A program made the position numbers and the translations under genes. 64,000 bases of DNA from positions 1-64,000 of the IMG/VR virus record IMGVR_UViG_3300005253_000361; one strand, 5' to 3'. The notes below the pieces were generated by a model that worked only from the letters and a program-made list of their open reading frames with translations, had not been told where the DNA came from and made no database searches. The DNA is from a virus. Positions 1 to 64,000 of this stretch are shown one piece after another (within the stretch, counting starts at the first letter, position 1; every line of letters begins with the position of its first letter).

Positions 1-104
1 GCGCCACCCACTATGAAACGGGCGCGCGCAGGCGCGAAGATTAGCTGATTGATTTCATTCTGAGTTCTGCGCCAGAGGGATTCGTGGCCGGCGCAGACTG
101 TAGC

Positions 105-186
105 GGGTTGGATGATCGGGTTGGATGATCGGATCGGATCAGCCGGATAGGTTGATCGGATCGGATGATCGGATCGGATGGATACG
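105..186. repeat. GATCGGAT short tandem repeat block
   Basis: About 80 bp made of variants of GGATGATC and GATCGGAT, in a leftmost 304-bp stretch with no credible gene. Such clusters can be iterons, protein-binding arrays or simple slippage products; nothing here decides between them. A similar GATC-rich patch lies at 828-860. Confidence 0.5.
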
Positions 187-274
187 AGTGAGCTTGAGGC
201 TCGAGCTCCGCCCGATCAGATGACGTACTAGGTGCGTCTAGGGGTTCCGGATCGAGGGGATACGGAACCAGAGC

Positions 275-289
275 TGGCAACTGTTGCCA
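275..289. promoter_or_regulatory. 15-bp dyad (TGGCAA-N3-TTGCCA), upstream of the 305 gene
   Basis: TGGCAACTGTTGCCA is a perfect inverted repeat lying directly before the ribosome site AAAGGAGAGGGGAACA. First member of a family repeated upstream of many early genes. It could be a DNA operator or an RNA hairpin with a 3-nt loop. Confidence 0.7.
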
Positions 290-304
290 AAGGAGAGGGG
301 AACA

Positions 305-736
305 ATGAAAAAGCACAGCAGAATCAGAGTCACCTCACATCCACCCGATGGGCGGCCGCCCCACACCACCTCACTCCAGATGATTCTGTGGGGGCTCGGG
401 TTCCAGTTGCTCTGGGGGGGTCTGCCCCGCTTGCCGGAGCAGGAGCTGACCTACTGTGAGGCGATCGGGATGGCGCAAGTAGGTGGGCCCGTGATGGTGC
501 GGGGCCCGTACGTGAAGTGCTACCGGGAACGTCTTGGTGGGGCGCTGTACGGGATGATGGGGGGACTCGAACGCCAGAGTGTCGCGGCTGCGGAACGGCG
601 CCGCACCTGGTGGAGGCTCCAGCTCGCCCTCATGGGGGTGAGGATCCACGGCCCCCAGTGGGAGCACGAGTGGCTCGATGAGATCGAGCTCTGCCATGAC
701 CTGATGGTGATCGAGGCACGGGAGGTGACGGCGTAG
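305..736 (+). CDS. Hypothetical protein, 143 aa
   Basis: Not recognised. The ATG at 305 is chosen because it follows a strong AAAGGAGAGGGG ribosome site and the dyad. The protein starts with a basic KKHSRIR stretch, then a short hydrophobic run around residues 25-40 (MILWGLGFQLLWGG) that could be a weak membrane segment. The C-terminal half is charged and helical, ending in an acidic EHEWLDEIELCHDLM segment. It is the first gene of the early plus-strand set and is followed by about 290 bp with little coding signal. Confidence 0.65.
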   Translation: MKKHSRIRVTSHPPDGRPPHTTSLQMILWGLGFQLLWGGLPRLPEQELTYCEAIGMAQVGGPVMVRGPYVKCYRERLGGALYGMMGGLERQSVAAAERRRTWWRLQLALMGVRIHGPQWEHEWLDEIELCHDLMVIEAREVTA

Positions 737-864
737 TCGCGATGATTTAACGGGAGGAGGGGGATCGGCACGATTGAGGGTGGGGCTCGAGTCTTTAGGG
801 GTGGGGTGGCTCGGGCTCCACGTGTCGATCTGGTGATCTGATCGGGATTCGATCGGGTCTCCAG

Positions 865-999
865 ATGGACTCAACAGAAGCGGCAACCGTTGCCAACCTG
901 AATGATGTGGCCCACCGCTACGTCCCGGGAGAGGTGCGCCAGAGGGTGGTGTTTTTGAACCCCGGGGAGGGCGGCAACGATTACCAAAGGTGGCACTGA
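865..999 (+). CDS. Possible small ORF, 44 aa
   Basis: A 44-codon ORF (starts MDSTEAATVAN, ends DYQRWH) fills most of the 737-1024 gap. The dyad at 881-895 lies inside its early codons and its TGA falls in the loop of the hairpin at 990-1007, an arrangement seen with other stop codons here. It lacks a good ribosome site, so it may be spurious. Apart from it and the regulatory elements I see nothing in 737-1024. Confidence 0.3.
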   Translation: MDSTEAATVANLNDVAHRYVPGEVRQRVVFLNPGEGGNDYQRWH

Positions 1000-1008
1000 G
1001 GGGCCACG
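881..1008 (+). promoter_or_regulatory. Two dyad copies plus TGAGGG-loop hairpin before the 1025 gene
   Basis: CGGCAACCGTTGCCA (881-895) and a degenerate copy at 972-986 are followed by a hairpin with stem GTGGC/GCCAC (990-994/1003-1007) and loop ACTGAGGG. Then comes GAAAGGAGAGGGGAACC and the ATG at 1025. The hairpin belongs to a family with covarying stems. Confidence 0.6.
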
Positions 1009-1024
1009 AAAGGAGAGGGGAACC

Positions 1025-1237
1025 ATGTTAGAGATAGCGCCTGCGAGCGAGTTCAAGCTGCGTCCCGGGATGTTGGTACTGGGAAAGGTCAACCACACTC
1101 AAGTACCGGGAAAGATCAGCAGGATCACCCGGGGAGAGGTTGTGGTGGATTTCTCCGGTACGGGCTACGGGTTCACGAAGGCGATGCGCCGGCGGAACCT
1201 CCAGGTCGTGTTGACCCGGAAGGCACGGATCATTTGA
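1025..1237 (+). CDS. Hypothetical protein, 70 aa, possible small beta-barrel
   Basis: Not recognised by name. The ATG at 1025 follows a near-perfect ribosome site. The sequence alternates beta-type segments: GMLVLGKVNHT, PGKISRITRGEVVVDFSG, then a basic C-terminus AMRRRNLQVVLTRKARII. This pattern suits a small SH3-like or OB-like barrel, possibly nucleic-acid binding; that is inference from composition only. No cysteines or membrane segments. Confidence 0.65.
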   Translation: MLEIAPASEFKLRPGMLVLGKVNHTQVPGKISRITRGEVVVDFSGTGYGFTKAMRRRNLQVVLTRKARII

Positions 1238-1452
1238 GCTTTCCCTCCAGTAAGCCGTTCCGGGCTCGAGATCGGGCCCCGATGCCGGTGATGCGACGGT
1301 ACAGATTCGAGGACTGGGGGACCGGTGTGCATCACGGTGAGCTCCAGGTTCCCGTGGGAGTGAAGCGCGACCACACCGTGCCGGAGAACCATGCCGGGAG
1401 AGAGCACTCGGAGCCGCGGCGATACCGGGTTGACCCCCGCCACCGGAACTGA
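1234..1452 (+). CDS. Weak candidate ORF, 72 aa
   Basis: An open frame beginning at a TTG that overlaps the preceding stop (TTGA), or at ATG 1282. Very Arg/His/Pro rich and without a clear ribosome site. Kept only because it fills the gap before the next dyad; it may be non-coding. Confidence 0.25.
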   Translation: MSFPSSKPFRARDRAPMPVMRRYRFEDWGTGVHHGELQVPVGVKRDHTVPENHAGREHSEPRRYRVDPRHRN

Positions 1453-1453
1453 T

Positions 1454-1468
1454 CGGCAACGATTGCCG
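1454..1468. promoter_or_regulatory. Dyad CGGCAACGATTGCCG before the 1481 gene
   Basis: Symmetric variant of the family: the terminal T/A pair is replaced by C/G at both ends, so the inverted repeat is kept. Followed at once by AAGGAGAGGATG. Confidence 0.65.
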
Positions 1469-1480
1469 AAGGAGAGGATG

Positions 1481-1705
1481 ATGAGAGATCTGATGTTGGA
1501 TCTGGCGTGGGACCTACTGGTCATATGTTTCGGGTGCCAAGCCATCTACTACGGTGTGCAGAGCTATGCGCTCGAGGTCGGCGGGGAGTACTTCGCAGCC
1601 TTCGGCGCCAACGGCTTGATGGTGATGGGGGTCGTCTTCATGGGGATCTCCCTGATGGGCCGGGTGGTGATGAAGCAGCCCCAACTCGAGGAGATCGAGG
1701 GATGA
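1481..1705 (+). CDS. Small membrane protein, 74 aa
   Basis: Two hydrophobic segments are visible: residues about 7-23 (LAWDLLVICFGCQAIYYG) and about 47-64 (NGLMVMGVVFMGISLMG), separated by a polar loop with an acidic C-terminal tail (QLEEIEG). This predicts a two-pass inner-membrane protein. ATG 1481 is preferred over the adjacent ATG 1478 because it gives better spacing to AGGAG. Function unknown. A 14-codon ORF (1702-1746) overlaps its stop by ATGA and is too short to call. Confidence 0.65.
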   Translation: MRDLMLDLAWDLLVICFGCQAIYYGVQSYALEVGGEYFAAFGANGLMVMGVVFMGISLMGRVVMKQPQLEEIEG

Positions 1706-1768
1706 AATACCTGAATCTCTATCTGACCGAACTGGGACTCTTGTAGGCGCACCTAGCCCGTATCAACC

Positions 1769-1808
1769 CGCTTGGTGCGGGCGTGGGGTGCTGTAATGGG
1801 GCAGCACC
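1769..1808 (+). promoter_or_regulatory. Two hairpins upstream of the ArdA-like gene
   Basis: CCCGC-TTGGT-GCGGG (from 1769) and GGTGCTG/CAGCACC (1787-1793/1802-1808, loop TAATGGGG). Together with the weaker ribosome site AACTAGGAGACAGC, they differ from the standard leaders of neighbouring genes. Confidence 0.4.
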
Positions 1809-1825
1809 TAGAACTAGGAGACAGC

Positions 1826-2176
1826 ATGAACACACCAACAAATACCGACGACATCATTGACTCGCGTGACGTGATCGAGGCTATCGACACGATGCGATAC
1901 TGCTGCGACGGGGCAGACGAAGCGCTGGATTTCGCCGCGCTGGTGAAATTCGCTGCCGAGGGGGAAGACTACGCCCCTGACTGGGCCTACAGTACGGCTC
2001 TAATTCGAGACAGCTACTTCGAGGAATACGCGCAAGAGCTGGCAGAGGACATCGGTGCTATCAAAGCTGACGCAGGTTGGCCCTGCGGCTACATCGACTG
2101 GGAACGTGCGGCACGCGACTTACAGATGGACTACACATGCGTCGATTTCGACGGCGTTACCTACTGGACTCGATGA
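1826..2176 (+). CDS. ArdA-like antirestriction family protein, 116 aa
   Basis: Members of this family are annotated as antirestriction proteins; classical ArdA is an acidic DNA mimic that inhibits type I restriction enzymes. Visible hallmarks are an acidic N-terminus (DDIIDSRDVIEAID), then LIRDSYFEEYAQELAEDIG, the YIDWERAARDLQMDY block and a C-terminal VDFDGVTYW. It is shorter than plasmid ArdA (about 165 residues) and matches the short phage form. The start ATG follows CTAGGAGACAGC, unlike the stereotyped leaders around it, and a terminator-like hairpin follows at 2303-2324. It may therefore be a separately acquired unit. Target specificity cannot be told. Confidence 0.6.
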   Translation: MNTPTNTDDIIDSRDVIEAIDTMRYCCDGADEALDFAALVKFAAEGEDYAPDWAYSTALIRDSYFEEYAQELAEDIGAIKADAGWPCGYIDWERAARDLQMDYTCVDFDGVTYWTR

Positions 2177-2379
2177 GCGAACCTTGGCCGCTTCCAGACG
2201 AACGGGGGGCCGGATCTGTGCTGCTACGTGGAGGACCACGTGGCGTGCTCGTTCCCGGAGATCCGCCCGCACTACGAGTGATGCTGAGTACTACGCTCGA
2301 AGCCCCCGAGCTGAGGTTCGGGGGTTGGTGGGTCGATTTGGCAACGAGTGCCAAGCCCGGACTTGACGGTCCGGTTTAA
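2173..2379 (+). CDS. Doubtful ORF after the ArdA-like gene, 68 aa
   Basis: Opens with ATG overlapping the previous TGA (ATGA) and starts MSEPWPLPDERG. The rest is low-complexity Gly/Pro/Arg and runs through the terminator-like hairpin. In the ArdA frame itself, reading past the TGA gives a more protein-like 34-codon extension ending SFPEIRPHYE (stop at 2278-2280). The true coding frame here is unclear. Confidence 0.25.
   Translation: MSEPWPLPDERGAGSVLLRGGPRGVLVPGDPPALRVMLSTTLEAPELRFGGWWVDLATSAKPGLDGPV
2303..2324 (+). terminator. Hairpin CCCCCGA/TCGGGGG
   Basis: A 7-bp GC-rich stem with an 8-nt loop (GCTGAGGT), preceded by AAG and followed by TTGG. It looks like a weak intrinsic terminator closing the ArdA-like unit, although the T tract is short. 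Confidence 0.4.
2339..2353. promoter_or_regulatory. Degenerate dyad copy
   Basis: TGGCAACGAGTGCCA: the left half-site is intact and the right has one change. It lies 55 bp upstream of the stronger copy at 2394. Confidence 0.4.
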
Positions 2380-2393
2380 CCTGCTACTCTAAT

Positions 2394-2421
2394 TGGCAAC
2401 ACTTGCCAGCTGAGGGGCTGG
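2394..2421 (+). promoter_or_regulatory. Dyad overlapping a TGAGGG-loop hairpin before the 2441 gene
   Basis: TGGCAACACTTGCCA (2394-2408) runs into the hairpin CCAGC-TGAGGG-GCTGG (2406-2421). Both use the CCA strand, so in RNA the two hairpins could not form fully together. TAGAAAGGAGAGGGGAACC and the ATG follow. Confidence 0.65.
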
Positions 2422-2440
2422 TAGAAAGGAGAGGGGAACC

Positions 2441-2466
2441 ATGACTGACTTCATGAAGTCAGTCAT
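2441..2466. promoter_or_regulatory. 26-bp perfect palindrome starting at the ATG
   Basis: From the start codon, 13 bases (ATGACTGACTTCA) are followed by their exact reverse complement. It encodes MTDFMKSV. In mRNA it would pair the start codon into a stem; in DNA it is a two-fold symmetric site. Confidence 0.75.
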
Positions 2467-2788
2467 ACACGTGGTGGATTCCCACCGCGGTGTCTACAGC
2501 GCGCAGTACTTCGCCGAGCGCTTCGGGTACGAGATTCGGAACCAGTGTCCGGATCTCGCTCAAGATATCGACGAGCTCCTGGCTGGCCCCGAGGGGAACA
2601 GCCAGTACTTCGAATCCTGGATCCGGGTGCTGGACGAGGGATCCGTTACCGACCTCGGAACTGGGGACCGGTGGATCATCCACGAGTCCGAAGGGATCTA
2701 CTTGGCACTCGACACCCTGGAGTGGTGCGAGGGCTGTGATTGGTTCCGCGGCCCGGAGTGTGGCGAGTGCGCCAGGTGGGCCGCCTGA
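2441..2788 (+). CDS. Hypothetical protein, 115 aa, with C-terminal zinc-binding motif
   Basis: Not recognised. Acidic protein with a helical N-terminal half (YSAQYFAERFGYEIRNQC, then LAQDIDELLAG) and a C-terminal cysteine cluster, WCEGCDWFRGPECGEC (CxxC...CxxC). A zinc knuckle is likely. The first eight codons form a perfect palindrome. The gene overlaps the next by TGATG, implying translational coupling. Confidence 0.7.
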   Translation: MTDFMKSVIHVVDSHRGVYSAQYFAERFGYEIRNQCPDLAQDIDELLAGPEGNSQYFESWIRVLDEGSVTDLGTGDRWIIHESEGIYLALDTLEWCEGCDWFRGPECGECARWAA

Positions 2789-3108
2789 TGCCGCTCCTCA
2801 ACAGAGAACGGCCGGAGATCGGCGAGACTTGGTGCTACCCGGGGCACGAGTGGCGCCGGGTGCTCCAGATCCCCGAGAAGGCAGCGCGTGCGTGGGTCGA
2901 GTCGGTGGTGCCGGCCGGCACCAACATGGGCGCGGGGCCGATTGATCCCGGCGAGACCCGGGCGGCATTCCGGTGGATCTGGCTGAACAAGCTGGCTGTC
3001 GTGGTGGATAACGGCATCATGTGGCCCAGCCGACGCGATGGTGCCTCGATCGCCCTGTACGACCACGACGGGACCTACTGGGTGCTCCAGTACCGCGGGG
3101 ATACGTAG
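2788..3108 (+). CDS. Hypothetical protein, 106 aa
   Basis: Begins at an ATG overlapping the previous TGA. Contains a WCYPGHEWRRVLQIPE segment, then AARAWVESVVPAGTNMGAG. The later ORF at 10123 has a faintly similar REWVQENVPGETTFWAGS stretch, so the two may be distant paralogs. No membrane segments or cysteine pairs. Function unknown. Confidence 0.65.
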   Translation: MPLLNRERPEIGETWCYPGHEWRRVLQIPEKAARAWVESVVPAGTNMGAGPIDPGETRAAFRWIWLNKLAVVVDNGIMWPSRRDGASIALYDHDGTYWVLQYRGDT

Positions 3109-3115
3109 CTCTGAT

Positions 3116-3144
3116 TGGCAACGATTGCCCGCTGAGGGGCGGGC
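3116..3144 (+). promoter_or_regulatory. Dyad overlapping a TGAGGG-loop hairpin before the 3163 gene
   Basis: TGGCAACGATTGCCC (3116-3130) shares GCCC with the perfect 6-bp hairpin GCCCGC-TGAGGG-GCGGGC (3127-3144). The last base of the dyad departs from A to C in a way that keeps the second stem. Confidence 0.7.
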
Positions 3145-3162
3145 TGAAAGGAGAGGGGAACC

Positions 3163-3348
3163 GTGCACACTAGTTTTTGGTTGGGCCTCGTGGCGGGGAT
3201 TCAGGTCTGCTGGTTCGTCATGTTTGGCTGCCGGCTGATCTTCGGCCGGGGAGTGATGGATCAGCTCCGGTGGACCTGGATCAACCTGAAGATTCGGATC
3301 AACAAGTGGGCGGCTCGGAGGCTTGCCGAACTCGGGGAGCGGGACTGA
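3163..3348 (+). CDS. Small membrane protein, 61 aa, GTG start
   Basis: The GTG at 3163 sits 8 nt after AAAGGAGAGGGG. One strong hydrophobic span (WLGLVAGIQVCWFVMFGCRLIF, residues about 5-26) is followed by a basic amphipathic tail (RWTWINLKIRINKWAARRL). This predicts a single-pass protein with a cytoplasmic basic tail. Function unknown. Its TGA overlaps the next ATG. Confidence 0.65.
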   Translation: MHTSFWLGLVAGIQVCWFVMFGCRLIFGRGVMDQLRWTWINLKIRINKWAARRLAELGERD

Positions 3349-3680
3349 TGCGCCCCCCGGGATTTGGGCTGGATATCGAGTTCGTCGTGATGACCGGTGG
3401 TGGGAGCGAGATGGATCTGCACCACCACGGAGGGGAGCGGGTCTACGGGTGCGTCGGGGTGGATGTGGCGTGCTTGCTCGGGATGGTGAGGGCGGTCTTG
3501 GTGCTGGATCCCGATGCCGAGGTCAAGATCCGAGGATGCACCTGTGGCAGTTGCACACGGGCTCGAGTGGATCAGGAGTTCGGCGAGGGGGCGACACCGT
3601 ACCCGGAGAAGCTGCCCCCCGAAGAACTGCACCTCGGGGAGGGCGATCCATTCAGCTGTGACTGCGAGACGAGGCTCTGA
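3348..3680 (+). CDS. Hypothetical protein, 110 aa
   Basis: Start ATG overlaps the preceding stop (TGATG). Contains a histidine patch (MDLHHHGGER), a hydrophobic stretch VGVDVACLLGMVRAVLVLD, and cysteine pairs CTCGSC and CDC near the C-terminus, suggesting metal binding. No family recognised. Confidence 0.6.
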   Translation: MRPPGFGLDIEFVVMTGGGSEMDLHHHGGERVYGCVGVDVACLLGMVRAVLVLDPDAEVKIRGCTCGSCTRARVDQEFGEGATPYPEKLPPEELHLGEGDPFSCDCETRL

Positions 3681-3681
3681 T

Positions 3682-3710
3682 TGGCAACGATTGCCAGCTG
3701 AGGGGCTAGT
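3682..3710 (+). promoter_or_regulatory. Dyad plus weak TGAGGG hairpin before the 3729 gene
   Basis: Consensus dyad TGGCAACGATTGCCA (3682-3696). The following CCAGC-TGAGGG-GCTAG retains the loop, but the stem has one mismatch. Confidence 0.6.
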
Positions 3711-3728
3711 GGAAAGGAGTGGGAACCG

Positions 3729-4127
3729 ATGAAATACCAACGAAAGATAGAGGTGCCGGCAGCGATCTGGATCCGTCTACGCAACGCCTCCCGGAACGTT
3801 CTCATGGCGGTGGATTGCGGCAGTTCGGATGAATCCATGATTCTGTATCTGGCGGCACTCAAGCAGGCTCTCAAGCGGGCTGATGCGTACGCCTTCGGGC
3901 AACCGTTGCCGGAGGAGCAGTCGGAGAGCCCCCTCGGTAGGACCCAGGGGGATTACCTGCCGCGCCGGATGAGCGATCTGGTCCAGCAGCTGGAGACCAA
4001 CATCCAGGGCTACCTCGATGGGGAGCTCCCGGGACCGGCGGCGATCTCGGGGATCCGGGAGGGGATGATGTCGATCCGGAAGGAGATCGCGAGTGACTAC
4101 TTGCGCCGACTGGAGAGGACCGGATGA
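3729..4127 (+). CDS. Hypothetical helical protein, 132 aa
   Basis: Mostly alpha-helical and charged: AAIWIRLRNASRNVLMAV, LAALKQALKRADAYAFG, then RMSDLVQQLETNIQGYLDG and IRKEIASDYLRRLERTG. ATG 3729 has an AAAGGAGTGGGAACC leader. A dyad-like sequence at 3897-3911 lies within the coding region. The end overlaps the next gene by ATGA. No family recognised. Confidence 0.65.
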   Translation: MKYQRKIEVPAAIWIRLRNASRNVLMAVDCGSSDESMILYLAALKQALKRADAYAFGQPLPEEQSESPLGRTQGDYLPRRMSDLVQQLETNIQGYLDGELPGPAAISGIREGMMSIRKEIASDYLRRLERTG

Positions 4128-4330
4128 GGCATCCGGGCTGGATGAGGTTCCGGGTAGTTCTGGCGGAGATCTGGATGCGGTGCCGACACCCCCGAACCCA
4201 CGATGAGTACCGGGTGGTATCCGAGTGGGTGGGCGGACAGATCTGGATCGAGCACCCCGGGGGGGTTGATCGGTATCTACGGATTGTCAAGCGTGCCGAG
4301 GAACTGGCAAGGATTGCCAAGGGGGAGTGA
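4124..4330 (+). CDS. Hypothetical protein, 68 aa
   Basis: Small basic protein rich in Arg/Trp, starting MRHPGWMRFRVVLAEIWMR, with an ATGA-coupled start. Its last codons (ELARIAKGE) contain both a dyad (4305-4319) and the ribosome site of the next gene. The C-terminus is therefore partly dictated by regulatory sequence. Confidence 0.6.
   Translation: MRHPGWMRFRVVLAEIWMRCRHPRTHDEYRVVSEWVGGQIWIEHPGGVDRYLRIVKRAEELARIAKGE
4305..4319. promoter_or_regulatory. Dyad TGGCAAGGATTGCCA inside the end of the 4124 gene
   Basis: Family member embedded in coding sequence, placed before the ribosome site of the 4330 gene. Confidence 0.55.
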
Positions 4331-4806
4331 TGTGGCATCTGACGAAGGAGAAGCGGGACCATTTCTGTGAGTGGCTCCGGGGGGTCGATGCGTTCACGAT
4401 CCCGTTGCCTGGGAGCTGGGGCCGAGACCACACCGCGATAGCGGTACGGTACGCCGAGGATTGCCGGGAGGTTGAGGAGGCCCAGACGGATTACGCGGCC
4501 GTCCGGGGGGCGGAGCTGTTCGCCTGGACAGAGCGAGTGCTGGCCGCCGGGGGGCTGAACGCGGAGCTGGTGCGTCAGGGGGATTTGTTGGTGTATGCGG
4601 TCGAGCAACGGGTGCCGTTCGTGCTGCCGAGGGAGAGAGAATCAAGTGGGCCACCGGAGGATGCGGGCCTATGTGAGTGCGGGCACGGGGACGTCTGGCA
4701 CGTAGAGGGGAGAGAGTGCATACACCAAACTTTTCGGGGCGGGGAACTCCTGTACTGCGAGTGTGAGAGGTGGGTGGCCCGATACCCAGAAGCGGAGGGG
4801 GAGTGA
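4330..4806 (+). CDS. Hypothetical protein, 158 aa, C-terminal zinc motif
   Basis: ATG 4330 overlaps the previous TGA. The N-terminal part is helical (LTKEKRDHFCEWLRGVDAF; HTAIAVRYAEDCREVEEAQ). The C-terminal 45 residues hold CECGHGDVWHVEGREC followed by LLYCECERW, a Cys/His-rich segment resembling small zinc ribbons found in phage proteins. Ends in EGE because the next ribosome site overlaps. Function unknown. Confidence 0.65.
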   Translation: MWHLTKEKRDHFCEWLRGVDAFTIPLPGSWGRDHTAIAVRYAEDCREVEEAQTDYAAVRGAELFAWTERVLAAGGLNAELVRQGDLLVYAVEQRVPFVLPRERESSGPPEDAGLCECGHGDVWHVEGRECIHQTFRGGELLYCECERWVARYPEAEGE

Positions 4807-5141
4807 TGACTGAAGTCGAGGGACCGCTGTTCGTGGATGACTGCAAGCACGGGAAGGATTGCTACGTCGGGACGGTCGAGGTGGTGCACCGCCGTGGTGC
4901 CGAGCTCGCCCGTTACGACGTGTACGTGTTCGATGACAGGATTCTTGGGCCGGAGGTGTGCCTGAGGTTCGGGGATGAGGGCGGGGAGTACGTCTCGCCC
5001 GGGCGCGTGGCGGATTTCGTCAAGACCGCGGGATGTCACTGGGCCGAGGGCTACCAGACCGAGTACACGGCGGCGCTGGAGCTCCTGATGGCCAGGGGAC
5101 AGATTGGTTGGCAACGGTTGCCGGCCAAGGAGGGGGATTGA
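4806..5141 (+). CDS. Hypothetical protein, 111 aa
   Basis: Coupled start (TGATG). Begins MTEVEGPLFVDDCKHGKDCY with a CxxxxxC spacing, followed by a beta-rich VEVVHRRGAELARYDVYVFDD. The final codons (GWQRLPAKEGD) coincide with the dyad at 5109-5123 and the ribosome site of the next gene. No family recognised. Confidence 0.6.
   Translation: MTEVEGPLFVDDCKHGKDCYVGTVEVVHRRGAELARYDVYVFDDRILGPEVCLRFGDEGGEYVSPGRVADFVKTAGCHWAEGYQTEYTAALELLMARGQIGWQRLPAKEGD
5109..5123. promoter_or_regulatory. Dyad TGGCAACGGTTGCCG
   Basis: Family member within the final codons of the 4806 gene and upstream of the 5145 start. Confidence 0.55.
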
Positions 5142-5144
5142 CCA

Positions 5145-5414
5145 ATGAGATGCTCGTGTGACATGCAGGGCAACAAAGTCGTGAGCCTCTGTGGGGCGCA
5201 CGTCGAGTACGTGAGGCACCTGACGGAGCCACAACCGACCGAGCTAGAGAGGGCAATCTCGAAGGTATTCAACCTGGTTTGTCGCTGTGGGTCGACTCAG
5301 GTCGAGGTCGATAGCACGGTGGGGTACTCGAACCTCAGTGGGATGTGGGGGGGTGTCTCGTTGCGCTGCCTCGCCTGCGGGGCCACTGCCGAGATCTGGG
5401 ACACGGACCACTGA
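5145..5414 (+). CDS. Zinc-ribbon protein, 89 aa
   Basis: Starts MRCSCDMQG and carries CRCGSTQVEVDS and LRCLACGATAEIW, a CxC...CxxC arrangement spaced like a zinc ribbon, with an additional N-terminal CSC. Likely a structural zinc site; nucleic-acid binding is possible but not shown. Its TGA overlaps the ATG of the phosphoesterase (TGATG), so the two are probably co-translated. Confidence 0.65.
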   Translation: MRCSCDMQGNKVVSLCGAHVEYVRHLTEPQPTELERAISKVFNLVCRCGSTQVEVDSTVGYSNLSGMWGGVSLRCLACGATAEIWDTDH

Positions 5415-5980
5415 TGCGGATCAAGATCTACCCTGAGATCTGGCTTACGGCCGACACCCACTTCTTCCACAACTTCATGGCGGAGACGATCCGGGGGTTC
5501 TTCAGTGCCCACGAGATGAACGCGGAGATTATCCGACGGTGGAACCTCAAGGTTGGCCCGAAGGATACGGTGTACCACCTGGGGGACTTCGCTCTTGCGC
5601 CGGCCCACATGGTGCTACCGATTCTGGACCAGCTCAACTTCGCCCAGATGTTCCTCCTCCGGGGGAACCACGATGGGTGGCTGAACAAAGAGGCCAAGAG
5701 CCGGTTCCAGTTCGTGAAGGATTACCACTACGCCCACCTGGGGGACCAGCGGGCGGTGCTGTGCCACTACGGGTTTCGCAGCTGGAACAACGCGAAGCAC
5801 GGCGTGTGGAACCTCCACGGGCATTCACACGGGAACCTTCCGGAGCTAGGGAATCTGCAGACTGACGTCGGGATGGATTGCTGGGACCTGGCACCGGTGC
5901 ACGTGGATGAGCTCAAGGTTCACTTTGCGGGCCGGAGTAACGATCTGGAGGACCACCACGACCAGTCGTGGGACGACTAA
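5414..5980 (+). CDS. Calcineurin-like metallophosphoesterase, 188 aa
   Basis: Contains the ordered metal-binding motifs of the superfamily: LTADTHFFH (residues about 10-18), HLGDF (about 55-59), LLRGNHDGW (about 76-84), a CHYGF histidine and the LHGHSHG motif (about 136-142). The size suits the compact phage and bacterial phosphoesterases that cleave phosphodiester or phosphomonoester substrates. The substrate here is unknown. The start is the ATG at 5414, coupled to the preceding zinc-ribbon gene, rather than the upstream in-frame ATG. The C-terminus is an acidic His/Asp tail (EDHHDQSWDD). A 157-bp gap with a hairpin follows. Confidence 0.85.
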   Translation: MRIKIYPEIWLTADTHFFHNFMAETIRGFFSAHEMNAEIIRRWNLKVGPKDTVYHLGDFALAPAHMVLPILDQLNFAQMFLLRGNHDGWLNKEAKSRFQFVKDYHYAHLGDQRAVLCHYGFRSWNNAKHGVWNLHGHSHGNLPELGNLQTDVGMDCWDLAPVHVDELKVHFAGRSNDLEDHHDQSWDD

Positions 5981-6054
5981 ACATGCCGTGTTCCTGGGGT
6001 ACTGCTGATCGGAAGAAGGCAGATGGGGAGCTACTTCGTGAGGGCGGGGTAGTT

Positions 6055-6076
6055 TCCTGGGGAATCTACCCCAGGA
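6055..6076 (+). other. Hairpin TCCTGGGG/CCCCAGGA
   Basis: A perfect 8-bp stem with loop AATCTA in the gap after the phosphoesterase. No T tract follows, so a role as processing site or attenuator is as likely as terminator. Confidence 0.45.
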
Positions 6077-6088
6077 GCCCGGCTGATT

Positions 6089-6117
6089 TGGCAATGGTTG
6101 CCGGGTGAGGGCCCGGC
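6089..6117 (+). promoter_or_regulatory. Dyad overlapping a TGAGGG-loop hairpin before the 6138 gene
   Basis: TGGCAATGGTTGCCG (6089-6103) overlaps the perfect hairpin GCCGGG-TGAGGG-CCCGGC (6100-6117). The stem bases differ from the other copies with compensating changes on the opposite arm. Confidence 0.7.
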
Positions 6118-6137
6118 TGAAAAGGAGAGGGGAACCG

Positions 6138-6362
6138 ATGAAAGATCCATTGGATGAGGCGTACCTAGCTGGACGTCGGGGAGCGGAGCAGAGGATTGAG
6201 CTACTTGAGCACTTGCTTCGCCTGCTTGCGGTTCAAGGTCTTCAATCGCAACAGTACCGGAACGACTCAGAGTTTCGGGGCACGGTGGATGAGGCGCTCG
6301 CGCTGGTGCCGACGCCCGGAGGAGTGCCGGTGTGGGACGAGGGGTACCAGGATTATGTATGA
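6138..6362 (+). CDS. Hypothetical protein, 74 aa
   Basis: Acidic, helical N-terminus (DEAYLAGRRGAEQRIELLEHLLRLLAV) with leucine-rich spacing that could form a short coiled coil. It starts 8 nt after AAAGGAGAGGGG. The end overlaps the following frameshifted gene, whose ATG lies at 6355. Function unknown. Confidence 0.6.
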   Translation: MKDPLDEAYLAGRRGAEQRIELLEHLLRLLAVQGLQSQQYRNDSEFRGTVDEALALVPTPGGVPVWDEGYQDYV

Positions 6363-6626
6363 GCGACACTACGCCCGGATCACGATCCTGGACAGCCTCA
6401 ACGTCACGCGGCTGACCGAGATCTTGGTGGTTCGGTACCAGGGGTTCGAGATGGAACCGGTGTCGGATGGCCACTACGGGATACGGTCCGGCGAGAGTTC
6501 TGCGCGGACCTGCGGGAGATCCTGAAGGAAGAGCTCGGGTACACGGAGGAGACCCTCGCCCACATGGAGTGGGAGTTCTTCTGGCGCGAGGAAGCTCCCC
6601 GGAGAGAGGATATCGATGATGAGTAG
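6355..6626 (+). pseudogene. Frameshifted gene (about 90 aa if restored)
   Basis: An ORF from ATG 6355 (MYERHYARITILDS...DGHYG) stops at 6525. The downstream sequence is clearly coding in the other frame up to TAG 6624-6626 (FCADLREILKEELGYTEE, then THMEWEFFWREE-like helices). Adding one G to the GGG at about 6479-6481 would join both halves into one protein of about 90 residues. It is therefore either a real frameshift mutation or a homopolymer sequencing error. No family recognised. Confidence 0.5.
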
Positions 6627-6822
6627 CGAAGAATTGTGTCAGAGGTGTCGGCATCTGAGGAACTTGCACGGCAGGGCGTTCCATCCCTGCTGCAAGATTT
6701 GGGGCTGCGATTGCCAGAAGTTCGTGCCGCCTGTAGAGGCCCCGTTGCAGGAAGAGGACCTGGAGCCTGGGGACGTTGAGGTGACGATCGAGGAGGCTTC
6801 GGCCTTCTTGGACGAGGACTGA
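6619..6822 (+). CDS. Small zinc-finger protein, 67 aa
   Basis: Contains CQRCRHLRNLHGRAFHPCC followed by WGCDCQKF, a Cys4/His arrangement like the short zinc motif at the C-terminus of the 4330 protein. The rest is a strongly acidic tail (EEDLEPGDVEVTIEEASAF). ATG 6619 is preferred to 6616 on ribosome-site spacing. Function unknown. Confidence 0.6.
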   Translation: MSSEELCQRCRHLRNLHGRAFHPCCKIWGCDCQKFVPPVEAPLQEEDLEPGDVEVTIEEASAFLDED

Positions 6823-6823
6823 C

Positions 6824-6838
6824 TGGCAAGTGTTGCCG
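6824..6838. promoter_or_regulatory. Dyad TGGCAAGTGTTGCCG before radC-like gene
   Basis: Family member directly upstream of AAAAGGAGGGGGAGATG. Confidence 0.6.
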
Positions 6839-6855
6839 ATCAAAAGGAGGGGGAG

Positions 6856-7305
6856 ATGATACCGCGATTGAGACTCGCGAGGGTGGCGGAGTACGAACCG
6901 CCTCCCTATGGGGATGAACCAGCACGACACCCAGACCAGCTAGCTGAGTGGTTACGAACTCTGATAGATCCCGATAACGATACCGTGTCGGAGTCCTTCT
7001 GGGTGCTCCATCTAGACGCCCGAAATCAGATCATCGGGTGTGTTCGCCAGTCCGAGGGGGGATGGAGTGGTGCTGTGGTGAAGCCTCGGGAGGTGTTCGC
7101 TGCAGCTCTACTGAATGGAGCTCAGGCGATCGTGATAGCGCACAACCACCCGAGCGGAGATCCAACACCAAGCCACCAGGATCGGCAGCTTACAAATCAG
7201 TTGTGCGAGGCCGGCAAACTCCTGGGGGTGAAGCTGCTGGATCACATCGTTCTAGGGACTCCGGGGGGATACCTCAGCTTCAGAGAAAGCGGATTACTCG
7301 ATTGA
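6856..7305 (+). CDS. RadC-family JAB-domain protein, 149 aa
   Basis: The MPN/JAB metal-binding signature of RadC (UPF0758) is intact: AIVIAHNHPSGDPTPSHQD at about residues 93-111, preceded by WVLHLDARNQIIG and followed by LLDHIVLG. Bacterial RadC is about 220 residues with an N-terminal HhH region. This phage form lacks that region and has a short unrelated N-terminus. RadC proteins are common on mobile elements, but their biochemical role is unsettled; DNA-repair annotation should not be assumed. The start follows a strong AAAAGGAGGGGGAG site. Confidence 0.85.
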   Translation: MIPRLRLARVAEYEPPPYGDEPARHPDQLAEWLRTLIDPDNDTVSESFWVLHLDARNQIIGCVRQSEGGWSGAVVKPREVFAAALLNGAQAIVIAHNHPSGDPTPSHQDRQLTNQLCEAGKLLGVKLLDHIVLGTPGGYLSFRESGLLD

Positions 7306-7327
7306 TCCACCACTACAGGAGGGGGAG

Positions 7328-7567
7328 ATGAACGAACCAAATCTGCACCACACACTGGTGGGCCGGAAGATCGTGTCGGTCGACAGATTCACGGACGAGG
7401 AGCTCAGGGAGATGGGCTGGTACCGGGATGGGGGCGAGGTGATCCTGATCCTGGACGACGGCAGCTTCCTGTTCGCGCAGAGCGACTCCGAGGGGAACGG
7501 GGCCGGGGCCATGATGCATGGCATCGATGATGAGTGCCGGCTGGTCCGGAGGGGCGGAGAGGTCTGA
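7328..7567 (+). CDS. Hypothetical protein, 79 aa
   Basis: Short alpha/beta protein: HTLVGRKIVSVDRFTDEELREMGW, then VILILDDGSFLFAQSDSEGNG. The pattern, a beta hairpin reading out GSFLFAQSDSEGN, resembles small conserved phage proteins of unknown role. Start follows AGGAGGGGGAG. Confidence 0.65.
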   Translation: MNEPNLHHTLVGRKIVSVDRFTDEELREMGWYRDGGEVILILDDGSFLFAQSDSEGNGAGAMMHGIDDECRLVRRGGEV

Positions 7568-7568
7568 G

Positions 7569-7597
7569 TGGCAACACTTGCCAGCTGAGGGGTTGGC
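7569..7597 (+). promoter_or_regulatory. Dyad overlapping a TGAGGG-loop hairpin before the 7615 gene
   Basis: TGGCAACACTTGCCA (7569-7583) shares GCCA with the hairpin GCCAGC-TGAGGG-GTTGGC (7580-7597; one G-U pair). Confidence 0.65.
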
Positions 7598-7614
7598 AGA
7601 AAGGAGAGGGAACC

Positions 7615-8340
7615 ATGCAGGATTTCTGTCGGGAACTTATTACCGCCACCTGGTCGCAACCGTACTTCATGTACTACGGGGACGCAGACCGGGATACCGA
7701 CGCGTTCACATTCAGCCGCACTCGAGACTCCAGTGTGCTGGAGATCAGCAACTTTGACACGGTCTACCGAGATCTCGAGGAGCGCTTCCCGAATGACGTC
7801 TGGATCGAGCAGTCCAGCCACTTCCTGTGCGGGTGGGTGGACAACATCGTGGTTCGGATGTTGACCGCGGGGGATGGTCCGCTTGGGGGGCCGCAACCGA
7901 CTGCGGCCGCCAGTGCGGTTCGGGAGTGGATCGATGCCCTGGCGGATTACCCGGTGGCGGACGACGGCGCGTTCAGCGAGGCCGAGTACGACGCCAAGGT
8001 CGAGACTCTCAGGTGGAACTTCGGGTGCGACCTCGAGGAAGCCGAGCTCGTGCTCCGGTGGATGCACCGCTGCGACACCCCTGGGGTGGATGCCTTCAGC
8101 GACGACTTCTGGCCCGAGCAGAGCGACGTCGATGTGGCGCTCCTGGAACTGGGGCTCCGGATGCAGTGCCGGGACTGCGGGGACGTGCTGGAACCGGACG
8201 AGGTGACGGAGCGACGAGGGGTCTGTCGGTTCTGCACCTACGGGTATCGGATCCGAAGCTGGTTCCGGGGCCTCCAGTCTCGGCTCCAGACCGAGTCCTT
8301 CCTGCGGCAGCGGAAGCGGTTCGGAATCACGCGGTACTGA
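7615..8340 (+). CDS. Hypothetical protein, 241 aa, C-terminal zinc ribbon
   Basis: Acidic globular protein with aromatic-rich N-terminus (TWSQPYFMYYGDADRDTDAF) and a central helical region (DLEEAELVLRWMHRC). The C-terminal zinc ribbon is CRDCGDVLEPDEV...GVCRFC (CxxC, 15 residues, CxxC), followed by a basic tail rich in Arg and Gln (LQSRLQTESFLRQRKRF) that could bind nucleic acid. Family not recognised. The start has the standard dyad, hairpin and AAAGGAGAGGG leader. Confidence 0.65.
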   Translation: MQDFCRELITATWSQPYFMYYGDADRDTDAFTFSRTRDSSVLEISNFDTVYRDLEERFPNDVWIEQSSHFLCGWVDNIVVRMLTAGDGPLGGPQPTAAASAVREWIDALADYPVADDGAFSEAEYDAKVETLRWNFGCDLEEAELVLRWMHRCDTPGVDAFSDDFWPEQSDVDVALLELGLRMQCRDCGDVLEPDEVTERRGVCRFCTYGYRIRSWFRGLQSRLQTESFLRQRKRFGITRY

Positions 8341-8341
8341 T

Positions 8342-8356
8342 TGGCAACGGTTGCCC
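8342..8356. promoter_or_regulatory. Dyad TGGCAACGGTTGCCC before the 8372 gene
   Basis: Family member, followed by AGGAGGAGG. Confidence 0.55.
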
Positions 8357-8371
8357 AGGAGGAGGATTGAC

Positions 8372-8887
8372 ATGGGCTGGACAGGACACCCAAATACCAA
8401 CAAAACAGCACACGAGTTGGTCGTCGAAGAGATTGAATGGGGCTCCCCGCAGCGGCACAAGGTCGTGGCGCACTCGGGGAAGTATTACGCCGTGGAGAAC
8501 CTGCAGACAGGGGAGGTCTGGGGACTGGTGGCGTTGATCGACCGCGGCGACGGGGAGATCGCGACGAAGCTGGTCGACGAATCCATGGGGCCCTACGAGA
8601 CCGAGTGCCCAGCTAGTGTGCTGAACCGACTGACGGAGCCGGCGCCGAACGACTATGCCCGGCAGTGGAGACAGAAGTGCCGGGAACGTCTGGCCCGCAT
8701 GGCCAAGCAGCCGAGGCTGAGACCGGGGGATCAGATCAGGTTCGCCAGGCCGGTTGAGTTTCGGGGCGGCATTGAGGTTTCGGACATGCACTTCGTCGGG
8801 GGCTTCACGTTCTTGGCGGGACACCTGCGGCTCAAGCTGCCGCGCAACTGGAAGACGCGCTACGAGTGGGAGCTCGTGGCTCACTAA
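8372..8887 (+). CDS. Hypothetical protein, 171 aa
   Basis: ATG 8372 is preferred over the in-frame ATG 8351 because only it follows the AGGAGGAGG site. Contains HKVVAHSGKYYAVENLQTGEVWGLVALI, a beta-rich module, then a basic helical segment (QWRQKCRERLARMAKQPRLR) and RPGDQIRFARPVEF. The pattern of a small phage protein with two beta subdomains is visible, but no family is recognised. Confidence 0.6.
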   Translation: MGWTGHPNTNKTAHELVVEEIEWGSPQRHKVVAHSGKYYAVENLQTGEVWGLVALIDRGDGEIATKLVDESMGPYETECPASVLNRLTEPAPNDYARQWRQKCRERLARMAKQPRLRPGDQIRFARPVEFRGGIEVSDMHFVGGFTFLAGHLRLKLPRNWKTRYEWELVAH

Positions 8888-8901
8888 GGAGGGGGAAACG
8901 T

Positions 8902-9309
8902 ATGAGTCGAATCACCGATCTCAACATGAGCATCGCGGACGTCTGCGTGATGCTGTCGGACAACAACCCGGGAGCTCTCACGGTCGTGATGGGAATCGTC
9001 CAGCAGGCCAAGACGATCGATCCCGATTCCGTCATGGGGTACTTGGGACCGTTGCTCGATCTCGACACCCTGGAGCTCTACGGACCGGATATCTGGATCC
9101 TCTACAAGGATGTGTGTGGCGAGGATCTGGTCATGATACTGGGCGTGCTGAGGGCACGCCAGCTAGGTCTCATCACCGATGCATCCGTGAAGGCCGCGGT
9201 GGCCGGGACTGAGGTGCTCGATCCGGAGGCTCTGTTGGAGCAGGTCCAGAAGCGGCTCCCGAAGTTTGGGCTGCCCGCAGAAGAGGTGCCGGAAGAGGCG
9301 GCGACCTAA
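8902..9309 (+). CDS. Hypothetical protein, 135 aa
   Basis: Helical protein with repeated DLD/ELYG elements: LLDLDTLELYGPDIWILYKDVCGED. The N-terminal half (MSIADVCVMLSDNNPGALTVVM) and the pattern LYGxDIWxLYKDVC recur in uncharacterised phage proteins as far as I recall; no function is known. The start follows AAGGAGGGGGAAACGT. Confidence 0.65.
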   Translation: MSRITDLNMSIADVCVMLSDNNPGALTVVMGIVQQAKTIDPDSVMGYLGPLLDLDTLELYGPDIWILYKDVCGEDLVMILGVLRARQLGLITDASVKAAVAGTEVLDPEALLEQVQKRLPKFGLPAEEVPEEAAT

Positions 9310-9310
9310 C

Positions 9311-9325
9311 TGGCAACGATTGCTA
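9311..9325. promoter_or_regulatory. Dyad TGGCAACGATTGCTA before the 9338 gene
   Basis: Right half-site changed at one base. Followed at once by AAGGAGGGGGAGATG. Confidence 0.55.
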
Positions 9326-9337
9326 AAGGAGGGGGAG

Positions 9338-9601
9338 ATGAGGAGTGCGTTTGCCGGTACGTACCGCGGGTACGAGATCGGCTGGCTGATCGACGACTTG
9401 ATCTGTCGGTGCCGGAAATGCGGCAAGATCATCACGCTGGGCGAGAAGCGTTGGGACGCCGAAGACGGTACTGGACCAGGGTGCTCAGAGGAGCATCTGC
9501 GGGCAATCTTTGACGAGGAGCTTGGTGCCTACGACCCAGAGGAGGTCACGGCGCAGCTCAGCTACACAGGAGGGGGAGATGTACGTGTTGGTTGTCGGTA
9601 A
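9338..9601 (+). CDS. Zinc-binding protein, 87 aa
   Basis: Contains LICRCRKCGKIITLGEKRWD (CxCxxC) and a later CSEEHLRAIFDEEL, giving a plausible zinc site. The last residues (SYTGGGDVRVGCR) read through the ribosome site and start of the next gene, overlapping it by 23 bp. Function unknown. Confidence 0.6.
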   Translation: MRSAFAGTYRGYEIGWLIDDLICRCRKCGKIITLGEKRWDAEDGTGPGCSEEHLRAIFDEELGAYDPEEVTAQLSYTGGGDVRVGCR

Positions 9602-9731
9602 TCCGTTCGACGGGTTGGGCCTGTTGGGTCCGTTCGAAGATCCGGATGAGGCCTGCGAGTGGGCTCTGACGGAACTCAAGTACGACACCTGGTGGGTGAT
9701 GGAGGTCACGTTACCGGGTTTCGTGGACTGA
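9579..9731 (+). CDS. Small acidic protein, 50 aa
   Basis: MYVLVVGNPFDGLGLLGPFED, then EACEWALTELKYDTWWVMEV. The GPFEDPDEACEWA pattern is typical of a family of small phage proteins of unknown function (often annotated only as hypothetical). Starts after ACAGGAGGGGGAG within the end of the previous gene. Confidence 0.6.
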   Translation: MYVLVVGNPFDGLGLLGPFEDPDEACEWALTELKYDTWWVMEVTLPGFVD

Positions 9732-9746
9732 AGGAGGGGGAGACGT

Positions 9747-10130
9747 ATGAGTACACAGGTGGTGCAGATCGGAGAGGTGGGGGTGGACAGCGGGCAACTG
9801 ATGCTGTGTGACCCCAGCTACATCGGGTCCCAGTGGTCCGAGCGGGACTGGGAAGACATGGATGTGAACCTGAACGAGCCATCCCAGGAGAGTCAGTTCG
9901 ATGGGGAGTTCAGCTACGTGGGCTGCTGCGTGAGTCGACAGGTCGAGGGGATGGCGGGTCAGCTCAATTATCGGCTCGGGCATGCCGGCGCCGGTGTCGT
10001 GACCAACACGGGACTCGGCGACGGGTGTTACCCGGTCTATGCCGAGATCGAGGACATGGGTACCTGGGGTCGGCGGGTCGTGAAGATCTGGGTCGACTTC
10101 ATGGGCGAGGAGGATGAGGACGATGCCTGA
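9747..10130 (+). CDS. Conserved phage-type hypothetical protein, 127 aa
   Basis: Distinct signature VDSGQLMLCDPSYIGSQW followed later by GAGVVTNTGLGDGCYPVYAE and WGRRVVKIWVDF. This VDSG...DPSYI...TGxGDGxYPVYAE pattern recurs across phage and bacterial hypothetical proteins, but its biochemical role is not known to me. Very acidic C-terminus (EEDEDDA). Start 8 nt after AAGGAGGGGGAGACG. It overlaps the next ORF. Confidence 0.65.
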   Translation: MSTQVVQIGEVGVDSGQLMLCDPSYIGSQWSERDWEDMDVNLNEPSQESQFDGEFSYVGCCVSRQVEGMAGQLNYRLGHAGAGVVTNTGLGDGCYPVYAEIEDMGTWGRRVVKIWVDFMGEEDEDDA

Positions 10131-10317
10131 TGTCGAGGTACAGGCCGAAGGAAGATCGCTCTACTTATTCCATCTACTGACCAGTAGGGCTCGCGAGTGG
10201 GTTCAGGAAAACGTTCCAGGTGAGACCACATTCTGGGCCGGCTCACTCGTGGTGGAGCCCCGGTACGCCGGCGATCTCGCGATCGGGATGCTGGACGACG
10301 GATTGGAGGTGGTGTGA
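10123..10317 (+). CDS. Hypothetical protein, 64 aa
   Basis: ATG 10123 lies inside the end of the previous gene, with GAGGAGG about 10 nt upstream. Contains FWAGSLVVEPRYAGDLAIGMLDDG. Overlaps the next gene by TGATG. It and the next three small genes form a chain with the same TGATG junctions. Function unknown. Confidence 0.55.
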   Translation: MPDVEVQAEGRSLYLFHLLTSRAREWVQENVPGETTFWAGSLVVEPRYAGDLAIGMLDDGLEVV

Positions 10318-10544
10318 TGTGCGACGACCCAATTCGGCTTCGCGAGGTTGAGTACGATCGCGTTGCACCGAACGACAAGGCTGTCGATAAGGCATGGGAC
10401 CAGATCATGCAGATTGCCCGCAAGCACTGTCTCGTGATTCAGGCGTACGGCGGTGTGACCACATTGGCGGTTCCGGTCGAGCAACGCAAGAACGGCATTC
10501 GCGAGAAGGTTCTTCGAACCCACAGAGCAACGGAGGTGGTGTGA
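10317..10544 (+). CDS. Hypothetical protein, 75 aa
   Basis: TGATG-coupled on both sides. Contains WDQIMQIARKHCLVIQAYGGVTTLAVPVEQRK, a helix followed by two strands, reminiscent of small DNA- or protein-binding folds; no motif is decisive. Basic C-terminus. Confidence 0.55.
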   Translation: MCDDPIRLREVEYDRVAPNDKAVDKAWDQIMQIARKHCLVIQAYGGVTTLAVPVEQRKNGIREKVLRTHRATEVV

Positions 10545-10771
10545 TGCACGAGGCAGAGATTCAGTACATCCGCGAGGCTCTGCAGCAGGCCGAGGGGGAT
10601 GATCTGTACCGGGCCGAGCTTTCGTTCCGAGGAATGACCGCGGAGGCGATGGGTGAACAGTATGGTCGGTCCGGCCAGACTCGCCAGCAGATTCTCGACG
10701 AGTATCGAGAGCACGCTGCCCGCCACACGCTCGCGGTCGCGTTCTTTGAGCGGCTCGTCGGAGGGATGTGA
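10544..10771 (+). CDS. Hypothetical helical protein, 75 aa
   Basis: Almost entirely helical by composition: YIREALQQAEGDDLYRAEL, then a GQTRQQILDEYREHAARHTLA segment. TGATG-coupled at both ends. Function unknown. Confidence 0.55.
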   Translation: MHEAEIQYIREALQQAEGDDLYRAELSFRGMTAEAMGEQYGRSGQTRQQILDEYREHAARHTLAVAFFERLVGGM

Positions 10772-11100
10772 TGGGGCCCACTAAGCCCTCGCGACCGCCG
10801 GTCCGGGATGGCGGGTTTGCGGAGTGCACGGGTGAGCAATTCAGCGATGCTCTCTACTCCGTCGTGGGGCAGATGGGGGTGTCGGAGCTGATGGCGATTC
10901 CCGAGGTCGAGATGATCCTGATGGAGGAACTCAACAACCAGGTCCTGGAGGAGTGGGCCATTGGCCGGGGTCGCTGTGAGGATTGCGGGCAGCGGCTTGA
11001 AGAGAGCGGCTACTGCCAGTGGTGTAACCCAGAGGAGGAGGAAGATGGTCCGGTTGTCGGTACGGCAGAAGGAGGAGCTGCTCCGGGGTGTCTCGACTGA
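10771..11100 (+). CDS. Hypothetical protein with zinc ribbon, 109 aa
   Basis: The N-terminal half is helical (EQFSDALYSVVGQMGVSELM; EVEMILMEELNNQVLEEW). A compact zinc ribbon, GRCEDCGQRLEESGYCQWC (CxxC, 9 residues, CxxC), follows at about residues 71-89. The end overlaps the next gene, which starts at 11045. Probably an adaptor or DNA-binding accessory protein; inference only. Confidence 0.6.
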   Translation: MGPTKPSRPPVRDGGFAECTGEQFSDALYSVVGQMGVSELMAIPEVEMILMEELNNQVLEEWAIGRGRCEDCGQRLEESGYCQWCNPEEEEDGPVVGTAEGGAAPGCLD

Positions 11101-11227
11101 CACGCTTGAGCGGATGGTGCTCCAGGGGGAGAGCCGCGCGAAAGTCGGGGGGATCAACCAACGGCTCGCCCTGCTGGAGGGGAGACAACGGAAGCGCCGA
11201 GTCCTGCAGAGGGCGTCCCGGAAATAG
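11045..11227 (+). CDS. Small basic protein, 60 aa
   Basis: ATG 11045 lies 56 bp inside the previous gene, after GAGGAGGAAG. The sequence is highly basic (SVRQKEELLRGVSTDTLERM, then QRLALLEGRQRKRRVLQRASRK). A charged helical protein, possibly nucleic-acid binding. A 100-bp non-coding gap follows. Confidence 0.5.
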   Translation: MVRLSVRQKEELLRGVSTDTLERMVLQGESRAKVGGINQRLALLEGRQRKRRVLQRASRK

Positions 11228-11290
11228 GCCAGGGATGAGCAACACGGGGGCAAGCTGACGTCATAGGTGGGCGCCAGGTGTCCTGGTACC

Positions 11291-11310
11291 CCCCTGAATA
11301 TTTTCAGGGG
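11291..11310 (+). other. Hairpin CCCCTGAA/TTCAGGGG
   Basis: Perfect 8-bp stem with loop TATT, followed by CTGAGGGGAAGGAG and the start at 11331. It occupies the place that the TGAGGG-loop hairpin has elsewhere; CTGAGGGG lies just 3' of the stem instead of in the loop. Confidence 0.5.
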
Positions 11311-11330
11311 CTGAGGGGAAGGAGAACAGC

Positions 11331-11492
11331 ATGTTCTGTCCGGCGGATCCGCTCGAGTGGGCGGTCGCGGTAGGGCTACTGATCGTGTACCCGTTTCTGC
11401 CGAAGGGGCGGAAGCGGCAACTGAAACGGTGGATCCACCGGATCTACCACCGGTGCTGCGGAGTGGCAACGGTTGCCAAGGAGGGGGAGTGA
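11331..11492 (+). CDS. Small membrane protein, 53 aa
   Basis: Starts MFCPADPLEWAVAVGLL and has one hydrophobic span (WAVAVGLLIVYPFL, residues 10-23) followed by a strongly basic tail (PKGRKRQLKRWIHRIYHR). A single-pass membrane protein with cytoplasmic basic tail. The dyad at 11464-11478 and the next ribosome site lie in its last codons, so it ends VAKEGE. Function unknown. Confidence 0.55.
   Translation: MFCPADPLEWAVAVGLLIVYPFLPKGRKRQLKRWIHRIYHRCCGVATVAKEGE
11464..11478. promoter_or_regulatory. Dyad TGGCAACGGTTGCCA before the 11492 gene
   Basis: Family member inside the end of the 11331 gene. The ribosome site AAGGAGGGGGAG follows at once. Confidence 0.6.
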
Positions 11493-11773
11493 TGAGCAAG
11501 TTCGTCGTTCAGGGGTACTACGAGGACAACGACCAATTGTTCGCTATTCAGGTCGAGGCACCCACGTGGGAGCTCGCGATACCGGCCGCCGGGAAGCTCT
11601 CGGATTGCCCACAGGGAATGGTCGTGAATGCGGTCATGGAGGGGCGGCCCGAGGTGGCGGACACGCTGGAGGAGTCTGTCCGCATCCGGGACTTCAGCCA
11701 GGAGCCCTGTGACTGGCACCCGGGGGACGGGTGCGAATACTACGGGTGCACCGACGTGGACGAGGGGGAGTGA
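11492..11773 (+). CDS. Hypothetical protein, 93 aa
   Basis: Begins MSKFVVQGYY followed by EDNDQLFAIQVEAPTWELAI, a beta hairpin and helix pattern, and ends in DWHPGDGCEYYGCTDVDEGE. The first 30 bases are duplicated at 14455. Coupled through TGATG to both neighbours. Unknown function. Confidence 0.65.
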   Translation: MSKFVVQGYYEDNDQLFAIQVEAPTWELAIPAAGKLSDCPQGMVVNAVMEGRPEVADTLEESVRIRDFSQEPCDWHPGDGCEYYGCTDVDEGE

Positions 11774-11979
11774 TGAGCGAGACCTCGGTGGAAACATACC
11801 GGTGCCCGGACTGCGGTTCCGATGACGTGTACTCGGAGGTGGCGCTGAACTACAACGATCCCCCCGGGCGCAACATCGTAGACCTGGGACAGCCCGCGGG
11901 GAGATGCCGGGACTGTGATTCTTCCTTCCACACGACCGCCGTGCTGCACCCTGGCGAGTCCTACGACGAGGAGGAGTGA
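11773..11979 (+). CDS. Zinc-ribbon protein, 68 aa
   Basis: RCPDCGSDDVYSEVALNYNDP followed by GRCRDCDSSFHTTAV: CxxC, about 30 residues, CxxC. A paralog with the same layout (CPECGSGDV...CHGCDAEF) lies at 13823, and a third version is on the minus strand at 42616. Likely a small zinc-stabilised protein. TGATG-coupled. Confidence 0.7.
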   Translation: MSETSVETYRCPDCGSDDVYSEVALNYNDPPGRNIVDLGQPAGRCRDCDSSFHTTAVLHPGESYDEEE

Positions 11980-11985
11980 TGAGCA

Positions 11986-12078
11986 ATGTCAAATGTCCTG
12001 AATGCCGTGGCCCAGCTTGAGATTGCACGGTCGATCAAGGCGCTCGCGGATGCCATCGATCTGCAGGGTTCAAAATGA
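11986..12078 (+). CDS. Very small protein, 30 aa
   Basis: Starts MSNVLNAVAQLEIARSIKAL; predicted single helix. The ATG lies 9 nt after GAGGAG and the stop overlaps the next start by ATGA. The tight fit between two genes with no gap supports it being real. A competing 13-codon ORF starts at 11979. Confidence 0.45.
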   Translation: MSNVLNAVAQLEIARSIKALADAIDLQGSK

Positions 12079-12404
12079 CTACCGCGACATTGGTCGACCT
12101 GACGAAGCAGCAGATCGAGGAGATTTTCGAACAGGCTGAGAATCAGGCGAACTACCTACTGAAGCTGTACGCCGCCGTGGTGCCGGAGTGGGATCGGGTG
12201 AAGGCCCTCAAGGGATTCGTCCGGTGTAACCCGCTCACCGGGAGCTTCATCCTGGATCTCGCGATGAAGTTCGACCGCCAACACCATCCTGAGGTGATGG
12301 CCGGCGGCGCCTGGATGAACTCCGGATTCTCCACCCTGGGGGATGACCTCCCTGAATGGTGCGTCGGGCTACCGGAGATCCACTACGAGGAGCTTGCCGG
12401 CTGA
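12075..12404 (+). CDS. Hypothetical protein, 109 aa
   Basis: Helical N-terminus (LVDLTKQQIEEIFEQAENQ), then YLLKLYAAVVPEWDRVKALKG and a Trp/Gly-rich C-terminus. Similar helix-rich small proteins of unknown role are common in phages. Its TGA stop sits in the loop of the hairpin at 12396-12413. Confidence 0.6.
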   Translation: MTTATLVDLTKQQIEEIFEQAENQANYLLKLYAAVVPEWDRVKALKGFVRCNPLTGSFILDLAMKFDRQHHPEVMAGGAWMNSGFSTLGDDLPEWCVGLPEIHYEELAG

Positions 12405-12424
12405 GGGGTTGGCAAGCGTTGCCG
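12396..12424 (+). promoter_or_regulatory. TGAGGG-loop hairpin overlapping a dyad before the 12443 gene
   Basis: GCCGGC-TGAGGG-GTTGGC (12396-12413) then TGGCAAGCGTTGCCG (12410-12424). Here the order is reversed: the 3' arm of the hairpin supplies the left half of the dyad. The loop TGA is the stop codon of the upstream gene. Confidence 0.65.
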
Positions 12425-12442
12425 ATCAAAAGGAGGGGAACC

Positions 12443-12619
12443 ATGAGTGAAAGCGCGCGCATCGTATTCTCCGACGGAAGAGAAGACACCTTCAAAGACC
12501 AATCCCTTGCATACAGGGTGTGGCTCGCCCTGCCGCGTGGGACACGGGCTGCGTTCAGGGCCGCTGGCGACCGCCGCCCCATAGTCCCTTGGGATTTTGT
12601 AGACAAGCCGTTTCCCTAG
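12443..12619 (+). CDS. Hypothetical protein, 58 aa
   Basis: Starts MSESARIVFSDGREDTFKD, with YRVWLALPRGTRAAFRAAG following. Standard AAAAGGAGGGGAACC leader. No motif recognised. Confidence 0.55.
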   Translation: MSESARIVFSDGREDTFKDQSLAYRVWLALPRGTRAAFRAAGDRRPIVPWDFVDKPFP

Positions 12620-12659
12620 CCACAGAGGGGGAATCATGAGTCATCGCGACTGAGGGAAC

Positions 12660-12674
12660 TGGCAAGCGTTGCCG
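12660..12674. promoter_or_regulatory. Dyad TGGCAAGCGTTGCCG before the 12692 gene
   Basis: Identical to the copy at 12410. GATCAAAAGGAGGGGGAGATG follows. A CTGAGGG stretch without a stem lies just upstream. Confidence 0.6.
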
Positions 12675-12691
12675 ATCAAAAGGAGGGGGAG

Positions 12692-13531
12692 ATGAGTCAC
12701 TTTACCGTGGGAGTGGTGCTGCCGTACACCGCATACGACACCGATCAGCAGATCGACGATTACCTGGAGCACGTACTGTGGCGGTACGACGAGAACCGGG
12801 ACGTACCCGAGTACGACGATCCCTGTGGGTGCGCCGGCTGGCGGGTCAGCCGGCTAGTGCACGAGGCTCTGCTGGAGCAGTTCGGGAATTTTGACGAGGT
12901 GTTCCGACAGCCTTGGAACGAGCGGGTCAAGCAGCATCCCGACAGGGTGGCCATCAAGGCGACCTGGCAGGACGACTGGACCCGAGAGGAGGAGGAGGAA
13001 TACTTCGGGCGGCTGGACGAGATATGGGAGCGAGTCGATGTGGAGATGGGAACCTGGAAGGCCCACACGGCTCCGTACTTCGAGACCCAGAATCGCCTGA
13101 AGGCCGAGCATCCGCTGGCCAACACACCGGAGGAGGACTGCAAGGAGTGCAACGGTACCGGGACGGCTCGCTCGACCTATAACCCAGATAGCAAATGGGA
13201 TTGGTACGTCATCGGGGGCCGGTGGGACGGATTCATGGCCCAGGTGGAGGCGATCGATGACGGCCGGGGTGGCTTCAACTTCGGGGATCAGTACCACAAG
13301 GTCGAGCGCAACATCTGCACCGTTGCGGAACTACTGGCCCGGGTGGAAGAGGACCCGGACCAGCGAACCTTCGCGCTCCTGACGGACCGGTGGATCGAGA
13401 AGGGGTCGATGGGCTGGTTCGCCTGCGTGGCGGACGAGAAGGAGGGGGAGGCTTGGCAGGCCGAGTACCTGGAGACCCTGCGGGGGCTCGATCCGGCCGC
13501 GCTGGTGGTTGGCATCGATTGCCACATCTGA
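12692..13531 (+). CDS. Conserved phage-type hypothetical protein, 279 aa
   Basis: Opens MSHFTVGVVLPYT and contains YNPDSKWDWYVIGGRWDGFM at about residues 167-186. The combination of an MSHFTV start and an SKWDWYxIGGRW motif marks a family I know from phage and bacterial hypothetical proteins; its function is undetermined. A CKECNGTGT motif (about 150-158), like a single DnaJ-type zinc repeat, precedes it. Acidic overall with an EEEEEYFGRLDEIWERVDVE helix. ATG follows AAAAGGAGGGGGAG. The gene ends just before the 69-bp repeated element. Confidence 0.7.
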   Translation: MSHFTVGVVLPYTAYDTDQQIDDYLEHVLWRYDENRDVPEYDDPCGCAGWRVSRLVHEALLEQFGNFDEVFRQPWNERVKQHPDRVAIKATWQDDWTREEEEEYFGRLDEIWERVDVEMGTWKAHTAPYFETQNRLKAEHPLANTPEEDCKECNGTGTARSTYNPDSKWDWYVIGGRWDGFMAQVEAIDDGRGGFNFGDQYHKVERNICTVAELLARVEEDPDQRTFALLTDRWIEKGSMGWFACVADEKEGEAWQAEYLETLRGLDPAALVVGIDCHI

Positions 13532-13536
13532 GCAGC

Positions 13537-13610
13537 GTTTGAAAATTGTCCAATTTCGCAAAAGCCCGATCGGGCGATTCCGAATCCAATATATGAGGGC
13601 AGAGGAGGGG
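13537..13610 (+). promoter_or_regulatory. Repeated promoter-like element, copy 1
   Basis: An A/T-rich 69-bp core (13542-13610) is 61/69 identical, without gaps, to 19677-19745. It contains the dyad AAATTG-TC-CAATTT, the 12-bp palindrome GCCCGATCGGGC (13564-13575), the stretch CAATATATGAG and the ribosome site. Both copies sit directly before a start codon. Low GC relative to its surroundings suggests a promoter or recombination site. Confidence 0.6.
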
Positions 13611-13613
13611 AAG

Positions 13614-13790
13614 ATGACACTACAGCTAGTACTAACGGTTACGTACGACGAGGCCACCGTCAGCGACCGAAAGATGCTGAAGGAGAATCTGGCGGGAGCG
13701 GTGGAGCACGCGGTCGAGAACGGGATGTTGACTGGCTACTCCGAGGTAGTGGTCGACACGTACAAATACGAGATCCACTCACTGGATTGA
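13614..13790 (+). CDS. Hypothetical protein, 58 aa
   Basis: MTLQLVLTVTYDEATVSDRK then a helix (LKENLAGAVEHAVENGML) and a strand pair (SEVVVDTYKYEIHSLD): a beta-alpha-beta miniature fold. Small phage proteins of this pattern are common. It is driven by copy 1 of the repeated element. Confidence 0.65.
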   Translation: MTLQLVLTVTYDEATVSDRKMLKENLAGAVEHAVENGMLTGYSEVVVDTYKYEIHSLD

Positions 13791-13791
13791 T

Positions 13792-13806
13792 TGGCAAGTC
13801 TTGCTA
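13792..13806. promoter_or_regulatory. Dyad TGGCAAGTCTTGCTA before the 13823 gene
   Basis: One change in the right half-site. AAGGAGGGGGAG follows. Confidence 0.5.
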
Positions 13807-13822
13807 ACCGAAGGAGGGGGAG

Positions 13823-14032
13823 ATGGAGATACCTGAGGAGCAGTACAGCTGTCCAGAGTGCGGGTCAGGGGACGTCGGCGCTTCAGTTCTGATGAACCTA
13901 AATGACCCAAGTTTGTTCGACTACGGCAAGGCCAGCCCGGCTTGGTGTCACGGCTGCGATGCGGAGTTCCTCGTGGGTGACTGCGACATGGTTGAGCGCG
14001 TGTTGGCGTTCGATGCCAGGAGGGCGCCATGA
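13823..14032 (+). CDS. Zinc-ribbon protein, 69 aa
   Basis: YSCPECGSGDVGASVLMNLNDP then WCHGCDAEF: CxxC, about 28 residues, CxxC. Clear paralog of the 11773 protein, sharing the CPxCGSxDV...LNxNDP pattern. It is ATGA-coupled to the next gene. Confidence 0.7.
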   Translation: MEIPEEQYSCPECGSGDVGASVLMNLNDPSLFDYGKASPAWCHGCDAEFLVGDCDMVERVLAFDARRAP

Positions 14033-14268
14033 AGTTCCTGGTGTATGAGGTGCAGGACGAGTCCCGGTGGCGCAAGTGGCTCTACGAGGTCGAGGCCGAG
14101 AGTCACGACGACGCGCTGGAGTTGGTACAGGCGGGTGAGATCGATCCCGCGGACTACGGCGAGTACGGGGAATCCGATTTCGGCAACAGCGGATTCTGTG
14201 TCGTGATCGAGGACGAGGAAATGGTGGCGAACGGCTGGGGCAGAGCAGCCGACGACATGTCGATCTAA
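14029..14268 (+). CDS. Hypothetical protein, 79 aa
   Basis: MKFLVYEVQDESRWRKWLYEV then AESHDDALELVQAGEIDPADYG. The strand-helix-strand layout with a DDALELV helix is typical of small phage proteins of unknown role. Acidic. ATGA-coupled to the zinc-ribbon gene. Confidence 0.65.
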   Translation: MKFLVYEVQDESRWRKWLYEVEAESHDDALELVQAGEIDPADYGEYGESDFGNSGFCVVIEDEEMVANGWGRAADDMSI

Positions 14269-14278
14269 GGAGGGGGAG

Positions 14279-14455
14279 ATGGTCAGGATTGAGATCCAGA
14301 CACATTCGAAAGCATTCCAGGCGGGCGCGCCGGAGGTGGTGCGGATACTGCGAGATCTAGTGGACCGGCTGGAAGATTGCCCGGAGGAACCCGAGGTCTA
14401 CCTGAACGACCTGAACGGGTTACTCGTGGGGTTCTACCGGAACGAGGGGGAGTGA
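14279..14455 (+). CDS. Hypothetical protein, 58 aa
   Basis: Starts MVRIEIQTHSKAFQAGAPEV, followed by VRILRDLVDRLEDCPEEPEV and DLNGLLVGFYRNEGE. ATG 14279 follows AAGGAGGGGGAG. The reading VGFYRNEGE at the end overlaps the next ribosome site and the TGA overlaps the following ATG. A good small gene with a beta-alpha-beta pattern; function unknown. Confidence 0.6.
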   Translation: MVRIEIQTHSKAFQAGAPEVVRILRDLVDRLEDCPEEPEVYLNDLNGLLVGFYRNEGE

Positions 14456-14586
14456 TGAGCAAGTTCGTCGTTCAGGGGTACTACCCCGACAGCCAGCAGA
14501 CGGTTGTCGACCACCGGACAGGAGCAGATTGGAAGGAGGGGGGAGATGCAGCTCGAGGAGATTGGGTTCTACACACTCTCGGATGA
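14455..14586 (+). pseudogene. Truncated duplicate of the 11492 gene, 43 aa
   Basis: The first 30 bases, encoding MSKFVVQGYY, and the preceding GAGGGGGAGTG leader are identical to those of the 11492 gene. After that the sequence diverges and the frame ends in low-complexity residues read through the leader of the radical SAM gene. It looks like a 5' fragment left by duplication and deletion. Confidence 0.5.
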
Positions 14587-15568
14587 ACGGGCCCGCACCA
14601 CATCTGAGCAATCCAGGTTGATGCGGTGCGAGTTGATCCTCACGGATATCTGTAACTTCAACTGCCCCTACTGCAGGGGGCCGAAGCATGAGCGAGAGGT
14701 CTTCATGCCTTTCGAGCAGGCCAGGACACTCGTGAACCGGTGGGCCCGGCAGGGCCTGTTTGCCATCCGGTTCTCCGGGGGGGAACCGACAATGTATCCG
14801 CGGCTGGACGATCTGGTGGCCCTGGCGGCGAAGCGAGGGATTGAGCACATCGCGGTCTCGACCAACGGGTCGGCGACTCTGGATCGTTACCGCAGGCTGA
14901 TCGACCTGGGGGTCAACGACTTCTCGATCTCTCTGGACAGCTACGAGGGCGAGGGGGCAATTAGGATGTCGGGTGGGGTGGATTGTTTCGATCGCGTGAC
15001 TTCCAACATCCGCGAGTTGTCGAAGTTGACCTACGTGACGGTCGGGATGGTGTTCACCAGAATGACTGCCGCCACAGCGAAGGTCTGTGTGGAGTTTGCC
15101 GCCGACCTGGGCGTGGCGGACATTCGAGTGTTGTCAGCAGCGCAGTACGACGGAGCCCTAGAGGGCCTGGTGGATCTGCCTGATGAGTTCCTGGACCGGT
15201 TCCCGATCCTCAAATATCGAGTGGAGAACTTTCGTGCCGGTCGGAACGTCCGGGGACTGCGGGAGCAGGATTCTCGCCGGTGCCCACTCGTGCTGGACGA
15301 TATCACGGTAGCGGGGGACCACCATTTCCCCTGCATCATCTATCTACGCGAAGGAGGTACGCCTATCGGGATCGCGAACGGGTCCACGCGGGCTGCCCGG
15401 GCTGAATGGTACCGGGGCCACGATACCCACGAGGACCCAATTTGTCGGGGCAATTGTCTCGATGTCTGCATCGATCACAACAACAAGGCCGCGGCCCATC
15501 TGCCGGTAGAGGGCTGGCAATCGTTGCCAAAACAGGAGGGGGAACAATGCAGGACGCAACAGCGGTAG
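14546..15568 (+). CDS. Radical SAM enzyme, 340 aa
   Basis: The 4Fe-4S motif CNFNCPYC (C36, C40, C43) lies in TDICNFNCPYC and is followed by the SAM-binding FSGGEPTMYP (about 76-85), AVSTNGSA and NDFSISLDSYEG. The order and spacing match MoaA/SPASM-type radical SAM proteins. The C-terminal third holds extra cysteines (RRCPLVLDD, HHFPCII, CRGNCLDVC), consistent with an auxiliary cluster of SPASM or twitch type. ATG 14546 follows GGAAGGAGGGGGGAG; an upstream in-frame ATG at 14504 has no such site. No substrate peptide is evident next to it. It overlaps the DUF932 gene by 22 bp and contains that gene's dyad and ribosome site. Substrate unknown. Confidence 0.85.
   Translation: MQLEEIGFYTLSDERARTTSEQSRLMRCELILTDICNFNCPYCRGPKHEREVFMPFEQARTLVNRWARQGLFAIRFSGGEPTMYPRLDDLVALAAKRGIEHIAVSTNGSATLDRYRRLIDLGVNDFSISLDSYEGEGAIRMSGGVDCFDRVTSNIRELSKLTYVTVGMVFTRMTAATAKVCVEFAADLGVADIRVLSAAQYDGALEGLVDLPDEFLDRFPILKYRVENFRAGRNVRGLREQDSRRCPLVLDDITVAGDHHFPCIIYLREGGTPIGIANGSTRAARAEWYRGHDTHEDPICRGNCLDVCIDHNNKAAAHLPVEGWQSLPKQEGEQCRTQQR
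15515..15529. promoter_or_regulatory. Dyad TGGCAATCGTTGCCA before the DUF932 gene
   Basis: Perfect half-sites within the last codons of the radical SAM gene, 18 bp before ATG 15547. Last clear intergenic-type copy of the family in the window. Confidence 0.6.
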
Positions 15569-16743
15569 CGACACCAGAGGAAACCACGGCCCTGCCGTAC
15601 AGAGGGTTCAACCCGGACGGCGCGCCGTCCAGCAAGACCAACCTGATGGAGGCCAGCAAGCAGTGGTGGAGCCGGCCGGACGACGAGCGATTTCTGTCGC
15701 TCGAAGAGCTCCACGCCTCAACGCTCGAGAGAGCGGACCGATCGGACGTGCAGCTCCTCCGGAGCGAAGAGATCACGGCCCACGGGAGGTTCGCCGAGCT
15801 CGAGGGAGAGGACATGTCGATGATGGTCTTCGAGACCCCCGAGGGGATCACGATGCCGACCAACTGGAGCTTCGGTCAGCTGTGCCGGCAGGCCAAGTTC
15901 GATTCCCGCACGGCTATCCGGACCCACCCGAAGATCGCGGCCGATGGCATCAACTACGGGCTCCGTGAGGTGAACCCGTCTGAGGACTGCTTGGCCATGA
16001 CGATGACGCAGAACGGAGAGCAGGTATTCCGTGCCGTCACGTCTAGCGGGTACGGCCGCATCTACGACCACAAGGTGGTCGAGATGGTGCAGCGGATGAA
16101 CGACCGGCAGGGCAACCGCTGGAAGATCCCGGGGGCGAGCTACGCTAGCTCCAACCCGCGCCGTGCCACCACGCTGTACGCCTCAGATCGGGACTGTTTC
16201 ATCTTCCTGGTGGATGAGTCCACCCCGATCGAGGTGCCGCACCCGAACCGGACCGACGGTCACGAGACGTTGTTCCGAGGATTCTTCCTCTGGAACAGCG
16301 AGGTGGGCAAGACCAGCTTCGGGCTCGCGACCTTCCTGTACAACTTCGTCTGCGACAACCGGATCGTCTGGGGTGCGCAGGACGTGAAGGAGCTCCGGAT
16401 CCGTCACACGAGTGGCGCGCCAGAGAGGTTCGAGCGGGAGGGGCAGGCGGTCCTGCGGAAGTACGCGGCCGCCACGCTGGACGAGACCCGCGCGACCGTC
16501 CAGAAGGCGATCACTACCAAGGTGGGGAGCACCGACGACGAGGTACTGGAGTGGCTGGGGAAACGGGGCTTCACGAAGGCCCAGGGTGGTGAGGTCATGA
16601 AGGCCGCGGCTGCGGAAGAGGGCGAGGCCCGCTCGGTGTGGGATCTCGTGCAGGGCGGCACCGCACTGGCTCGCCAGCAGACCCACACGGATAGCCGGCT
16701 CGACACCGAGAAGAGGGCGTCGGCCCTGCTCAACACCATCTAG
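15547..16743 (+). CDS. DUF932 (phage/plasmid-like) protein, 398 aa
   Basis: The centre matches the DUF932 pattern: RAVTSSGYGRIYDHKVVEMV, later GFFLWNSEVGKTSFGLATF and LYNFVCDNRIVWG, then a helical C-terminus (AVLRKYAAATLDETRATVQ). DUF932 proteins occur on plasmids and phages and are sometimes linked to restriction evasion or replication, but no activity is established. ATG 15547 follows AACAGGAGGGGGAACA. The length is normal for the family (about 300-400). A strong hairpin follows the stop. Confidence 0.8.
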   Translation: MQDATAVATPEETTALPYRGFNPDGAPSSKTNLMEASKQWWSRPDDERFLSLEELHASTLERADRSDVQLLRSEEITAHGRFAELEGEDMSMMVFETPEGITMPTNWSFGQLCRQAKFDSRTAIRTHPKIAADGINYGLREVNPSEDCLAMTMTQNGEQVFRAVTSSGYGRIYDHKVVEMVQRMNDRQGNRWKIPGASYASSNPRRATTLYASDRDCFIFLVDESTPIEVPHPNRTDGHETLFRGFFLWNSEVGKTSFGLATFLYNFVCDNRIVWGAQDVKELRIRHTSGAPERFEREGQAVLRKYAAATLDETRATVQKAITTKVGSTDDEVLEWLGKRGFTKAQGGEVMKAAAAEEGEARSVWDLVQGGTALARQQTHTDSRLDTEKRASALLNTI

Positions 16744-16750
16744 TGCACGA

Positions 16751-16778
16751 GCCCGCCTCTCCGGGGAGAGGGGCGGGC
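16751..16778 (+). other. Strong hairpin after the DUF932 gene
   Basis: GCCCGCC-TCTC pairs with GAGA-GG-GGCGGGC (a 7-bp plus 4-bp stem with a small bulge). It lies between the DUF932 stop and the next ribosome site. No T tract, so more likely a leader hairpin or attenuator than a terminator. Confidence 0.5.
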
Positions 16779-16793
16779 AAAGGAGGGGGAGTG

Positions 16794-17009
16794 ATGCCTG
16801 AGTATTTTGTAACGTGGGAGATCGACATCAGTGCCGACAGTCCCGAGAGAGCGGCCGCCGCGGCACTGAAGATCCAGCGAGATCCAGAGAGTAGCGCGAC
16901 AGTGTTTGGCGTGTTCGACGAAGAAGGGGAGAAGCATCGCGTCGACCTGTTGGGCGTGTACGAACGACTGGCAATGTTGCCGGACAAGGAGGGGGAGCAT
17001 GGGAGCTGA
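16794..17009 (+). CDS. Hypothetical protein, 71 aa
   Basis: MPEYFVTWEIDISADSPERA then AAAALKIQRDPESSATVFGV: a strand-helix-strand pattern seen in many small phage proteins whose EID-type strand and DSPEEAA helix recur. A 14-bp dyad-like sequence (16969-16982, spacer 2) lies in its codons. Overlaps the next gene by 11 bp. Confidence 0.65.
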   Translation: MPEYFVTWEIDISADSPERAAAAALKIQRDPESSATVFGVFDEEGEKHRVDLLGVYERLAMLPDKEGEHGS

Positions 17010-17364
17010 ACAGTTTGAAAGTCAGTGCATCGCCGAGACTGCGGAGGATGCGTTCAACCGCTGCGTGTCGCAAGCGCTGTATGACTACGGCCACGCCGGC
17101 TACACCGGCACGATCGCGGAGAAGTCCGACTACACCGAGGTACGAGTGCCGGAGGGCCTGGATCTCGACACGTTCCTCAAGTGGTCCGCGGAGCTTGAGT
17201 GGGGGGACGTGAAGGACAAAATCCCGCCGCACCACATGGCTGCGGTCGAGAGGGCGGCCGCAATCTACGACGACAAGTGGGGGCCGGCGCTCTGCGTCCA
17301 GGACCCACCGACCGAGCCCGGGCAGGATCCAGGGTGGGTCTTTTGCGGCTGGGCCAGCTCATAG
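16999..17364 (+). CDS. Hypothetical protein, 121 aa
   Basis: Contains AEDAFNRCVSQALYDYGHAGYTGTIAEKSDYTEV. The DAF...L..ALYxYGHxGYTGTIAEK arrangement is a recurring signature in phage and bacterial hypothetical proteins. The C-terminal DKWGPALCVQ and GWVFCGWASS agree with that. No function known. ATG 16999 follows AAGGAGGGGGAGC. Confidence 0.65.
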   Translation: MGAEQFESQCIAETAEDAFNRCVSQALYDYGHAGYTGTIAEKSDYTEVRVPEGLDLDTFLKWSAELEWGDVKDKIPPHHMAAVERAAAIYDDKWGPALCVQDPPTEPGQDPGWVFCGWASS

Positions 17365-17373
17365 GAGGGGGAG

Positions 17374-17679
17374 ATGAACAAGCAGGAAGTACTGGATTAC
17401 ATCTATGACAGCGTCGATACCGACGAGCTCAAGGAGTTCGCGGACGTCGCCTGGGACTGCCTGAAGGACCTACGGAAGCGGGACGGCCGACGTACGACGG
17501 CCCGCCTGACGATCGGGGCCCCGGTCCAGTGGACCGACCGAAACACCCGGTACCGAGCCGAGGTGGTGAAGAAGAACAAGACGCGCGTGGTGTGTCGGAT
17601 AACTGAGGCTCCGCCCCGCGCACGGTTCCGCGTGGACCAGGAGGTCGCCGTGCCGGCCGAGATGCTCAAGGCCGCCTGA
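17374..17679 (+). CDS. Hypothetical protein, 101 aa, basic C-terminal domain
   Basis: The N-terminus is helical and acidic (VLDYIYDSVDTDELKEFAD). The C-terminal half is basic with a barrel-like pattern: GAPVQWTDRNTRYRAEVVKKNKTRVVCRITE. This looks like a small SH3/KOW-type nucleic-acid-binding module; inference. Start after AGGAGGGGGAG. TGATG-coupled to the next gene. Confidence 0.6.
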   Translation: MNKQEVLDYIYDSVDTDELKEFADVAWDCLKDLRKRDGRRTTARLTIGAPVQWTDRNTRYRAEVVKKNKTRVVCRITEAPPRARFRVDQEVAVPAEMLKAA

Positions 17680-17987
17680 TGGTGGTCGACAGATGGGAGA
17701 GGTGTTGCGACGACTGCCTTGGCTGGTTCGAATCTATGGACGGCCAGGGGGTTATACAGATTGAGCGGTGCGACAAGTGTGCCCGCTTCGAGGACGACAG
17801 CGGGGCGTGTGAGTTTGCCGGCGCCCACTACCGGGATTTAATCCGGGCCGCGGATGCGCTCGTGAGTGCCTTCCTCCCGCTGGTTCTGGGGGAGGACTGC
17901 TGCGGTGCTGCACAGGTACAGACATGGGGAAAGCTGCGGGCACAGATACTGATAGGTCGAGGAATCGACACCTACACCGACGACTGA
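17679..17987 (+). CDS. Hypothetical protein, 102 aa, cysteine-rich
   Basis: N-terminal WERCCDDCLGWFE, then RCDKCARFEDDSGAC: CxxC pairs indicating a zinc site; the C-terminal half is helical with a hydrophobic DALVSAFLPLVLG segment. Its TGA stop forms the first three bases of the next hairpin loop. Function unknown. Confidence 0.6.
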   Translation: MVVDRWERCCDDCLGWFESMDGQGVIQIERCDKCARFEDDSGACEFAGAHYRDLIRAADALVSAFLPLVLGEDCCGAAQVQTWGKLRAQILIGRGIDTYTDD

Positions 17988-17996
17988 GGGGTCGTC
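17979..17996 (+). promoter_or_regulatory. TGAGGG-loop hairpin before the 18014 gene
   Basis: GACGAC-TGAGGG-GTCGTC, a perfect 6-bp stem unlike the GCC-type stems to the left but with the same loop. AGAAAAGGAGGGGGAAC and the ATG follow. Confidence 0.7.
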
Positions 17997-18013
17997 AGAA
18001 AAGGAGGGGGAAC

Positions 18014-18448
18014 ATGGGAACCAGAAGCTTGACCGTAGTGCAGAACGACGCCGGCGACGAGATCATCACGATGTACCGGCAGATGGACGGCTACCCGACC
18101 GGCCACGGGGCCGACCTGCTCGAGTGGGGAGTGGGCGGCCAGGTGGTGAACGGCATCGGGTGCGACACGCCCGCGAAGGCCTACAACGGTATGGAGTGCC
18201 TGGCGGCCCAGCTGGTAGCCGCGTTTAAAGACGGGATCGGGGGCACCTACCTGCACCCGTCCGGCTCGCGCGACGTCGGGGAGGAGTACCGGTACGAGAT
18301 CTCGGCCGATGCGGAGACCAATGCCCTGGTGCTGAAGGTCATCGACGTCGGGTACGAGTACGACGGGAAGGTGGTGGAGGCCATCGTCCTGTACGAGGGG
18401 CTGCTGGACGAGTTCGATCCCGAGGCGGCCGAGCAGGTGGCGGCATGA
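18014..18448 (+). CDS. Conserved MGTRSLT-family hypothetical protein, 144 aa
   Basis: Starts MGTRSLTVVQNDAGDEIITM followed by YRQMDGYPTGHGADLLEW. The MGTRSLT...MYRQxDGYPxGHGxxL signature is widespread in phages and bacteria and uncharacterised. The remainder includes GGTYLHPSGSRDVGEEYRYE and an acidic C-terminus. Leader hairpin 17979-17996. ATGA-coupled to the following disrupted gene. Confidence 0.75.
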   Translation: MGTRSLTVVQNDAGDEIITMYRQMDGYPTGHGADLLEWGVGGQVVNGIGCDTPAKAYNGMECLAAQLVAAFKDGIGGTYLHPSGSRDVGEEYRYEISADAETNALVLKVIDVGYEYDGKVVEAIVLYEGLLDEFDPEAAEQVAA

Positions 18449-18752
18449 GGACCAAGACGTTTCCGGACGACTGCTACGTGGCGATCAGCTTCGCCGGCGA
18501 GGCGTATGACTGCTTCAACTCGATCATCGCGTCGATGACGGGCGGGTACTGCGCCGAGGTCGACGGGAAGTGCGGCGAGGTCGACGGGAAGTGCGGCCGG
18601 ATCTCGGCGCCGAGATCAACGACGCTGGGTTCATGGAGCTCACGCTGGCTCCGTGTACCGACGACGGGGGGCGGATCGAGGGAGCCGAACCGATCCAGAA
18701 GGTCGCGGGCGGGGCCGATGGCGCCGGCATGACCACGATCCACATCCACTAG
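18445..18752 (+). pseudogene. Frameshifted gene with an internal 21-bp tandem duplication
   Basis: The frame from ATG 18445 encodes FPDDCYVAISFAGEAYDCF and then, after a tandem 21-bp duplication (18556-18576 and 18577-18597, encoding EVDGKCG twice), drifts into Arg/Ser-rich sequence. The better coding frame downstream (EINDAGFMELTLAPCTDDGG, ending TTIHIH at 18752) is one base away. Adding one G in GGCCGG near 18598 would restore a protein of about 100 residues. Either a broken gene or a sequencing slip. Confidence 0.5.
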
Positions 18753-18760
18753 GAGGGATG

Positions 18761-18982
18761 ATGAAACTTCGAATGAACGATACCGACCGCAGGCTCCTGG
18801 AGGAGCTGCGTGATATAGCGGGCACGATCGTGGCGAACGCGATCACGCTCCTGGGGGATGAGTGCGAGAGCCAGGAGGAAGCCGAGGAGATCGAGAGGTC
18901 TGTCGAGAGTGATTGCCAGCACGTGAGGGAGCTGGCGGATGACCTTTGGGTCTCGGGATGGATGTGGGAGGAAGGGAGATGA
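18761..18982 (+). CDS. Small helical protein, 73 aa
   Basis: Highly charged helices: NDTDRRLLEELRDIAGTIV, then ESQEEAEEIERSVESDCQHV, suggestive of a coiled coil. ATG 18761 is preferred over 18758 by spacing to AGGAGG. ATGA overlap with the next gene. Confidence 0.6.
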   Translation: MKLRMNDTDRRLLEELRDIAGTIVANAITLLGDECESQEEAEEIERSVESDCQHVRELADDLWVSGWMWEEGR

Positions 18983-19146
18983 GCTTCAAGCAGAAGAACC
19001 ATCAGATCCCGGAGGAGCGGGAGAAGGAATGTCCCCATACCCACATGCCCTATCGAGCACGCTACGGGATGCCCTGCACGGGGCCGCGGATCTGCAGCAT
19101 GTGCGACGCTACTGAGGCGGAGCTCCGAGAGGAGGGGGAGCGATGA
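18979..19146 (+). CDS. Small protein with CSMC motif, 55 aa
   Basis: MSFKQKNHQIPEEREKECPH then MPCTGPRICSMCDATEAELR. A Cys/His set (CPHTHM, ICSMC) implies a metal site. The ICSMCDATE stretch followed by LREEGER resembles short phage zinc proteins. Coupled by ATGA at both ends. Confidence 0.55.
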   Translation: MSFKQKNHQIPEEREKECPHTHMPYRARYGMPCTGPRICSMCDATEAELREEGER

Positions 19147-19433
19147 ATGTCACGAGAGAGGAACACGACTGGGGCGGTACGATCACGATCCCCGAGCATC
19201 TGTACGAGGAGATCGTGGAGGCCCTGAAGTGTGGCTGCCGGGCCCCTGCGTTCATCCAGGGCTCGGGAGACTGTGACCTGAGGGAACCGGACGGTATGGC
19301 GTGCTGTCATGCGTGCTCGATCTTGGTGCACCTAGGGGAGCTGTCTCCATACAGCTGTACGTGCGACCACGACCCGGATTGCCCGCCGGACCCCGGAGAG
19401 CACTGCCTGGTGTGCGGCGGGGTGACGCCATGA
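19143..19433 (+). CDS. Cysteine-rich protein, 96 aa
   Basis: Eleven or so cysteines: KCGCRAPAF, CCHACSIL, SCTCDHDPDCP and HCLVCGG, probably forming two zinc sites. The N-terminus is a beta-helix piece (WGGTITIPEHLYEEIVEALK). Unknown function; ATGA-coupled. Confidence 0.6.
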   Translation: MNVTREEHDWGGTITIPEHLYEEIVEALKCGCRAPAFIQGSGDCDLREPDGMACCHACSILVHLGELSPYSCTCDHDPDCPPDPGEHCLVCGGVTP

Positions 19434-19618
19434 ATGTCTTCATCAGGAAGCGACGCCTCGGACCGATGCGCGTCCACGGCTGCGAGTGTACGGAGATGTT
19501 CACTTGCGGTAGATGCCTCGACGCGGCTGTGGCAAGAACCCTCGCAGAGCACTTCGCCGGGATCACTTACCACGCCGAGACTTTCGACATCCACGCCAGC
19601 TGGTCGTACCCGCGATGA
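19430..19618 (+). CDS. Hypothetical protein, 62 aa
   Basis: MNVFIRKRRLGPMRVHGCEC then FTCGRCLDAAVARTLAEHFAG. CxC and CxxC pairs again suggest zinc. Starts by ATGA overlap with the previous gene and ends at a TGA that overlaps the start of the methyltransferase stub. Confidence 0.55.
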   Translation: MNVFIRKRRLGPMRVHGCECTEMFTCGRCLDAAVARTLAEHFAGITYHAETFDIHASWSYPR

Positions 19619-19662
19619 GAGCCGTCGATCTGTTTGCCGGCGTCGGCGGCATAGAGAAATAG
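19615..19662 (+). pseudogene. Stub of a C5-cytosine DNA methyltransferase (15 codons)
   Basis: ATG AGA GCC... encodes MRAVDLFAGVGGIEK then TAG. DLFAGxGGxE is motif I (SAM binding) of Dcm-type methyltransferases, which normally occupies exactly this N-terminal place. Nothing resembling motif IV (PCQ) follows: the 69-bp repeated element begins 15 bp after the stop. The gene has evidently been cut off after motif I by deletion or by arrival of the repeated element. Confidence 0.55.
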
Positions 19663-19669
19663 TGGGAGT

Positions 19670-19745
19670 GTTTTTCAAAATTGCACGATTTCGCAAAAGC
19701 CCGATTGGGCGATTTCGATTTCAATATATGAGAGCAGAGGAGGGG
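19670..19745 (+). promoter_or_regulatory. Repeated promoter-like element, copy 2
   Basis: Core 19677-19745 is 61/69 identical to 13542-13610. The small stems are kept by compensating or wobble changes (AAATTG-CA-CGATTT; GCCC-GATT-GGGC). It lies between the methyltransferase stub and the 19752 gene. Confidence 0.6.
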
Positions 19746-19751
19746 GAACAA

Positions 19752-20042
19752 ATGTTATGGCGACTGCAGTACCGACAGCATTCCGACAGTGATGGCAGGT
19801 GGTTTGATGCGCCGGGGCCACGCAAGAAACCGCTTAAGAAGTTCGTAAGCTTCAACGATGCCTTCGAGTACTTCTTCGGGAAGCACGCCCACGATCGTAA
19901 CCCGGAGGAGTTCCAGTACCGGCTGACGCCCGAATTCTCGGCCCGACCGAGGGTGATCGACTTCACCCCCAGGCCGGCCGCGCACCAGTCCGGCACCTGG
20001 AAGACCCCCGACAGACGACTGGTCCGAAGGGTGGGGTGGTGA
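19752..20042 (+). CDS. Hypothetical protein, 96 aa
   Basis: MLWRLQYRQHSDSDGRWFDA then KKPLKKFVSFNDAFEYFFGK and RVIDFTPRPAAHQ. Basic, with a beta hairpin and short helix pattern. ATG 19752 follows GAGGAGGGGGAACAA in copy 2 of the repeated element. Function unknown. TGATG to the next gene. Confidence 0.6.
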   Translation: MLWRLQYRQHSDSDGRWFDAPGPRKKPLKKFVSFNDAFEYFFGKHAHDRNPEEFQYRLTPEFSARPRVIDFTPRPAAHQSGTWKTPDRRLVRRVGW

Positions 20043-20218
20043 TGCGTGATAGCCGCGGAAGGTATGGCCTCGGTCGGGAGGTCGACCAGCTGGTCGCCGA
20101 GGCGAAACGTGCCCTCAAGTACCTCGATGCTGAAACGAGGTACGAGGGGGACGAACTGGCGGACGCGATCCGGGCAGCCACCGGAGAGGATGACGTCACC
20201 CTGAAGGAGGGGGAGTGA
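20042..20218 (+). CDS. Small charged protein, 58 aa
   Basis: MRDSRGRYGLGREVDQLVAE followed by a helix AKRALKYLDAETRYEGDELA. Ends TLKEGE because the next ribosome site is within its final codons. TGATG-coupled at both ends. Confidence 0.55.
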   Translation: MRDSRGRYGLGREVDQLVAEAKRALKYLDAETRYEGDELADAIRAATGEDDVTLKEGE

Positions 20219-20427
20219 TGGAGGTATACGAGCAAGCAAAGCAGGAGCGTGTCGTTCGAGAGGCGGCCCGGGATCGGCGGCGCGAGGAGCGCGTTGACAT
20301 CCTTCAGCAGTCCGAGGCCGGGGCGGGGAGGGGAGCGATGGCGACGGCGAGCGGAGCGACGCATCAGCTGAAGTGTCTCGTGGGGGCCGTCCTGAACCTG
20401 GCCGAGACCCTGGAGGTGGGGGAATGA
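20218..20427 (+). CDS. Small helical protein, 69 aa
   Basis: Highly charged N-terminal helix (EVYEQAKQERVVREAARDRR, REERVDILQQSE), then a Gly/Ala linker and a hydrophobic helix (LKCLVGAVLNLAETLEVGE). Coupled at both ends; unknown function. Confidence 0.55.
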   Translation: MEVYEQAKQERVVREAARDRRREERVDILQQSEAGAGRGAMATASGATHQLKCLVGAVLNLAETLEVGE

Positions 20428-21002
20428 AGTACGACGTGTACGTGTACGGCACCGTCTTTGTTCGGCTCGATGAGATCGAGGCCTCCAGCCCCGAGGCTGC
20501 CTGCCTGGCTGCGGAGGAGCCGGCCGGGAAGGCTTTTGATTGCATCGATCGCGCCGACAACCTCTACGCCCAATGGGCCGAGGAGATTTTGGGCTTCAAG
20601 GTCGATGAACTCGACCAGAGGGGGGATGTGATTGATGAGACTGAGGGCCGAGTCTATGGCTACGGGTGGGACGGTCACACGCTGGTCCCGGAGGCATTCG
20701 GGATAGTTCCCGTCTCGGTGAGAACTTCCTCGCAACCCGAGCCCCAAGGGAGTAATTACTACCAAGGCCTGGACGGGGCACGGTGTCCCGAGTGCGGGGA
20801 ACAGGAGAACTTCACGATGCAGTGTAGCCCCCTCCAGACCCGCCGGGGAGACAGCCGGCAAACCCACGGGGGCGATGCGGTCACGTACATCGGCGACGAC
20901 CCGATGTGGTGCGACGGCATTCTGGAGGACGGGGAGCATTGCGATTACGAGGGAACGATCGACGAATTCATGAAAGGAGTAACTGATGACGCGACACGCT
21001 GA
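20424..21002 (+). CDS. Hypothetical protein, 192 aa, zinc-ribbon-like centre
   Basis: N-terminal strand-helix unit (MKYDVYVYGTVFVRLDEIEA; SPEAACLAAEE) of the type seen in other small phage proteins here, then an acidic middle. Next comes ARCPECGEQENFTMQC, and later MWCDGILEDGEHCDYEGTI, giving two Cys pairs likely to hold zinc. Overlaps the next gene at its end. Unknown function. Confidence 0.6.
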   Translation: MKYDVYVYGTVFVRLDEIEASSPEAACLAAEEPAGKAFDCIDRADNLYAQWAEEILGFKVDELDQRGDVIDETEGRVYGYGWDGHTLVPEAFGIVPVSVRTSSQPEPQGSNYYQGLDGARCPECGEQENFTMQCSPLQTRRGDSRQTHGGDAVTYIGDDPMWCDGILEDGEHCDYEGTIDEFMKGVTDDATR

Positions 21003-21159
21003 GGTGTGTGACGAGTGCGGCGGGGACTTCCGCCACAGGCGAACGATCAAGTTCACGGGGGGTAAGCGGGTGGAGCTGTGCAAGAAGTGCGCCCGGGATA
21101 ATCCCTACAATGTGATCTCAGACGCACCGGCCTTCACCCTTTGGGGAGGGAGCCATTGA
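20986..21159 (+). CDS. Small zinc-ribbon protein, 57 aa
   Basis: Starts MTRHAEVCDECGGDFRHRRT and ends in a Trp-Gly tail. VCDECGG and LCKKC give a CxxC, 20 residues, CxxC zinc ribbon with basic residues between. ATG 20986 follows GAAAGGAGTAACTG inside the end of the previous gene. Confidence 0.6.
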   Translation: MTRHAEVCDECGGDFRHRRTIKFTGGKRVELCKKCARDNPYNVISDAPAFTLWGGSH

Positions 21160-21347
21160 GGCCCTACGAGAAGATCGTGGTCCACAGCGGACCCGATAAG
21201 CATGGACGATTCGTTCATACTCGCTACTGGTGGTCTGATTATACTCCGGGTCATCCCGAGGGAGAGTATGAGCGGCGTCTCCGCGGACAGGTGTTCCGTG
21301 CGCCGCTTCCCGATGGGGCGCACGATGTGGTCAGGAGTGCCGCGTGA
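21156..21347 (+). CDS. Hypothetical protein, 63 aa, TTG start
   Basis: TTG 21156 overlaps the previous TGA (TTGA), with GGGGAGGG upstream. RPYEKIVVHSGPDKHGRFVH then YERRLRGQVFRAPLPDGAHD: beta-rich and basic. GTGA overlap with the next gene. Confidence 0.5.
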   Translation: MRPYEKIVVHSGPDKHGRFVHTRYWWSDYTPGHPEGEYERRLRGQVFRAPLPDGAHDVVRSAA

Positions 21348-21658
21348 GTGCCGCCGTACTGGAACCCAGACGGGCCCAGGCGGATGAGTACGCCGAGGAG
21401 CACCGAGAGGTAGAGGCCTGCCGGGAGCTTTGGCGGTCCGTCATGGCCTACACGATCTGGGACCTGCAGTACCTGGAGCGGTTCTCCGACCGAAGCCGGC
21501 TCAACAAGAGGCAGCTGCATCAAGTGAGGGCGATCGAGAGGTATCCGCCGGAAAATTTTCTGGCTAGTGAGTGGTTCCGGGAGATCTGTAGCTATCTGGT
21601 GGTCGACCCGAGGATCGTCCTCAATGGGGTAGAGGAGCGGCTCGAGCTAGTGGTGTAA
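21344..21658 (+). CDS. Hypothetical helical protein, 104 aa, GTG start
   Basis: Helical throughout: RRAQADEYAEEHREVEACRE, LWRSVMAYTIWDLQYLERF, RLNKRQLHQVRAIERYP, then SEWFREICSYLVVDPRIVLN. The FREICxYLxxDPxxV pattern recurs in phage hypothetical proteins, some near DNA-binding functions; no role is established. Start overlaps the preceding stop (GTGA). Confidence 0.6.
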   Translation: MSAAVLEPRRAQADEYAEEHREVEACRELWRSVMAYTIWDLQYLERFSDRSRLNKRQLHQVRAIERYPPENFLASEWFREICSYLVVDPRIVLNGVEERLELVV

Positions 21659-21663
21659 GACCT

Positions 21664-21679
21664 GGCCCTGAGGGGGGCT
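21664..21679 (+). promoter_or_regulatory. TGAGGG-loop hairpin before the GP88 gene
   Basis: GGCCC-TGAGGG-GGGCT (5 bp, one G-U) followed by GAAAGGAGGGGGAG and ATG 21694. Confidence 0.55.
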
Positions 21680-21693
21680 GAAAGGAGGGGGAG

Positions 21694-22350
21694 ATGAGCT
21701 TTACACCGCCCAAAGGATTACGGTGGGCATGGGAGGTAGTCGGGGGATTGTCCCGGACGACCAAGATGCCGGGCTTCAGCCACAGCGTGCCGGCGACAGC
21801 CTGCAACGTGGGATCCCGGCTGGCGCTCGTACCGGATAGTCCGTGCAGCAAGTGCTACGCCCGCCGGGGCAACTACCGGTGGCCCAACGTCAAGAAGGTA
21901 TTGGCGAATCGTCTGGCAAGGCTTGCCGATGAGCGCTGGGTCGAGGCCATGGTGGCGCTGATCAACTACACCAGCCTGGAGAAGCGGGGAAAACGCAGTA
22001 AATACTTCCGATGGCACGACTCCGGGGACGTGCAGTCCCCCGCGCACCTCGAGGCGATCTTCGAGGTGTGCCGGCAGACACCCGAGGTCCACCACTACCT
22101 GCCGACCAAAGAGTACGGGCTGATCAAGCAGTACGGTCACCTCGTGCCGGACAACCTGGTGGTGCGGGTGTCGGCAGCGAGGTGGGACCAGCCGCCGATC
22201 AACGTGGGGCTCGGAACGACCTCGACGGTTCACCGGGAGAGCCCGCCAGTTGGGTTCGCCTGCCCGTCGATGCAGCAGGACCACCAGTGTGCGGATTGTC
22301 GGGCCTGCTGGGACCCCGGCGTTCCGAACATCAGCTACCAGTACTACTAG
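21694..22350 (+). CDS. GP88-family phage protein, 218 aa
   Basis: Matches the phage gene-product-88 family: an N-terminal SVPATACNVGSRL...PCSKCYARRGNYRW block, then KYFRWHDSGDVQSPAHLEAI and TPEVHHYLPTKEYGLIKQY, and terminal cysteines CPSMQQDHQCADCRACW. The Cys/His distribution suggests one or two metal sites. Family members occur in many phages and in mobile elements; the enzyme activity, if any, is not known to me. A dyad-like sequence (21914-21928) within the gene is probably chance. Start follows a hairpin and AAAGGAGGGGGAG. Confidence 0.75.
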   Translation: MSFTPPKGLRWAWEVVGGLSRTTKMPGFSHSVPATACNVGSRLALVPDSPCSKCYARRGNYRWPNVKKVLANRLARLADERWVEAMVALINYTSLEKRGKRSKYFRWHDSGDVQSPAHLEAIFEVCRQTPEVHHYLPTKEYGLIKQYGHLVPDNLVVRVSAARWDQPPINVGLGTTSTVHRESPPVGFACPSMQQDHQCADCRACWDPGVPNISYQYY

Positions 22351-22358
22351 GAGGGGGT

Positions 22359-22544
22359 ATGTACGACGGGGCCGAGGGGATATCGGTAGCTCTAGCGCTG
22401 CGGCTCTCGCGGGCCGTGCTTCAGGTGTTTTCACTGGGTCAGCGAAGCGACGGGGAGTGGATGTACCGCACCATGGTGTTTCACGATCGCGGAACCCACA
22501 TCGAGGAACACGAGTGCTGGGTGCCGGCCGTCACGAACAACTAG
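22359..22544 (+). CDS. Hypothetical protein, 61 aa
   Basis: Starts MYDGAEGISVALALRLSRAV, then WMYRTMVFHDRGTHIEEHE. A helix followed by a beta hairpin. Start follows AGGAGGGGGT. Function unknown. Confidence 0.55.
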   Translation: MYDGAEGISVALALRLSRAVLQVFSLGQRSDGEWMYRTMVFHDRGTHIEEHECWVPAVTNN

Positions 22545-22554
22545 GAGGGGGATC

Positions 22555-23448
22555 ATGCTGAGGTGTTATGTACCGAAGAGGTTCACAGCGGCGCACGAGC
22601 TGGTGATTGAGCAGGCGAATGAAATCATCGAGCGCTACATGGCTGATGGTCATCGGCTGACACTCCGACAGATTTACTATCGGTTTGTCGCCCAGGCTCT
22701 GCTTGAGAACAAGCAGACTGAATACAAGCGGCTCGGCGGTATCATCAACGATGCCCGCCTGGCCGGCCGCATCGACTGGGACGCGATTGAGGACCGTGGC
22801 AGGGGTCTGATGGGCATCAATGCCTACGAGGATCCGGCCGATATCGTGGGCCAGATGGCGCAGCAGTATCATCTGGACCACTGGGCCGATCAGGAGATTC
22901 GGGTTGAGGTGTGGGTGGAGAAGCAGGCACTCGAGGGGGTCGTGGGTGCAGCCTGCGGACCACTCGATGTCGACTTCTTCTCCTGTAAGGGCTACATGAG
23001 TCAGTCCGAGATGTGGAGGGCCTCGCAACGATTCGCCCGGTATCGAAACGCGGAGCAGCGAGTCGTAATGATCCATCTCGGGGACCACGACCCGAGCGGC
23101 ATCGACATGACGCGGGACCTACGGGAACGAACCGTCGACGTGTTCGGGGTCGGGATCATGGTGGTGAGGATTGCGCTCAACATGCCGCAGATCGAGGAGT
23201 TCGGACCACCGCCGAACCCGACGAAGCTAACGGACTCACGTGCCGGCGGCTACATCGAGCAGTTTGGACTGTCGAGTTGGGAGCTCGATGCGCTCGAGCC
23301 CGCCTACCTCGAGCAGATCATCCAGAAAAACGTCTGGTCGTGCTGCGACCGTGAGAAATGGGACGCGATCCACATGCAGCAGGAGGAAGAGCGGGAGCTG
23401 CTGAGTCAGGCGAGTCTACGGTGGGACGAACTGCAGGCACTGTTGTAG
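22555..23448 (+). CDS. TOPRIM / topoisomerase VI subunit A-like protein, 297 aa
   Basis: The N-terminal winged-helix region holds LTLRQIYYRFVAQALLEN, resembling the RxxYY segment that carries the catalytic tyrosine of Spo11/topoisomerase VI A (here Y41/Y42). A TOPRIM domain follows: VEVWVEKQALEGVV (conserved Glu, about residue 125) and MIHLGDHDPSGIDMTRDL (DxD, about 179-196). Such stand-alone phage proteins lack a subunit B partner, and none is visible here, so topoisomerase activity is uncertain; a nuclease or nicking role is equally possible. Start after TAGGAGGGGGATC. Confidence 0.75.
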   Translation: MLRCYVPKRFTAAHELVIEQANEIIERYMADGHRLTLRQIYYRFVAQALLENKQTEYKRLGGIINDARLAGRIDWDAIEDRGRGLMGINAYEDPADIVGQMAQQYHLDHWADQEIRVEVWVEKQALEGVVGAACGPLDVDFFSCKGYMSQSEMWRASQRFARYRNAEQRVVMIHLGDHDPSGIDMTRDLRERTVDVFGVGIMVVRIALNMPQIEEFGPPPNPTKLTDSRAGGYIEQFGLSSWELDALEPAYLEQIIQKNVWSCCDREKWDAIHMQQEEERELLSQASLRWDELQALL

Positions 23449-23468
23449 AGCGAATGAAGGAGGGGGAG

Positions 23469-23840
23469 ATGAGCGAAGAGTACGAGACCGGTGTTTGTGT
23501 TTTACGCAGAAAAAACTTCCGCGCGGCCTACATGGAGCCAACACGTTCTCAGATGGTTGAGAATCAGCACTGCTTCAGCTGCAATTTCTGGTCGCGTTGG
23601 GTGACCACCATCGACAGCCCCACGCATCTGGTGATCGAGGGGACTCACTATATCGTCGGGAGGGAGAGCTCAGCGCATAGATCGTCACGAGGGTTCGGCG
23701 GTAGCCGTTTCGATATTGTGACCAACGATGGACGCACCATCACGACCACGAATCTCTGGCGCCAGGGGGAGGTACCGGATCACTTTCGTGATGTGCTGCC
23801 GGACAACGCCAGGTGGGCCGGCAAGGCGGCTGCAGCGTAA
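23469..23840 (+). CDS. Conserved phage-type hypothetical protein, 123 aa
   Basis: Contains HCFSCNFWSRW, then HLVIEGTHYIVGRE, RGFGGSRFDIVTNDGRTI and NLWRQGEVPDHFRDVLPDNA. This CFxCxFW...HYxIGR...GFGGxxF...NLWxQGxxPxxFRxxLPDNA series is one I associate with actinobacteriophage proteins of unknown function. Probably zinc-dependent through CxxC. Start after AAGGAGGGGGAG. Confidence 0.7.
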   Translation: MSEEYETGVCVLRRKNFRAAYMEPTRSQMVENQHCFSCNFWSRWVTTIDSPTHLVIEGTHYIVGRESSAHRSSRGFGGSRFDIVTNDGRTITTTNLWRQGEVPDHFRDVLPDNARWAGKAAAA

Positions 23841-23850
23841 GGAGGGGGAG

Positions 23851-24069
23851 ATGAGCGATACGGAAGTACCGTTGACGATACATGACATCTTGCCGCAGCT
23901 GACTCCGGAGCAGCGGGATCAGGTGTACGAAGTGGCCCGGGAGCTCGCGGCTGACGCGTGCCACTACGAGTTCCTGGGTGAGGCGTACGAGGAATGCCGC
24001 GTGGCATGGTGTCAAGATGCGGAGGACCGTGTTCTGTTTGGCAACGATTACTCAGAGGAGGAGCGTTGA
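23851..24069 (+). CDS. Small acidic protein, 72 aa
   Basis: VPLTIHDILPQLTPEQRDQV then RELAADACHYEFLGEAYEEC: helical, acidic, ending in EER. It ends TGATG-coupled to the next gene. A degenerate half-dyad lies near its end. Function unknown. Confidence 0.55.
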   Translation: MSDTEVPLTIHDILPQLTPEQRDQVYEVARELAADACHYEFLGEAYEECRVAWCQDAEDRVLFGNDYSEEER

Positions 24070-24326
24070 TGGGTGAAGACCAGATGGACAATTTCGACCA
24101 GCTGCCCGGAACCGACGAGGTACGGCGGGAGGAATTCGGGGAGGTCCGGGACTCCCTCCTGGTGCACATCATGGAGTCGCCGGTGGTGGCGGACGCCTCC
24201 CTGGCCACGACCGCGGCCGCACTGCTGAGCCTGTGGTACGCGATCACGGAGAGCAGCGGGGCGTGCCCCCGGTGCCTGATGGAGGGCTCGATGGACAAGC
24301 TCAACCACACCTGCACGGTCAACTGA
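24069..24326 (+). CDS. Hypothetical protein, 85 aa
   Basis: Acidic N-terminus (EDQMDNFDQLPGTDEVRREE), a hydrophobic helix (VADASLATTAAALLSLWYAI), then CPRCLMEGSMDKLNHTC, a Cys3-His set that could bind zinc. TGATG-coupled. Confidence 0.55.
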   Translation: MGEDQMDNFDQLPGTDEVRREEFGEVRDSLLVHIMESPVVADASLATTAAALLSLWYAITESSGACPRCLMEGSMDKLNHTCTVN

Positions 24327-24351
24327 GCGCGGGTGAGTGAAGGAGGGGGAG

Positions 24352-24555
24352 ATGAAAATCGAGTGCACCGGACCGGAGTGTCCGCTGTGTCAGATCATCC
24401 GGCAGGTGCCGGACGACCTGGGGCGGATGCACGTAATTCGATCCACAGGAGGGGGAGATGAAGAGTGCGCACAAGATGGGGGCGCTGGAGTTGCTGCGGT
24501 TCCTGCGGGCGTTCGATCGAGCTCTGGCGGCACCGCGACAACTCGAGACGTGTGA
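24352..24555 (+). CDS. Small zinc protein, 67 aa, 3' end doubtful
   Basis: The first 31 residues (MKIECTGPECPLCQIIRQVP, then DDLGRMHVIRST) look real, with a CxxxxCxxC site. The frame then runs through the next gene's ribosome site and start (24458), giving low-complexity sequence. The natural stop may have been lost, since the overlap of 98 bp is unusual here. Confidence 0.5.
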   Translation: MKIECTGPECPLCQIIRQVPDDLGRMHVIRSTGGGDEECAQDGGAGVAAVPAGVRSSSGGTATTRDV

Positions 24556-24652
24556 ACTGGGGCACGACGAGTGCTCCACTGCAGTCCAAGGTCCGTGCCA
24601 CGTGATGGCGTTGGGCCAGTACCGACAACTGACGGGCTCATTGGCCCACTGA
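24458..24652 (+). CDS. Hypothetical protein, 64 aa
   Basis: MKSAHKMGALELLRFLRAFD followed by a C...C...C segment (LETCELGHDECSTAVQGPCH). Start after ACAGGAGGGGGAG. Helical N-terminus; unknown function. Confidence 0.55.
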   Translation: MKSAHKMGALELLRFLRAFDRALAAPRQLETCELGHDECSTAVQGPCHVMALGQYRQLTGSLAH

Positions 24653-24666
24653 GGGGAAGGAACAGC

Positions 24667-24927
24667 ATGCCACAAGCAGAGAAGCAGGAAGGTAGCGAGG
24701 TCGTTTTCCGTGACATCCCGAAGAACCAGAGCGAGATCATCCGGATCTCCCTGAGCGAGTTCAACGGCCACCAAGGGATCAACATTCGGGTCTACTTCCG
24801 GAGCAAGGAGACGCAGAACTTTCTCCCGAGCCGCAAGGGGATCTGGATCCCGATCAAGATCGCGTCGGATGTATCGACGGCCCTCGCGGAGGCGCTGGAG
24901 CAGCGGGCCAAAGAGGGAAGCGAATGA
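24667..24927 (+). CDS. PC4/Sub1-like coactivator-fold protein, 86 aa
   Basis: The core IRISLSEFNGHQGINIRVYF followed by NFLPSRKGIWIPIKIASDV and a terminal helix (STALAEALEQ) reproduces the PC4 pattern: strands with a conserved G-x-x-x-(I/V)-(D/N)-I-R, then the LPxxKGIxL turn. PC4 proteins bind single-stranded DNA as dimers; phage and bacterial members (YdbC-like) are known. This protein could protect ssDNA or modulate transcription. Start after AAGGAACAGC. ATGA-coupled to the next gene. Confidence 0.8.
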   Translation: MPQAEKQEGSEVVFRDIPKNQSEIIRISLSEFNGHQGINIRVYFRSKETQNFLPSRKGIWIPIKIASDVSTALAEALEQRAKEGSE

Positions 24928-25454
24928 TCCCCACCGTCATGAACCTCGAGGGGGAGGAGCTGGATCAGCGGTGGGACGATGCACTAGTCCAACTGGGCTG
25001 GATCGACTTGCCGGACGGTATCAGTCTGGATCCCGACACCCTGCGACCAGCCCTGGAGGAGGTGGTGTTGCCCGTGTGGGCCCAGCTGATGCAACAAGAT
25101 CGGCCGGACCCGAACCGGGTCGCCAAGACGCTCGCGAGTCTCTTTGGACTCCGGGCCATGCTGTTCCTCTACGGGGAGATGCTGGACCGGGATGACCGGG
25201 CCGCGGTTGAGGGGATGCTGTTTCGAGCCTTCGAGACGGCCGCGCTCTGGATGCTGGAACACCATCAGGCGGAGCTCGCGGGGATGCCGTGTGGTCACCC
25301 GTCACGTGGAGAGATGAGCCAGAGGTACGAACGTACCCCGCTCTGTTACCTCGATCCCGAGCACAAAGGTGACCACGAGTTCAAGTGCTGGGATGCCGGA
25401 GGCGACATCTTCCGCTGGACGGAATCTTCCCAGGCTATGGGGGCAGGGGAGTGA
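24924..25454 (+). CDS. Hypothetical protein, 176 aa
   Basis: A mostly helical N-terminal domain (ELDQRWDDALVQLGWIDLP; VLPVWAQLMQQDRPDPNRVA; LFGLRAMLFLYGEMLDRDD). The C-terminal segment, MPCGHPSRGE...TPLCYLDPEHKGDHEFKCWD, resembles the Cys/His motif (CxxxxHxGxHxF) found in small phage zinc proteins. ATGA-coupled at the start; GTGA at the end. Confidence 0.6.
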   Translation: MIPTVMNLEGEELDQRWDDALVQLGWIDLPDGISLDPDTLRPALEEVVLPVWAQLMQQDRPDPNRVAKTLASLFGLRAMLFLYGEMLDRDDRAAVEGMLFRAFETAALWMLEHHQAELAGMPCGHPSRGEMSQRYERTPLCYLDPEHKGDHEFKCWDAGGDIFRWTESSQAMGAGE

Positions 25455-25639
25455 ACCACCAGACCGCAAACATTGAGCTACGTGAGGACGACGATGGTCG
25501 CCGCTACTGGTATGGGGCGGAAGATGGCTGGAAGGAGCCAACTGAGTTGGGCGAGGACGGCGTGTTGATGCTGAGCGTCGAGCACTTTGCGGTTGGAACG
25601 AAGCTCTATATGGAGGAGCCCCGACATGGCGCCCGATGA
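25451..25639 (+). CDS. Small acidic protein, 62 aa, GTG start
   Basis: NIELREDDDGRRYWYGAEDG followed by DGVLMLSVEHFAVGTKLYME, a beta-rich miniature fold. Conserved small phage proteins share the VGTKLxMxEP-type ending. Overlaps the methyltransferase start by 14 bp. Confidence 0.6.
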   Translation: MNHQTANIELREDDDGRRYWYGAEDGWKEPTELGEDGVLMLSVEHFAVGTKLYMEEPRHGAR

Positions 25640-26168
25640 GCGGGAAGCCATTGTGGCCCAGGTGGATCGTCTGGGCCCGGTGCAGTCACACCATACGGTG
25701 CTGGAGGTAGGCAGCTGCAACGTGAACGGAATCGTGCGCGATCTGTTCGATGCCGGACAGTACGTTGGAGTCGATCGTCGGGCCGGCGGTAACGTGGACG
25801 TGGTGGTGAACGCGAACGACATGCCGGAAATGTACGCCGAGTATTTCGACTGGGTGTTGTGCAACTCGATGCTGGAGCACGACCGCCACTTCTGGAGGAC
25901 CGTGGCGGAGATGAAACGGGTACTGCGGCCCGGCGGCGTCCTGATCATCGGGGTCCCGACACTGGGCTATGGACACCACGGCACCCAGGGGGGGCCGGGA
26001 GATCCTGATGATCTGGGGATCTATGACTACTACCGGTTCACCCGAGATGCCTACCACCACTACCTGCTGCACAGGTACCTCGAGGTCGAGATCCTTGAGG
26101 TCAACCGGGACGGAAGCCCCCGGCTCTGCGGAGCAGGGGTGAAACCAAAGGAGAGAGACCTTGACTGA
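25626..26168 (+). CDS. Class I SAM-dependent methyltransferase, 180 aa
   Basis: Type-11 Rossmann methyltransferase: motif I HTVLEVGSCNVNG (about 22-34), acidic VGVDRRAGGNVDVVV (about 46-60), WVLCNSMLEHDRHFW (about 74-88) and EMKRVLRPGGVLIIGVP (about 93-109). Short for the family but complete. ATG 25626 lies within the end of the previous gene. The substrate is unknown; a glycosyltransferase follows 0.7 kb downstream, so glycan or protein methylation is one possibility. A TTG-started gene overlaps its end. Confidence 0.8.
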   Translation: MAPDEREAIVAQVDRLGPVQSHHTVLEVGSCNVNGIVRDLFDAGQYVGVDRRAGGNVDVVVNANDMPEMYAEYFDWVLCNSMLEHDRHFWRTVAEMKRVLRPGGVLIIGVPTLGYGHHGTQGGPGDPDDLGIYDYYRFTRDAYHHYLLHRYLEVEILEVNRDGSPRLCGAGVKPKERDLD

Positions 26169-26379
26169 TCCGAAGTTGTCGGGGGAAATGCGGAGGAAAG
26201 CTGCACTGTGTCGTACTAGTCCCGACTACCAGGTACTGGACGATGTGCTCGACGAGTGGGCCGACGAGGTACAGCAGCTGGAAGAGTTCAAAGCCGAAGC
26301 GGTGGCCGCTCTGGAGGGCTACGAACAGGAAACACAAAGGCTCAAGGCCATCATTGCCAAGCTGAAGGAGGGGGAATGA
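26161..26379 (+). CDS. Coiled-coil protein, 72 aa, TTG start
   Basis: TTG 26161 after AAAGGAGAGACC. Long heptad-like helix: VLDDVLDEWADEVQQLEEFK, then EAVAALEGYEQETQRLKAII. Ends AKLKEGE from the overlapping ribosome site. Confidence 0.6.
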   Translation: MTDPKLSGEMRRKAALCRTSPDYQVLDDVLDEWADEVQQLEEFKAEAVAALEGYEQETQRLKAIIAKLKEGE

Positions 26380-26876
26380 GGATGAACAAGCCACTGAAGG
26401 TTTTGATTGTGGAGGATGGTCGGAACCAGTATGAGATCGCCCAGGTGGCGGGGATAGAGGAGACTCGCCTCTCGAAGATCATCCACAAGCGCGCTCAAAT
26501 GACTGAAGTTGAACGGGGTCTCTTGGCGCACGTTCTGGGGAAGTCCGCCGACGAACTAAACAAGACGTACACGGATGCTCCGGTTCAAGCTTCCAGCAAC
26601 GGCAAAATTCCACGGCGTGGTCGTGAGCCTGCGGACAACGGAGGGAGCACGATGCAGGAACCACAGGACTACATACTGGAGCTGCTGCGATTTGGTCGAC
26701 CCAAGTGCCGGTTCCAGCACCGCGTCGGCAAGAAGATCTGGATCTGCTGCCGTGGTCCCGAGCATGAACCGCCGCACGCCTACGTCAAGATGATCGTGAC
26801 GGGCTTCACCGACGAGGGCAAGAAAGCGGGCAGCATTACGTACGAGACTTCCCACGCACTGGAGGGGAAAGCATGA
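26376..26876 (+). CDS. HTH protein with C-terminal Cys/His module, 166 aa
   Basis: Residues about 8-60 form an XRE-like helix-turn-helix: RNQYEIAQVAGIEETRLSKI then LLAHVLGKSADELNKTY. A linker follows, then a second part starting at MQEPQDYILELLRFGRPKC with RFQHRVGKKIWICCRGPEHE, a Cys/His-rich segment. ATG 26652, preceded by GGAGGG, could be the start of a separate or internal product. A DNA-binding regulator is likely; its operator could be one of the repeated dyads, but this is speculation. Start ATG 26376 overlaps the previous stop (ATGA). Confidence 0.6.
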   Translation: MRMNKPLKVLIVEDGRNQYEIAQVAGIEETRLSKIIHKRAQMTEVERGLLAHVLGKSADELNKTYTDAPVQASSNGKIPRRGREPADNGGSTMQEPQDYILELLRFGRPKCRFQHRVGKKIWICCRGPEHEPPHAYVKMIVTGFTDEGKKAGSITYETSHALEGKA

Positions 26877-26910
26877 GCGCCGGACCTGTTGCCATTCTGA
26901 AGGAGGGGGA

Positions 26911-27873
26911 ATGAGGATTCTACTGACGTGTCAGAACCTGGTGGAGCGCGCCGGGTCCAAGCAGTACTGCCACGCGCTCGCGTCAGCCTGGGCGGATCAG
27001 CACGAGGTGTGGGTCGTGGCGTTCGGGAAACACGACGGCCCCATGGGCCAGGACATGATGGCGCTGCGAATCCACAGCGTGCTCCACATCGACCAGTTGG
27101 AGCCGCTAATGGTACCGGACCTCGACCAGCCGTTCTTTGACCTCGGGATTGTGAGCCCGAACGTCTGCTTCGGGCGGGTCCGAAAGCTGTGCCGACGGGT
27201 CGTGAACGTCTCCCACGGGATCGTGGATCTCGAGGCACCGGTTGCCGGCGCCGACCACTACGTCTACATCTCCGAGGAGGCCGAACGCCACTGGCGCCAC
27301 GCCCGCAACCTCATGGGGGATGGGTGGAAGGATTCGGTGATCCGGAACGCGATCGACCTGTCCCGTTACTACCCCGTCGAGCCGCCGCGGAAGCGGGTCG
27401 AGTGCATTGCGCACTTCAGCAACTACGACGAGCTCCCCGGGTTGGCGGAGGTCTGTCTGGAGCGCGGCATTCGGTTCCACCGGATCAAGCACAAGCCCTA
27501 CCCGGTCGTGCTGGAACAGCTGAACGATGCGGATCTCGTGTTCGCCGTCGGACGCTCGGCCCTGGAGGCGATGGCGTGCGGGCGGGAGGTCGCGTTCTGC
27601 GACAACCGCTCCTACTACGGGGTCGATGGGGCCGCGCTGGCTGATGGGCTGGCCTCGGAGGTATACCGGCAAGCTCGGTTCAACAACTGCTCCGGCAGGT
27701 GGGCCGGCCACCAGTGGGGTCCGCACTCCTACATCAAGTGCGCGATCGACCTCTACAGCGAGGATGCCGCGTGGTCCAACCGTGAGCTCGTGGCGGGTTC
27801 CCATGATCACCGCAGGATCGCCGAGAAGATCCTGCGGACGGTCGGTCTCCAGGGGATGGCCGAGGCCGCGTAA
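26911..27873 (+). CDS. GT-B glycosyltransferase, 320 aa
   Basis: N-terminal Rossmann-type strand-turn MRILLTCQNLVERAGSKQYC resembles the glycine-rich acceptor loop of GT4 enzymes. The middle has VVNVSHGIVDLEAP and VIRNAIDLSRYYPVE, the donor-domain linker typical of GT4. Near the C-terminus ADLVFAVGRSALEAMACGRE is the conserved GRSALEAMA nucleotide-sugar motif. Length is normal. Likely transfers a sugar to virion protein, DNA or host surface; the acceptor is not deducible. A 13-codon ORF (26873-26914) precedes it and may only carry its ribosome site. Confidence 0.85.
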   Translation: MRILLTCQNLVERAGSKQYCHALASAWADQHEVWVVAFGKHDGPMGQDMMALRIHSVLHIDQLEPLMVPDLDQPFFDLGIVSPNVCFGRVRKLCRRVVNVSHGIVDLEAPVAGADHYVYISEEAERHWRHARNLMGDGWKDSVIRNAIDLSRYYPVEPPRKRVECIAHFSNYDELPGLAEVCLERGIRFHRIKHKPYPVVLEQLNDADLVFAVGRSALEAMACGREVAFCDNRSYYGVDGAALADGLASEVYRQARFNNCSGRWAGHQWGPHSYIKCAIDLYSEDAAWSNRELVAGSHDHRRIAEKILRTVGLQGMAEAA

Positions 27874-27903
27874 CGAAACACCACAACACTAAAGGAGGGG
27901 GAG

Positions 27904-28314
27904 ATGACGAAGGATAGACACAATCCCTACGCGGAGCTCGAAGGATGGCTTGACACCGGGAGGCTTCCGTTCGGTGAGGCTCCGAACGACTGTCCTTACT
28001 GCGCGGTCGCGATGGCGCTGATCAGGCGTCCGATGCATTGTCCGCCGGTTGGTTTTGCGATGGCGAGGAATCGCCCGGTCAAAATCTGCTTAGTTTGCTC
28101 GGCGGCGGAGACGATGATGGCGCTCTGCTCTCCGCTCAGTTGGGACATGGCTCGGATCGCTACCTTCAACGAATACGAAGAGAACATCCGGCTGCCCGCG
28201 GGTATCGGGCTCGGTGTCTTGAAACTCGGCGCGGAGGTCAACATGAACGACCCCGAGATCGCTCCGACGCTCTGGCATCCCGACGAACTGATCCCAAAAG
28301 ACTACGACTGGTAA
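27904..28314 (+). CDS. Hypothetical protein, 136 aa
   Basis: KDRHNPYAELEGWLDTGRLP then NDCPYCAVAMALIRRPMHCP and VKICLVCSAAETMMALC: two CxxC pairs, a zinc ribbon split by a helix. C-terminal half has no signature. Start after AAAGGAGGGGGAG. Confidence 0.6.
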   Translation: MTKDRHNPYAELEGWLDTGRLPFGEAPNDCPYCAVAMALIRRPMHCPPVGFAMARNRPVKICLVCSAAETMMALCSPLSWDMARIATFNEYEENIRLPAGIGLGVLKLGAEVNMNDPEIAPTLWHPDELIPKDYDW

Positions 28315-28329
28315 CTAAAGGAGGCAAAG

Positions 28330-28416
28330 ATGAATGTTGTGCAGCGGAGTTCCGCGGGCAACACGGGAAATCTCTGCATCGTAATCCTGGGACTGCTGTT
28401 GGCGATTAGCTGCTGA
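28330..28416 (+). CDS. Small hydrophobic peptide, 28 aa
   Basis: Starts MNVVQRSSAGNTGNLCIVIL and continues GLLLAISC. One hydrophobic segment ending in Cys. ATG 28330 after AAAGGAGGCAAAG. Could be a small membrane peptide; too short for certainty. Confidence 0.45.
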   Translation: MNVVQRSSAGNTGNLCIVILGLLLAISC

Positions 28417-28444
28417 ACAGTTGTACACAAAAAGGAGGGGGAGT

Positions 28445-28837
28445 ATGTCGACTCAATCAGAAGGTCCAGTCGGCGATGCCGACCATCTGATTCCGTGGGT
28501 ACCGCGGATCAGCTCACGCCTGACCCATATCTCGTACCGGGAGGACCGTCAGGTTATTTACGTGCGGTTCCACAACGGTACCGAGTGGCAGTATGAGGGC
28601 TGCACGCTTCAGGAGTGGGAGGCGTTCTGTGGCGCCGATAGCCTTGGCCGCCACATCCACACCGACCTGAACACCTACCCGAACCGCCCCTTTATTAAGG
28701 CTCGCGAGCGCGCGCCGCGACCGCAACCCCCTCCTCCGAAGGACACGAAGGATGGCCGAGTGCCTCCCCGCCCCTCTCTGGAGGAACGCGCGCGCGTAGC
28801 AGGATCCGTGCCAGAGTCGGACCGGGTGGGCTCATGA
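28445..28837 (+). CDS. KTSC-domain protein, 130 aa
   Basis: Residues about 22-72 match the KTSC pattern: SRLTHISYREDRQVIYVRFH then NGTEWQYEGCTLQEWEAFCG and ADSLGRHIHTDL. KTSC is a small barrel, often C-terminal in proteins linked to tRNA synthetase-like or nucleic-acid functions and common in phages; role unproven. The C-terminal 50 residues are Pro/Arg-rich and disordered. Start after AAAGGAGGGGGAGT. Confidence 0.75.
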   Translation: MSTQSEGPVGDADHLIPWVPRISSRLTHISYREDRQVIYVRFHNGTEWQYEGCTLQEWEAFCGADSLGRHIHTDLNTYPNRPFIKARERAPRPQPPPPKDTKDGRVPPRPSLEERARVAGSVPESDRVGS

Positions 28838-29190
28838 GCCCCGCCCGGACGCTCGAGTGGCTCGAGTGCGAGACGCCAGGATGTTGGATCGAGGAGCAGG
28901 TGGCGGACGACGTCACCGGGGTGAAGTGTTGGCGTTGCTGCCTGGGCCAGATCGAACACCTGCGGCAGCAGGAAGACGAGTACCTAACCAGCATCGCGCC
29001 GGCGGCGATCAAGACGGCTCGGAAGCGGGCTGGCCTGAGCCAGAAGGTGCTGGCGTTCAAGCTCAGTAACAAGACCGCCAGGGTAAGCCAGTCGGACGTC
29101 TCGAAGGCGGAGCGCGGCATCGCGGATCCGCCGAACAAGCAGGTGGTGGATTGGGCACTGGCTCAGCAGAAAGGGAAGCGGGCCGCATGA
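28834..29190 (+). CDS. Zinc-ribbon and XRE-type HTH protein, 118 aa
   Basis: N-terminal CETPGCW...CWRCCLGQ (two Cys pairs, zinc) followed by a canonical HTH: AAIKTARKRAGLSQKVLAFK, then VSQSDVSKAERGIADPPNKQ. This combination of zinc module and XRE HTH suits a DNA-binding regulator. ATGA-coupled to KTSC and to the next gene. Confidence 0.7.
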   Translation: MSPARTLEWLECETPGCWIEEQVADDVTGVKCWRCCLGQIEHLRQQEDEYLTSIAPAAIKTARKRAGLSQKVLAFKLSNKTARVSQSDVSKAERGIADPPNKQVVDWALAQQKGKRAA

Positions 29191-29399
29191 CCGGCCGGCG
29201 CGGAGTGAGTCTCCGGGTGGCGCTCAAGCGTGCCCGGGTCGCAGGTTTCGAGATCACCCGCCGGGGCAGTGAATACGTGCTGAGCCATCCGTTGGCTCCG
29301 CACCCCCGGTACACGATCAACCACAGGAGTAAGGACGTGGCGCCCTGGTTGATCTCCGGCATCGTATCAGTAGAAGCACAGCAGAAGGAGGCAGCATGA
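29187..29399 (+). CDS. Small HicA-like-fold protein, 70 aa
   Basis: LRVALKRARVAGFEITRRGS then EYVLSHPLAPHPRYTINHRS: helix then three strands, similar to the double-stranded RNA-binding fold of HicA and to small phage proteins. The HicA catalytic histidine (in xGSHxxF) is replaced by GSEYVLSH, so a toxin role is doubtful. Start and stop overlap neighbours by ATGA. Confidence 0.5.
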   Translation: MTGRRGVSLRVALKRARVAGFEITRRGSEYVLSHPLAPHPRYTINHRSKDVAPWLISGIVSVEAQQKEAA

Positions 29400-30643
29400 C
29401 AGCACGAGGATTTGCAACTTTCGGGAAGCACGACGACAACACGCTCGATGAGATGGGCGAGGTCATGCTGGACGCCCGCTACGGGGCCCTGATGGCGGAC
29501 GCCCACAAGGGTTACTCCATGCCGATCGGTGGCGTGGCGGCCTACCGGGACCAGGTCAATGTAGCTGGCGTCGGGGTCGATATCGCGTGCGGCAACTGCG
29601 CGATGCGGACCGTCATCAACCTAGAGGATCTAGGGGAGCACAAGGCCTGGATGCGAAACCTAGGTCTGTGGATCCAGCAGAACATTGAGTTCGGCATGAA
29701 GGGGCAGGTGAACCGCTCCTCCCGGGCACCCCGGGACTACGAACTCTTCGATGACCCAGCGTGGGAGCTGGTTCCACAGGAACACCGGAGCCAGTTGATC
29801 GCGAAGGCCCGGAACCAGCTCGGCACCGTCGGGGGCGGGAACCACTACGTGGACCTGCTGGTCGACGAGGCGGGCTACCTGTGGGTCGGGGTCCACTTCG
29901 GGTCCCGCCGGTTCGGGTACGACGTGTCGAATGCGTACGTGTCGATCGCCCAAGGAGGCGCGTGGGGGGAGAAGGGTGATTGGAACCAGTCAAGCCTACT
30001 GGATCTCGGGACCCCGGTGGGCGACGACTACTGGGAGCTGATGCAACTCGCTGGGCGGTACGCCTACGCGGGTCGGGACTGGGTCTGTCGGGAGATCATC
30101 CGCTGGATGGAGAGCTGTCCGGTAGATATAGTCCACAACAACCACAACTTCGCTTGGCAGGAGCGGCACTACGGGGAGAATCTGATCGTCGTCCGGAAGG
30201 GCGCGACACCTGCGTTCCCCGGCCAGCGCGGGTTCGTCGGCGGTTCAATGGGGGACGATGCGGTGATCCTGCAGGGGGTAGCGGTGCCGGAGGAGTCTGA
30301 GGATACTGCGACTCCCGCGTACCAACGAAGGGCCCTCTTTTCCACGGTCCACGGCGCTGGCCGGGTCCGGTCCCGCACGGCAACCAGGGGGAAGGTCAAG
30401 AAGGGAAAGATCGTCCGGCCCGGTCTGGTGAGCCTGGAGGAGGCGCGGGACTGGGTGAAACGTCGCGACGTATTCGTTTTCGGTGGTGATATCGACGAGT
30501 CCCCGCAAGCGTACCGACGTCTCGACGAGGTGCTGGCCCACCAGGGCATCACGATCGATATTCTTCACACGCTGACCCCACGGGTCGTCGTGATGGCGCC
30601 CGGGTACAGCGGGGCCAATCCGTTCCTGACGGAGGTGGCGTGA
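29396..30643 (+). CDS. rtcB: RtcB-type RNA ligase, 415 aa
   Basis: RtcB joins 2',3'-cyclic phosphate (or 3'-phosphate) RNA ends to 5'-OH ends using GTP and Mn2+. Landmarks in order: MADAHKGYSMPIGGVAAYRD (about 35-54), GVGVDIACGNCAMRT (about 56-70, metal Asp/Cys), LGTVGGGNHYVDLL (about 142-155), VHNNHNFAWQERH, RKGATPAFPGQRGFVGGSMG, and FSTVHGAGRVRS (about 308-319), which holds the guanylylated histidine. All expected residues appear present, so it should be active. Phage copies may repair tRNAs or other RNAs cut by host anticodon nucleases. No archease or kinase neighbour is visible. ATGA-coupled start. Confidence 0.9.
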   Translation: MTARGFATFGKHDDNTLDEMGEVMLDARYGALMADAHKGYSMPIGGVAAYRDQVNVAGVGVDIACGNCAMRTVINLEDLGEHKAWMRNLGLWIQQNIEFGMKGQVNRSSRAPRDYELFDDPAWELVPQEHRSQLIAKARNQLGTVGGGNHYVDLLVDEAGYLWVGVHFGSRRFGYDVSNAYVSIAQGGAWGEKGDWNQSSLLDLGTPVGDDYWELMQLAGRYAYAGRDWVCREIIRWMESCPVDIVHNNHNFAWQERHYGENLIVVRKGATPAFPGQRGFVGGSMGDDAVILQGVAVPEESEDTATPAYQRRALFSTVHGAGRVRSRTATRGKVKKGKIVRPGLVSLEEARDWVKRRDVFVFGGDIDESPQAYRRLDEVLAHQGITIDILHTLTPRVVVMAPGYSGANPFLTEVA

Positions 30644-30864
30644 TGGGGGCACTCAGAACTCTTGAAATGCTCCACTGGATCGAGGAGCACTCGATTATCT
30701 ACAACATCCATTGGTGTCGGGCCGGAGTCGGCATCATCTTCTACGAAGGGCTCGGTGCCATGGAAGAAGAGAACTGGAGGAAGAGTCTCGCGGTTCACAG
30801 GTATTACCCGTCCTTCGAGGAATGTGTGAAGGCTGAATACCAGCGATTGGAGGTGGCGGCATGA
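30643..30864 (+). CDS. Hypothetical protein, 73 aa
   Basis: LEMLHWIEEHSIIYNIHWCR then VGIIFYEGLGAMEEENWRKS and SFEECVKAEYQRLEVA: strand-helix pattern. TGATG start coupled to rtcB. Function unknown. Confidence 0.6.
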   Translation: MGALRTLEMLHWIEEHSIIYNIHWCRAGVGIIFYEGLGAMEEENWRKSLAVHRYYPSFEECVKAEYQRLEVAA

Positions 30865-31139
30865 CTGATCTGGAGACGTTACTGGGTGATGCGCTGCTCT
30901 ACATCACCCGAGAAGAAGATGGGCGGGCCCGCCCTCTGAGGGTGTATCCTCGGAGCAGTAGGCCACACGACAACTGGTTCGAGGTAGATGCAGAACCCCG
31001 CGTGCTAGCCGCACGAAAGGCCTACCAGGAGGCACTAGACAATGACCCAGAAAAAGAAACGACCGCTGCCGGTATACTTAAACGACGCCGAGCGCAACAG
31101 GCTGACCGGAACGGTAGCCTCCCAGGGGAGCCTTCGTGA
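30861..31139 (+). CDS. Hypothetical protein, 92 aa
   Basis: DLETLLGDALLYITREEDGR followed by RVYPRSSRPHDNWFEVDAEP. ATGA start. The C-terminal third overlaps the recombinase gene by 98 bp and reads as low complexity, so the end may be inaccurate. Confidence 0.5.
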   Translation: MTDLETLLGDALLYITREEDGRARPLRVYPRSSRPHDNWFEVDAEPRVLAARKAYQEALDNDPEKETTAAGILKRRRAQQADRNGSLPGEPS

Positions 31140-31620
31140 TCTGACGCTGATCCACACGATGCTCCAGTACGGGCTCCGGGCCTCCGAAGTTCTGATGCTC
31201 CAGGTGGAGGACGTGAATCTGGATGCGCGCCGGGTCGCGGTCACGCGGCTCAAGAACGGGATCGACAACGAACTCCCGCTGATTAGGCCGCTACTCCCGA
31301 TCATGCGCCGCTATCTGGAACAGCTTCCGCCGCACCAGGACATCCTGTTCACGGGTCAGCGGGGGGCACTGACCCGGAACAGCCTGTGGCGGATGATGCA
31401 GCGCTACGGGAAGGCGGCGAAGCTACCGAGGCGAAAGCGTCACCCCCATGTGCTCCGCCACACCGCCGCGGTGCATGCACTCGACGCCGGCCTGGACATC
31501 ATGGACGTGAAGGATCTGTTGGGTCATGTGAATGTGGCCAACACCACGATCTACGCCCAGGTCTCGGACAAGAAGCGCCGGGCCGCGTTTCGGGTACTGG
31601 AGGCGGCGAATGGTCACTAA
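31042..31620 (+). CDS. Small tyrosine recombinase, 192 aa
   Basis: Catalytic domain only: TMLQYGLRASEVLMLQVEDV holds the first Arg, HPHVLRHTAAVHALDAG the HxxRH box, and LLGHVNVANTTIYAQVS the second His and the nucleophile Tyr. It lacks the N-terminal SAM-like core-binding domain, so it is shorter than usual integrases (about 300-400). Similar short recombinases serve plasmid or cassette resolution. Its 3' end is duplicated at 32533-32568, 951 bp downstream. Start after GGAGGCACTAGACA. Confidence 0.85.
   Translation: MTQKKKRPLPVYLNDAERNRLTGTVASQGSLRDLTLIHTMLQYGLRASEVLMLQVEDVNLDARRVAVTRLKNGIDNELPLIRPLLPIMRRYLEQLPPHQDILFTGQRGALTRNSLWRMMQRYGKAAKLPRRKRHPHVLRHTAAVHALDAGLDIMDVKDLLGHVNVANTTIYAQVSDKKRRAAFRVLEAANGH
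31582..31617. repeat. Direct repeat in recombinase 3' end (left copy)
   Basis: 36 bp, matching 32533-32568 at 32 of 36 positions, including an identical 20-bp core TGGAGGCGGCGAATGGTCAC. Similarity continues 3' with one 3-nt gap. The pair brackets about 915 bp with two genes. Confidence 0.65.
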
Positions 31621-31682
31621 GGAGCCGGCCTCGGTCAGGAGAGATGAGATCGGCCATATGAACTGCCAAAGGAGGGGGACGC

Positions 31683-32303
31683 ATGAGTGATCAACCCATA
31701 TATATCGACAAAGCCAGGGACGCGGTCGGCGTGAAGAAACGCACGATAACCGATGCGGGGGGGAACACGATAACGCTCATCAATGTTAACCACGGCGGTG
31801 CCGAGATAAAACCCATCGGCTACTGGCGCAAGGCTGGACCCGGCGAAATCTACTCTGTCTGGGTACCGGAGGCTGAAGAATGCGCTTACCTCGATTCCGG
31901 CACGTGGACCCACGGGAAAGACGGCCCGGAAATCATCATCGATCCCGATTCGGGTTTCTGGTACACCTTCGATGATCCACCGCCCAATTCGATGGAACAG
32001 AGGGTACCTGCCCCACATATGGTCAGTGAGGGCGACACGTACATAGCCCCCCCTTGGCGAGAGCCCGAGCAAGTCTTCCTCGTTATCGCGTACTGCGATC
32101 CCGAGGCTGGCGCCAAAATTCACGGCGTCTTTACCACTCGAGAGAGGGCCGAAGAGGCTGCCGAGATCGCCAACGATTCGCGAGAGAACGGCTCTATCCT
32201 GAGCGACGCCGAGATCGTAGAGGTGGCGGTCGACGCAGTATGGAGCATCGACCCAGGACTACGAGAAGCCCCACCGGAGGAGGCGGCGACAGATGAACAT
32301 TGA
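31683..32303 (+). CDS. Hypothetical protein in the bracketed cassette, 206 aa
   Basis: DQPIYIDKARDAVGVKKRTI then a beta-rich N-terminal half and a C-terminal VFLVIAYCDPEAGAKIHGVF, TTRERAEEAAEIANDSRENG module. That last strand-helix part resembles a common small domain in phage and bacterial proteins which reports no known activity. Base composition is less GC-rich than its neighbours, fitting an inserted cassette. Start after AAAGGAGGGGGACGC. Confidence 0.6.
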   Translation: MSDQPIYIDKARDAVGVKKRTITDAGGNTITLINVNHGGAEIKPIGYWRKAGPGEIYSVWVPEAEECAYLDSGTWTHGKDGPEIIIDPDSGFWYTFDDPPPNSMEQRVPAPHMVSEGDTYIAPPWREPEQVFLVIAYCDPEAGAKIHGVFTTRERAEEAAEIANDSRENGSILSDAEIVEVAVDAVWSIDPGLREAPPEEAATDEH

Positions 32304-32466
32304 GAGGACGCCAAGTACAGCCACAGAGGCCGTTACGCAGTATATGGCGCAAGAGGGTGAAGGATATCTGTCGGAGACGGCACCTGGGGTCATCACCGTA
32401 TTTCTAGATGGGGGGAGGACCCAGATCTGGCCGCTAGCGGAACAGGAGGTGAAGGATGACGCTTGA
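32293..32466 (+). CDS. Hypothetical protein in the cassette, 57 aa
   Basis: Starts MNIERTPSTATEAVTQYMAQ; continues with APGVITVFLDGGRTQIWPLA. Overlaps the end of the previous gene and its own end overlaps ATG 32456. Function unknown. Confidence 0.5.
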   Translation: MNIERTPSTATEAVTQYMAQEGEGYLSETAPGVITVFLDGGRTQIWPLAEQEVKDDA

Positions 32467-32508
32467 GGGACCACATCAGCGTAAGGCGCTGGACCAGGGG
32501 GGTGACGC

Positions 32509-32574
32509 GCGCTGGCCAGACGAGACCTCCGCGCCGCGTTTCAGCTGTTGGAGGCGGCGAATGGTCACCCCTGA
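32509..32574 (+). pseudogene. Remnant of a recombinase 3' end (right copy of the repeat)
   Basis: In frame it reads ALARRDLRAAFQLLEAANGHP then TGA, against KKRRAAFRVLEAANGH and stop at the end of the intact recombinase. The right direct repeat (32533-32568) lies within it. The ATG of the next gene sits in AATGGTCACC, as does a decayed copy (31610-31690) after the intact recombinase. Confidence 0.6.
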
Positions 32575-32758
32575 GGAGCTGGCCGTCTGGGGGACTGACA
32601 ACTCTAGCGTGCCCCCAGCTGCCCTGACGCTAGAGGTGCTCGACGAAATGTTACTGAAGGGGCTGAGACAACAGCTACGCCAGCCCTGTCTGCGGTACGA
32701 CCACCGCTTCGGGCTGCTGCCGTTTAGCTTCGTCCGGCGCGGGAAGGGAGTGACGTGA
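32561..32758 (+). CDS. Hypothetical protein, 65 aa
   Basis: Starts MVTPEELAVWGTDNSSVPPA and has a helical middle (LEVLDEMLLKGLRQQLRQPC). An upstream in-frame ATG at 32456 would add 35 residues derived from the recombinase remnant; the inner start is preferred because a matching MVTKEPA start follows the intact recombinase. GTGA overlap with the next gene. Confidence 0.5.
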   Translation: MVTPEELAVWGTDNSSVPPAALTLEVLDEMLLKGLRQQLRQPCLRYDHRFGLLPFSFVRRGKGVT

Positions 32759-32967
32759 GCGTGGACCGGGGGGCGGGGAGTCAGTTCCTGACCGATATCG
32801 GAAGAGGTTTCGATGTCATCGGCGAGGCTGTTGCGACGGGGGAGCTGTTCCGATGGATTGCCGTGTGGTGTATTTTTGCCGCCGCGACAGCCGCGGCCGG
32901 CCCCCTGCTGGGATCAGCTCTCGCGTTGGCGTTGCTCTGGGTGGCCACGGAGGTACCGGATGAGTGA
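32755..32967 (+). CDS. Membrane protein, 70 aa, GTG start
   Basis: Hydrophobic from residue 33 on: LFRWIAVWCIFAAATAAAG then PLLGSALALALLWVATEV, two closely spaced membrane helices. The N-terminus is polar. With the next two genes it forms a small cassette of membrane or exported proteins at the end of the early region, conceivably lysis- or envelope-related. Confidence 0.6.
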   Translation: MSVDRGAGSQFLTDIGRGFDVIGEAVATGELFRWIAVWCIFAAATAAAGPLLGSALALALLWVATEVPDE

Positions 32968-33052
32968 TCTGGCGTATGACGTGTTGTCGCTTATCGCCGT
33001 CGCTATTTGGGTTCTGGCTTTCGGCATTCACATGAACAGAAGGGTGACGTGA
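32960..33052 (+). CDS. Very small membrane protein, 30 aa
   Basis: Starts MSDLAYDVLSLIAVAIWVLA; one membrane helix then HMNRRVT. ATG overlaps the previous gene's end and TGATG couples it to the next. Confidence 0.5.
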   Translation: MSDLAYDVLSLIAVAIWVLAFGIHMNRRVT

Positions 33053-33426
33053 TGCGAAACAGTCTACTGATCAGCCTCGCGATAGCGGGGCTCGTGATAT
33101 GTTCTGTCGCGCTGTCGGTGGTTGTGACGGCTACTGCGACGGCGGAAGCCCAGCAGGATCCCCAGCAAGAGACCGGGATGTTCCGTGTCGGGTACGCCTA
33201 CACGACGTACAGTTACGCTGCCCGGGACGACTTGGCCTGCGGCCTTGTGGTTCTCGAGACGCGAGAGAACTGGATCCGAGTCAAGAAATTGAGGAACTCC
33301 TCCAACTGTATGCTCCGTTGGATCGTTCTTCTTGACGCCACAAAGTCGCGTTTTAGGGACGGCAGAGGGGTATGGATCAACTCCGATCATCTTCTGAGCG
33401 TTGTCGAGCGGCTCAAAGTTGAGTAA
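33052..33426 (+). CDS. Exported or membrane-anchored protein, 124 aa
   Basis: Clear signal sequence or anchor: MRNSLLISLAIAGLVICSVA and LSVVVTATATAEA, with a possible cleavage after AEA (about residue 33). The mature part has two cysteines (DDLACGLVV, NSSNCMLRW) that could form a disulfide, and a beta-rich LVVLETRENWIRVKKLRN stretch like bacterial SH3 domains. Role in the envelope unknown. TGATG-coupled. Confidence 0.65.
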   Translation: MRNSLLISLAIAGLVICSVALSVVVTATATAEAQQDPQQETGMFRVGYAYTTYSYAARDDLACGLVVLETRENWIRVKKLRNSSNCMLRWIVLLDATKSRFRDGRGVWINSDHLLSVVERLKVE

Positions 33427-33430
33427 GCAG

Positions 33431-33628
33431 ATGGACCCACTCTGGGACACCACGATCAGCACGGAAGGCGGAGCCGCTCTAACGCCGGAGATCTGGGACG
33501 AGGGCTGCCGGCTCGGGCGGGAGAGGATGCGGCATCCACCGCGCTGGATCCACTTTGAGCCCCGGACGGGCGGGATATTCTCGGCCGTGTTTCGGCGGCT
33601 CCGGTGGAACCCCAGGATCCAGGACTGA
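33431..33628 (+). CDS. Hypothetical protein, 65 aa
   Basis: MDPLWDTTISTEGGAALTPE then EGCRLGRERMRHPPRWIHFE and a basic end. Last plus-strand gene before the convergent terminator. Ribosome site weak (GAGTAAGCAG). Confidence 0.5.
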   Translation: MDPLWDTTISTEGGAALTPEIWDEGCRLGRERMRHPPRWIHFEPRTGGIFSAVFRRLRWNPRIQD

Positions 33629-33694
33629 ATTGGACTGCTGATCAGTCTCAGGCCACGCCCAGCCTGGGTTTCCAGAGTCATCAGGCGAAGAATC

Positions 33695-33737
33695 ATGGAC
33701 TCAATGGACCGAAACAACGGTCTATTGAGTCCATTTT
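33695..33737. terminator. Strong hairpin terminator between convergent gene sets
   Basis: A 17-bp stem (ATGGACTCAATGGACCG / CGGTCTATTGAGTCCAT, one G-U pair) with a 6-nt loop AAACAA, followed by TTT. It lies in the 157-bp gap where plus-strand genes (ending 33628) and minus-strand genes (ending 33786) converge. It probably stops transcription from the plus side; T-richness on the minus side is weak. Confidence 0.75.
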
Positions 33738-33785
33738 GGCGTTCAGGGGTGCGGCAGAAGGGGTTGTGCCGTGTAACCCGCGGCC

Positions 33786-34403
33786 CTAGCGGGTCCTGCG
33801 GAGCCATCCTTTATACAGGGGGCTACCCATGAACTTCCGGGTAATCTGGATCAGAATCTCGTGATCGTTCATCAGGTTCTGGGGCCAATCGCCAGGGCGG
33901 TAGCGCTTGATCGGCACCGGTGAGATCCGGTGGAGGATGTGGTGGAGGAATTCGTGGATCACGATCTCGTCACCGAGCTGCCACACGTACACCTCAGCTA
34001 GCTCATCCGAAAGGCTCCCGGGGGTGTTGAATCCAATCAGGATGAGGCACTCAAAGTCCTGGACGACATCCCGGAGAAAGTTCTGCCCAAAGATCTTTAC
34101 CGCCACCGCCTCGAAGTCCACGAACCGCAGCTGACGCAGTACGAGCCGGTCGGGCATCTCGACACCGGGGAACGCACTGAACAGGAGTCGGATGAGCTGC
34201 CCGTACCGTTCCGCATCGGGGGTGGGGAAGCTGGGATCGTACTCGAGGTAGCCGAAATCGCCGAGCGGTAGCCGGGCCAGTTCAACCCCCGAGAGCGGGG
34301 CGCTGTACTGCGGAGCGGGTGGGGCCGCGGCCGCCGCAAGGCTGGCCGGCAGACACGCGAGAAGCGTAAGGGCCGGCAGCAGATTTTTGCACGTTCGTGT
34401 CAT
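33786..34403 (-). CDS. Exported HExxH metalloprotein, 205 aa
   Basis: Starts MTRTCKNLLPALTLLACLPA with an Ala-rich signal peptide (about 25 residues). The mature protein carries DEIVIHEFLHHILHR around residues 148-162, an HExxH zinc-metallopeptidase motif within a helix. An LSDELAEVYVWQLG stretch precedes it. Downstream D/E candidates for the third ligand exist (NDHEILIQI). Either a periplasmic peptidase or a degenerate relative. ATG 34403 has an AGGTG site; TTG 34421 and GTG 34412 are upstream alternatives. Confidence 0.65.
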   Translation of the reverse strand: MTRTCKNLLPALTLLACLPASLAAAAAPPAPQYSAPLSGVELARLPLGDFGYLEYDPSFPTPDAERYGQLIRLLFSAFPGVEMPDRLVLRQLRFVDFEAVAVKIFGQNFLRDVVQDFECLILIGFNTPGSLSDELAEVYVWQLGDEIVIHEFLHHILHRISPVPIKRYRPGDWPQNLMNDHEILIQITRKFMGSPLYKGWLRRTR

Positions 34404-34454
34404 CAGAATCACCTGGTACAAAGATAACGATCGGGGAGGGGGGGAGACAACGAA

Positions 34455-34631
34455 CTACTCCCCGGGCCGCGTACTTTCTGTGGCGCAATCTACCGACACC
34501 GCGATCTTGCAGGCATCCACTCGCCCGACCGCATCGAGCTGATCAGCTACTGCCCGATCCTCACGGCGGCGTAACCACCTATGCCACATGCACGGCCTCC
34601 AGTCGGTTACGCCCTTCTTGAAGCGCGCCAT
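34455..34631 (-). CDS. Small basic protein, 58 aa
   Basis: MARFKKGVTDWRPCMWHRWL then RRREDRAVADQLDAVGRVDA. Starts 4 bp after the phosphoesterase stop with TAGAGGG as ribosome site. Function unknown. Confidence 0.5.
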   Translation of the reverse strand: MARFKKGVTDWRPCMWHRWLRRREDRAVADQLDAVGRVDACKIAVSVDCATESTRPGE

Positions 34632-34635
34632 CCCT

Positions 34636-36045
34636 CTATCGGTCCAGCTGGAGACCGGTGTTGTCAGTCGCGATCTCGACGTTGTGGACGAACATCGCGG
34701 CCTGACCACGTTCCTGGCTCCACAGGTAGGCCTCCGCACCCCGGTAGCTCTTGTAGCCCATCCCGTTTGCCCAGGCCGAAGGTGCCGACAGGGTCGGCAT
34801 GATCCGGGTCACGACTCCGTAGGCGTCGTCATACAGGACGTGGGTGGTGCCCTTCCGGTGGTGCTTATCACCGATGTGGAACTCGCAGTATCGAGCCTGG
34901 GCCCATAGCTGCCGGGCCTCGGTCGCCATGATCTCCCCGTAGTGCTTCTGGTTCACAGCACTTTCCCGGCCGTGCGTGAACCCCAAGAGGGTGTTGCCGT
35001 ACAGGAGGTACTTACGAGGGCTGGCCGAATTGTCCACCTGGACGTCCTCGACCCGGTCGTACGCGACCTCCAGGACCTCGCCGAGAGCGAAGCTCAGAAG
35101 CGGGTCGTGGTTGCCCGGGATCACTTTGACGATCACGGGAGCAATAGCACGGCACCGGTCAATGGCCCACCGGTTGAGCCGCTGCCCCTCCCGAAACATC
35201 TTCTGGTGCCGGGTGTCCATGTCCTGGGGGGTGCCGTCGGCCGTGGTGCCGTGGATGTTGTCTGAGTTGAAGAAGTCGTTGCCGGCGACCCAGAGGATCT
35301 GGTCCACGTCGAACCTGGAAGCCTTGGCCAGCAGGTCCTCGACCGCCTCCCGGAACATGCGGCGCTGGATCGTGAGGTCCCAGTCCGCGCCAGTCTCTTC
35401 CGCCCACGCGAGGCTGCAGAGGTGGAAGTCCGCCAGGTGCATCTCCAGCAGGTGGGGTTCGTCATACTGCTGCACCGCCGACTGGCGCTGGAACCATTCG
35501 GTGTCCCGAGTCGCCAGATCAGCCAGGATGTCAGCCTTAGCCTGATCGGCGAAGACCTGCACTCGCTCGATGGGGCGCTTGAGCCCGAACTTGGCATAGA
35601 CCTGCCAGTTGTCCGCCGGCACGAGCTCATCGCCGATCTTGGCCGTGACGGTCCAGACGTTCTCCTTGAAGTCCGTGATCTGGTAGGTCTCGAGATCATG
35701 AGCACAGCCGCGGTCGCGGGCATGCGCCAGGAGCTCCTCAATGTTTGTGATGTTGGCACTTCGGCTGGTCAGCACGACCGACCCGTCCGGAGCTACGGTT
35801 CGCTCAAGCTTTGGACCCTTGTTGATACTCTCCCGGATACCGTCCGACAGTAGAGGGCCGACGGTCTCGTCCCGAATGAGATCGATCAACTTGAGCCGCA
35901 CCGCCTTGGGGGTGCGCTCGGGGTTGCGGAAGATTGGTGCGAGCTCCTCTGCTGCAGCAACGAGCGACTCAGCGTCCCGAACGGTCTCCCATTCACGCTT
36001 GATCTGGTCGAGCTGCCCAGAGGATTCCCAGGACTTCATTCCCAT
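34636..36045 (-). CDS. Calcineurin-like phosphoesterase with N-terminal extension, 469 aa
   Basis: About 200 N-terminal residues are a separate domain with predicted helices (SGQLDQIKREWETVRDAESL; KAVRLKLIDLIRDETVG). The phosphoesterase follows: HLADFHLCSLAW (about 209), LWVAGNDFFNSDN (about 255), KVIPGNHDPLLSF (about 309), LGFTHGRES and FHIGDKHHR. These match the D-x-H, GNxx, GNHD, H and GDxHH metal ligands of Mre11/SbcD-like and phage phosphoesterases. The substrate could be DNA, RNA or a small molecule. Start after CTGAGGGGAAGGAGCTCATC. Confidence 0.75.
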   Translation of the reverse strand: MGMKSWESSGQLDQIKREWETVRDAESLVAAAEELAPIFRNPERTPKAVRLKLIDLIRDETVGPLLSDGIRESINKGPKLERTVAPDGSVVLTSRSANITNIEELLAHARDRGCAHDLETYQITDFKENVWTVTAKIGDELVPADNWQVYAKFGLKRPIERVQVFADQAKADILADLATRDTEWFQRQSAVQQYDEPHLLEMHLADFHLCSLAWAEETGADWDLTIQRRMFREAVEDLLAKASRFDVDQILWVAGNDFFNSDNIHGTTADGTPQDMDTRHQKMFREGQRLNRWAIDRCRAIAPVIVKVIPGNHDPLLSFALGEVLEVAYDRVEDVQVDNSASPRKYLLYGNTLLGFTHGRESAVNQKHYGEIMATEARQLWAQARYCEFHIGDKHHRKGTTHVLYDDAYGVVTRIMPTLSAPSAWANGMGYKSYRGAEAYLWSQERGQAAMFVHNVEIATDNTGLQLDR

Positions 36046-36112
36046 GATGAGCTCCTTCCCCTCAGTCGTTATGGTGAGGGCGCCGGCCGTTCCCCAGCCG
36101 GCACCCCCGGGA

Positions 36113-36289
36113 TTACGCTTCCTGCTTTGCGTTCGCGGTGATGCGAGTCACCACGTCAGCGATCGCGATGATGTCGTTGACGTCACCGTCGTCGATCTTT
36201 CGCGACAGGTACTCGAAGATCTTCTCGAGCAATACCGGGATCAGGTCCTCCAGAACCTCTGCGAGGACCCGAGCGAGATACTTCTTCAC
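36113..36289 (-). CDS. Small helical protein in the lysis region, 58 aa
   Basis: Starts at GTG 36289 after AAGGAGGTGGTACCCC. Reads KKYLARVLAEVLEDLIPVLL then EKIFEYLSRKIDDGDVNDII: an amphipathic helix pair. GTGA overlap with the M15 peptidase gene. Could be structural or a lysis accessory factor; not recognised. Confidence 0.6.
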   Translation of the reverse strand: MKKYLARVLAEVLEDLIPVLLEKIFEYLSRKIDDGDVNDIIAIADVVTRITANAKQEA

Positions 36290-36831
36290 GGGGTACCACC
36301 TCCTTGAGACGGGCCCAGGCCCGCGGTACTGAACTGGATAGCCAGGTCTATCGAGACCTCGACCCAGTCAATGTAGAAAAGCTTCCTCGGGGGGCCTTCT
36401 TCCCAAGGGCAGGTGTCGACGTGGAGCCGGTTCTCCCGGCTGTAGAGGCAGAGGCGGTCCCACACGAGATCTTCCGGATTGCGGGCGATCGTGCGGAGCA
36501 TGATCTGAGCCGGGATGTCGTGCACGTAGAAGTCGGCCGCGAGTCCCAGTAGGTGGCGCCGCATCCGGGAGACCTTCCCGTCCGTCACCACCCGGTCCAG
36601 CGCCTCGGACCGGAGCCAACTGTTCATGATGAACCGATGGTCTAAGCGGTTTCGGGCCGGCTGTAGGAACTCATGCGTGAGCCGCATGAAGTTCACGGTC
36701 TGCTGCCCGGTCAGTTGGTCAGGGGTGGTCTGGAGCTCGGGATGCTCCCTCGATCGCAACACTTCCGCGAGCGTGAAGTCGCGCGCGATCCGGATCTGGG
36801 CCGGGTCAGGCGTCGGCACCGGCAGCCTCAT
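36286..36831 (-). CDS. Peptidase M15-type endolysin, 181 aa
   Basis: Reads IARDFTLAEVLRSREHPELQ near the start, NFMRLTHEFLQPARNRLDH in the middle, MNSWLRSEALDRVV, then RMRRHLLGLAADFYV. This is the layout of M15 (D-Ala-D-Ala carboxypeptidase / endolysin) proteins: FTLxE.L.S...V..L...LQPxR...SxxRS..L......S.HxxGxAxD. Zinc ligands would be the H and D of HLLGLAAD and a later H. A holin-like gene lies two genes upstream. It would cut peptide bonds in host peptidoglycan at lysis. ATG 36831 lies inside the preceding gene; a longer ORF upstream is Arg/Ser-rich shadow sequence. Confidence 0.7.
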   Translation of the reverse strand: MRLPVPTPDPAQIRIARDFTLAEVLRSREHPELQTTPDQLTGQQTVNFMRLTHEFLQPARNRLDHRFIMNSWLRSEALDRVVTDGKVSRMRRHLLGLAADFYVHDIPAQIMLRTIARNPEDLVWDRLCLYSRENRLHVDTCPWEEGPPRKLFYIDWVEVSIDLAIQFSTAGLGPSQGGGTP

Positions 36832-37099
36832 CCGGCTCGGGGGCGTCTCCCTCGGGGGCCTCCGGCACGACCTCGACCAACTTAGTGAGATCGAGTCCCT
36901 GCATCGTCTGGCGGAACTGAACCGGGGTGTCGGGGTTGATCCCGATGTCTTCCTTGATGTCCTCGATAATCTGCAGGTGGCGCGACTGGTTCTCGCGCAT
37001 GATGGCCGCCATCGCGGCCCGCTGGATCTTGCTGGTCTTCCAGCTCTGTGACTTCTTGGTGGTGGGCTTCTTCGCGGGCTTCTTCGGTGCGCGTGGCAT
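36806..37099 (-). CDS. Lys-rich hypothetical protein, 97 aa
   Basis: N-terminus very basic (MPRAPKKPAKKPTTKKSQSW), middle helical (ENQSRHLQIIEDIKEDIGIN), C-terminus acidic (EAPEGDAPEPDEAAGADA). Start after CAGGAGGGGGAGCA. Sits between the holin-like and endolysin genes. Confidence 0.6.
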   Translation of the reverse strand: MPRAPKKPAKKPTTKKSQSWKTSKIQRAAMAAIMRENQSRHLQIIEDIKEDIGINPDTPVQFRQTMQGLDLTKLVEVVPEAPEGDAPEPDEAAGADA

Positions 37100-37117
37100 T
37101 GCTCCCCCTCCTGTTGG

Positions 37118-37381
37118 TTACAGCCGGTCGAGTAGCCGTTCCAGCACTCGACGCGTGTCCTTCTGGACAAGACTGGATTCCTGAATCACTTCGGAGTTGC
37201 GGTGGACCGCAGACTCCAGATGTTGTATGTGGTTACCCATCAGGGTCGCCAACGTGACGTTCTGCTCCTTCTGGTCCACGCTGTGCCGGCTGGCCAACCT
37301 GTACATCAGGTACCCGAACCCAAGCGACACCGCCACAATCGGCGGTGCGTACTTGACAAGTTCGAGCAGGTAGGTTTCCAC
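37118..37381 (-). CDS. Holin-like single-pass membrane protein, 87 aa
   Basis: GTG start at 37381. One hydrophobic helix near the N-terminus (YAPPIVAVSLGFGYLMYRLA, about residues 12-31), then a long charged helix (NHIQHLESAVHRNSEVIQES) that may form a coiled coil. This N-terminal anchor plus helix is common in phage holin or spanin-like proteins next to endolysins. The assignment rests on position and topology. Confidence 0.5.
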   Translation of the reverse strand: METYLLELVKYAPPIVAVSLGFGYLMYRLASRHSVDQKEQNVTLATLMGNHIQHLESAVHRNSEVIQESSLVQKDTRRVLERLLDRL

Positions 37382-37410
37382 GGAGCGTTGTCCTCAGTCG
37401 GTAGGGTTGG

Positions 37411-38280
37411 TTAACCTACAGTCAAACCTATACCGGTGAGCCAGGCGGAATCCATCAAACTCTCACGGATCCGATAGGTCTCCTGGCCCACCAGATCGTG
37501 GAAGATTTCCGGTACCGCGGAGGATATATCCCACGGTCCTGGATCAGCCTCTACGCGCCCCCCCGCGGGGGTGTAGACCCGGATCCCCCGGTCCCACACT
37601 TCTTGCGCACGCCGGTACGCCGCCGCCCGAACCTCGTGCCCGACAGCGTAGAACTCAGCATGCTGGCGGGCCCGCACGACATCGCCGGCCGGGAAGCAGT
37701 TATGGAGATGCTGCAGCTGGATCGAGCACCTACATTCGGGAGGTAAGTTGTGAGAGGTGAATCCGGTACGCTGCGGGTCCTTACCCCGGCGGTGGAAACA
37801 GTCGCCGCCATCCCGACTCTGTAGGTCGGGGAAGTAGCGGAAGCACCGGACCGTCTGATAGACATAAGCCTCGGGGTTGTGTTTCCAGCATGAGGTCGTG
37901 ATGAGCGGTTGCCGAAGGGAGTTGAAACCGGCGGCGTCCGCCCACCGGAGGCCCGTGAGGAACCGATCGTGGTCCCGCGGGTGCAGGTAACCGTCGGCCC
38001 CCATGGAGAGTACCCAGCCGTCATCGACCAGGTGGAGGGCCCGCTCCCAGGGTTCATCCAGCCCCTGCCAGTGCGTACCCTCGTGATGGGGAAATTCAGT
38101 GACCTCGATCCGGGGGAATGCGTCGGCGAGCTCACGGCAGGCCTCGAGCGTCCCGTCGGTGGAGCCGCCGTCGTTGATGATCAGGCGATCCACCAGCGGA
38201 AGCATGAGCACGACGCACTCAACCCACGGGAACATCGCCTCGGTGGTGTTGCGGATGTTGAACAGGCCAGTTATTTTCAT
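37411..38280 (-). CDS. GT-A (family 2-like) glycosyltransferase, 289 aa
   Basis: Starts MKITGLFNIRNTTEAMFPWV, then VDRLIINDGGSTDGTLEACR (nucleotide-sugar binding, the DxGSxDGT motif) and GWVLSMGADGYLHPRD (metal-binding DxD equivalent as ADG). The C-terminal half carries RRGKDPQRTGFTSHNLPP and acceptor-side segments. ATG 38280 overlaps the previous stop. One of three glycosyltransferases in the window; probably glycosylates virion or host structures. Confidence 0.8.
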   Translation of the reverse strand: MKITGLFNIRNTTEAMFPWVECVVLMLPLVDRLIINDGGSTDGTLEACRELADAFPRIEVTEFPHHEGTHWQGLDEPWERALHLVDDGWVLSMGADGYLHPRDHDRFLTGLRWADAAGFNSLRQPLITTSCWKHNPEAYVYQTVRCFRYFPDLQSRDGGDCFHRRGKDPQRTGFTSHNLPPECRCSIQLQHLHNCFPAGDVVRARQHAEFYAVGHEVRAAAYRRAQEVWDRGIRVYTPAGGRVEADPGPWDISSAVPEIFHDLVGQETYRIRESLMDSAWLTGIGLTVG

Positions 38281-38630
38281 GTCAGCCAGGCGTGGTTCGG
38301 CTGGGACCGCACCCTCCGGAGTCCCCCTTCGAGCTCCTCTACTCGGAGCTCCAGAGCCGCAAAGCGCTTCTCCCACGCTTGCGCCTCAGGCGAACGCAAT
38401 CCGGAGGCCGTCCCGTCACAGTGCCCGCAGCTGGACCCGGAAGTGGGGTCCACTCCATGGGGGCAGCTCACGGGCAGGGGAGTCGTGCGGGTGATCCACT
38501 CCTTCTCCCGCCAGGGCTTGCCACCGTTCGGGTGGTAATCCCCGCAGAAGTCACAGGCGAAACCCAAGCCATAGTCCACCTGGTAATAGAGGCCTTGTCC
38601 GCAGTCATCACACCGTCCTAGATGGCTCAT
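38277..38630 (-). CDS. Zinc-ribbon protein, 117 aa
   Basis: HLGRCDDCGQGLYYQVDYGL then FACDFCGDYHPNGG (CxxC...CxxC) and a second set PVSCPHGVDPTSGSSCGHC. The C-terminus is a coiled-coil-like helix (KRFAALELRVEELEGGLRRV). ATGA overlap with both neighbours. Function unknown. Confidence 0.65.
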   Translation of the reverse strand: MSHLGRCDDCGQGLYYQVDYGLGFACDFCGDYHPNGGKPWREKEWITRTTPLPVSCPHGVDPTSGSSCGHCDGTASGLRSPEAQAWEKRFAALELRVEELEGGLRRVRSQPNHAWLT

Positions 38631-38875
38631 GCTGGGTTCCTCGGTAGCGAGATCACCTCCTCATCCCCGCCGGGTGACCAAGCTGCGTAGACGTAGTAGA
38701 GCGACCAAGCGGCAAAGTAAAAGTCGCAGGGTTTGGACCCTGGGTGCCGCTCCAGCTCGACAACGTCCACAAGGGCCTCTCCATTACACTCCATCTCCTC
38801 AGCGAGCAGCTTGTTCCAGCTGGTGGTACGGCCGTAGCCGGCGTTCATCTCCCGGTCCATGTCGGGGTCGCTCAT
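38627..38875 (-). CDS. Hypothetical protein, 82 aa
   Basis: MSDPDMDREMNAGYGRTTSW then EALVDVVELERHPGSKPCDF and FAAWSLYYVYAAWSPGGDEE. Aromatic-rich. Coupled by ATGA. Unknown. Confidence 0.6.
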   Translation of the reverse strand: MSDPDMDREMNAGYGRTTSWNKLLAEEMECNGEALVDVVELERHPGSKPCDFYFAAWSLYYVYAAWSPGGDEEVISLPRNPA

Positions 38876-39336
38876 GCCGCATCCTTAGTCGTAATATCCT
38901 CGGCCCGGATGACGAATTCCAGGCCGCTCAACTCCTGCGTCGCCGGCACCTTGACCCGCACCAGACCTTTCCCCTGGCGGTTGAATACATTGACCACCTC
39001 GACTTTCACGGTTCCGACCTGCCCCACCTCGAGCCCCGGGGTTTCTCGGGCCTGCACGAGAGCCCGCCACTCGATCATCTCATCGTACGAAAGGGAATCA
39101 GCGCCCGACTGACTCCAGAAGAACGCACGCCCCAAGTGGCACTCCCGCAGCAGAGCCTCCCTAGAAACCTCGGAGTCAATCTGAACCTCTGCGTCCCGGT
39201 CGAGCATCAAGCGATACATGCCGCCCGGTATACTGGTATGGATCGGAACGTCCACCACGGCGCAGCCTTCGAAATTACGTGGGCAATGCACAACTGCAGG
39301 AATCCGTACTGTCGTACCGACCTTGAGCTCGCTCAT
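38872..39336 (-). CDS. Hypothetical protein, 154 aa
   Basis: Beta-rich: KVGTTVRIPAVVHCPRNFEG, VQIDSEVSREALLRECHLGR, LEVGQVGTVKVEVVNVFNRQ, then GKGLVRVKVPATQELSGLEF. Reads like two small barrels. ATGA-coupled at both ends. No family recognised. Confidence 0.6.
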   Translation of the reverse strand: MSELKVGTTVRIPAVVHCPRNFEGCAVVDVPIHTSIPGGMYRLMLDRDAEVQIDSEVSREALLRECHLGRAFFWSQSGADSLSYDEMIEWRALVQARETPGLEVGQVGTVKVEVVNVFNRQGKGLVRVKVPATQELSGLEFVIRAEDITTKDAA

Positions 39337-39482
39337 GCCGCATCCTCCTTCTGCGCCTCGGCCAGGAGGGCATCCGCGATATCAAGCGCCTTCTTGGCCG
39401 CCACCTCGACCGCCACATAAGTTTCAGCCGGGTTAGCGGCGAGCCCCGCCATCACGAAAACTGCAATCTCGAGACGGTTCAT
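39333..39482 (-). CDS. Small helical protein, 49 aa
   Basis: Starts MNRLEIAVFVMAGLAANPAE; the rest is helical (VEVAAKKALDIADALLAEAQ). Overlaps its neighbours by 4 bp on both sides (ATGA). The NPAExYVxVxVAxKKAxxIAD pattern recurs in small phage proteins. Confidence 0.55.
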   Translation of the reverse strand: MNRLEIAVFVMAGLAANPAETYVAVEVAAKKALDIADALLAEAQKEDAA

Positions 39483-39796
39483 CGGCCGGGGTCCACGCTG
39501 CGCCCGGGATCCACCTGATCCATCGGGCCACCCGTGACCGACGCCGACTTGGTCGGGATCGCGTCGGCCGTCAGATCGGGAGCCTCGACAACCTCATAGT
39601 TCTTCACCCGGTCGGTGTCGAACCATTCTTGGGAGGCCGTGACGGCACCCGTATCCCTGCTTACCACACCGCACTCCAGCATCACGCGAGCGCACCCGTG
39701 CAGCCAGTACGTGATCGCCAGCGCGATCCCCTGGAAGCCCGTGACGGGGTCCCGGTAGGTCTTGCCAAGCGTGATTCCTGTGTTGGGCATACTCAT
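39479..39796 (-). CDS. Conserved phage-type hypothetical protein, 105 aa
   Basis: GKTYRDPVTGFQGIALAITY followed by WLHGCARVMLECGVVSRDTG and EWFDTDRVK. VTGFxGxA...YLxGCxRV...EWFDxxRV is a recurrent small phage barrel family of unknown role, usually on late transcripts. Start ATG 39796 after AAGGAAGTGGAAATC, with an alternative ATG two codons on. A disordered Asp/Gly-rich tail follows. Confidence 0.65.
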   Translation of the reverse strand: MSMPNTGITLGKTYRDPVTGFQGIALAITYWLHGCARVMLECGVVSRDTGAVTASQEWFDTDRVKNYEVVEAPDLTADAIPTKSASVTGGPMDQVDPGRSVDPGR

Positions 39797-39854
39797 GATT
39801 TCCACTTCCTTTTGGTTGTAGTCGCCCTGACTCACCCTGGAGCCGAGTACGAAC

Positions 39855-41009
39855 TTATGCTGTCGGTTGTTGGCGAATTGCGTCTTCTGGAGATTGAGCC
39901 CGAGCCAAGTGCTGCTGGATCGCCGCCATGGAGGTCCCGTTACCCTCAACTACACCGGCATACTCGTCAGCCTCACGCGCGGCCACAGGAAAGAACCGCA
40001 GAAACAGATCCCTCACCTGCTCGGGGCCCGGGCCTTCAATCTCCCAACGCTGATCTATGCGTCCGGCACGCACCAGCGGCGCCGGTAGAAGGTCTGCATC
40101 GTTGGCGGTGATAACCAGTAGCCGCCCCTCGGACGCGAGCGGCCCATCTATCGTGTTGAGCAGCCCTGCCAGCGTGACGCTCGTGTCGGTGCCGAAGTCG
40201 ATCTTCTCGATGTCCTCCAGCACCACCAGTGATCGCCCCGGCAACTGCGCCATGGCGCGAGCCAACGTGGCGTCATTGAAGTCATCCCCCTGCGACAGCG
40301 TGAGCACATACAGGGGCATTTGGTAGTGGCCGGCGATCGCCTGGACGAGCGAAGACTTGCCGTTTCCAGGGGGCCCCACGAGCAGGTATCCACGCCGATA
40401 CGGCAAACCCCGTTCCACGTGCCACGATCGAGCGTTCCGGAACCAATCAACATCATCGACGATCTCGTCCATCAGACCGGGGCGCAGCACTACCGATTCG
40501 AGTGGTCGCGGTTCGCCGACACGGATCTGTGACCATCCACCGTTCTGGTTATTGATGTACGCGACCTGCTTGCCGCGGCGGCGCAACATTGCCGCATCGA
40601 CCACGTCGTGCACGAGGGCTCGAATCGGGGACGGATCACGTCCCAGCGCTCGCAGGGTGATGGTCCGAGCCTTGGCGCCGGCATAGCCAACCTCTTCGAG
40701 AGTCTGGTGAAGAAGACACCAACGATTCTCGTAACGGAACACGTGCACGCCAAGGCCGGGCTCGAGCACCGCACGCGGCTCGTCTCGTTCGCCCTCGTAA
40801 GCCACGAACCCCGACAGCCTCCGGCAGCTACGGCCGTAGCTGGTCTCGGCGAGCCACTCGCCCATCCAACGCACGAACTCGGTGTCCATCGTGTAGAAGG
40901 ACGCGGTAAAGAATCTATCGAACACGTAGCGGGGCAGGTAGCGCACCGCAGCGGCTGCGGCACCGAGCGCCATGAGGTACAGACCGCCCTCGAAGAACTG
41001 GTTCTCCAT
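39855..41009 (-). CDS. BCS1-like AAA+ ATPase, 384 aa
   Basis: N-terminal membrane helix (GGLYLMALGAAAAAVRYLPR, about residues 8-27), then a BCS1-type N-domain and linker (HVERGLPYRRGYLLVGPPGN), Walker A GPPGNGKSS (about 218-226), Walker B RSLVVLEDIEKIDFG (about 265-279), sensor RLLVITANDADLL and the Arg-finger segment VRAGRIDQRWE. BCS1 is an AAA+ protein of mitochondrial inner membranes that moves folded Rieske protein; bacterial and phage homologues are of unknown function. It is downstream of the DUF483-like gene with a TAATG overlap. Confidence 0.8.
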   Translation of the reverse strand: MENQFFEGGLYLMALGAAAAAVRYLPRYVFDRFFTASFYTMDTEFVRWMGEWLAETSYGRSCRRLSGFVAYEGERDEPRAVLEPGLGVHVFRYENRWCLLHQTLEEVGYAGAKARTITLRALGRDPSPIRALVHDVVDAAMLRRRGKQVAYINNQNGGWSQIRVGEPRPLESVVLRPGLMDEIVDDVDWFRNARSWHVERGLPYRRGYLLVGPPGNGKSSLVQAIAGHYQMPLYVLTLSQGDDFNDATLARAMAQLPGRSLVVLEDIEKIDFGTDTSVTLAGLLNTIDGPLASEGRLLVITANDADLLPAPLVRAGRIDQRWEIEGPGPEQVRDLFLRFFPVAAREADEYAGVVEGNGTSMAAIQQHLARAQSPEDAIRQQPTA

Positions 41010-41980
41010 TACGCCGTCTCTTTCTTCTTCTCGAACATCTTCGTGTAGTCCATCATGGGCCAGAACTGTCCCGCTACTCGGCCCGGGATCTTGTCGTAGG
41101 TGAATGGGAGCAGCCAGGGGTCCGGCTCGACGTGCACGATGTAACGGTGCTGGGTCTCGACGGAGCCGGCGTGCACGGTGAAGGCAGGCGTCACCACCTT
41201 GGCCCACCCGTGGCAGACATCCCACGCCATCGGGAGACTCAGCAGCTGGATCGTCGCCTTGCCGCCTCCGGGAGTGATCTCCTCCATGATCCGGATCCAT
41301 TCCTCGGCCCGGTTGATCGTGGCGCCACACTGGAGTTGACAGGTCAGGTGGAACATCACCCGGGCGCTCGCGTACCGGAGCATGTTGTTCGTGGCCGGAT
41401 GGGCCTTCACCTGCAGTACCTCTACAGGACGCTCCGGGGGATTCGCAATACTGTAGGGGCCGCCCACGTAGGGCAGCTCCAGCGCGCCAGGGGTGTTCTG
41501 GGCCGACTGCCAGATGGGGTCGCAGTACTCCGGCCAGTGCTGGTCAAAAAATCCGACACAACAAGGCGGGAAACCCAATAGATCTCCAATGGCGTTGTGG
41601 TTGGACTCCTCATGGGCTGCCTCGAAGGCATCGAGATTTGCATCATCGGGCGACACCACGGTGAACCAGGAGAAGTTCGGGTCACCCTCACGGAGCGGTG
41701 CGTGCCGGCGGTGGCTGAACCCATCGCTGGGGCCGACCGTAGTGAGCCGGCGCCACTTGAGTCCGTACCGCGCGAGTTTCTCGTACATCCTGTCACCGCC
41801 CACGTTCGGGATGTGGCAGGTACCGCAGGCACGAACACCATCGGCGGCCGTCTTGAGCTCCGCTTCCCAGCAGACACTGGAGGCCAGCTTGAAGGCCGGA
41901 CCCCAGTAGTCGCGCGCCTCGGAGGAGTGGTAGGTGATGCGGGTGAAGCTCGGGGCTTCGAAGTTCGGTAGGAGCTTCAT
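41009..41980 (-). CDS. DUF483-like protein, 323 aa
   Basis: Contains IGDLLGFPPCCVGFFDQHWP (about residues 132-151), the LG(F/Y)PxCCxxFF signature I associate with DUF483. Also cysteine clusters CGTCHIPNVGG (about 53-63) and FHLTCQLQCG, so at least three Cys pairs in all. ATG 41980 is chosen over an upstream ORF extension that is Arg/Pro-rich shadow sequence. The family's activity is unknown; position next to AAA and radical SAM genes makes a joint role plausible but unproven. Confidence 0.6.
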   Translation of the reverse strand: MKLLPNFEAPSFTRITYHSSEARDYWGPAFKLASSVCWEAELKTAADGVRACGTCHIPNVGGDRMYEKLARYGLKWRRLTTVGPSDGFSHRRHAPLREGDPNFSWFTVVSPDDANLDAFEAAHEESNHNAIGDLLGFPPCCVGFFDQHWPEYCDPIWQSAQNTPGALELPYVGGPYSIANPPERPVEVLQVKAHPATNNMLRYASARVMFHLTCQLQCGATINRAEEWIRIMEEITPGGGKATIQLLSLPMAWDVCHGWAKVVTPAFTVHAGSVETQHRYIVHVEPDPWLLPFTYDKIPGRVAGQFWPMMDYTKMFEKKKETA

Positions 41981-42312
41981 CGGAGCCTCGCCAACCACAC
42001 AACCTTGCACGCGATGTGTAGGAACTGGTCTTCGTGAACGTTGATCCGGTTCTCGCACTTGGCGAAGTCGATCAGCCAATGCACCACCGTCTCAGCCGCA
42101 CCGAGATAAACGTTGCTGGTGATCGCCCACACGACACCGCCGTGAATGAGAGCGTGAGAGGATAGCCAGTAGGGCCAGCAAAGCGTGCAGGTTGCCCCCG
42201 GCGGTGTCGTGGTTCTGTTGTGTCGGTTCTTGCCCTTCGCCATCGCGTCGGACTGTAGGACGAAGTCCGCCAGGGCGTGCCCGATCAGTAGCGCGAAGAA
42301 TGTCTCGATCAT
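41977..42312 (-). CDS. DUF3307-like membrane protein, 111 aa
   Basis: MIETFFALLIGHALADFVLQ SDAMAKGK matches the start of DUF3307, a small polytopic protein with a conserved His/Asp in the first helix. Further membrane segments are PYWLSSHALIHGGVVWAIT and VVHWLIDFAKCEN. Common in phages and bacteria, function unknown. ATGA overlap with the DUF483-like gene. Confidence 0.7.
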   Translation of the reverse strand: MIETFFALLIGHALADFVLQSDAMAKGKNRHNRTTTPPGATCTLCWPYWLSSHALIHGGVVWAITSNVYLGAAETVVHWLIDFAKCENRINVHEDQFLHIACKVVWLARLR

Positions 42313-42316
42313 TCGC

Positions 42317-42619
42317 CTAAACCTCCAGAGTCTCGGTCCAGTCCGACGGCAGCCGGGGCAACAGCTCATCCCTCAGCTCCCTATAGCTTTCCAGCGCGAC
42401 CGAATAGAGCCACTCCCGGCCGACAGGATCTCCGTAGGTCATCACAAGAGGCGATCCGTCTGCGCAGAAGGTGTTCTGGATGATCTTTTGCTGCAGGTAC
42501 ACCACCTGACCCAGCAGACGGATCGTTTGGTCTCGGTCGCGCAGGTCCATCTCAGCCTCCATCACACTGTCGATGGGGGTTGGTCCTGATTCTTGCCAAT
42601 CTTCTCGAGTTAGGATCAT
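42317..42619 (-). CDS. Hypothetical helical protein, 100 aa
   Basis: Starts MILTREDWQESGPTPIDSVM and has MEAEMDLRDRDQTIRLLGQV, YLQQKIIQNTF; C-terminal SYRELRDELLPRLPSDW. Acidic and helical. ATGA overlap with the preceding zinc-ribbon gene. Confidence 0.6.
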   Translation of the reverse strand: MILTREDWQESGPTPIDSVMEAEMDLRDRDQTIRLLGQVVYLQQKIIQNTFCADGSPLVMTYGDPVGREWLYSVALESYRELRDELLPRLPSDWTETLEV

Positions 42620-42810
42620 TGCTTGCTCTCCGGGTGAGGTAGAACAACCACCTCTTTGTAGACGATGTACTCGGGTAAGCCGGTCCAGCCGCAGGGCCAA
42701 CAGATCACGTCACCGCTGAACTGGATGTCGCTGCTGTTCAGATGGTCGAAGGTCTCCTCGTACACCTCGGTGCTGTCGCACTCCGGACAGTGGTACTTGC
42801 CGTCAGCCAT
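42616..42810 (-). CDS. Zinc-ribbon protein, 64 aa
   Basis: MADGKYHCPECDSTEVYEET then ICWPCGWTGLPEYIVYKE: CxxC, about 28 residues, CxxC, like the plus-strand 11773 and 13823 proteins. ATG lies within the last codons of the radical SAM gene (ATGGCTGA). Confidence 0.65.
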   Translation of the reverse strand: MADGKYHCPECDSTEVYEETFDHLNSSDIQFSGDVICWPCGWTGLPEYIVYKEVVVLPHPESKQ

Positions 42811-45319
42811 TTGAATCTCCGTGGTCGTCGTAGTTGCCGTGCGGGACGTTGGCGTGCTCCAGTGGGTTCTTCTGGTGAGCCGCGTCCGCGTGGTCGCCGT
42901 GGTCGTCGTAGTTGCCGTGGGCCACATTCGCGTGGGCGGGATCGTTGGGATCGACAAGCTTCAGTTGGCAAGGGTTGCCGACCGGCGCATCCTCAGTCCG
43001 GACGAACTCAGAGTTCTTCGCCTCGCCTCGCCAGGCCGAGGGACGATACGTGTTGGCTTTCCGCAGCCAGCGGAACGGATCCCAGGGCGGTTCGTTCTGT
43101 TGGATCGAGTGGTAGAGACCATTGGCGTCGAACCGGTGCGCCACCTGGTCAAGTGTCGTGAGATTCGGGATGGTCCGGTGGAGATGGTCCGCTACCGCCT
43201 GATAGAGGCCGGCCCAGCCACGACAGAAGCGGGTGCGGTTGCGCCAGTCACCATCGATCGCGTGACCGTTGCAGTGGCCCGTGCAGACTGCCCACCAGCG
43301 GCACACCTGATCGCCGTCACGTCCATCCACACCGCCGAGGCATCCACCGTGCTCATGCGAGACGCCCCGCAGTATCTCGTAGCGAGCCTCGGAGAACTTC
43401 TTGTCCTCGGCTACCTGGTACGGGATCCCCCCGGCCGCATACAAATGTTCGCAAACTCCGATTGCCGAGTCCTCCTGGATGGTCCGTTCGGCAGCCGTGT
43501 GGAGAGGATCGCATTGGGTCCGAACGCATGTAAATTGGCCGCACCCGAGCAACCCGTCCATCGTTTCCGCGATGGCGGGAAACTGGTAACCCCGACTCAG
43601 ACTCCACGGCACAAACTCTGCCCAGAAGGCTGCCATATCGGTTTCGGAAAGCTCCCAGTCAGAGCGCTCCGGCTCGGTATCGATATGGGCGGGGTTGAGA
43701 CGTGGATTGCGAATACCGTGGTCGGCGAGCCAGTCGATGAACCGCTTCAACTCATCGATCTTCCGACGGTTCTGCCCCGGCACCAGACCCGGGCCGGCGT
43801 TAGCCTTGGTCAGGCAGATGATCAGACCGGGGGGCCGGTGCTCCCTGCAGAGCCGCAGGAGTGTCCGGAGCGTGGCGGCTGTGCCCTCCAGGGTGGTGCG
43901 TAGGGTGTTGCCCATCTTACGAACATCGTTCAGGCGCCCCCAGCCGTCGATCGAGAGCCCCACGTTGACGTTGTACCGCTTGAACATGGCCATGTGGTCG
44001 TCGTCGACCAGCACGCCGTTCGTCTGGATCGCGGCCTTGCCGAACCGCTCGTGGTTGATCCGAAAGATCTCCTCGAGGTCGGCCTTCTTGATCAGAAGAG
44101 GTTCGCCGCCGTGCGCGGTAGCTACCGCGGCGCCGCCCCGATTCTCTTCCTCCCAATCCCACTGGGCATTGATTGCCCGAATGGCCGCGTGGATATCGTA
44201 GTCGTGGGCCTTCTTGACGTTGCCGAGATCCCTGGCGGTGTTCTGGTAACAGTCCACCGAAAGAAACCCTCCAGCCACAAAGGTCTTACTGGTCGTCTCG
44301 ACATCATAAACTTCAGGGTCTCGCTTGTGTCCCATAGGCTCGATGGCCGTAATCTGAGCCCGGGGCGTCTTCGAAACTGCACCCGTAATCGCCACTTTGC
44401 GTGTGAGCGCCGGCCGACAAAGAGAAGCGAACCGTGCAACCTCAGGTCGGCCGCCCCGCATATAGACCCACCATGAATCGTCCGCCTTCTGGGCGATCCG
44501 GACATCGAACCCTAACTTCTCCCAGCAGTACCGAACCTCGTCAATAGCCTCCTGCTCCTTTTGGCAGATGCCAAGACCATTTCGGGTGCCTTCAGCGTCA
44601 AACATGCCTGCGAGCCACCCCTTAATGAATGGAGTACTCCTACCCATCGGAGGGGTTTCGGCGAGATCCATTAACGCGGTCAGGTCATCATTCCGGTGCA
44701 CGCGAGTAAGGTGACTGTAGGAAAGTTCGGCCCCCGTATCCTTTCGCTTGTGGTGCACGCGAGAAAGTTCAACGCCGAAAAGAGATTTGGCGTACAACTC
44801 TACTCGGTCCAGGAGTTCTTGATCCTTCGAATAGACCTTGAAAGTGCTTACGGGACCGCGCTTGCATACGTAATCCCCCCAGCTGCCGTCCCCAAAACTG
44901 ACCCCAGATAGCCACCCAGCTCGATAGTCGCTGTCCTGAGTAATGTCCTCCTTAACGGGGTCACACAAATGCAGGAACGCATCGCCTACCCGTAGGTCCC
45001 TCGTCCGGACCACACAATGGCGGTCCTGCCGCTTAACGAGCCACTCATGATCCGGTGTCGACTTGACCTCCCCTGCAGTCGTGGTGATGCGAATCAACCG
45101 CTCACGCTTGCGGATGAGGCGAATAACTTCCGTATCAACGTACCGTCGATACTTCTTGCCCTCCACAGCATCGAGTTCCCAGGAAACCAGGCGGTCCCCA
45201 ACCTCGACAGACTCGATGGGTTTCCAACTACCGTCGGTCAACAGCATCAGTGTGCCCTTGGCCAGACAGTGGCTACACGACAGGTTGCAGGCGCGCGTCA
45301 ACTTGGTTGATTGCGGCAA
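42803..45319 (-). CDS. Radical SAM/SPASM enzyme with intein and His/Asp-repeat tail, 838 aa precursor
   Basis: TTG start at 45319 after CCAAAGGAGGGGGAACC. Residues 1-17 give RACNLSCSH; an intein (18-356) follows; the extein resumes CYQNTARDLG. Joined, this makes CNLSCSHCY, a normal 4Fe-4S radical SAM motif. Later features are GGEP-equivalent AHGGEPLLI, NVGLSIDGWG, and a C-terminal SPASM-like Cys set (QVCRWWAVCTGHCNGHA; RTRFCRGW). Spliced length is 499 residues. The last 45 residues read AHANVAHGNYDDHGDHADAA and EHANVPHGNYDDHGD, the same His/Asp repeat as the 46347 protein. SPASM radical SAM enzymes generally modify peptides or proteins. I infer that it modifies the repeat protein; chemistry unknown. 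Confidence 0.85.
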   Translation of the reverse strand: MPQSTKLTRACNLSCSHCLAKGTLMLLTDGSWKPIESVEVGDRLVSWELDAVEGKKYRRYVDTEVIRLIRKRERLIRITTTAGEVKSTPDHEWLVKRQDRHCVVRTRDLRVGDAFLHLCDPVKEDITQDSDYRAGWLSGVSFGDGSWGDYVCKRGPVSTFKVYSKDQELLDRVELYAKSLFGVELSRVHHKRKDTGAELSYSHLTRVHRNDDLTALMDLAETPPMGRSTPFIKGWLAGMFDAEGTRNGLGICQKEQEAIDEVRYCWEKLGFDVRIAQKADDSWWVYMRGGRPEVARFASLCRPALTRKVAITGAVSKTPRAQITAIEPMGHKRDPEVYDVETTSKTFVAGGFLSVDCYQNTARDLGNVKKAHDYDIHAAIRAINAQWDWEEENRGGAAVATAHGGEPLLIKKADLEEIFRINHERFGKAAIQTNGVLVDDDHMAMFKRYNVNVGLSIDGWGRLNDVRKMGNTLRTTLEGTAATLRTLLRLCREHRPPGLIICLTKANAGPGLVPGQNRRKIDELKRFIDWLADHGIRNPRLNPAHIDTEPERSDWELSETDMAAFWAEFVPWSLSRGYQFPAIAETMDGLLGCGQFTCVRTQCDPLHTAAERTIQEDSAIGVCEHLYAAGGIPYQVAEDKKFSEARYEILRGVSHEHGGCLGGVDGRDGDQVCRWWAVCTGHCNGHAIDGDWRNRTRFCRGWAGLYQAVADHLHRTIPNLTTLDQVAHRFDANGLYHSIQQNEPPWDPFRWLRKANTYRPSAWRGEAKNSEFVRTEDAPVGNPCQLKLVDPNDPAHANVAHGNYDDHGDHADAAHQKNPLEHANVPHGNYDDHGDSNG
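44252..45268 (-). other. Intein with LAGLIDADG endonuclease, 339 aa
   Basis: Block A is CLAKGTLMLLTDGSWKPIES at the N-terminus; block B has STPDHEWLV (TxxH). Two dodecapeptides, GWLSGVSFGDGS and GWLAGMFDAEGT, mark a LAGLIDADG homing endonuclease. Block F/G reads VYDVETTSKTFVAGGFLSVD followed by Cys of the extein. The usual penultimate His and terminal Asn are Val and Asp. Insertion is exactly at the third cysteine of the radical SAM cluster motif, a conserved site. Confidence 0.85.
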
Positions 45320-45335
45320 GGTTCCCCCTCCTTTG

Positions 45336-45353
45336 GCCGACTCCTCAGTCGGC
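45336..45353 (-). promoter_or_regulatory. TGAGGA-loop hairpin before the radical SAM gene
   Basis: On the minus strand GCCGAC-TGAGGA-GTCGGC, a perfect 6-bp stem, then CAAAGGAGGGGGAACC and the TTG start. The TGA in the loop is the stop codon of the 45345-45716 gene. Confidence 0.7.
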
Positions 45354-45716
45354 GCGAACTCGAAATGGCGTCTGCTTCTCCAGATAGATAGTGTGCTGGT
45401 GGCCCGGAATACCGGGCTCGATAGTCGGGTAGAGCGCGAACGCCTGAAGGACCTCGCAGGTCATCCCGACCGGATAGCGCCGCAAGAACCACCTGGGGGC
45501 GAAGCGTTGCTTAACCGCCTGCCACCAATCAGTTGGCCACTCGCAGTGGACCTCCTCGACAGTCTTCCCCAGCACCCGCATCTCAACGTCAACAACGAGC
45601 TCCTCGAGCTGCAGGTCCCAGTGGGCAGTCGGCAGGTCAAAAAGACGCCCGTGCAGAATCTTCCGTTGGTGAAAGCGCAAGACGTCGAGGACGACCTTTT
45701 CGGTCTCGATGTTCAT
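45345..45716 (-). CDS. Hypothetical protein, 123 aa
   Basis: MNIETEKVVLDVLRFHQRKI then DLPTAHWDLQLEELVVDVEM and VEEVHCEWPTDWWQAVKQRF; ends YLEKQTPFRVRAD. Trp-rich alpha/beta. It lies between the repeat protein and the radical SAM gene, so may belong to that system. Ends in the loop of the next gene's leader hairpin. Confidence 0.65.
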   Translation of the reverse strand: MNIETEKVVLDVLRFHQRKILHGRLFDLPTAHWDLQLEELVVDVEMRVLGKTVEEVHCEWPTDWWQAVKQRFAPRWFLRRYPVGMTCEVLQAFALYPTIEPGIPGHQHTIYLEKQTPFRVRAD

Positions 45717-45738
45717 AGGTAGGTTCCCCCTCCTTTGA

Positions 45739-45754
45739 TCAGCCCCTCAGCCGA
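45739..45754 (-). promoter_or_regulatory. TGAGGG-loop hairpin before the 45345-45716 gene
   Basis: On the minus strand TCGGC-TGAGGG-GCTGA (5 bp, one G-U), then TCAAAGGAGGGGGAACC. The 3' arm ends with the stop codon of the 45739-46005 gene. Confidence 0.6.
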
Positions 45755-46005
45755 CCTCGAGTAGCCCTCGCTCGCTCCAGCTGAGCGGACAAGATGTCGA
45801 GCCACTCCTGGGCCCGCTCAAGAGTCATACGGCGAGTGGCCATCACCTCGCCATTGACGATGTACTTGTCAAAGCCCCCCTCGGGGACCGGCACGTTCCA
45901 CTCGAGGTCGACCTTGACCGCCGAGCCGGTCTCACCCCAGGCCTCGATCGGGACGAGATTCGGGCCGTGAATATCGTCGAGTTCTACGAGATGTGCAGAT
46001 GCCAT
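45739..46005 (-). CDS. Hypothetical protein, 88 aa
   Basis: VELDDIHGPNLVPIEAWGET then DLEWNVPVPEGGFDKYIVNG and LERAQEWLDILSAQLERARA. A beta-rich N-terminus and a C-terminal helix. Positioned in the block between the repeat protein and radical SAM enzyme. Function unknown. Confidence 0.6.
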   Translation of the reverse strand: MASAHLVELDDIHGPNLVPIEAWGETGSAVKVDLEWNVPVPEGGFDKYIVNGEVMATRRMTLERAQEWLDILSAQLERARATRGRLRG

Positions 46006-46035
46006 ATAGGTTCCCCCTCCTTTTTCCCTCGGTCG

Positions 46036-46053
46036 GCCGGTCCCTCAACCGAC
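46036..46053 (-). promoter_or_regulatory. TGAGGG-loop hairpin before the 45739-46005 gene
   Basis: On the minus strand GTCGGT-TGAGGG-ACCGGC (6 bp, one G-U), then CGACCGAGGGAAAAAGGAGGGGGAACC-type leader. Confidence 0.65.
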
Positions 46054-46102
46054 GCAGCTACTCTGCTAAATCACCGCGCCACTGTCCAGTGAACTCTCAC
46101 CG

Positions 46103-46336
46103 TCAGGAAGTTTTTATTTCCTCGCCCGTACGCTCGTTCAGCATCACGGTATTGCCGCAGACCGGGCAGCTGAACCGATCGCTCGTCTGGGGATCCCGAT
46201 GGGGTGGTACCCCGGTGAACATGTGGGCATAGGCGAGCCCGCCCCGGATGCCCTCGCAAGCAGCCCGCCAGACGGTTTCGCCGCAAGCCGCGCAGTCGAT
46301 GAAATCCTCCTTACGGAACAGCACTTCTGTCTCCAT
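46103..46336 (-). CDS. Zinc-ribbon protein, 77 aa
   Basis: KEDFIDCAACGETVWRAACE then DRFSCPVCGNTVMLNERTGE: CxxC, about 34 residues, CxxC. First gene downstream of the repeat protein. Start after TAGGAGGGGGAAG. Confidence 0.65.
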   Translation of the reverse strand: METEVLFRKEDFIDCAACGETVWRAACEGIRGGLAYAHMFTGVPPHRDPQTSDRFSCPVCGNTVMLNERTGEEIKTS

Positions 46337-46346
46337 CTTCCCCCTC

Positions 46347-47747
46347 CTAGACCCCGATCTCGGTCGGGTCGTCCACGTAGGCCACTGACAGATTGTCGTC
46401 GTGGTTGTCGTGGGCGGTGTCGGTGTGTGGTGTCGCGTCCTGGTGCGTTACATCGTCGTGGTCGGTGTAATTTGAGTGGGCGGTGTCGTCGTGGTCCGCG
46501 TGGTTCGTATGGGCGGTGTCGTTGTGATCGTCGTGGTTGATGTGGGCTACATCCGCGTGATCCTGGTGGTTGTCGTGGGCGACATCCGTATGGTCGTCAT
46601 GGTTGGTGTGCGCGGTGTCGGTGTGGTCGGTGTGGTTCACGTGCGCGACGTCGTCGTGATCGCTGTAGTTGATGTGGGCGACGTCAGAGTGGTCCGTATA
46701 GTCCGCGTGGGCCGTGTTGTTGTGGGATGAGGTGTCGGTATGGGCCACATCGGTGTGGTCGGTGTAGTTGGCGTGTGAAGCATTAGTGAAGTCGTCGTAG
46801 TCGGAGTGCGCGACATCGCTGTGGTCGGAGTGGTCCGAGTGGGCTAGGTCCCCGTGATCGGTGTAATCGTCATAATCGGTATAATCCTCGTGGAATGGAA
46901 CATCGTCCCAATCATCGTGGTACGTCTGGTCGTGGCTATTGTCCAGATTGTCGTGCGCTACGTCGCTATGATCGTTCCAGTCGTCATGAACGACATCAAC
47001 ATGATCGTCCCAGTCGTCATAAGCGGTGTCGGTGTGGTTATTGATGTTGCTGTGCGCGACGTTGTTGTGATCGGACCAGTTGATGTGAGTGACGTCGCTG
47101 TGGTCCGAATGGTTCGTGTGGGCGGTGTCGGAGTGATCGGTGTGGTTGTCGTGCACCGTATCGGTGTGCTGGGTCGAGGTGTTGTCCACGTAGGCTGTAT
47201 CATCGTGATCCGAGATATCAGTATGGGAGACGTCATCGTGATCGGTGTAGTTGCTGTGGGCCGTGTCGGAATGGTCGCTGTAATTTATGTGAGCGACATC
47301 GGAGTGGTCTGAACCGGTGTTGTCGTCATGCGCGACATCGGCGTGGTCACTGTGGTTGTCGTGGGCCACGTCAGAATGATCTGAATGATTGTCGTGGGCC
47401 GCGTCGCCATGGTCGCTGTAGTTGGTGTGCGCGACGTCAGCGTGCCCAATTACCTCCCGGCCCGACTCGCCAATCCAACGCCAGCGACCGTTGCCGGTGT
47501 CGTCCTCGACCCAATAACTACCTTGTACCCCGTCGCTGTGCGACTGGATATCGATCGGGAGACGGCGCTCATCCCCAGTGGCGCTAACGTAGTGCCAGTA
47601 ATCCCCTTCTACCCAGTAGCTGCCCACGACTGCCGGACTCGGAGTCGAGACGTACTCGGCCGTCTGGTATTGCCACTCCGAGGCAACCTCGTCGATGAAG
47701 CACCAGTAGTCCCCCTCGACCCAGAACGATCCAGCAGTCTTAGCCAT
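46347..47747 (-). CDS. His/Asp 11-residue repeat protein (probable fibre or decoration), 466 aa
   Basis: The first 100 residues have three modules starting GS(F/Y)WVEGDYW (7-16, 42-51) and GSYWVEDD (76-83). Residues about 102-458 are roughly 30 units of an 11-residue repeat with consensus D-H-x-D-(V/T)-A-H-x-(N/D)-(Y/H)-S. Typical units are DHSDVAHINYS and DHTDTAHTNHD. About one residue in four is His, and Asp is as common. Periodicity suggests a stacked beta fold or a metal-binding rod. It follows two tail-fibre genes on the late transcript, so a virion fibre is likely. The enzyme at 42803 ends with the same repeat. No membrane segment or signal. Short C-terminal cap ends PTEIGV. Confidence 0.75.
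   Translation of the reverse strand: MAKTAGSFWVEGDYWCFIDEVASEWQYQTAEYVSTPSPAVVGSYWVEGDYWHYVSATGDERRLPIDIQSHSDGVQGSYWVEDDTGNGRWRWIGESGREVIGHADVAHTNYSDHGDAAHDNHSDHSDVAHDNHSDHADVAHDDNTGSDHSDVAHINYSDHSDTAHSNYTDHDDVSHTDISDHDDTAYVDNTSTQHTDTVHDNHTDHSDTAHTNHSDHSDVTHINWSDHNNVAHSNINNHTDTAYDDWDDHVDVVHDDWNDHSDVAHDNLDNSHDQTYHDDWDDVPFHEDYTDYDDYTDHGDLAHSDHSDHSDVAHSDYDDFTNASHANYTDHTDVAHTDTSSHNNTAHADYTDHSDVAHINYSDHDDVAHVNHTDHTDTAHTNHDDHTDVAHDNHQDHADVAHINHDDHNDTAHTNHADHDDTAHSNYTDHDDVTHQDATPHTDTAHDNHDDNLSVAYVDDPTEIGV
46374..47444 (-). repeat. Tandem 33-bp coding repeats (about 30 units)
   Basis: Diverged at DNA level but periodic at 33 bp; encodes the His/Asp repeats. The two spots where register slips are near residues 258-290 (QTYHDDWDDVPFHEDY) and the DYDDYTDHGD unit. 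The opposite strand is open for long stretches as Val/Ile-rich shadow ORFs. Confidence 0.85.
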
Positions 47748-47756
47748 CCCGACCCC

Positions 47757-48647
47757 CTATACGGTGACCCACTTGTTCGCCCCAATCGGAGCGATCGCTC
47801 CGGCGAGTCCCCTGAGGTTACGGCTCGAATCCACGACGGTCGTGGCACCGATCTGCAGACTGTCCGCCTCGAGCGTCGCGATACCGGTAATGTTGAAGGC
47901 GCCTGTCGCCCAATGGGCTGTAAGCGCGATCGAACCGCCGGCCCGAAGGAAGGCCGCGCTACTGAGACTGTCGAGCGTGTCAGCGTCCAAGCCGGTCTCG
48001 TTGACCGCGATCGTGATTTGATTCCCGGGGTTATCCGGGGTGATGACGATTTGGTTTCCAGCCACCAAGTTGACGTCCCCGCCTGAATTCGACACCCCGT
48101 CGATACTCGCGAGCGCGCCCGCTTGGGCCGCCGTTACGCTGTGGGGGTTCGAGGTCGAGGACACGTGAGGGTCGACATACCCCTTGGTCGTGAGGTCGTT
48201 CGACCCTGAAGGTGTGGCGCCCCGGACGATCGCGTAGGCCGAATCGCCCGCGTTGCGTGCCGCCACGACACCGGCCGCCTCCCGCTGGAACCACACATCG
48301 AGCGCAGAACCAACGCCGGCACCGAACGCAATACCGCTGCGGGACGCGTCAAGCTGCACCACCGGATTCGCATCACCGGCCGCCCCGTAGAGACTGGCAT
48401 CCACACCGACGTAGAAAACATCAGACGCAATCGGGATCCAGTCGGCCCCGTCGAAGCTGAAGTAGAAGATGTCCTCGTCGGTCGCCATGTACTGCTGCGA
48501 TACAGCTGGGGCCGCCGGTAGGTTCACCACGGGTCCGTAGTCCGCCTCGGTCATCGCGAGGTAGATGAAGTCGTTCAGGTCGGAGGCACGCGTGGTGGTG
48601 CCGACCGACACCTCATAGAGCGACAGATCACGGACAGGTGTTGCCAC
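47757..48647 (-). CDS. Tail-fibre protein, 296 aa
   Basis: GTG start. N-terminal 190 residues align with those of the 51190-52926 fibre: MATPVRDLSLYEVSVGTTTR, APAVSQQYMATDEDIFYF, QREAAGVVAARNAGDSAYAI. Contains TSNPHSVTAAQAGA, a phage tail-fibre repeat element, then a beta-rich end (NLRGLAGAIAPIGANKWVTV). No C-terminal chaperone domain. Probably a shorter fibre or a decoration protein for the same tail attachment. Confidence 0.75.
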   Translation of the reverse strand: MATPVRDLSLYEVSVGTTTRASDLNDFIYLAMTEADYGPVVNLPAAPAVSQQYMATDEDIFYFSFDGADWIPIASDVFYVGVDASLYGAAGDANPVVQLDASRSGIAFGAGVGSALDVWFQREAAGVVAARNAGDSAYAIVRGATPSGSNDLTTKGYVDPHVSSTSNPHSVTAAQAGALASIDGVSNSGGDVNLVAGNQIVITPDNPGNQITIAVNETGLDADTLDSLSSAAFLRAGGSIALTAHWATGAFNITGIATLEADSLQIGATTVVDSSRNLRGLAGAIAPIGANKWVTV

Positions 48648-48650
48648 GCG

Positions 48651-48923
48651 CTACTCCTTTACCGGTTGAACTGTTTGCCGGCTCGCGAGCTCCGCCCGAA
48701 GCTCCTCTAGGGCTACCGCCATAGACTGCCGCCACCCCAGCGGCATGAACCCAAACGGGTCCCCCTGGGCACCCGCCACACGCTCATCATCGTCGTTCAT
48801 CACGTTCACGTTGGCCCGGTACTGTCGGGTCTCAGCGGTGCCGTCGCGGTCATCGATGATCAGGCGGATCTTGCCCAGGTGGGTGGGCGGCTTCTGGATC
48901 ACTGCAGGTTTCTCGAGAGACAT
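48651..48923 (-). CDS. Hypothetical protein in the fibre cluster, 90 aa
   Basis: EKPAVIQKPPTHLGKIRLII then DDRDGTAETRQYRANVNVMN and SMAVALEELRAELASRQTVQ. Small alpha/beta protein on the late transcript between a fibre and the 619-residue protein; could be a fibre assembly factor. ATG after AGGAGGAG. Confidence 0.55.
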   Translation of the reverse strand: MSLEKPAVIQKPPTHLGKIRLIIDDRDGTAETRQYRANVNVMNDDDERVAGAQGDPFGFMPLGWRQSMAVALEELRAELASRQTVQPVKE

Positions 48924-49000
48924 TCGTCTCCTCCTCTTTCAGCAGGTTGCCAACTCGGGTAGTTGGTACCACTCCGGTGGGGCCGCTTGATAGCAAACGC

Positions 49001-50860
49001 TCACCGGGACCGGAACCACCTTCGCAGGAGTGCCTCCAGCAAGATCTCCCACCACTTCTTCTTGCGCGGCGGGGGCAGGATAGGGGGCTCGGGAGGGCCT
49101 GGCGGGAGATCTGGCGGAGGCGGTTCCACGGGTGGTGCCGGTGACAGCAGCTCCCGTATCTGAGCCTTCAGCAGGTACGGGAGCGATCCAAGATCCTGGT
49201 CGCGGTCACCGATGTTGCCCCAAATGGCGGCGTAGCCCTCCTCGAGACAAATCCTCATCCCCTCGAGCGACTCGGCTTCCGTCCAGTCCTTGCGGCCTCC
49301 CCGGATACGGAACCGGTCCTCCGTCATGCAGGGACGATCGACCCGCGCGACCTGGAGCATCTGACGCAACTGGGACTTGTCCGGAACCTGGTGCCCCCAC
49401 CCGACGTAGTGGCCCGGGTAGGGGCGGCCGCCGGGACGCTGCCGACCACCATACTGATGGAACCGAAGCTCCTCGGTGTGCATGAAGTGGACCCAGCCGC
49501 CGACCTGATCCCACGTGACCCACTCGGGTAGGTCGTACCCGAGCCCCATCGACCAATTAGCGTAGCCTCCGATCCGAGCCAGGACCTGCCGCTGAAAGTC
49601 CCGCTCGTCCGACACGTTGGGATCCTGCGGGGCGCGGTCGTCCCACTCACGGTCCCCATAGAGCCACAAGTGGACCCAGAACTCGTGTAGGGCCGCCAGC
49701 GAGAGCAGCCGGATCAGCCCTTCGCTCGGGAGGCGCCGGAACAGGCCGACGTGGAAGCCGTGGAAGCCGTGCCCCACGATGAACTCCCGGTAGAACTCCT
49801 CAGCCTGCTCAACCGTCAGGTTCTCGCTCGAGGGCGCCATGACGAGCTGGAGCGCCGGATTGTCGCCAGGCCACGGCACGATCTCGGCCGGCTCCTCGGC
49901 TTCCGCAAACGGTTCCCCGAACCACGTGATGGGGGTGCGTTGTGGATTTGGATTCTGGTCATGCGTCACGACGAAGCAGCCGAGCCGGCGCGCCTCCGCG
50001 GGCTCGAACCCAGACTCCTGGATCTTGTCGTCCTTCGCCTTGGCCCGCATGGTCTGGCCGAGGGTCGTGTGGTTGTCGGGCGGATCGGCCCACATTTCAA
50101 TTGAGGCTCCCTTCTCCTCACCGTCCCGGAGGTGCTCACCGGGGGCGCCAGCGTACTCATCCTGGACCCACGAGACCCAGCAGAGGCGGCCGAACCGATC
50201 GCCAGATTCATACCGCGGCAGGGAGCCGAGGTCGCGCTCCCAGGTCGCCCTGAGATGATCGCGCCGAATCTCGATCTCCATCTGGCCGACCTCCAGCGTC
50301 GGAGGGTAGTCCATGAGGCGTTCGAACGCATCCGGGATCCGAATCTCGAACGGCTCGGGCCGGACATCAGGCTCCGACTGCCATTCGGGGCGATCAGGTT
50401 CCTCCGGGCGCTCGAGCGCGCTGAACCGGAGCGGCGCCAGGTCGGTACGACGGGCAATCTCGACGCCTCCGACCCAGACCCCACAGAGAGCGTCGGGCTC
50501 GAGGTCATCCAGCTGGGCCTCATGCCAGAAGTTCGGGATCGAGATACCGGTATCGTGGATGCCGCGGTGTAGGTCGGCGATCGGCCGAGACGCCGTCCCG
50601 CCATCAAACGGCGCCACCACGTGGACTCGGCCGAATAACCCCGGGGCCTCCTTGGGTTCCCAGCCCTCGACCTTGTGCCAGGTCAGGTGGAGTGTGCCGG
50701 CCTCGTCGATGCTCCAGGTACCGGGCGTAATTCCGGGATGCCAAGGACGGAACCGGAGCTTGACCTTCGTCCTGGGTAGCCGGAGGTGGTCACTGTTGGG
50801 ACCGCCGGTCTCGACGGTCTCGATAAACTCAGGGCTGTTGAGCAGTTCGTAATCGGTCAC
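49001..50860 (-). CDS. Tail-associated protein with glycosidase-like centre, 619 aa
   Basis: GTG start at 50860. The N-terminal 190 residues are beta-rich (DHLRLPRTKVKLRFRPWHPG; TWSIDEAGTLHLTWHK). The middle (about 210-560) has VSWVQDEYAGAPGEHLRDGE, LHEFWVHLWLYGDREWDDRA, LARIGGYANWSMGLGYDLPE and EELRFHQYGGRQRPGG, with a strand-helix rhythm and Trp/Asp/Glu content like TIM-barrel glycoside hydrolases or carbohydrate-binding receptors. The C-terminus is a Pro-rich linker (PPPPDLPPGPPEPPILPPPR) and a basic helix (KKWWEILLEALLRRWFRSR). Likely a receptor-binding or depolymerase-type tail protein; no active site can be assigned. Confidence 0.6.
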   Translation of the reverse strand: MTDYELLNSPEFIETVETGGPNSDHLRLPRTKVKLRFRPWHPGITPGTWSIDEAGTLHLTWHKVEGWEPKEAPGLFGRVHVVAPFDGGTASRPIADLHRGIHDTGISIPNFWHEAQLDDLEPDALCGVWVGGVEIARRTDLAPLRFSALERPEEPDRPEWQSEPDVRPEPFEIRIPDAFERLMDYPPTLEVGQMEIEIRRDHLRATWERDLGSLPRYESGDRFGRLCWVSWVQDEYAGAPGEHLRDGEEKGASIEMWADPPDNHTTLGQTMRAKAKDDKIQESGFEPAEARRLGCFVVTHDQNPNPQRTPITWFGEPFAEAEEPAEIVPWPGDNPALQLVMAPSSENLTVEQAEEFYREFIVGHGFHGFHVGLFRRLPSEGLIRLLSLAALHEFWVHLWLYGDREWDDRAPQDPNVSDERDFQRQVLARIGGYANWSMGLGYDLPEWVTWDQVGGWVHFMHTEELRFHQYGGRQRPGGRPYPGHYVGWGHQVPDKSQLRQMLQVARVDRPCMTEDRFRIRGGRKDWTEAESLEGMRICLEEGYAAIWGNIGDRDQDLGSLPYLLKAQIRELLSPAPPVEPPPPDLPPGPPEPPILPPPRKKKWWEILLEALLRRWFRSR

Positions 50861-50875
50861 ACATCATCAGAGCTC

Positions 50876-51193
50876 CTACGCTGGGTTAAGGTCGGTTTCG
50901 TCTTCGGAGGTAGTGCCGGCGCCGAGCTTCCCGTCAGCCACCAGCTGGTCCAGCACGACCTGGCGCAGTCTTGGCTTGGCCCCAGAGAAGTCCTTTCGAT
51001 TTATGGCCCGGATCAACACCTTGGCCTCCGCACCATGGTAGGTATGCTGGGTCGGACGCTCCAGGGCGTCGTGGGTCTCGATCGACACCAGGTACTGATC
51101 CTCCGCGGGGGCGAAACGGAGACGGAAATCCACCACCTCTACGGTCGAGAGATCCACCATCAGAGGGGTGTCGAGTACTAGGGTTGCGCTCAT
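50876..51193 (-). CDS. Small late protein, 105 aa
   Basis: TLVLDTPLMVDLSTVEVVDF then RLRFAPAEDQYLVSIETHDA and LRQVVLDQLVADGKLGAGTT. Beta-rich with a helical end. ATGA overlap with the fibre gene before it. May assist fibre assembly; not recognised. Confidence 0.6.
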   Translation of the reverse strand: MSATLVLDTPLMVDLSTVEVVDFRLRFAPAEDQYLVSIETHDALERPTQHTYHGAEAKVLIRAINRKDFSGAKPRLRQVVLDQLVADGKLGAGTTSEDETDLNPA

Positions 51194-52926
51194 GCAGCCA
51201 ACTTCCTTTCGAGTTCGGCCACCTTGGCCTTGAGACGTCGGACCTCGGGTTCGAGCTTGTCGACACGAGGCATTAGTCGTTCAATGTCTGCTGTGTGCTC
51301 GTTGAATCCGGCCACCACCAGCGGTAGCACCTTGCTGTACTTCAGACCGAGGAACCCATCGGGGTCGGTATAGACCGCCTCAGGCAGAACCTTCTGAACG
51401 TCCTGCGCGATGAGGAACGCACGCCGTTGCCCTGCCGCCTTCGCGTCGAAGCGTTCCGATTCGATGAAGTACCCTGTCTCGGTGCGCAGCGTGCCGAGCT
51501 TACGGGTGGCGTCCACGATAGGCTCCAGGCCGGTCTTGAGACGCTCGTCCGAAACGGCCACCCACGCGGTCGCACCTAAGGTCAGGTCGACGCCACCCGA
51601 GCCTCCCGCGACGCAGCGAATCACATCGGCGGACACCTCGGTGAGATACGTGTTGCTGCCACCGTCGAGGTAGAGCTTCTTGGTGGACCCTAGCGACCAG
51701 TTCCCCATGACGCCACTGGTCTGTGCAGCCACGCGGAAGTACGCGGCCAAACCGCCACCGGTATAGATGTCGATGCGGTTGGCGCTGGACTCGGTGATGT
51801 ACGTGTCGCTGCCGCCGTCGAGGAAGAGCTTCTTCAACGGGTCTACTGACGCTGATTGGCGGAACTTCCAAATACCCGAAGTCGAGCTCACCATTACCGT
51901 TCCGCCGACTACAACTTGGTAGTTGTCTACGCTGGACTCGGTGATGTACGTGTCACCGCCGCCATCCAAGTAGAGCTTCTTGAGGGCCGACAGGTAGATG
52001 TCGTCGGTAAAGCTCCACTGGCCCGTGATGACCTCGGCAACCCCGACCTGCGGGACCCCAACAGCCGTGAGGTTGCCCGTGTGGACCAGAGTCCGGGTCG
52101 CGTCAGGCGTGATGGTCTCGTCGGCCGACAGGATGCCACTGAACTCGAGAAGCTGCGGATCACTACCGCCGGAGAACTTGAGCGCTCGCGCGTTGCCTGA
52201 CCAGCTGGTCGAGATCGATTTGTAATTCCCGGCCCCGTCCTCGTACACGTTGACCCCGATCAACCCGTACCCAGCCGTGAACTCCTGGATGCAGAAGTAG
52301 CTGCCGACCAGGATCCGGTCGTCCCGCAGGAGCGTGATGTCGGCCCCCGACATCTGAAGATCGCCCGTCATGATGCCGCCAGCCAGCGCGACAGCACCCG
52401 TCTGACCTGCCGACACCCCGTGCGGATTCGCGCCCGAGCTCGCATGGGTGTCATGGTGGCTCTTCGTCACGTAATCGTTGTCGCCGACCGGGGCGAGGCC
52501 GCGCATGATCCCGTAGGCACTGTTGGCGGCGTTACGGATCGCCACAACCTCGGTGGCCTCACGCTGGACGAAGGTGTCGTGCGCGTTCGAACCCCCTTGG
52601 CCGAACCCGACGGCTGTCCGGCTCGCGCTCAACTGGACCTTGGAATAGGTATCCGAGACGGCCCCGTAGAGATCCAGATCATCGCCCATCTGGACCTTGG
52701 TGCTCGCGATCGGCGTCAGGGTGCCGGCCTCGAGCGCCATGTAGAAGACCCCGCTGTCCGTGGCGAGATACTGCTGACTCACGGCGGGCGAACCCGGCCG
52801 GCTACCGTAGAGGCCGTAGTCGGTCTCGGTCAGGCTGAGGTAGAGAGCGTTGTTCTGATGGGATGCTCGGGTAGTGTTGCCCGGGCTAACTGTATAGAGC
52901 GATACGTCGCGAACCGGCGTGGCCAC
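51190..52926 (-). CDS. Tail fibre with C-terminal S74-type intramolecular chaperone, 578 aa
   Basis: GTG start. N-terminal 190 residues match the 47757-48647 fibre. The centre contains three near-identical modules LYLDGGxxTYITESSV (about 290-450), i.e. KKLYLDGGGDTYITESS, KKLFLDGGSDTYITESS and KKLYLDGGSNTYLTEVS. The end (about 465-578) is an S74 chaperone: VAVSDERLKTGLEPIVDATR, RRAFLIAQDVQKVLPEAVYT, GLKYSKVLPLVVAGFNEHT. That domain trimerises the fibre and normally cleaves itself at the Ser-Asp-Glu-Arg site. This is a receptor-contacting side fibre or tailspike. Confidence 0.85.
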   Translation of the reverse strand: MATPVRDVSLYTVSPGNTTRASHQNNALYLSLTETDYGLYGSRPGSPAVSQQYLATDSGVFYMALEAGTLTPIASTKVQMGDDLDLYGAVSDTYSKVQLSASRTAVGFGQGGSNAHDTFVQREATEVVAIRNAANSAYGIMRGLAPVGDNDYVTKSHHDTHASSGANPHGVSAGQTGAVALAGGIMTGDLQMSGADITLLRDDRILVGSYFCIQEFTAGYGLIGVNVYEDGAGNYKSISTSWSGNARALKFSGGSDPQLLEFSGILSADETITPDATRTLVHTGNLTAVGVPQVGVAEVITGQWSFTDDIYLSALKKLYLDGGGDTYITESSVDNYQVVVGGTVMVSSTSGIWKFRQSASVDPLKKLFLDGGSDTYITESSANRIDIYTGGGLAAYFRVAAQTSGVMGNWSLGSTKKLYLDGGSNTYLTEVSADVIRCVAGGSGGVDLTLGATAWVAVSDERLKTGLEPIVDATRKLGTLRTETGYFIESERFDAKAAGQRRAFLIAQDVQKVLPEAVYTDPDGFLGLKYSKVLPLVVAGFNEHTADIERLMPRVDKLEPEVRRLKAKVAELERKLAA

Positions 52927-52929
52927 TCA

Positions 52930-54867
52930 TTACCACCACCTTGATGCGTCTGCGGAGGACTCGTCAGCCGGGTCAATGTACCCGTTGTCGTCCGTCCAGA
53001 ACCCCTGAACCTGCTTCTGTTCTTCTGTTGCGTCGGCCCAATCGGCGGCAGTAGGGGTGGTCCAGTTCCCGATCCCGGTCACGCCCTTCTGGTTGTTCAG
53101 CAGGAGCTCGATCCGGGGGATCGGGCTGAAGGAGCGGATGATCTGGATGACCTCCATGACCCGGTTGGTCCAGGAGCCGTCAGCCGAGGGAGCGCGGGCG
53201 GTCGTCAGGAGGATGCGGTCGCCGATCTTCACCTCAGACATGCCGAGTCCGGTCTCGATCACCCGCACCTCAGTGTCGGGATTGGCCGACACGAACCGGA
53301 CCCGTTCAGCGAGCTCCACTGCTTGCGCGGCCGTGGTGAGGTAGGTCGTGATGACTCGGTCCTCGGTGCGGCCGTCCAGCTGGACATACCGCGCCTCGTT
53401 GTCAGTCCGCTCCCGCGTGAGGAACCTACGTGACGTCGGGTTCTCCGCGTACCGGACCAGCACCCTAGAGAAGATCGTCTCGATCTTGGTCTCTGGGGCA
53501 AATTCCATGATGATGGGGTCGTCCAGCACCGGAGCCCCCACGGGGTAGTAGGGGTACCAGATGGTCGGCTGGATCAGACCCGTGAGACCACGGATCGTCC
53601 GCCCCATCACACCCCGCTCGAAGTTGCGGATGTAGGTGCGGGCCGACTGCTCATCCTGGATGTAAGCCGCCTGGGCCCACGGCTGGAACGCGTCCGAGTC
53701 GGTCGCGCCAGTCGAGTCGATCTCGGCGTCCAGCAACCCGAGGTAGTTCGTGTAGATCTCGCAGACAATCTCGCCGTAGTACTTCAGGTAGTCAGTCGAG
53801 GTCTCCCAGGCCTTACCGCGCGCGGGCTGCCCGGTGGCATCGCACGTAACCACCCCGGGCGTACCACTGTACTGACCCAGGATGGTGAGGCTGCAGCCCG
53901 TGAGATCGAGCGTCATGTCGCCGGCGTCGATCTCGACCCCGTCGTCGTAGACCGCGTCAATGGAGTAGAGAGTCTGGTAGGCCGGGTCCGCCACGAGGTA
54001 CTTACCCTTGTTGTCGGTGGTGTCGACCAGCTTGGGCGTGATGCCGGTCTTGACGCCAAAGAGCAACGGGATCCTGGTCCCCCGGACCTCCTCATCCGTG
54101 TTGGGGTAGTTGTCCTCGAAGATAGGCGTGACCGGCAGGTTGCGGTACGCCACCTTCTGCTTGTCCCGGACCATCAGCGTCATGGTCTTCATACCGGGCG
54201 CGATCGATTCAACGTACAGTTCGGCAATCTCGGCGTAGTCGCCCCCGCCGCCCGGCGTGTGGGCAAGTGAGTCGCCGCCGAAGTACACCCGGACCTTGGC
54301 GTTCTTCCAGGCCCAGGTCGCGGAGAGCCGGTCGAACATCCCGTCCGCGTTGCTGATCGAGAGCTCGCCCGACGCGACACGCTTGACCGGGCCCCAGAAC
54401 AGGTCCTCGGTCGACTCGGTTACGGACGGCAGCGCCTCAGCGGTCAACCGGGGGTCGTAGATGATGCGGCCGAAGATCCTGGGGTGGGACGCCAGATGGA
54501 TACGGAAGAAGCTCACCATAGCGGTATAGAGGTCCGGGTCGACCGAGCCAGTAGTGCTGCAGTAGAGAGTGGAGGTTGAGCCGAGGGACTGCTCGTCGTA
54601 GTACCAGGAGCCCGCCGCAGCATCGCAGGCCGCGATCGACGCCACCTCGGTCAGATCTACATCGTTCTGCCGGAGCCCAGTCAGCTTCCGGTAGAGGCCG
54701 CCCTTCTGGATGTCGGTGCCGACGAAGTTCTCGAACGTGATCTCCCACACATTCGTCCGGCCGGCCGTCTTGCTCCAGCCGGCGAGCTTCTGCTTCGGCG
54801 TGATCTCGACCAGCACGATCGCCTCCCGGACCGTCTGGTCGATGAAGTTCTCAAAGGCCTGCGACAA
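52930..54867 (-). CDS. Tail hub / baseplate protein, 645 aa
   Basis: TTG start at 54867. Contains FENFIDQTVREAIVLVEITP at the N-terminus, VYFGGDSLAHTPGGGGDYAE, RDKQKVAYRNLPVTPIFEDN and long beta-rich regions. The order (tape measure, distal tail, this, then fibre) is that of the gp27-like hub or Tal protein. The QKVAYRNLPVT and TRIPLLFG segments occur in phage hub proteins. The last ~60 residues (TAADWADATEEQKQVQGFWT) may anchor the fibres. Confidence 0.7.
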   Translation of the reverse strand: MSQAFENFIDQTVREAIVLVEITPKQKLAGWSKTAGRTNVWEITFENFVGTDIQKGGLYRKLTGLRQNDVDLTEVASIAACDAAAGSWYYDEQSLGSTSTLYCSTTGSVDPDLYTAMVSFFRIHLASHPRIFGRIIYDPRLTAEALPSVTESTEDLFWGPVKRVASGELSISNADGMFDRLSATWAWKNAKVRVYFGGDSLAHTPGGGGDYAEIAELYVESIAPGMKTMTLMVRDKQKVAYRNLPVTPIFEDNYPNTDEEVRGTRIPLLFGVKTGITPKLVDTTDNKGKYLVADPAYQTLYSIDAVYDDGVEIDAGDMTLDLTGCSLTILGQYSGTPGVVTCDATGQPARGKAWETSTDYLKYYGEIVCEIYTNYLGLLDAEIDSTGATDSDAFQPWAQAAYIQDEQSARTYIRNFERGVMGRTIRGLTGLIQPTIWYPYYPVGAPVLDDPIIMEFAPETKIETIFSRVLVRYAENPTSRRFLTRERTDNEARYVQLDGRTEDRVITTYLTTAAQAVELAERVRFVSANPDTEVRVIETGLGMSEVKIGDRILLTTARAPSADGSWTNRVMEVIQIIRSFSPIPRIELLLNNQKGVTGIGNWTTPTAADWADATEEQKQVQGFWTDDNGYIDPADESSADASRWW

Positions 54868-54869
54868 CG

Positions 54870-55643
54870 CTAGCGGGCCTCCCGAAACTTCAGTGGGGCC
54901 GTCACGACACCCATGGTGCGGTGGTTGAACTCCATCAGGGCCAGGCTGCCCAGCATGGTCCAGGAGAATTGGCCGTCCGTGACGTTGTCGAACTGGTCGT
55001 TGTCCGGGTCGAGCATCAGGATGAAGTCGCGCTTGCCCTGCCAGCGGTAGAACCCAGTGAGCTTCGTGAGGTCGAGCTCGTCGCCGATGTTGAACCGGAC
55101 CTCCCGATACTTCGAGCGCACGTATAGGGAGCGCTGACCGTCGTCGCTGAAGACCTCGACCGAGGGGTCGGGCTGCTTGAAGTTGAAGCCCGGGCGGTAG
55201 TCGAAGTCGACCTTCGGCCCGAGGAAGATGTAGCCGATCTGGATGTCGTCGGCGTTACCTGAATCCTCGACCAGGAGACGCCAGTACTGATACGAGAGCG
55301 TGGAGGGGACCGCGTAGGCCGCCACACCGTAGTCAGAACTGAATGGAATGTCGTCGATCGTGATAGCCGGCGGACTGAATCCAGCATTAGCCGAGCCCAC
55401 CAGCGTCACGGTCGCGCCCGCGGTCCAGTTGTGGTCCAGCACTACTAGCTGGTCCACAGGTAGCGCGGACGGCAGGTTGACCTGCATCCACTCAGCTGTT
55501 TTGCCGGTGGCCTCCCACACACGGACGCGCTGCGGGTTCTGGATGTTGTCGTCGGGCAGGGTTACTTGTTGGCTCGAACCCGACACACCGGCGCCAGGCC
55601 GGGTGACCCAGTTCACGTAACAGAACCTCGCAATGTTGGACAT
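54870..55643 (-). CDS. Distal tail-type protein, 257 aa
   Basis: The N-terminal half is a beta-sandwich of discoidin-like type: CYVNWVTRPGAGVSGSSQQV, NPQRVRVWEATGKTAEWMQV, LPVDQLVVLDHNWTAGATVT. The second half has FNIGDELDLTKLTGFYRWQG. The size and place right after the tape measure fit a distal tail (Dit-like) or tail-tip carbohydrate-binding protein. Start ATG 55643 after AAGGAGGCACAGACG. Confidence 0.65.
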   Translation of the reverse strand: MSNIARFCYVNWVTRPGAGVSGSSQQVTLPDDNIQNPQRVRVWEATGKTAEWMQVNLPSALPVDQLVVLDHNWTAGATVTLVGSANAGFSPPAITIDDIPFSSDYGVAAYAVPSTLSYQYWRLLVEDSGNADDIQIGYIFLGPKVDFDYRPGFNFKQPDPSVEVFSDDGQRSLYVRSKYREVRFNIGDELDLTKLTGFYRWQGKRDFILMLDPDNDQFDNVTDGQFSWTMLGSLALMEFNHRTMGVVTAPLKFREAR

Positions 55644-55667
55644 CGTCTGTGCCTCCTTGCGGCAAAC

Positions 55668-58600
55668 TTAGTTATACGGGAACACGCCGTCCTGGTGTAC
55701 CGAAATATCCCCGTTTAGGGTCCCCTCGCCAACAATCTTCGCCACGACCCCCTGGACCTCTCGGTTGCCGATGAACACCTGGATAGTCGGGCGCACCACC
55801 GGAGTCATATCGGAACCGCCCAGGTTGGCACCACTGAGGGCTTCCGCGACCGCCTTGGCGATCTGGTTGGGTGAGATCGAGGCCGCCATCGAGGCCGCCG
55901 GCGCGGTCTGGCTGACATCCCCGGCGGAAAAGTCGCCGAGCCCGGAGTAGTTTAGCGAGGCCGCCATGGTGGCGCCGGCATCGGTGAAGAAGCCAGTGAG
56001 GTTGGCGGCGGTCTCCTGGCCGTACTGCCGGAGCAACTTGAACTGTTTGACGGCGCCCTTCCGTACATCCGGGAACACGCTGTTCCCGATCATGTCGTCC
56101 TCGTACGCCCCGAAGTATCCACTCAGCCGTCGAGCAGCTTCTCGCCCGGCATCGTCCATTCCCTGGAAGGTGTCGTCAACATAACGGCCCATGTCGCCCC
56201 AGCCGTCCTCCATCTCGTCCCACAAGTTGCCGTAGTTGGTCCGGAGGTCATCGTAGGCGCCCTGCCCAGCCTCCGAGATGTCGCGGAACGCATCCTGACC
56301 GTTTCGGGAAACGAACCCGAAGCCGTCCCGGATGTCCTTCAGGACGTTCACAACGTCCTCCATGATGTCGTGCATGTCCCGCTGGGCCTCGGTGATGATC
56401 CCGGCCTCTTCCGCCTGGTCAATCAACTCCTGAGTAGCATCACTCAACTCGTACCCGTACTGCGCGGCGGTGTCGCGGACCTCAGTCAGGTAACCGGCCA
56501 TGACGCCGAGCGCCTGGTTGTGGTCAAAGCCAGCCGCGGTCAACTCCTCATACATGCCGGAGCCCTGCTGGGTCAGCAGTTCGAACGTCTCGAGGTTCAT
56601 CGCGCCAATGTTGTTGAGGCCCGCCATGACCTGCGTGAGTCCGCCGAAACCGTCGACGAGCTCGCGGTTGGTCTGCACGAGGCTGCGGAACTGGATCAGC
56701 TTGTTGAACGCCGCGTCGCCTTCGATGCCCAGCAGCTGCTGTCGGCGAACCAGCTCATCGAGACTCGGCGCGATGGCGTCCATCGCCTCAACAACGGAGG
56801 AGCCGTTCGCGATCATCTCGTTGAAGACCGTCAGGGTGATGATACCGAGGCGCTCATACTCAGCCGTCAGATCGCCACCACTCGCGATCAGCACCTCGAT
56901 CTCCTTCTGGAGCTCATGAATCTGCTCCGCCTCCTCCTCGGTGAGCTCGCGATTCTCCTCCCGCGCGTCCGCGAGAATCTTCGCGATCGCCTCAGTCTTC
57001 TCCAGCCAGAGATCAAACAGAGGACCGTGGACCGCCAGCAGCTTCTCCAGGCCTTCAGCCACACCGGCGAGCTCATCGCCGATGAACGCGAGGACGGACG
57101 GGATCTCGAGACCACGTTCCCGAACCTCCTTGAGGAACCGAATGACGGATGCGTCGCCCGTGATGCCGAGCTCCTTCATCTGCTCCACCAGCAGACCAAA
57201 GGCATCGTCCAGAATCTTCGTGGCCTGGCTAGTCGAGATCACGCCGCTATCTAGATCGTAGAACAGCTGTACCAGCTGACCCGCGTACCGGCTGAAGTTC
57301 TCGGTCGTGACCCCGATCTCCTCCATGACGGCTCCCATGTGGAGCACGCGCGACGCAAATATCCCGATCGACTCAGACGACTTAGCGATCTTCCCTCCCA
57401 GCTCCAGCGAGAGAGTGCCCATGTTGGCGTAGAAAAACACCACGGTCTTGGCCAGCTTCTCGAACTTCTCCTCAGCCGACTCAGTGAAGAAGCCGATGAT
57501 TGACCCGATGGCCGCACCGACGCCGGCGATCGCAGCACCGATGGGACCGCCGGTAGCGAACCCGGTCGCGATTGCGGAGCCGATCGCCACGATGGCGCCC
57601 TTCCAGCCGGCCGAAGCGGTGGCGGCGTAACCAGCGACAGCAGAACCGACACCGAGGAAGATCTTGCCCACCATGCCCATGCCCTCTTCGGTGGCCTGCA
57701 CCATCTCACCATCCTGGCCCACCACATCACCCCACGAAACGGACGCCTCAACCGAGACCTGTTCCACCGTACCGCCAGAACCGAGAAGCTTGGTGAACCA
57801 CCCCTGCACGACGCCGACAAACCCCTCAGCTTGCTTCTCAGCCGGGCCAAAGAACTTATCCCGCAGAGACAGCAACAGGCCACCGAACGTGTCGACGATC
57901 ATCTTCTTCGCGAGACCCTTGAAGAGACGCTCGATGAATTCACCGAACGAGGTGCCGTCAAAAATCATTTGGGCAATCGCGTCCCCCATGCCCTTCGTGA
58001 TGGAGTCGAAGAAGTTGGTCCAGAGGTCCTTCCCCTTCTTGGTGCTCTCGGCCATCTCGTCGCGGATCTTCTGCTGCAGGGCCCCGAAGTCCCCACCCAT
58101 CTCCTCATAGATCCGCTTGATCTCTTGGAACTCGGCCCCGTAGAGCGAGTTGACGACATCGATCGGCAGCGCAGCCGCGATCAGCTCTTCTCGTCCTTCG
58201 ACGAGGGTTCCGAGCAGCTCGCCCACATACAGCCGCTTGAGTGCCGGCGCCCAGTCCTGCACCATAAAATCCTGCACGACGAGGAGGCCGTCCGTGAGAC
58301 TCTGCTTGATCTGGAACGGAAGATCTGTCGACACGAAACCATCACCGAGCTTGTTCAGCTCTTCGCGCACATCCGCCAGCGCATCCACAAACGCTTGCGT
58401 TTCCTTTGCGAGAGTGCCGGACTCGACCAAGTACCGCCCCATGATGCCGAAGAATTCGTCATTGATGTAGTCGCCGTACAGCTTGTGGAACTTCCGAACA
58501 CGTGCCAACTGGTCCCCGACGAGCTGTAGGGCCTTCATTTCCGACAGACCCTCCGCGATGTTCTTACGGTAGATCTGCAGGATTGCTTCCTGGACCTCAA

Positions 58601-60827
58601 TATAGGACTCACGATCCGAGATCTCCTGGAGCATCTGCTCCCGGAGCTTGACCCGCGCGGCGGCAGCGGCGCGGATCACCTCATTCTCCGACTCGAGAGC
58701 CTTAAGCTCAGCCTTGTGCATCACATCCAGCAGGACGTACCCATTGGCCCAGACATCGATATTGTCTGCCGCATCGAGGACCGTCTGGGACCAGCCCCAA
58801 GTGGTGTCGTCAACTGCCTTGATCCCGCCGGCGAGATGCGACAGACCCAACACCATGTCAGCTGCCGCGCCCATCCCCAGCAGGCGCATCTGCATGGAGG
58901 CGGCGAACAACTTGAGCGACATGTTGTGGAGTGCGTCCTCGACAACCTGGAACGCGGGGGCGACCAAGTCGCGCATAATCGTCGCGACCGTGCGCGCGAT
59001 GTCGATCGTCATGGTCTCGGCGAACCACGCAATACTCTCGCCCATCTTCCCGAGGCCCCAAAAGACCATGTCGACGAAGCCATTCCACTCAGGCTCGAAA
59101 TCCTCCGAGATCGCCCGACCGGCCGTCTGGGCCATCCAGGTGAAAGCGTGACCAAGGTCGCGGAGCCCCTGCTGCATGATGAACGACTGGTTGTAGGCGT
59201 CGCGAAAGGCCCAGATGACCCCGATCAAGGTGAAGCCCTTGACGATGGCCCAGAAGGCTCGGAACGCCCACCCGACCTCCAAAACGGTGTTCTTAAACAG
59301 ACCCAACCAGCTGAGCCCGATCATCAGCGAGGGGATGAAGACGTCGAAGAAAGCGACGTAGCCGACCAACACCTGCAAGAGACCCGTCAGAACAGCCTTG
59401 ACCTCACTGGCGGCAAACTTGAGCCTATCGAAGTTGACAATCATCCAGTCGATCTTCTCGCTCGCGAGATCGATCCACCGGACGAGCGTGTCCTTCATAC
59501 TGAAGAACCACAGCAGAGACAGGTCGGTCACCTTGGAGAAGAAGAGCTTGTACCGGTTCGTCAGTGAGCCCAGAAGGGCCTCATAGGTCGCGACCGACAG
59601 ATTCCCCTCGACCGAGTTCTTCCACCGATCAGAAAACTGCTGGAGCGAATCGATCCCAACCGCCAGACTGGCTCGAAAAGACGTGATGAACTGAGCCACG
59701 ACCGGGCCGGCGCGGCGCCCAAAGATAACGGCCGAATCGCCGGCGTCGAAGAACGAGAACGCGAGGGTCCGAAGGATGTCGGGGAGTGGACGCATCAGCG
59801 GGTCGAGGTCCCTCACTCGCAACCCGAGCTCCAAGATGCGCTTGGCTGCTTCCGTGCTCGGATCCAGCAGGGCCTGGATCATGAACCGGAACGCCCGGCC
59901 CGAGATACCGCCCTGCTTGGTCACGTCGACAAAACCCGCCACGACCGCCATCATGTCCGAGATCCCAACACCCGCGGCCGCTGCGGCCGGGGCGGAAAAC
60001 TTCAGGGCATCCTTCAGGCGATCGATATTGAGCGTGGTGGTGGCGATAGAGAACACGAGACCGTCCGCGATATCGCCCAGGTCCTCGGACGAGAGCCCGA
60101 AGGCCTTCATAATCTGGGTCAAGATATCGGTTGCGGTCGAGAGGTCTGTCTGGGCCGCAGCGGCGAACGCAGCCGAGGCGGCGATCGCGTCCTGGACTTC
60201 CGGCACCGTGAGCCCGACCGACACAAGCTCGTACATTGCGGTCGCAAGCTGAGTGGCGGTGAAGACGGTCTCGCGGGCAAGCGTCCTGGCGGTTTCGGTG
60301 AGCTGCTCGAAGGCCGGCTGGATCACATCCGTCACAGCGGCTGCGGCCACAACCGCCGTACGGAGCATCGCGTCCTCGAAGTCCTTGCCGGTCTGGATCG
60401 TGAACCGGATCCCCTCACGGATCCATCGGAGCGGGGCCAAGACAGCATTCTGAATCGTGGTGGCGAACGTGAACGTGAGCCTGCGGACGAAGACCCCGGA
60501 GAAGTTTTGAAGGTCGGACTTCATGTGACCCCAGAGGGATCGATAGCTCGAGCCCATCTGCTTCCCGGACTTCTCGGAATTCGACATCGAGACCGCCATC
60601 TGACCCAGGCCGGTCTTGGCCGACATCCCGATCTTGTCGTAGTTCTTGGAGGCCTGGGAGGCGAACTGGTTCAACGTCGCGAACGGGTTCGCGGCCTTCG
60701 TCATGGAGGCGCCCGAGGTGGCGGCAAACTGCTTGATGCGAGTGGCCGCGACAGCGAGGTCAGCCGCGAAGAGACGCAGATCGGCCCGGAGGGCGATCAG
60801 GTACTCTTCACGCGATACGACCGACAC
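55668..60827 (-). CDS. Tail tape measure protein (TP901-type), 1719 aa
   Basis: GTG start at 60827. N-terminal 350 residues hold the TP901 core: FEDAMLRTAVVAAAAVTDVI, ATAMYELVSVGLTVPEVQDA, LSSEDLGDIADGLVFSIATT and GGISGRAFRFMIQALLDPST. Membrane-like helices occur mid-protein (FWAIVKGFTLIGVIWAF) and around GKIFLGVGSAVAGYAATASA and GPIGAAIAGVGAAIGSIIGF, as in proteins injected with the DNA. At about 0.15 nm per residue the tail would be some 250 nm long. Coiled-coil stretches are frequent. Confirms a siphovirus-like long non-contractile tail or, less likely, a contractile one. Confidence 0.95.
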   Translation of the reverse strand: MSVVSREEYLIALRADLRLFAADLAVAATRIKQFAATSGASMTKAANPFATLNQFASQASKNYDKIGMSAKTGLGQMAVSMSNSEKSGKQMGSSYRSLWGHMKSDLQNFSGVFVRRLTFTFATTIQNAVLAPLRWIREGIRFTIQTGKDFEDAMLRTAVVAAAAVTDVIQPAFEQLTETARTLARETVFTATQLATAMYELVSVGLTVPEVQDAIAASAAFAAAAQTDLSTATDILTQIMKAFGLSSEDLGDIADGLVFSIATTTLNIDRLKDALKFSAPAAAAAGVGISDMMAVVAGFVDVTKQGGISGRAFRFMIQALLDPSTEAAKRILELGLRVRDLDPLMRPLPDILRTLAFSFFDAGDSAVIFGRRAGPVVAQFITSFRASLAVGIDSLQQFSDRWKNSVEGNLSVATYEALLGSLTNRYKLFFSKVTDLSLLWFFSMKDTLVRWIDLASEKIDWMIVNFDRLKFAASEVKAVLTGLLQVLVGYVAFFDVFIPSLMIGLSWLGLFKNTVLEVGWAFRAFWAIVKGFTLIGVIWAFRDAYNQSFIMQQGLRDLGHAFTWMAQTAGRAISEDFEPEWNGFVDMVFWGLGKMGESIAWFAETMTIDIARTVATIMRDLVAPAFQVVEDALHNMSLKLFAASMQMRLLGMGAAADMVLGLSHLAGGIKAVDDTTWGWSQTVLDAADNIDVWANGYVLLDVMHKAELKALESENEVIRAAAAARVKLREQMLQEISDRESYIEVQEAILQIYRKNIAEGLSEMKALQLVGDQLARVRKFHKLYGDYINDEFFGIMGRYLVESGTLAKETQAFVDALADVREELNKLGDGFVSTDLPFQIKQSLTDGLLVVQDFMVQDWAPALKRLYVGELLGTLVEGREELIAAALPIDVVNSLYGAEFQEIKRIYEEMGGDFGALQQKIRDEMAESTKKGKDLWTNFFDSITKGMGDAIAQMIFDGTSFGEFIERLFKGLAKKMIVDTFGGLLLSLRDKFFGPAEKQAEGFVGVVQGWFTKLLGSGGTVEQVSVEASVSWGDVVGQDGEMVQATEEGMGMVGKIFLGVGSAVAGYAATASAGWKGAIVAIGSAIATGFATGGPIGAAIAGVGAAIGSIIGFFTESAEEKFEKLAKTVVFFYANMGTLSLELGGKIAKSSESIGIFASRVLHMGAVMEEIGVTTENFSRYAGQLVQLFYDLDSGVISTSQATKILDDAFGLLVEQMKELGITGDASVIRFLKEVRERGLEIPSVLAFIGDELAGVAEGLEKLLAVHGPLFDLWLEKTEAIAKILADAREENRELTEEEAEQIHELQKEIEVLIASGGDLTAEYERLGIITLTVFNEMIANGSSVVEAMDAIAPSLDELVRRQQLLGIEGDAAFNKLIQFRSLVQTNRELVDGFGGLTQVMAGLNNIGAMNLETFELLTQQGSGMYEELTAAGFDHNQALGVMAGYLTEVRDTAAQYGYELSDATQELIDQAEEAGIITEAQRDMHDIMEDVVNVLKDIRDGFGFVSRNGQDAFRDISEAGQGAYDDLRTNYGNLWDEMEDGWGDMGRYVDDTFQGMDDAGREAARRLSGYFGAYEDDMIGNSVFPDVRKGAVKQFKLLRQYGQETAANLTGFFTDAGATMAASLNYSGLGDFSAGDVSQTAPAASMAASISPNQIAKAVAEALSGANLGGSDMTPVVRPTIQVFIGNREVQGVVAKIVGEGTLNGDISVHQDGVFPYN

Positions 60828-60843
60828 GCTGCATCACTGCTCC

Positions 60844-61392
60844 TTAGATTCGTGTTCCGGAAAATCCCTGGCTGAACAGGGCCCCGAACTTGGGCTTCAT
60901 TTCCTCGTAAGACCCGCGCAGAAAATCCCGCTGGATCATGTAGCGGGTCCCGTCGATCACGTAGATCGCGTGGGGCGCCCGGGTGGTGTCGACCCCGACC
61001 TTCGCGACAACCGCATAGCCGCTCCGGATCTTCATCTCGCTGAAGATGGCATCGATCAGCTGCGACGAAACCGTGATGCCCCCACCACGACGCACGTCAA
61101 ACTGAATGTGGACGTCGAACGGTCCGTGGGGCCGGGGAGAGCGGTCGGCCCCGGATTCGTCTGCCCTTGTGCGGTAGCCGTAGGGATGGCCCATGCGGGC
61201 GAGTTGCTCGAGAGTGTGCTCATCGATATGACCAACGTGGGCCCGAATGGCGGCCTCGAGAGCATCGCTGCAGACCAGCAGACCGCCAGTCGCGCGCACC
61301 AGAGCCAAAGACCGAAAACGGATCTGGATACGGTCCCACTGCGCGGTGTGCTGGAACGGCTGCAGAAAGAAACCATCCTTCCGCCTAGCCAC
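60844..61392 (-). CDS. Hypothetical protein between chaperone and tape measure, 182 aa
   Basis: GTG start overlapping the gpGT stop. HTAQWDRIQIRFRSLALVRA then TGGLLVCSDALEAAIRAHVG, HIQFDVRRGGGITVSSQLID and AIYVIDGTRYMIQRDFLRGS. Alpha/beta with basic residues. The place between the tail assembly chaperones and tape measure is unusual; some phages encode an extra tail assembly factor there. Confidence 0.6.
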   Translation of the reverse strand: MARRKDGFFLQPFQHTAQWDRIQIRFRSLALVRATGGLLVCSDALEAAIRAHVGHIDEHTLEQLARMGHPYGYRTRADESGADRSPRPHGPFDVHIQFDVRRGGGITVSSQLIDAIFSEMKIRSGYAVVAKVGVDTTRAPHAIYVIDGTRYMIQRDFLRGSYEEMKPKFGALFSQGFSGTRI

Positions 61393-62100
61393 TCACAACA
61401 GATCCCGGATGCATCATCTCGACCTTTCGTAGGGACTCATCCGAATCCACCACGAGAGCCGTATCGCCCGAACGAGAGCCAGTGGAACTCTTACCGCTCC
61501 ACGCATCCGATTCCGCCTTCTTCCGATCGATGATGCGGTCCAGCAGGAGCCGGATCTCATCCATCGACAGGTCGAAGATCTCCGGTACGGTCCAGCCGTA
61601 CTCGTGCGCCAGAGTGTCGACGATCCGACTTACGGGGTGCTCATCCGGCCTGACACTTTGCCCATCAGCGTGAGAAGATCGGCGCCTTCGGCATAGAATA
61701 AAGGGATCAGGAGGTCCGCCACATCGGCAGTCTCGAGGTCCGCCAGATCTTTATCCGTCAGCGACGGATAGGCGAGCCCCAGCAACCGATCCACATATCC
61801 CGGGACGATCATCAGAATGTCCTGCATGATGGGCAGGAAATCCGTGGGCTGGAGTTTCATGAAGTCCAGCTTCTTGAACTCCGGAACATCCCGCACCAAC
61901 TCACCGAAGGTCTGCAGGATTTTGGCCTGGAGTTGCCACTTCAACTTCGGAAACGGAATCTTCTTCCCGTTCGAGGCGAGCTCGATCTCATCGGGTGGGA
62001 CGAAAACGTCCAGTTCGGGTTCGACCGGTACTTCTTCCTCGACCGCTACTGCGTCGGGAGCCTCGGTGGGCTCCTCCTTCGTGGGCGTTGCCTTGGGCAC
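61385..62100 (-). CDS. Tail assembly chaperone gpGT, made by -1 frameshift
   Basis: The gpG-like frame (61630-62100) contains the heptamer CCCTTTA (61699-61705 on the minus strand) in register as C-CCT-TTA. A -1 slip there opens a frame continuing to TAG 61385-61387, encoding SRIVDTLAHEYGWTVPEIFD and LSMDEIRLLLDRIIDRKKAE. That is the typical gpT-like end with an EYGWTVxEIxxLxxDEI helix. The fusion adds about 104 residues. Such G/GT pairs chaperone the tape measure during tail assembly. The longer product should be the minor one. Confidence 0.75.
61630..62100 (-). CDS. Tail assembly chaperone gpG-like, 156 aa
   Basis: GTG 62100 is preferred because it lies 8 nt after GGAGGT; GTG 62109 would overlap that site. 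N-terminus Pro/Glu-rich and disordered (KATPTKEEPTEAPDAVAVEE). Then a helical domain (KLKWQLQAKILQTFGELVRD; FLPIMQDILMIVPGYVDRLL; DKDLADLETADVADLLIPLF). Overlaps the frameshift product; located upstream of the tape measure as expected. Confidence 0.75.
   Translation of the reverse strand: MPKATPTKEEPTEAPDAVAVEEEVPVEPELDVFVPPDEIELASNGKKIPFPKLKWQLQAKILQTFGELVRDVPEFKKLDFMKLQPTDFLPIMQDILMIVPGYVDRLLGLAYPSLTDKDLADLETADVADLLIPLFYAEGADLLTLMGKVSGRMSTP
61699..61705 (-). promoter_or_regulatory. Programmed -1 frameshift heptamer CCCTTTA
   Basis: Zero-frame codons ATC-CCT-TTA give X-XXY-YYZ with X=C, Y=T, Z=A. After a -1 slip the frame stays open for 104 codons. The second place where a shift could be imagined, the gpG stop in ACC-CCG-TAA, does not form a canonical heptamer. 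Confidence 0.75.
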
Positions 62101-62157
62101 CGCGATCACCTCCAGGTGATAAAAAAGTAGGACGCATCAGGTGCGTCAACCAGGTCC

Positions 62158-62697
62158 TTATTGCTTCTGGATCTGGAAATACCGATTCTTGTCGGCCAGA
62201 CTGCCACCAGCCCAGTCCGTGCTCGCCAGGACTGCGTCCCAACGATACGGGAACTTGTGCGAATCCTCGCCGAAACCGAGCGAGACCTCACCGTTGCCGA
62301 CAGCCTCCCAGATGCGGACATCAATCGTGCCGCCCGAGGGAGTCTGATGCTGGATCAGGAGAGCGATCTTTGCAGTGTTCGGGTCGCCTCCGAAGTCCAA
62401 CTTGCCGGAAACGGAGGTAACTCCGCAGCCGAGCGCCTGAGAGATTGCATACAGGTCCCATTCGAGACCGCTGCAGGAATAACCGACATCCTGCGACTGA
62501 TTGAACCTCTTGACCAGCGCACTGGGGTTGCCCTGACGCACATCGAGAACGGAAGTCCGGATCTCCAACTGAGAGCCGGACTCAACCGCGCCGAGATGAG
62601 TCGAGGGGGTGGTGCCTACCGGGCCGACATAGACCACACCGGGGCCGAACGACAAGTCGTTCTGGGTAATGGTGGGTACGTTGAGTGGTCCAGCCAA
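62158..62697 (-). CDS. Major tail tube protein candidate, 179 aa
   Basis: TTG 62697 is 11 nt after AGGAGG; a GTG at 62709 overlaps that site and is less likely. PTITQNDLSFGPGVVYVGPV at the start, SQLEIRTSVLDVRQGNPSAL, FNQSQDVGYSCSGLEWDLYA and EDSHKFPYRWDAVLASTDWA. Length, beta-rich content and position two genes upstream of the tape measure fit a tail tube protein. The identity is from synteny. Confidence 0.6.
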   Translation of the reverse strand: MAGPLNVPTITQNDLSFGPGVVYVGPVGTTPSTHLGAVESGSQLEIRTSVLDVRQGNPSALVKRFNQSQDVGYSCSGLEWDLYAISQALGCGVTSVSGKLDFGGDPNTAKIALLIQHQTPSGGTIDVRIWEAVGNGEVSLGFGEDSHKFPYRWDAVLASTDWAGGSLADKNRYFQIQKQ

Positions 62698-62819
62698 GTG
62701 ACGCCACACCTCCTATGGTGCTTGGGGGTTAAACTACCGAGCCAGTGTAACGATGAAGAATTACCCGGGGCAATGCAACTCTCACCGGGACGTGGATAGC
62801 CGTGTAACGGCTCGACACC

Positions 62820-63050
62820 TCACGCGCTGTCGACCTCGTTAACGAGCCCACACCGACGACATGTCGTCTTGATCCACTGGGCGCGGCCGACCTCCACATA
62901 GAGATCCTTGTACTTGATCCGGGCCACATCCTTCGCCTTGTTCAGGTAGGCCAGGATGAACTTACACTCATCGCACCTCCATATCTGATCGGCCGGAAGA
63001 GCCGGGTTGCTGAATGAGCGCTTCTGCTCCTGCTTTTGTTGCTCCCTCAA
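62820..63050 (-). CDS. Com-like zinc-finger protein, 76 aa
   Basis: Start TTG 63050. Reads IWRCDECKFILAYLNKAKDV, then VEVGRAQWIKTTCRRCGLVN: CxxC, about 33 residues, CxxC followed by LVNE. It resembles the phage Mu Com zinc finger (a translational activator), with a longer loop. Com acts on the adjacent mom gene; no such partner is evident here. Lies between the tail completion and tube genes. A 110-bp gap (62710-62819) downstream holds only a weak 5-bp hairpin. Confidence 0.55.
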   Translation of the reverse strand: MREQQKQEQKRSFSNPALPADQIWRCDECKFILAYLNKAKDVARIKYKDLYVEVGRAQWIKTTCRRCGLVNEVDSA

Positions 63051-63067
63051 AGGGATCAGTCATCCTT

Positions 63068-63499
63068 TCAGTCTTGGACAGGCTCCGTGTACTGCACGCT
63101 CCATAGAGCCGTCACGGTGTAGTCCTTCATGGCTTGATCGTAATTCCAGGTGGGGCCGCGCTTCTCGGTGGCGACACCGTAGACGCCGCCCCGGTCGAGC
63201 CGCACTCCGTCGATGACGTTGCGGAACAACCGGTAGCACCACGAGGCCTCCTCGTAATCCTCCTGGCTGAAGCTCCAGACCTGCATACCGGTATTCCGGA
63301 TACCCAGCTTGGAGTCGCCGCCAGCACCATAGACCCGGAAACACATCGCCGGCAGCTCCGCATCCCGAAGCTCCGCCGGTTCCGCGACGGTGATCCGGCC
63401 CCGCAGCTTTTCCCAGACAGCCGTGTCGGCTTGAAGCAGGCGCATGATAGCCACGGCCAGCAGCACCTCAGGATCCAGCGGGTTCGTCATGGTGCCCAT
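63068..63499 (-). CDS. Tail completion/terminator-like protein, 143 aa
   Basis: PLDPEVLLAVAIMRLLQADT, WEKLRGRITVAEPAELRDAE, FRVYGAGGDSKLGIRNTGMQ and VWSFSQEDYEEASWCYRLFR. Short alpha/beta protein of the kind found in tail completion (DUF3168-type) genes between head and tube genes. Assignment from position and pattern. ATG 63499 overlaps the previous stop. Confidence 0.5.
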   Translation of the reverse strand: MGTMTNPLDPEVLLAVAIMRLLQADTAVWEKLRGRITVAEPAELRDAELPAMCFRVYGAGGDSKLGIRNTGMQVWSFSQEDYEEASWCYRLFRNVIDGVRLDRGGVYGVATEKRGPTWNYDQAMKDYTVTALWSVQYTEPVQD

Positions 63500-64000
63500 C
63501 AGGCCTCACACTCCTCAGTCGGTGGGGTGCCGAACAGAAGCGGCACCAGGGGGGCAAACTCTTCCTCCTCCAGGACCTCGCGAACGTGGTCGGGACAAAA
63601 GGTGTCGATCGGTGTACATGCGGCCGACATACCCCGTACGGAGGCCTCGAGATTCGGGATGTTGTTGTGGCCTTCCGGCAGCGACTGGAGGGCCTGCGCC
63701 AAGAACGCACGCCCCTCCTGGGCCTTCAAAACCCCGAGGGCCTCGAGTGCCATCGTGAACTCACTATCGAGCGCGATCGCCTTCTGCAGCATCCCCTCCG
63801 CGACCGCTCGATCGCCTGACTCGAGGAAGTGCATCGCGAGGTTGTAGTTGGTGGCGGCATCGAGCGGGCTATGAGCCAGCTGCCGAAGTCCGATCCGGAA
63901 ATACATCTTGAGCTTCCGCTTCAACTTCTCCGGGTCCGAGAGAAAACCTGCGTGATCAATCACGCACTCCGACCGCAAGATCTGAAGGTTGTGCTCCCGG
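63499..64000 (-). CDS. C-terminal part of a glycosyltransferase-TPR protein, cut by the window edge
   Basis: Open to the right edge. Visible part: EHNLQILRSECVIDHAGFLS, PEKLKRKLKMYFRIGLRQLA, SPLDAATNYNLAMHFLESGD, AEGMLQKAIALDSEFTMALE. The IxHxGxxxxxxKxxRxxxxxxxxLxxxPxDxxxxYNLAMxxLxxGD order is typical of family-2 glycosyltransferases followed by TPRs. The catalytic part would lie beyond 64000. The frame also has TTG 63978 as a possible start. Confidence 0.55.
   Translation of the reverse strand, partial: REHNLQILRSECVIDHAGFLSDPEKLKRKLKMYFRIGLRQLAHSPLDAATNYNLAMHFLESGDRAVAEGMLQKAIALDSEFTMALEALGVLKAQEGRAFLAQALQSLPEGHNNIPNLEASVRGMSAACTPIDTFCPDHVREVLEEEEFAPLVPLLFGTPPTEECEA

Follow-up and report, generated by a model that had tools for sequence, protein, structure and literature searches.

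Does a virus-encoded radical SAM/SPASM enzyme modify the neighbouring repeat protein whose motif it carries in its own tail, and by what chemistry? The question is raised by a locus in the window, the 64,000-nucleotide stretch that we analysed (bases 1-64000 of a viral record 117,123 bases long). The relevant features are as follows.

55668..60827, minus strand: tape measure protein (context)
51190..52926, minus strand: tail fibre with intramolecular chaperone (Peptidase_S74; context)
47757..48647, minus strand: protein directly upstream of the repeat gene, with the C-terminus APIGANKWVTV
46347..47747, minus strand: repeat protein, 466 aa; GSxWVEGxxxxY units (about residues 1-100), then 86 aromatic-x-Asp/Asn triads
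45345..46336, minus strand: three small ORFs of 123, 88 and 77 aa, located between the putative substrate and enzyme genes
42803..45319, minus strand: radical SAM/SPASM enzyme precursor, 838 aa, TTG start, ribosome-binding site AGGAGGGGGAACC
44252..45268, minus strand: intein with LAGLIDADG endonuclease, residues 18-356 of the precursor, before the third Cys of CxxxCxxC
42806..42937, minus strand: enzyme tail, last 44 aa, with the same triads as the repeat protein
41009..42079, minus strand: DUF483-like partner of the enzyme; Met at 41980 is the likely start; carries the motifs GFPPCC and HLTCxxxC

The tail genes on the minus strand are ordered as tape measure, S74-type fibre, APIGANKWVTV protein, repeat protein, three small ORFs and enzyme; beyond the enzyme gene, the same run continues with small ORFs and then the DUF483-like gene. 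The gene order and strand given in the original prediction held, with the three small ORFs lying between the repeat gene and the enzyme gene. The repeat gene sits among tail and baseplate genes, and in loci L007, L014 and L085 the repeats either belong to large tail-like proteins or follow the upstream motif in a fusion. From this gene order and these repeat-bearing proteins we infer a location in the virion; the repeat protein would be a continuation of the tail fibre and is the proposed substrate of the enzyme.

The APIGANKWVTV-type C-terminal motif precedes the repeat protein, or is fused to it, in 12 cases. ORF ends matching P[VI]G[AT][DN]KW occurred in 19 of 9,530 ORFs, every one in a family locus. 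The motif ends an ORF adjoining or fused to the repeat protein in the window, L002, L007, L012, L073, L074, L080 and L083-L085.

Other genes of the window were also noted. A BCS1-like AAA ATPase (39855-41330; Pfam BCS1_N, AAA, AAA_lid_BCS1), unusual for a phage, adjoins the module. A second radical SAM gene was found at 14504-15568 (89 bits to PF04055), with a weak third match at record position 94304, and the ORF at 29396-30643 resembles an RtcB-type RNA ligase by eye.

The enzyme precursor

The ORF at 42803-45319 matched the Pfam models Radical_SAM, LAGLIDADG_3 and Intein_splicing, the last under its curated cut-off. The intein bounds were obtained by alignment with intein-free relatives, which match the enzyme only from residue 357 onward, and they fall exactly before the third cluster Cys. 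The spliced enzyme aligned without a gap where CNLSCSH meets CYQN. The intein ends in Asp, not Asn, and the +1 residue is Cys. The top NCBIfam match of the window enzyme was an intein-containing, Rv2578c-type radical SAM model, perhaps with the same insertion site. Near-identical ribosome-binding sites (AAAGGAGGGGGAACCT) were found on the enzyme gene and on two of the three small ORFs, which supports the TTG start at 45319.

An alignment of 45 members showed C12/C16/C19, C245-x14-G-x4-C265, C299-x2-C302-x5-C308-x3-C312 and C328 to be invariant. Membership among radical SAM/SPASM enzymes, tested with the pattern CxxxCxxC + C-x(9-15)-G-x4-C ... C-x2-C-x5-C-x3-C ... C, was met. After splicing, the window enzyme keeps the cluster and SPASM cysteines; an insertion of 10 residues separates its counterparts of C299 and C302. 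Alignment with relatives thus upheld the claim that intein removal leaves an intact CxxxCxxC and SPASM-like cysteines.

The AlphaFold2 model of a relative, L014, was confident (pLDDT 88.8), and its tail was predicted to be disordered. The closest solved folds were those of ChlB and an anaerobic sulfatase maturase, followed by SkfB, other thioether-forming enzymes and SuiB.

A conserved module of enzyme, repeat protein and DUF483-like protein

Scanning viral sequences with the intein-containing window protein alone gave no match, whereas alignments of intein-free relatives succeeded. Relatives of the enzyme were found in the Thermus phages Cumys, phiMa and phiLo, in about 30 metagenomic phage contigs and in some bacteria. 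Enzyme alignments, run against viral and genome contigs, yielded 58 non-redundant members, and 64 background SPASM loci from the same scans served as the control set. The family forms one clade apart from the background enzymes (support 100/99). The window enzyme stands beside L086 and L087 in the tree, its exact place being unsure owing to long branches.

A repeat ORF was found nearby in 44 of the 58 members but in none of the 64 background loci (Fisher 3e-21). On viral contigs it was present in 29 of 32, and the exceptions (L006, L056 and L079) lie on short or cut contigs. A reverse scan with four HxD units detected diversified HxD proteins at 23 viral loci. The enzyme family is present in the records of 20 of these; at the remaining three, the protein is identical or closely similar to one from enzyme-bearing records. 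Tandem HxD-like ORFs in L178, L193, L194, L220, L226, L237 and L240, whose records lack the enzyme, are low-complexity and were excluded. Only 3 of 50,697 phage records contain the enzyme, and all three have HxD proteins. Co-occurrence in other phages, the check suggested with the original prediction, was therefore passed in both directions, and the observation is part of a widespread, conserved module. The module, its motif, its co-occurrence and its tail-gene context are shown at the sequence level.

Cumys and phiMa share the order tail-collar fibre gene, small gene, repeat protein, enzyme and DUF483-domain protein; their repeat protein has a GSxWVEG start followed by HxD repeats, and their enzyme has an HxD tail. 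In phiLo, the HxD tail of the enzyme is long, a DUF483-like gene is present, and three large HxD proteins are encoded a short way after the baseplate wedge genes.

The original prediction named homologues without both the tail and a repeat protein as a refuting case. These were found only on chromosomes of Bradyrhizobium (seven loci, L144-L150, one clade) and Plesiocystis (L134), which have the enzyme and the DUF483-like gene. No convincing HxD or other aromatic-x-residue repeats were found in their chromosomal neighbourhoods, and these members count against the proposal.

Participation of the DUF483-like, AAA and small neighbouring proteins had also been suggested. The DUF483-like protein is part of the module, its gene being present in 54 of the 58 members and in none of the background loci. 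No support for module membership was found for the AAA protein, and no evidence for the three small ORFs; both are absent from the Cumys/phiMa module. Against Pfam DUF483 (PF04467; gathering score 25 bits), the L010 protein scored 25.7 and other relatives 16-20, while the window protein gave no match. An alignment of 22 relatives showed that PxCC and H-x2-C-x3-C residues are kept, and the window protein aligned with the same conserved residues. The AlphaFold2 model of a DUF483-like protein (pLDDT 83.7) had no fold match in the PDB, nor was there a meaningful sequence match among solved structures. DUF483-like proteins are fused to a class I methyltransferase in some phages and to the enzyme itself in some bacteria. 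The protein could be a helper or a carrier of the substrate, or it could itself be a second modifying enzyme; these roles are possible and only inferred.

The tail of the window enzyme contains the triads HAN, HGN, YDD, HGD and HAD, so that the claimed sharing of a repeat between enzyme and repeat protein held. Of the 32 members on viral contigs, 28 have a tail, as do the Thermus phages; tails are absent from L008, L009, L056, L058 and most cellular members. The tail is thus widespread among phage members, yet dispensable. One alternative holds that it is a meaningless by-product of recent recombination with the neighbouring repeats, as repetitive DNA recombines and several members have no tail. 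We consider this very unlikely: tails occur in 34 of 58 members but 2 of 64 controls, across distant branches, and they have their own composition, with Gly at the middle position in 51% of triads versus 12% in the repeats. The tail had been proposed to be a substrate mimic or a docking segment, and neither was favoured by our results; docking, autoinhibition and self-modification are all possible.

The triad motif of the repeat proteins

The triads of the window repeat protein lie mostly in 11-aa units (HxD-xA-HxN-YxD). Asp or Asn occupies +2 for 99% of its 69 repeat-region His and for all 18 Tyr/Trp. Across 63 repeat proteins with 1,944 His, +2 was Asp/Asn in 99%, compared with 9% for +1, 7% for +3 and 22% in shuffled regions. 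The repeat regions were picked by motif density; this choice raises the figures somewhat, yet it cannot account for the difference between +2 and the adjoining positions. The shared motif is thus not due to chance, and the pair of tail and repeat protein recurs in independent phages. For Phe, the overall share with Asp/Asn at +2 was 67%, and it was 75-100% for most of the substrates found in several lake phages. The middle position was never Pro (0/2,304, against a 4.65% background in repeat regions) and was otherwise free. Triads are spaced 3-9 residues apart as a rule, with no single period across the family; a pentapeptide-repeat match of the L008 substrate was taken as compositional, given this variable spacing.

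When homologous pairs were aligned, differences at the first and third triad residues amounted to 6-7%, compared with 32% for the middle residue and 35% for linkers, and the substitutions at the first and third positions were mostly His/Tyr/Phe and Asp/Asn swaps. A caveat is that the aligner possibly favours pairing His and Asp. Cys makes up only 0.24% of the repeats. Lys and Arg are almost absent, so that trypsin would miss the repeats. The substrates are mostly phage proteins of about 180-800 aa, and about 900 aa or more in bacteria. The Cumys repeat protein (Cumys_13), which has 57 triads, had no match in the PDB.

The residues change while the geometry stays. The N-terminal domain of the window repeat protein is common to Cumys, L008, L010 and L012, and L008 has Phe-x-Asn in place of His-x-Asp behind it; the L008 enzyme is placed inside a clade of His users (support 100/98). 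Lake phages mix HxD, HxN and FxN within one protein. Homologous very large bacterial proteins, whose homology lies outside their tails, end in HxD in some species and in HxK in L139 and L143. The latter two (L139:2-1180 and L143:4007-6667), beside the same enzyme family, are very large helical-repeat proteins with H-x-K ends and no clear Pfam family.

These data bear on the possibility that the repeats form a metal-binding or purely structural fibre, comparable to T4 gp37 with its HxH motif, and that the enzyme acts elsewhere, for example on DNA. His and Asp do bind metals, and DNA modification was proposed from cyanobacterial neighbours in deazapurine gene contexts (PMC11437467). However, the geometry is unchanged in the Phe-x-Asn and His-x-Lys versions, which cannot bind metal in the same way, and HxH is essentially absent. 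The enzyme itself carries the repeat motif, and it co-occurs almost completely with repeat genes in phages. We regard this explanation as very unlikely. An Asp-specific change likewise fits poorly, because the L008, lake-phage and HxK swaps keep the geometry. Action of the enzyme on the repeats is strongly supported by sequence, as originally predicted, and modification of the repeats is very likely; the chemical change itself is inferred, without mass or NMR data.

Proposed chemistry and comparison with known systems

Triceptide enzymes form bonds between a ring carbon of Trp, Phe, Tyr or His (i) and the C-beta of Asn, Asp, Ser, Ala or Arg (i+2), and the known links are Phe-Asn, Trp-Asn/Asp, Tyr-Asp, His-Ala and His-Arg (PMC11002830). 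The radical forms at the aliphatic residue and then adds to the ring (PMC12026744). The substrate pattern of the phage system is that of these cyclophane-forming enzymes, from which we derive a cyclophane reading. A bond from i to i+2 is favoured because ring and third-residue swaps keep the geometry while the side chains change.

In the proposed mechanism, the intein would splice out and restore the CxxxCxxC cluster site. The SPASM enzyme would then move along the repeat protein, acting on each aromatic-x-Asp/Asn triad: a hydrogen would be abstracted from the beta-carbon of the third residue, and the resulting radical would attack the ring of the first residue, which is aromatic (His, also Phe/Tyr). 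The product would be a three-residue cyclophane in which a C-C bond connects i with i+2, at a loss of 2 Da per ring, and dozens of such rings would stiffen the tail fibre. The DUF483-like protein may be a regular helper or a second modifying enzyme. We consider it likely that this is a phage module modifying a tail-fibre protein by repeated cyclophane formation; the chemistry, the stiffening and the roles of the tail and the DUF483-like protein are inferred. To our knowledge, His-Ala and His-Arg cyclophanes have been described to date, but no His-Asp cyclophane, which counts against the proposal.

Alternatively, the enzyme might modify the triads by other radical chemistry, namely epimerisation, beta-hydroxylation, a bond from His-N to C-beta, or desaturation. 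SPASM enzymes are chemically diverse, this family is far from all named families, and the scores of anaerobic sulfatase maturase and DynA are about equal to those of the cyclophane makers. However, strict i, i+2 pairing with swaps of the ring (His/Phe/Tyr) and of the third residue (Asp/Asn/Lys) fits a two-residue bond better than a one-residue change. Thioethers are excluded by the scarcity of Cys, and the residue after the cluster Cys in anaerobic sulfatase maturase (Asp277) is Gly in this family. Other chemistry is thus unlikely, and cyclophane formation remains the preferred reading.

On a bolder reading, phages of many lineages covalently reinforce their tail fibres with long His/Phe/Tyr-to-Asp/Asn cyclophane arrays (a polycyclophane fibre), while in bacteria this enzyme and its DUF483-like partner act on very large proteins, at their tails; we lean only slightly towards it. 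If it is true, a polycyclophane protein fibre would be new both as a material and as a modification of virions. If the main proposal is true, this would be the first radical SAM system that a virus encodes and directs at its virion. One protein would hold up to about 100 candidate crosslinks, well above the number in known peptide products, and the covalent reinforcement of the fibre would be of a kind not described for any virus. The proposal connects the Thermus phage module, which had been described without being explained, and the orphan DUF483 family with a concrete substrate, and it can be tested directly in cultured Thermus phages. We found no virion proteomics for these proteins, and tryptic proteomics would overlook them.

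The original statement that no such phage system is described has to be amended. Kolesnik et al. 2024 (PMC11437467) described an 'rSAM module' of Cumys and phiMa, comprising the rSAM, a DUF483-domain protein and an unknown gene, and noted prophages and cyanobacteria with it. It is the same module, with a different guess at its function; HxD repeats, tail motif and protein substrate are absent from the sections of that paper bearing on it. No phage radical SAM system acting on tails was found in the mainly open-access literature that we searched.

The His-Xaa-Ser system (HxsA-D) likewise combines His-x repeats with a SPASM enzyme, but the third residue of the phage triad is Asp/Asn, not Ser, and the context is a phage tail. 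Its criteria were not met: the HxsB model scored 36 bits against the phiLo enzyme (cut-off 370), no HxsB/HxsC pair was seen, and the Cumys/phiMa module as annotated has no second radical SAM gene. Anaerobic sulfatase maturase is close in sequence and fold, but membership was not met (87 bits at best versus 349), and the phage system has no sulfatase or CxPxR motif. Asp277 is the catalytic general-base Asp of that enzyme, and it is replaced by Gly here. T4-type HxH metal-binding fibres are also His-rich phage fibres; the phage system differs in having HxD/N, FxN and YxD, not HxH, and a dedicated modifying enzyme.

The nearest named families include the cyclophane makers XyeB, YhhB, AmcB, GrrM and FxsB; intein match aside, XyeB and YhhB, both cyclophane-forming, are nearest to the window enzyme. 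Membership in XyeB, GrrM/OscB, FxsB, YhhB or AmcB was not met, because all scores were far below cut-off (best 83 versus 425 bits, AmcB; window enzyme 58 versus 450, XyeB). This distance counts against the proposal. On the evidence, the window enzyme likely works like triceptide enzymes, by inferred chemistry, yet is not a member of those families. Like the triceptide maturases (XncB, OscB, MscB, YxdB, HaaB and YhhB; PMC11002830), it is a SPASM enzyme next to an aromatic-x-(Asn/Asp/other) triad substrate, and His, Phe and Tyr rings are known partners. The criterion of an adjacent triad substrate was met and that of a short precursor peptide was not. The phage system differs from these maturases in its DUF483-like partner, in the copy of the motif on the enzyme, and in a long structural substrate with tens to about 100 triads in place of a short peptide natural product.
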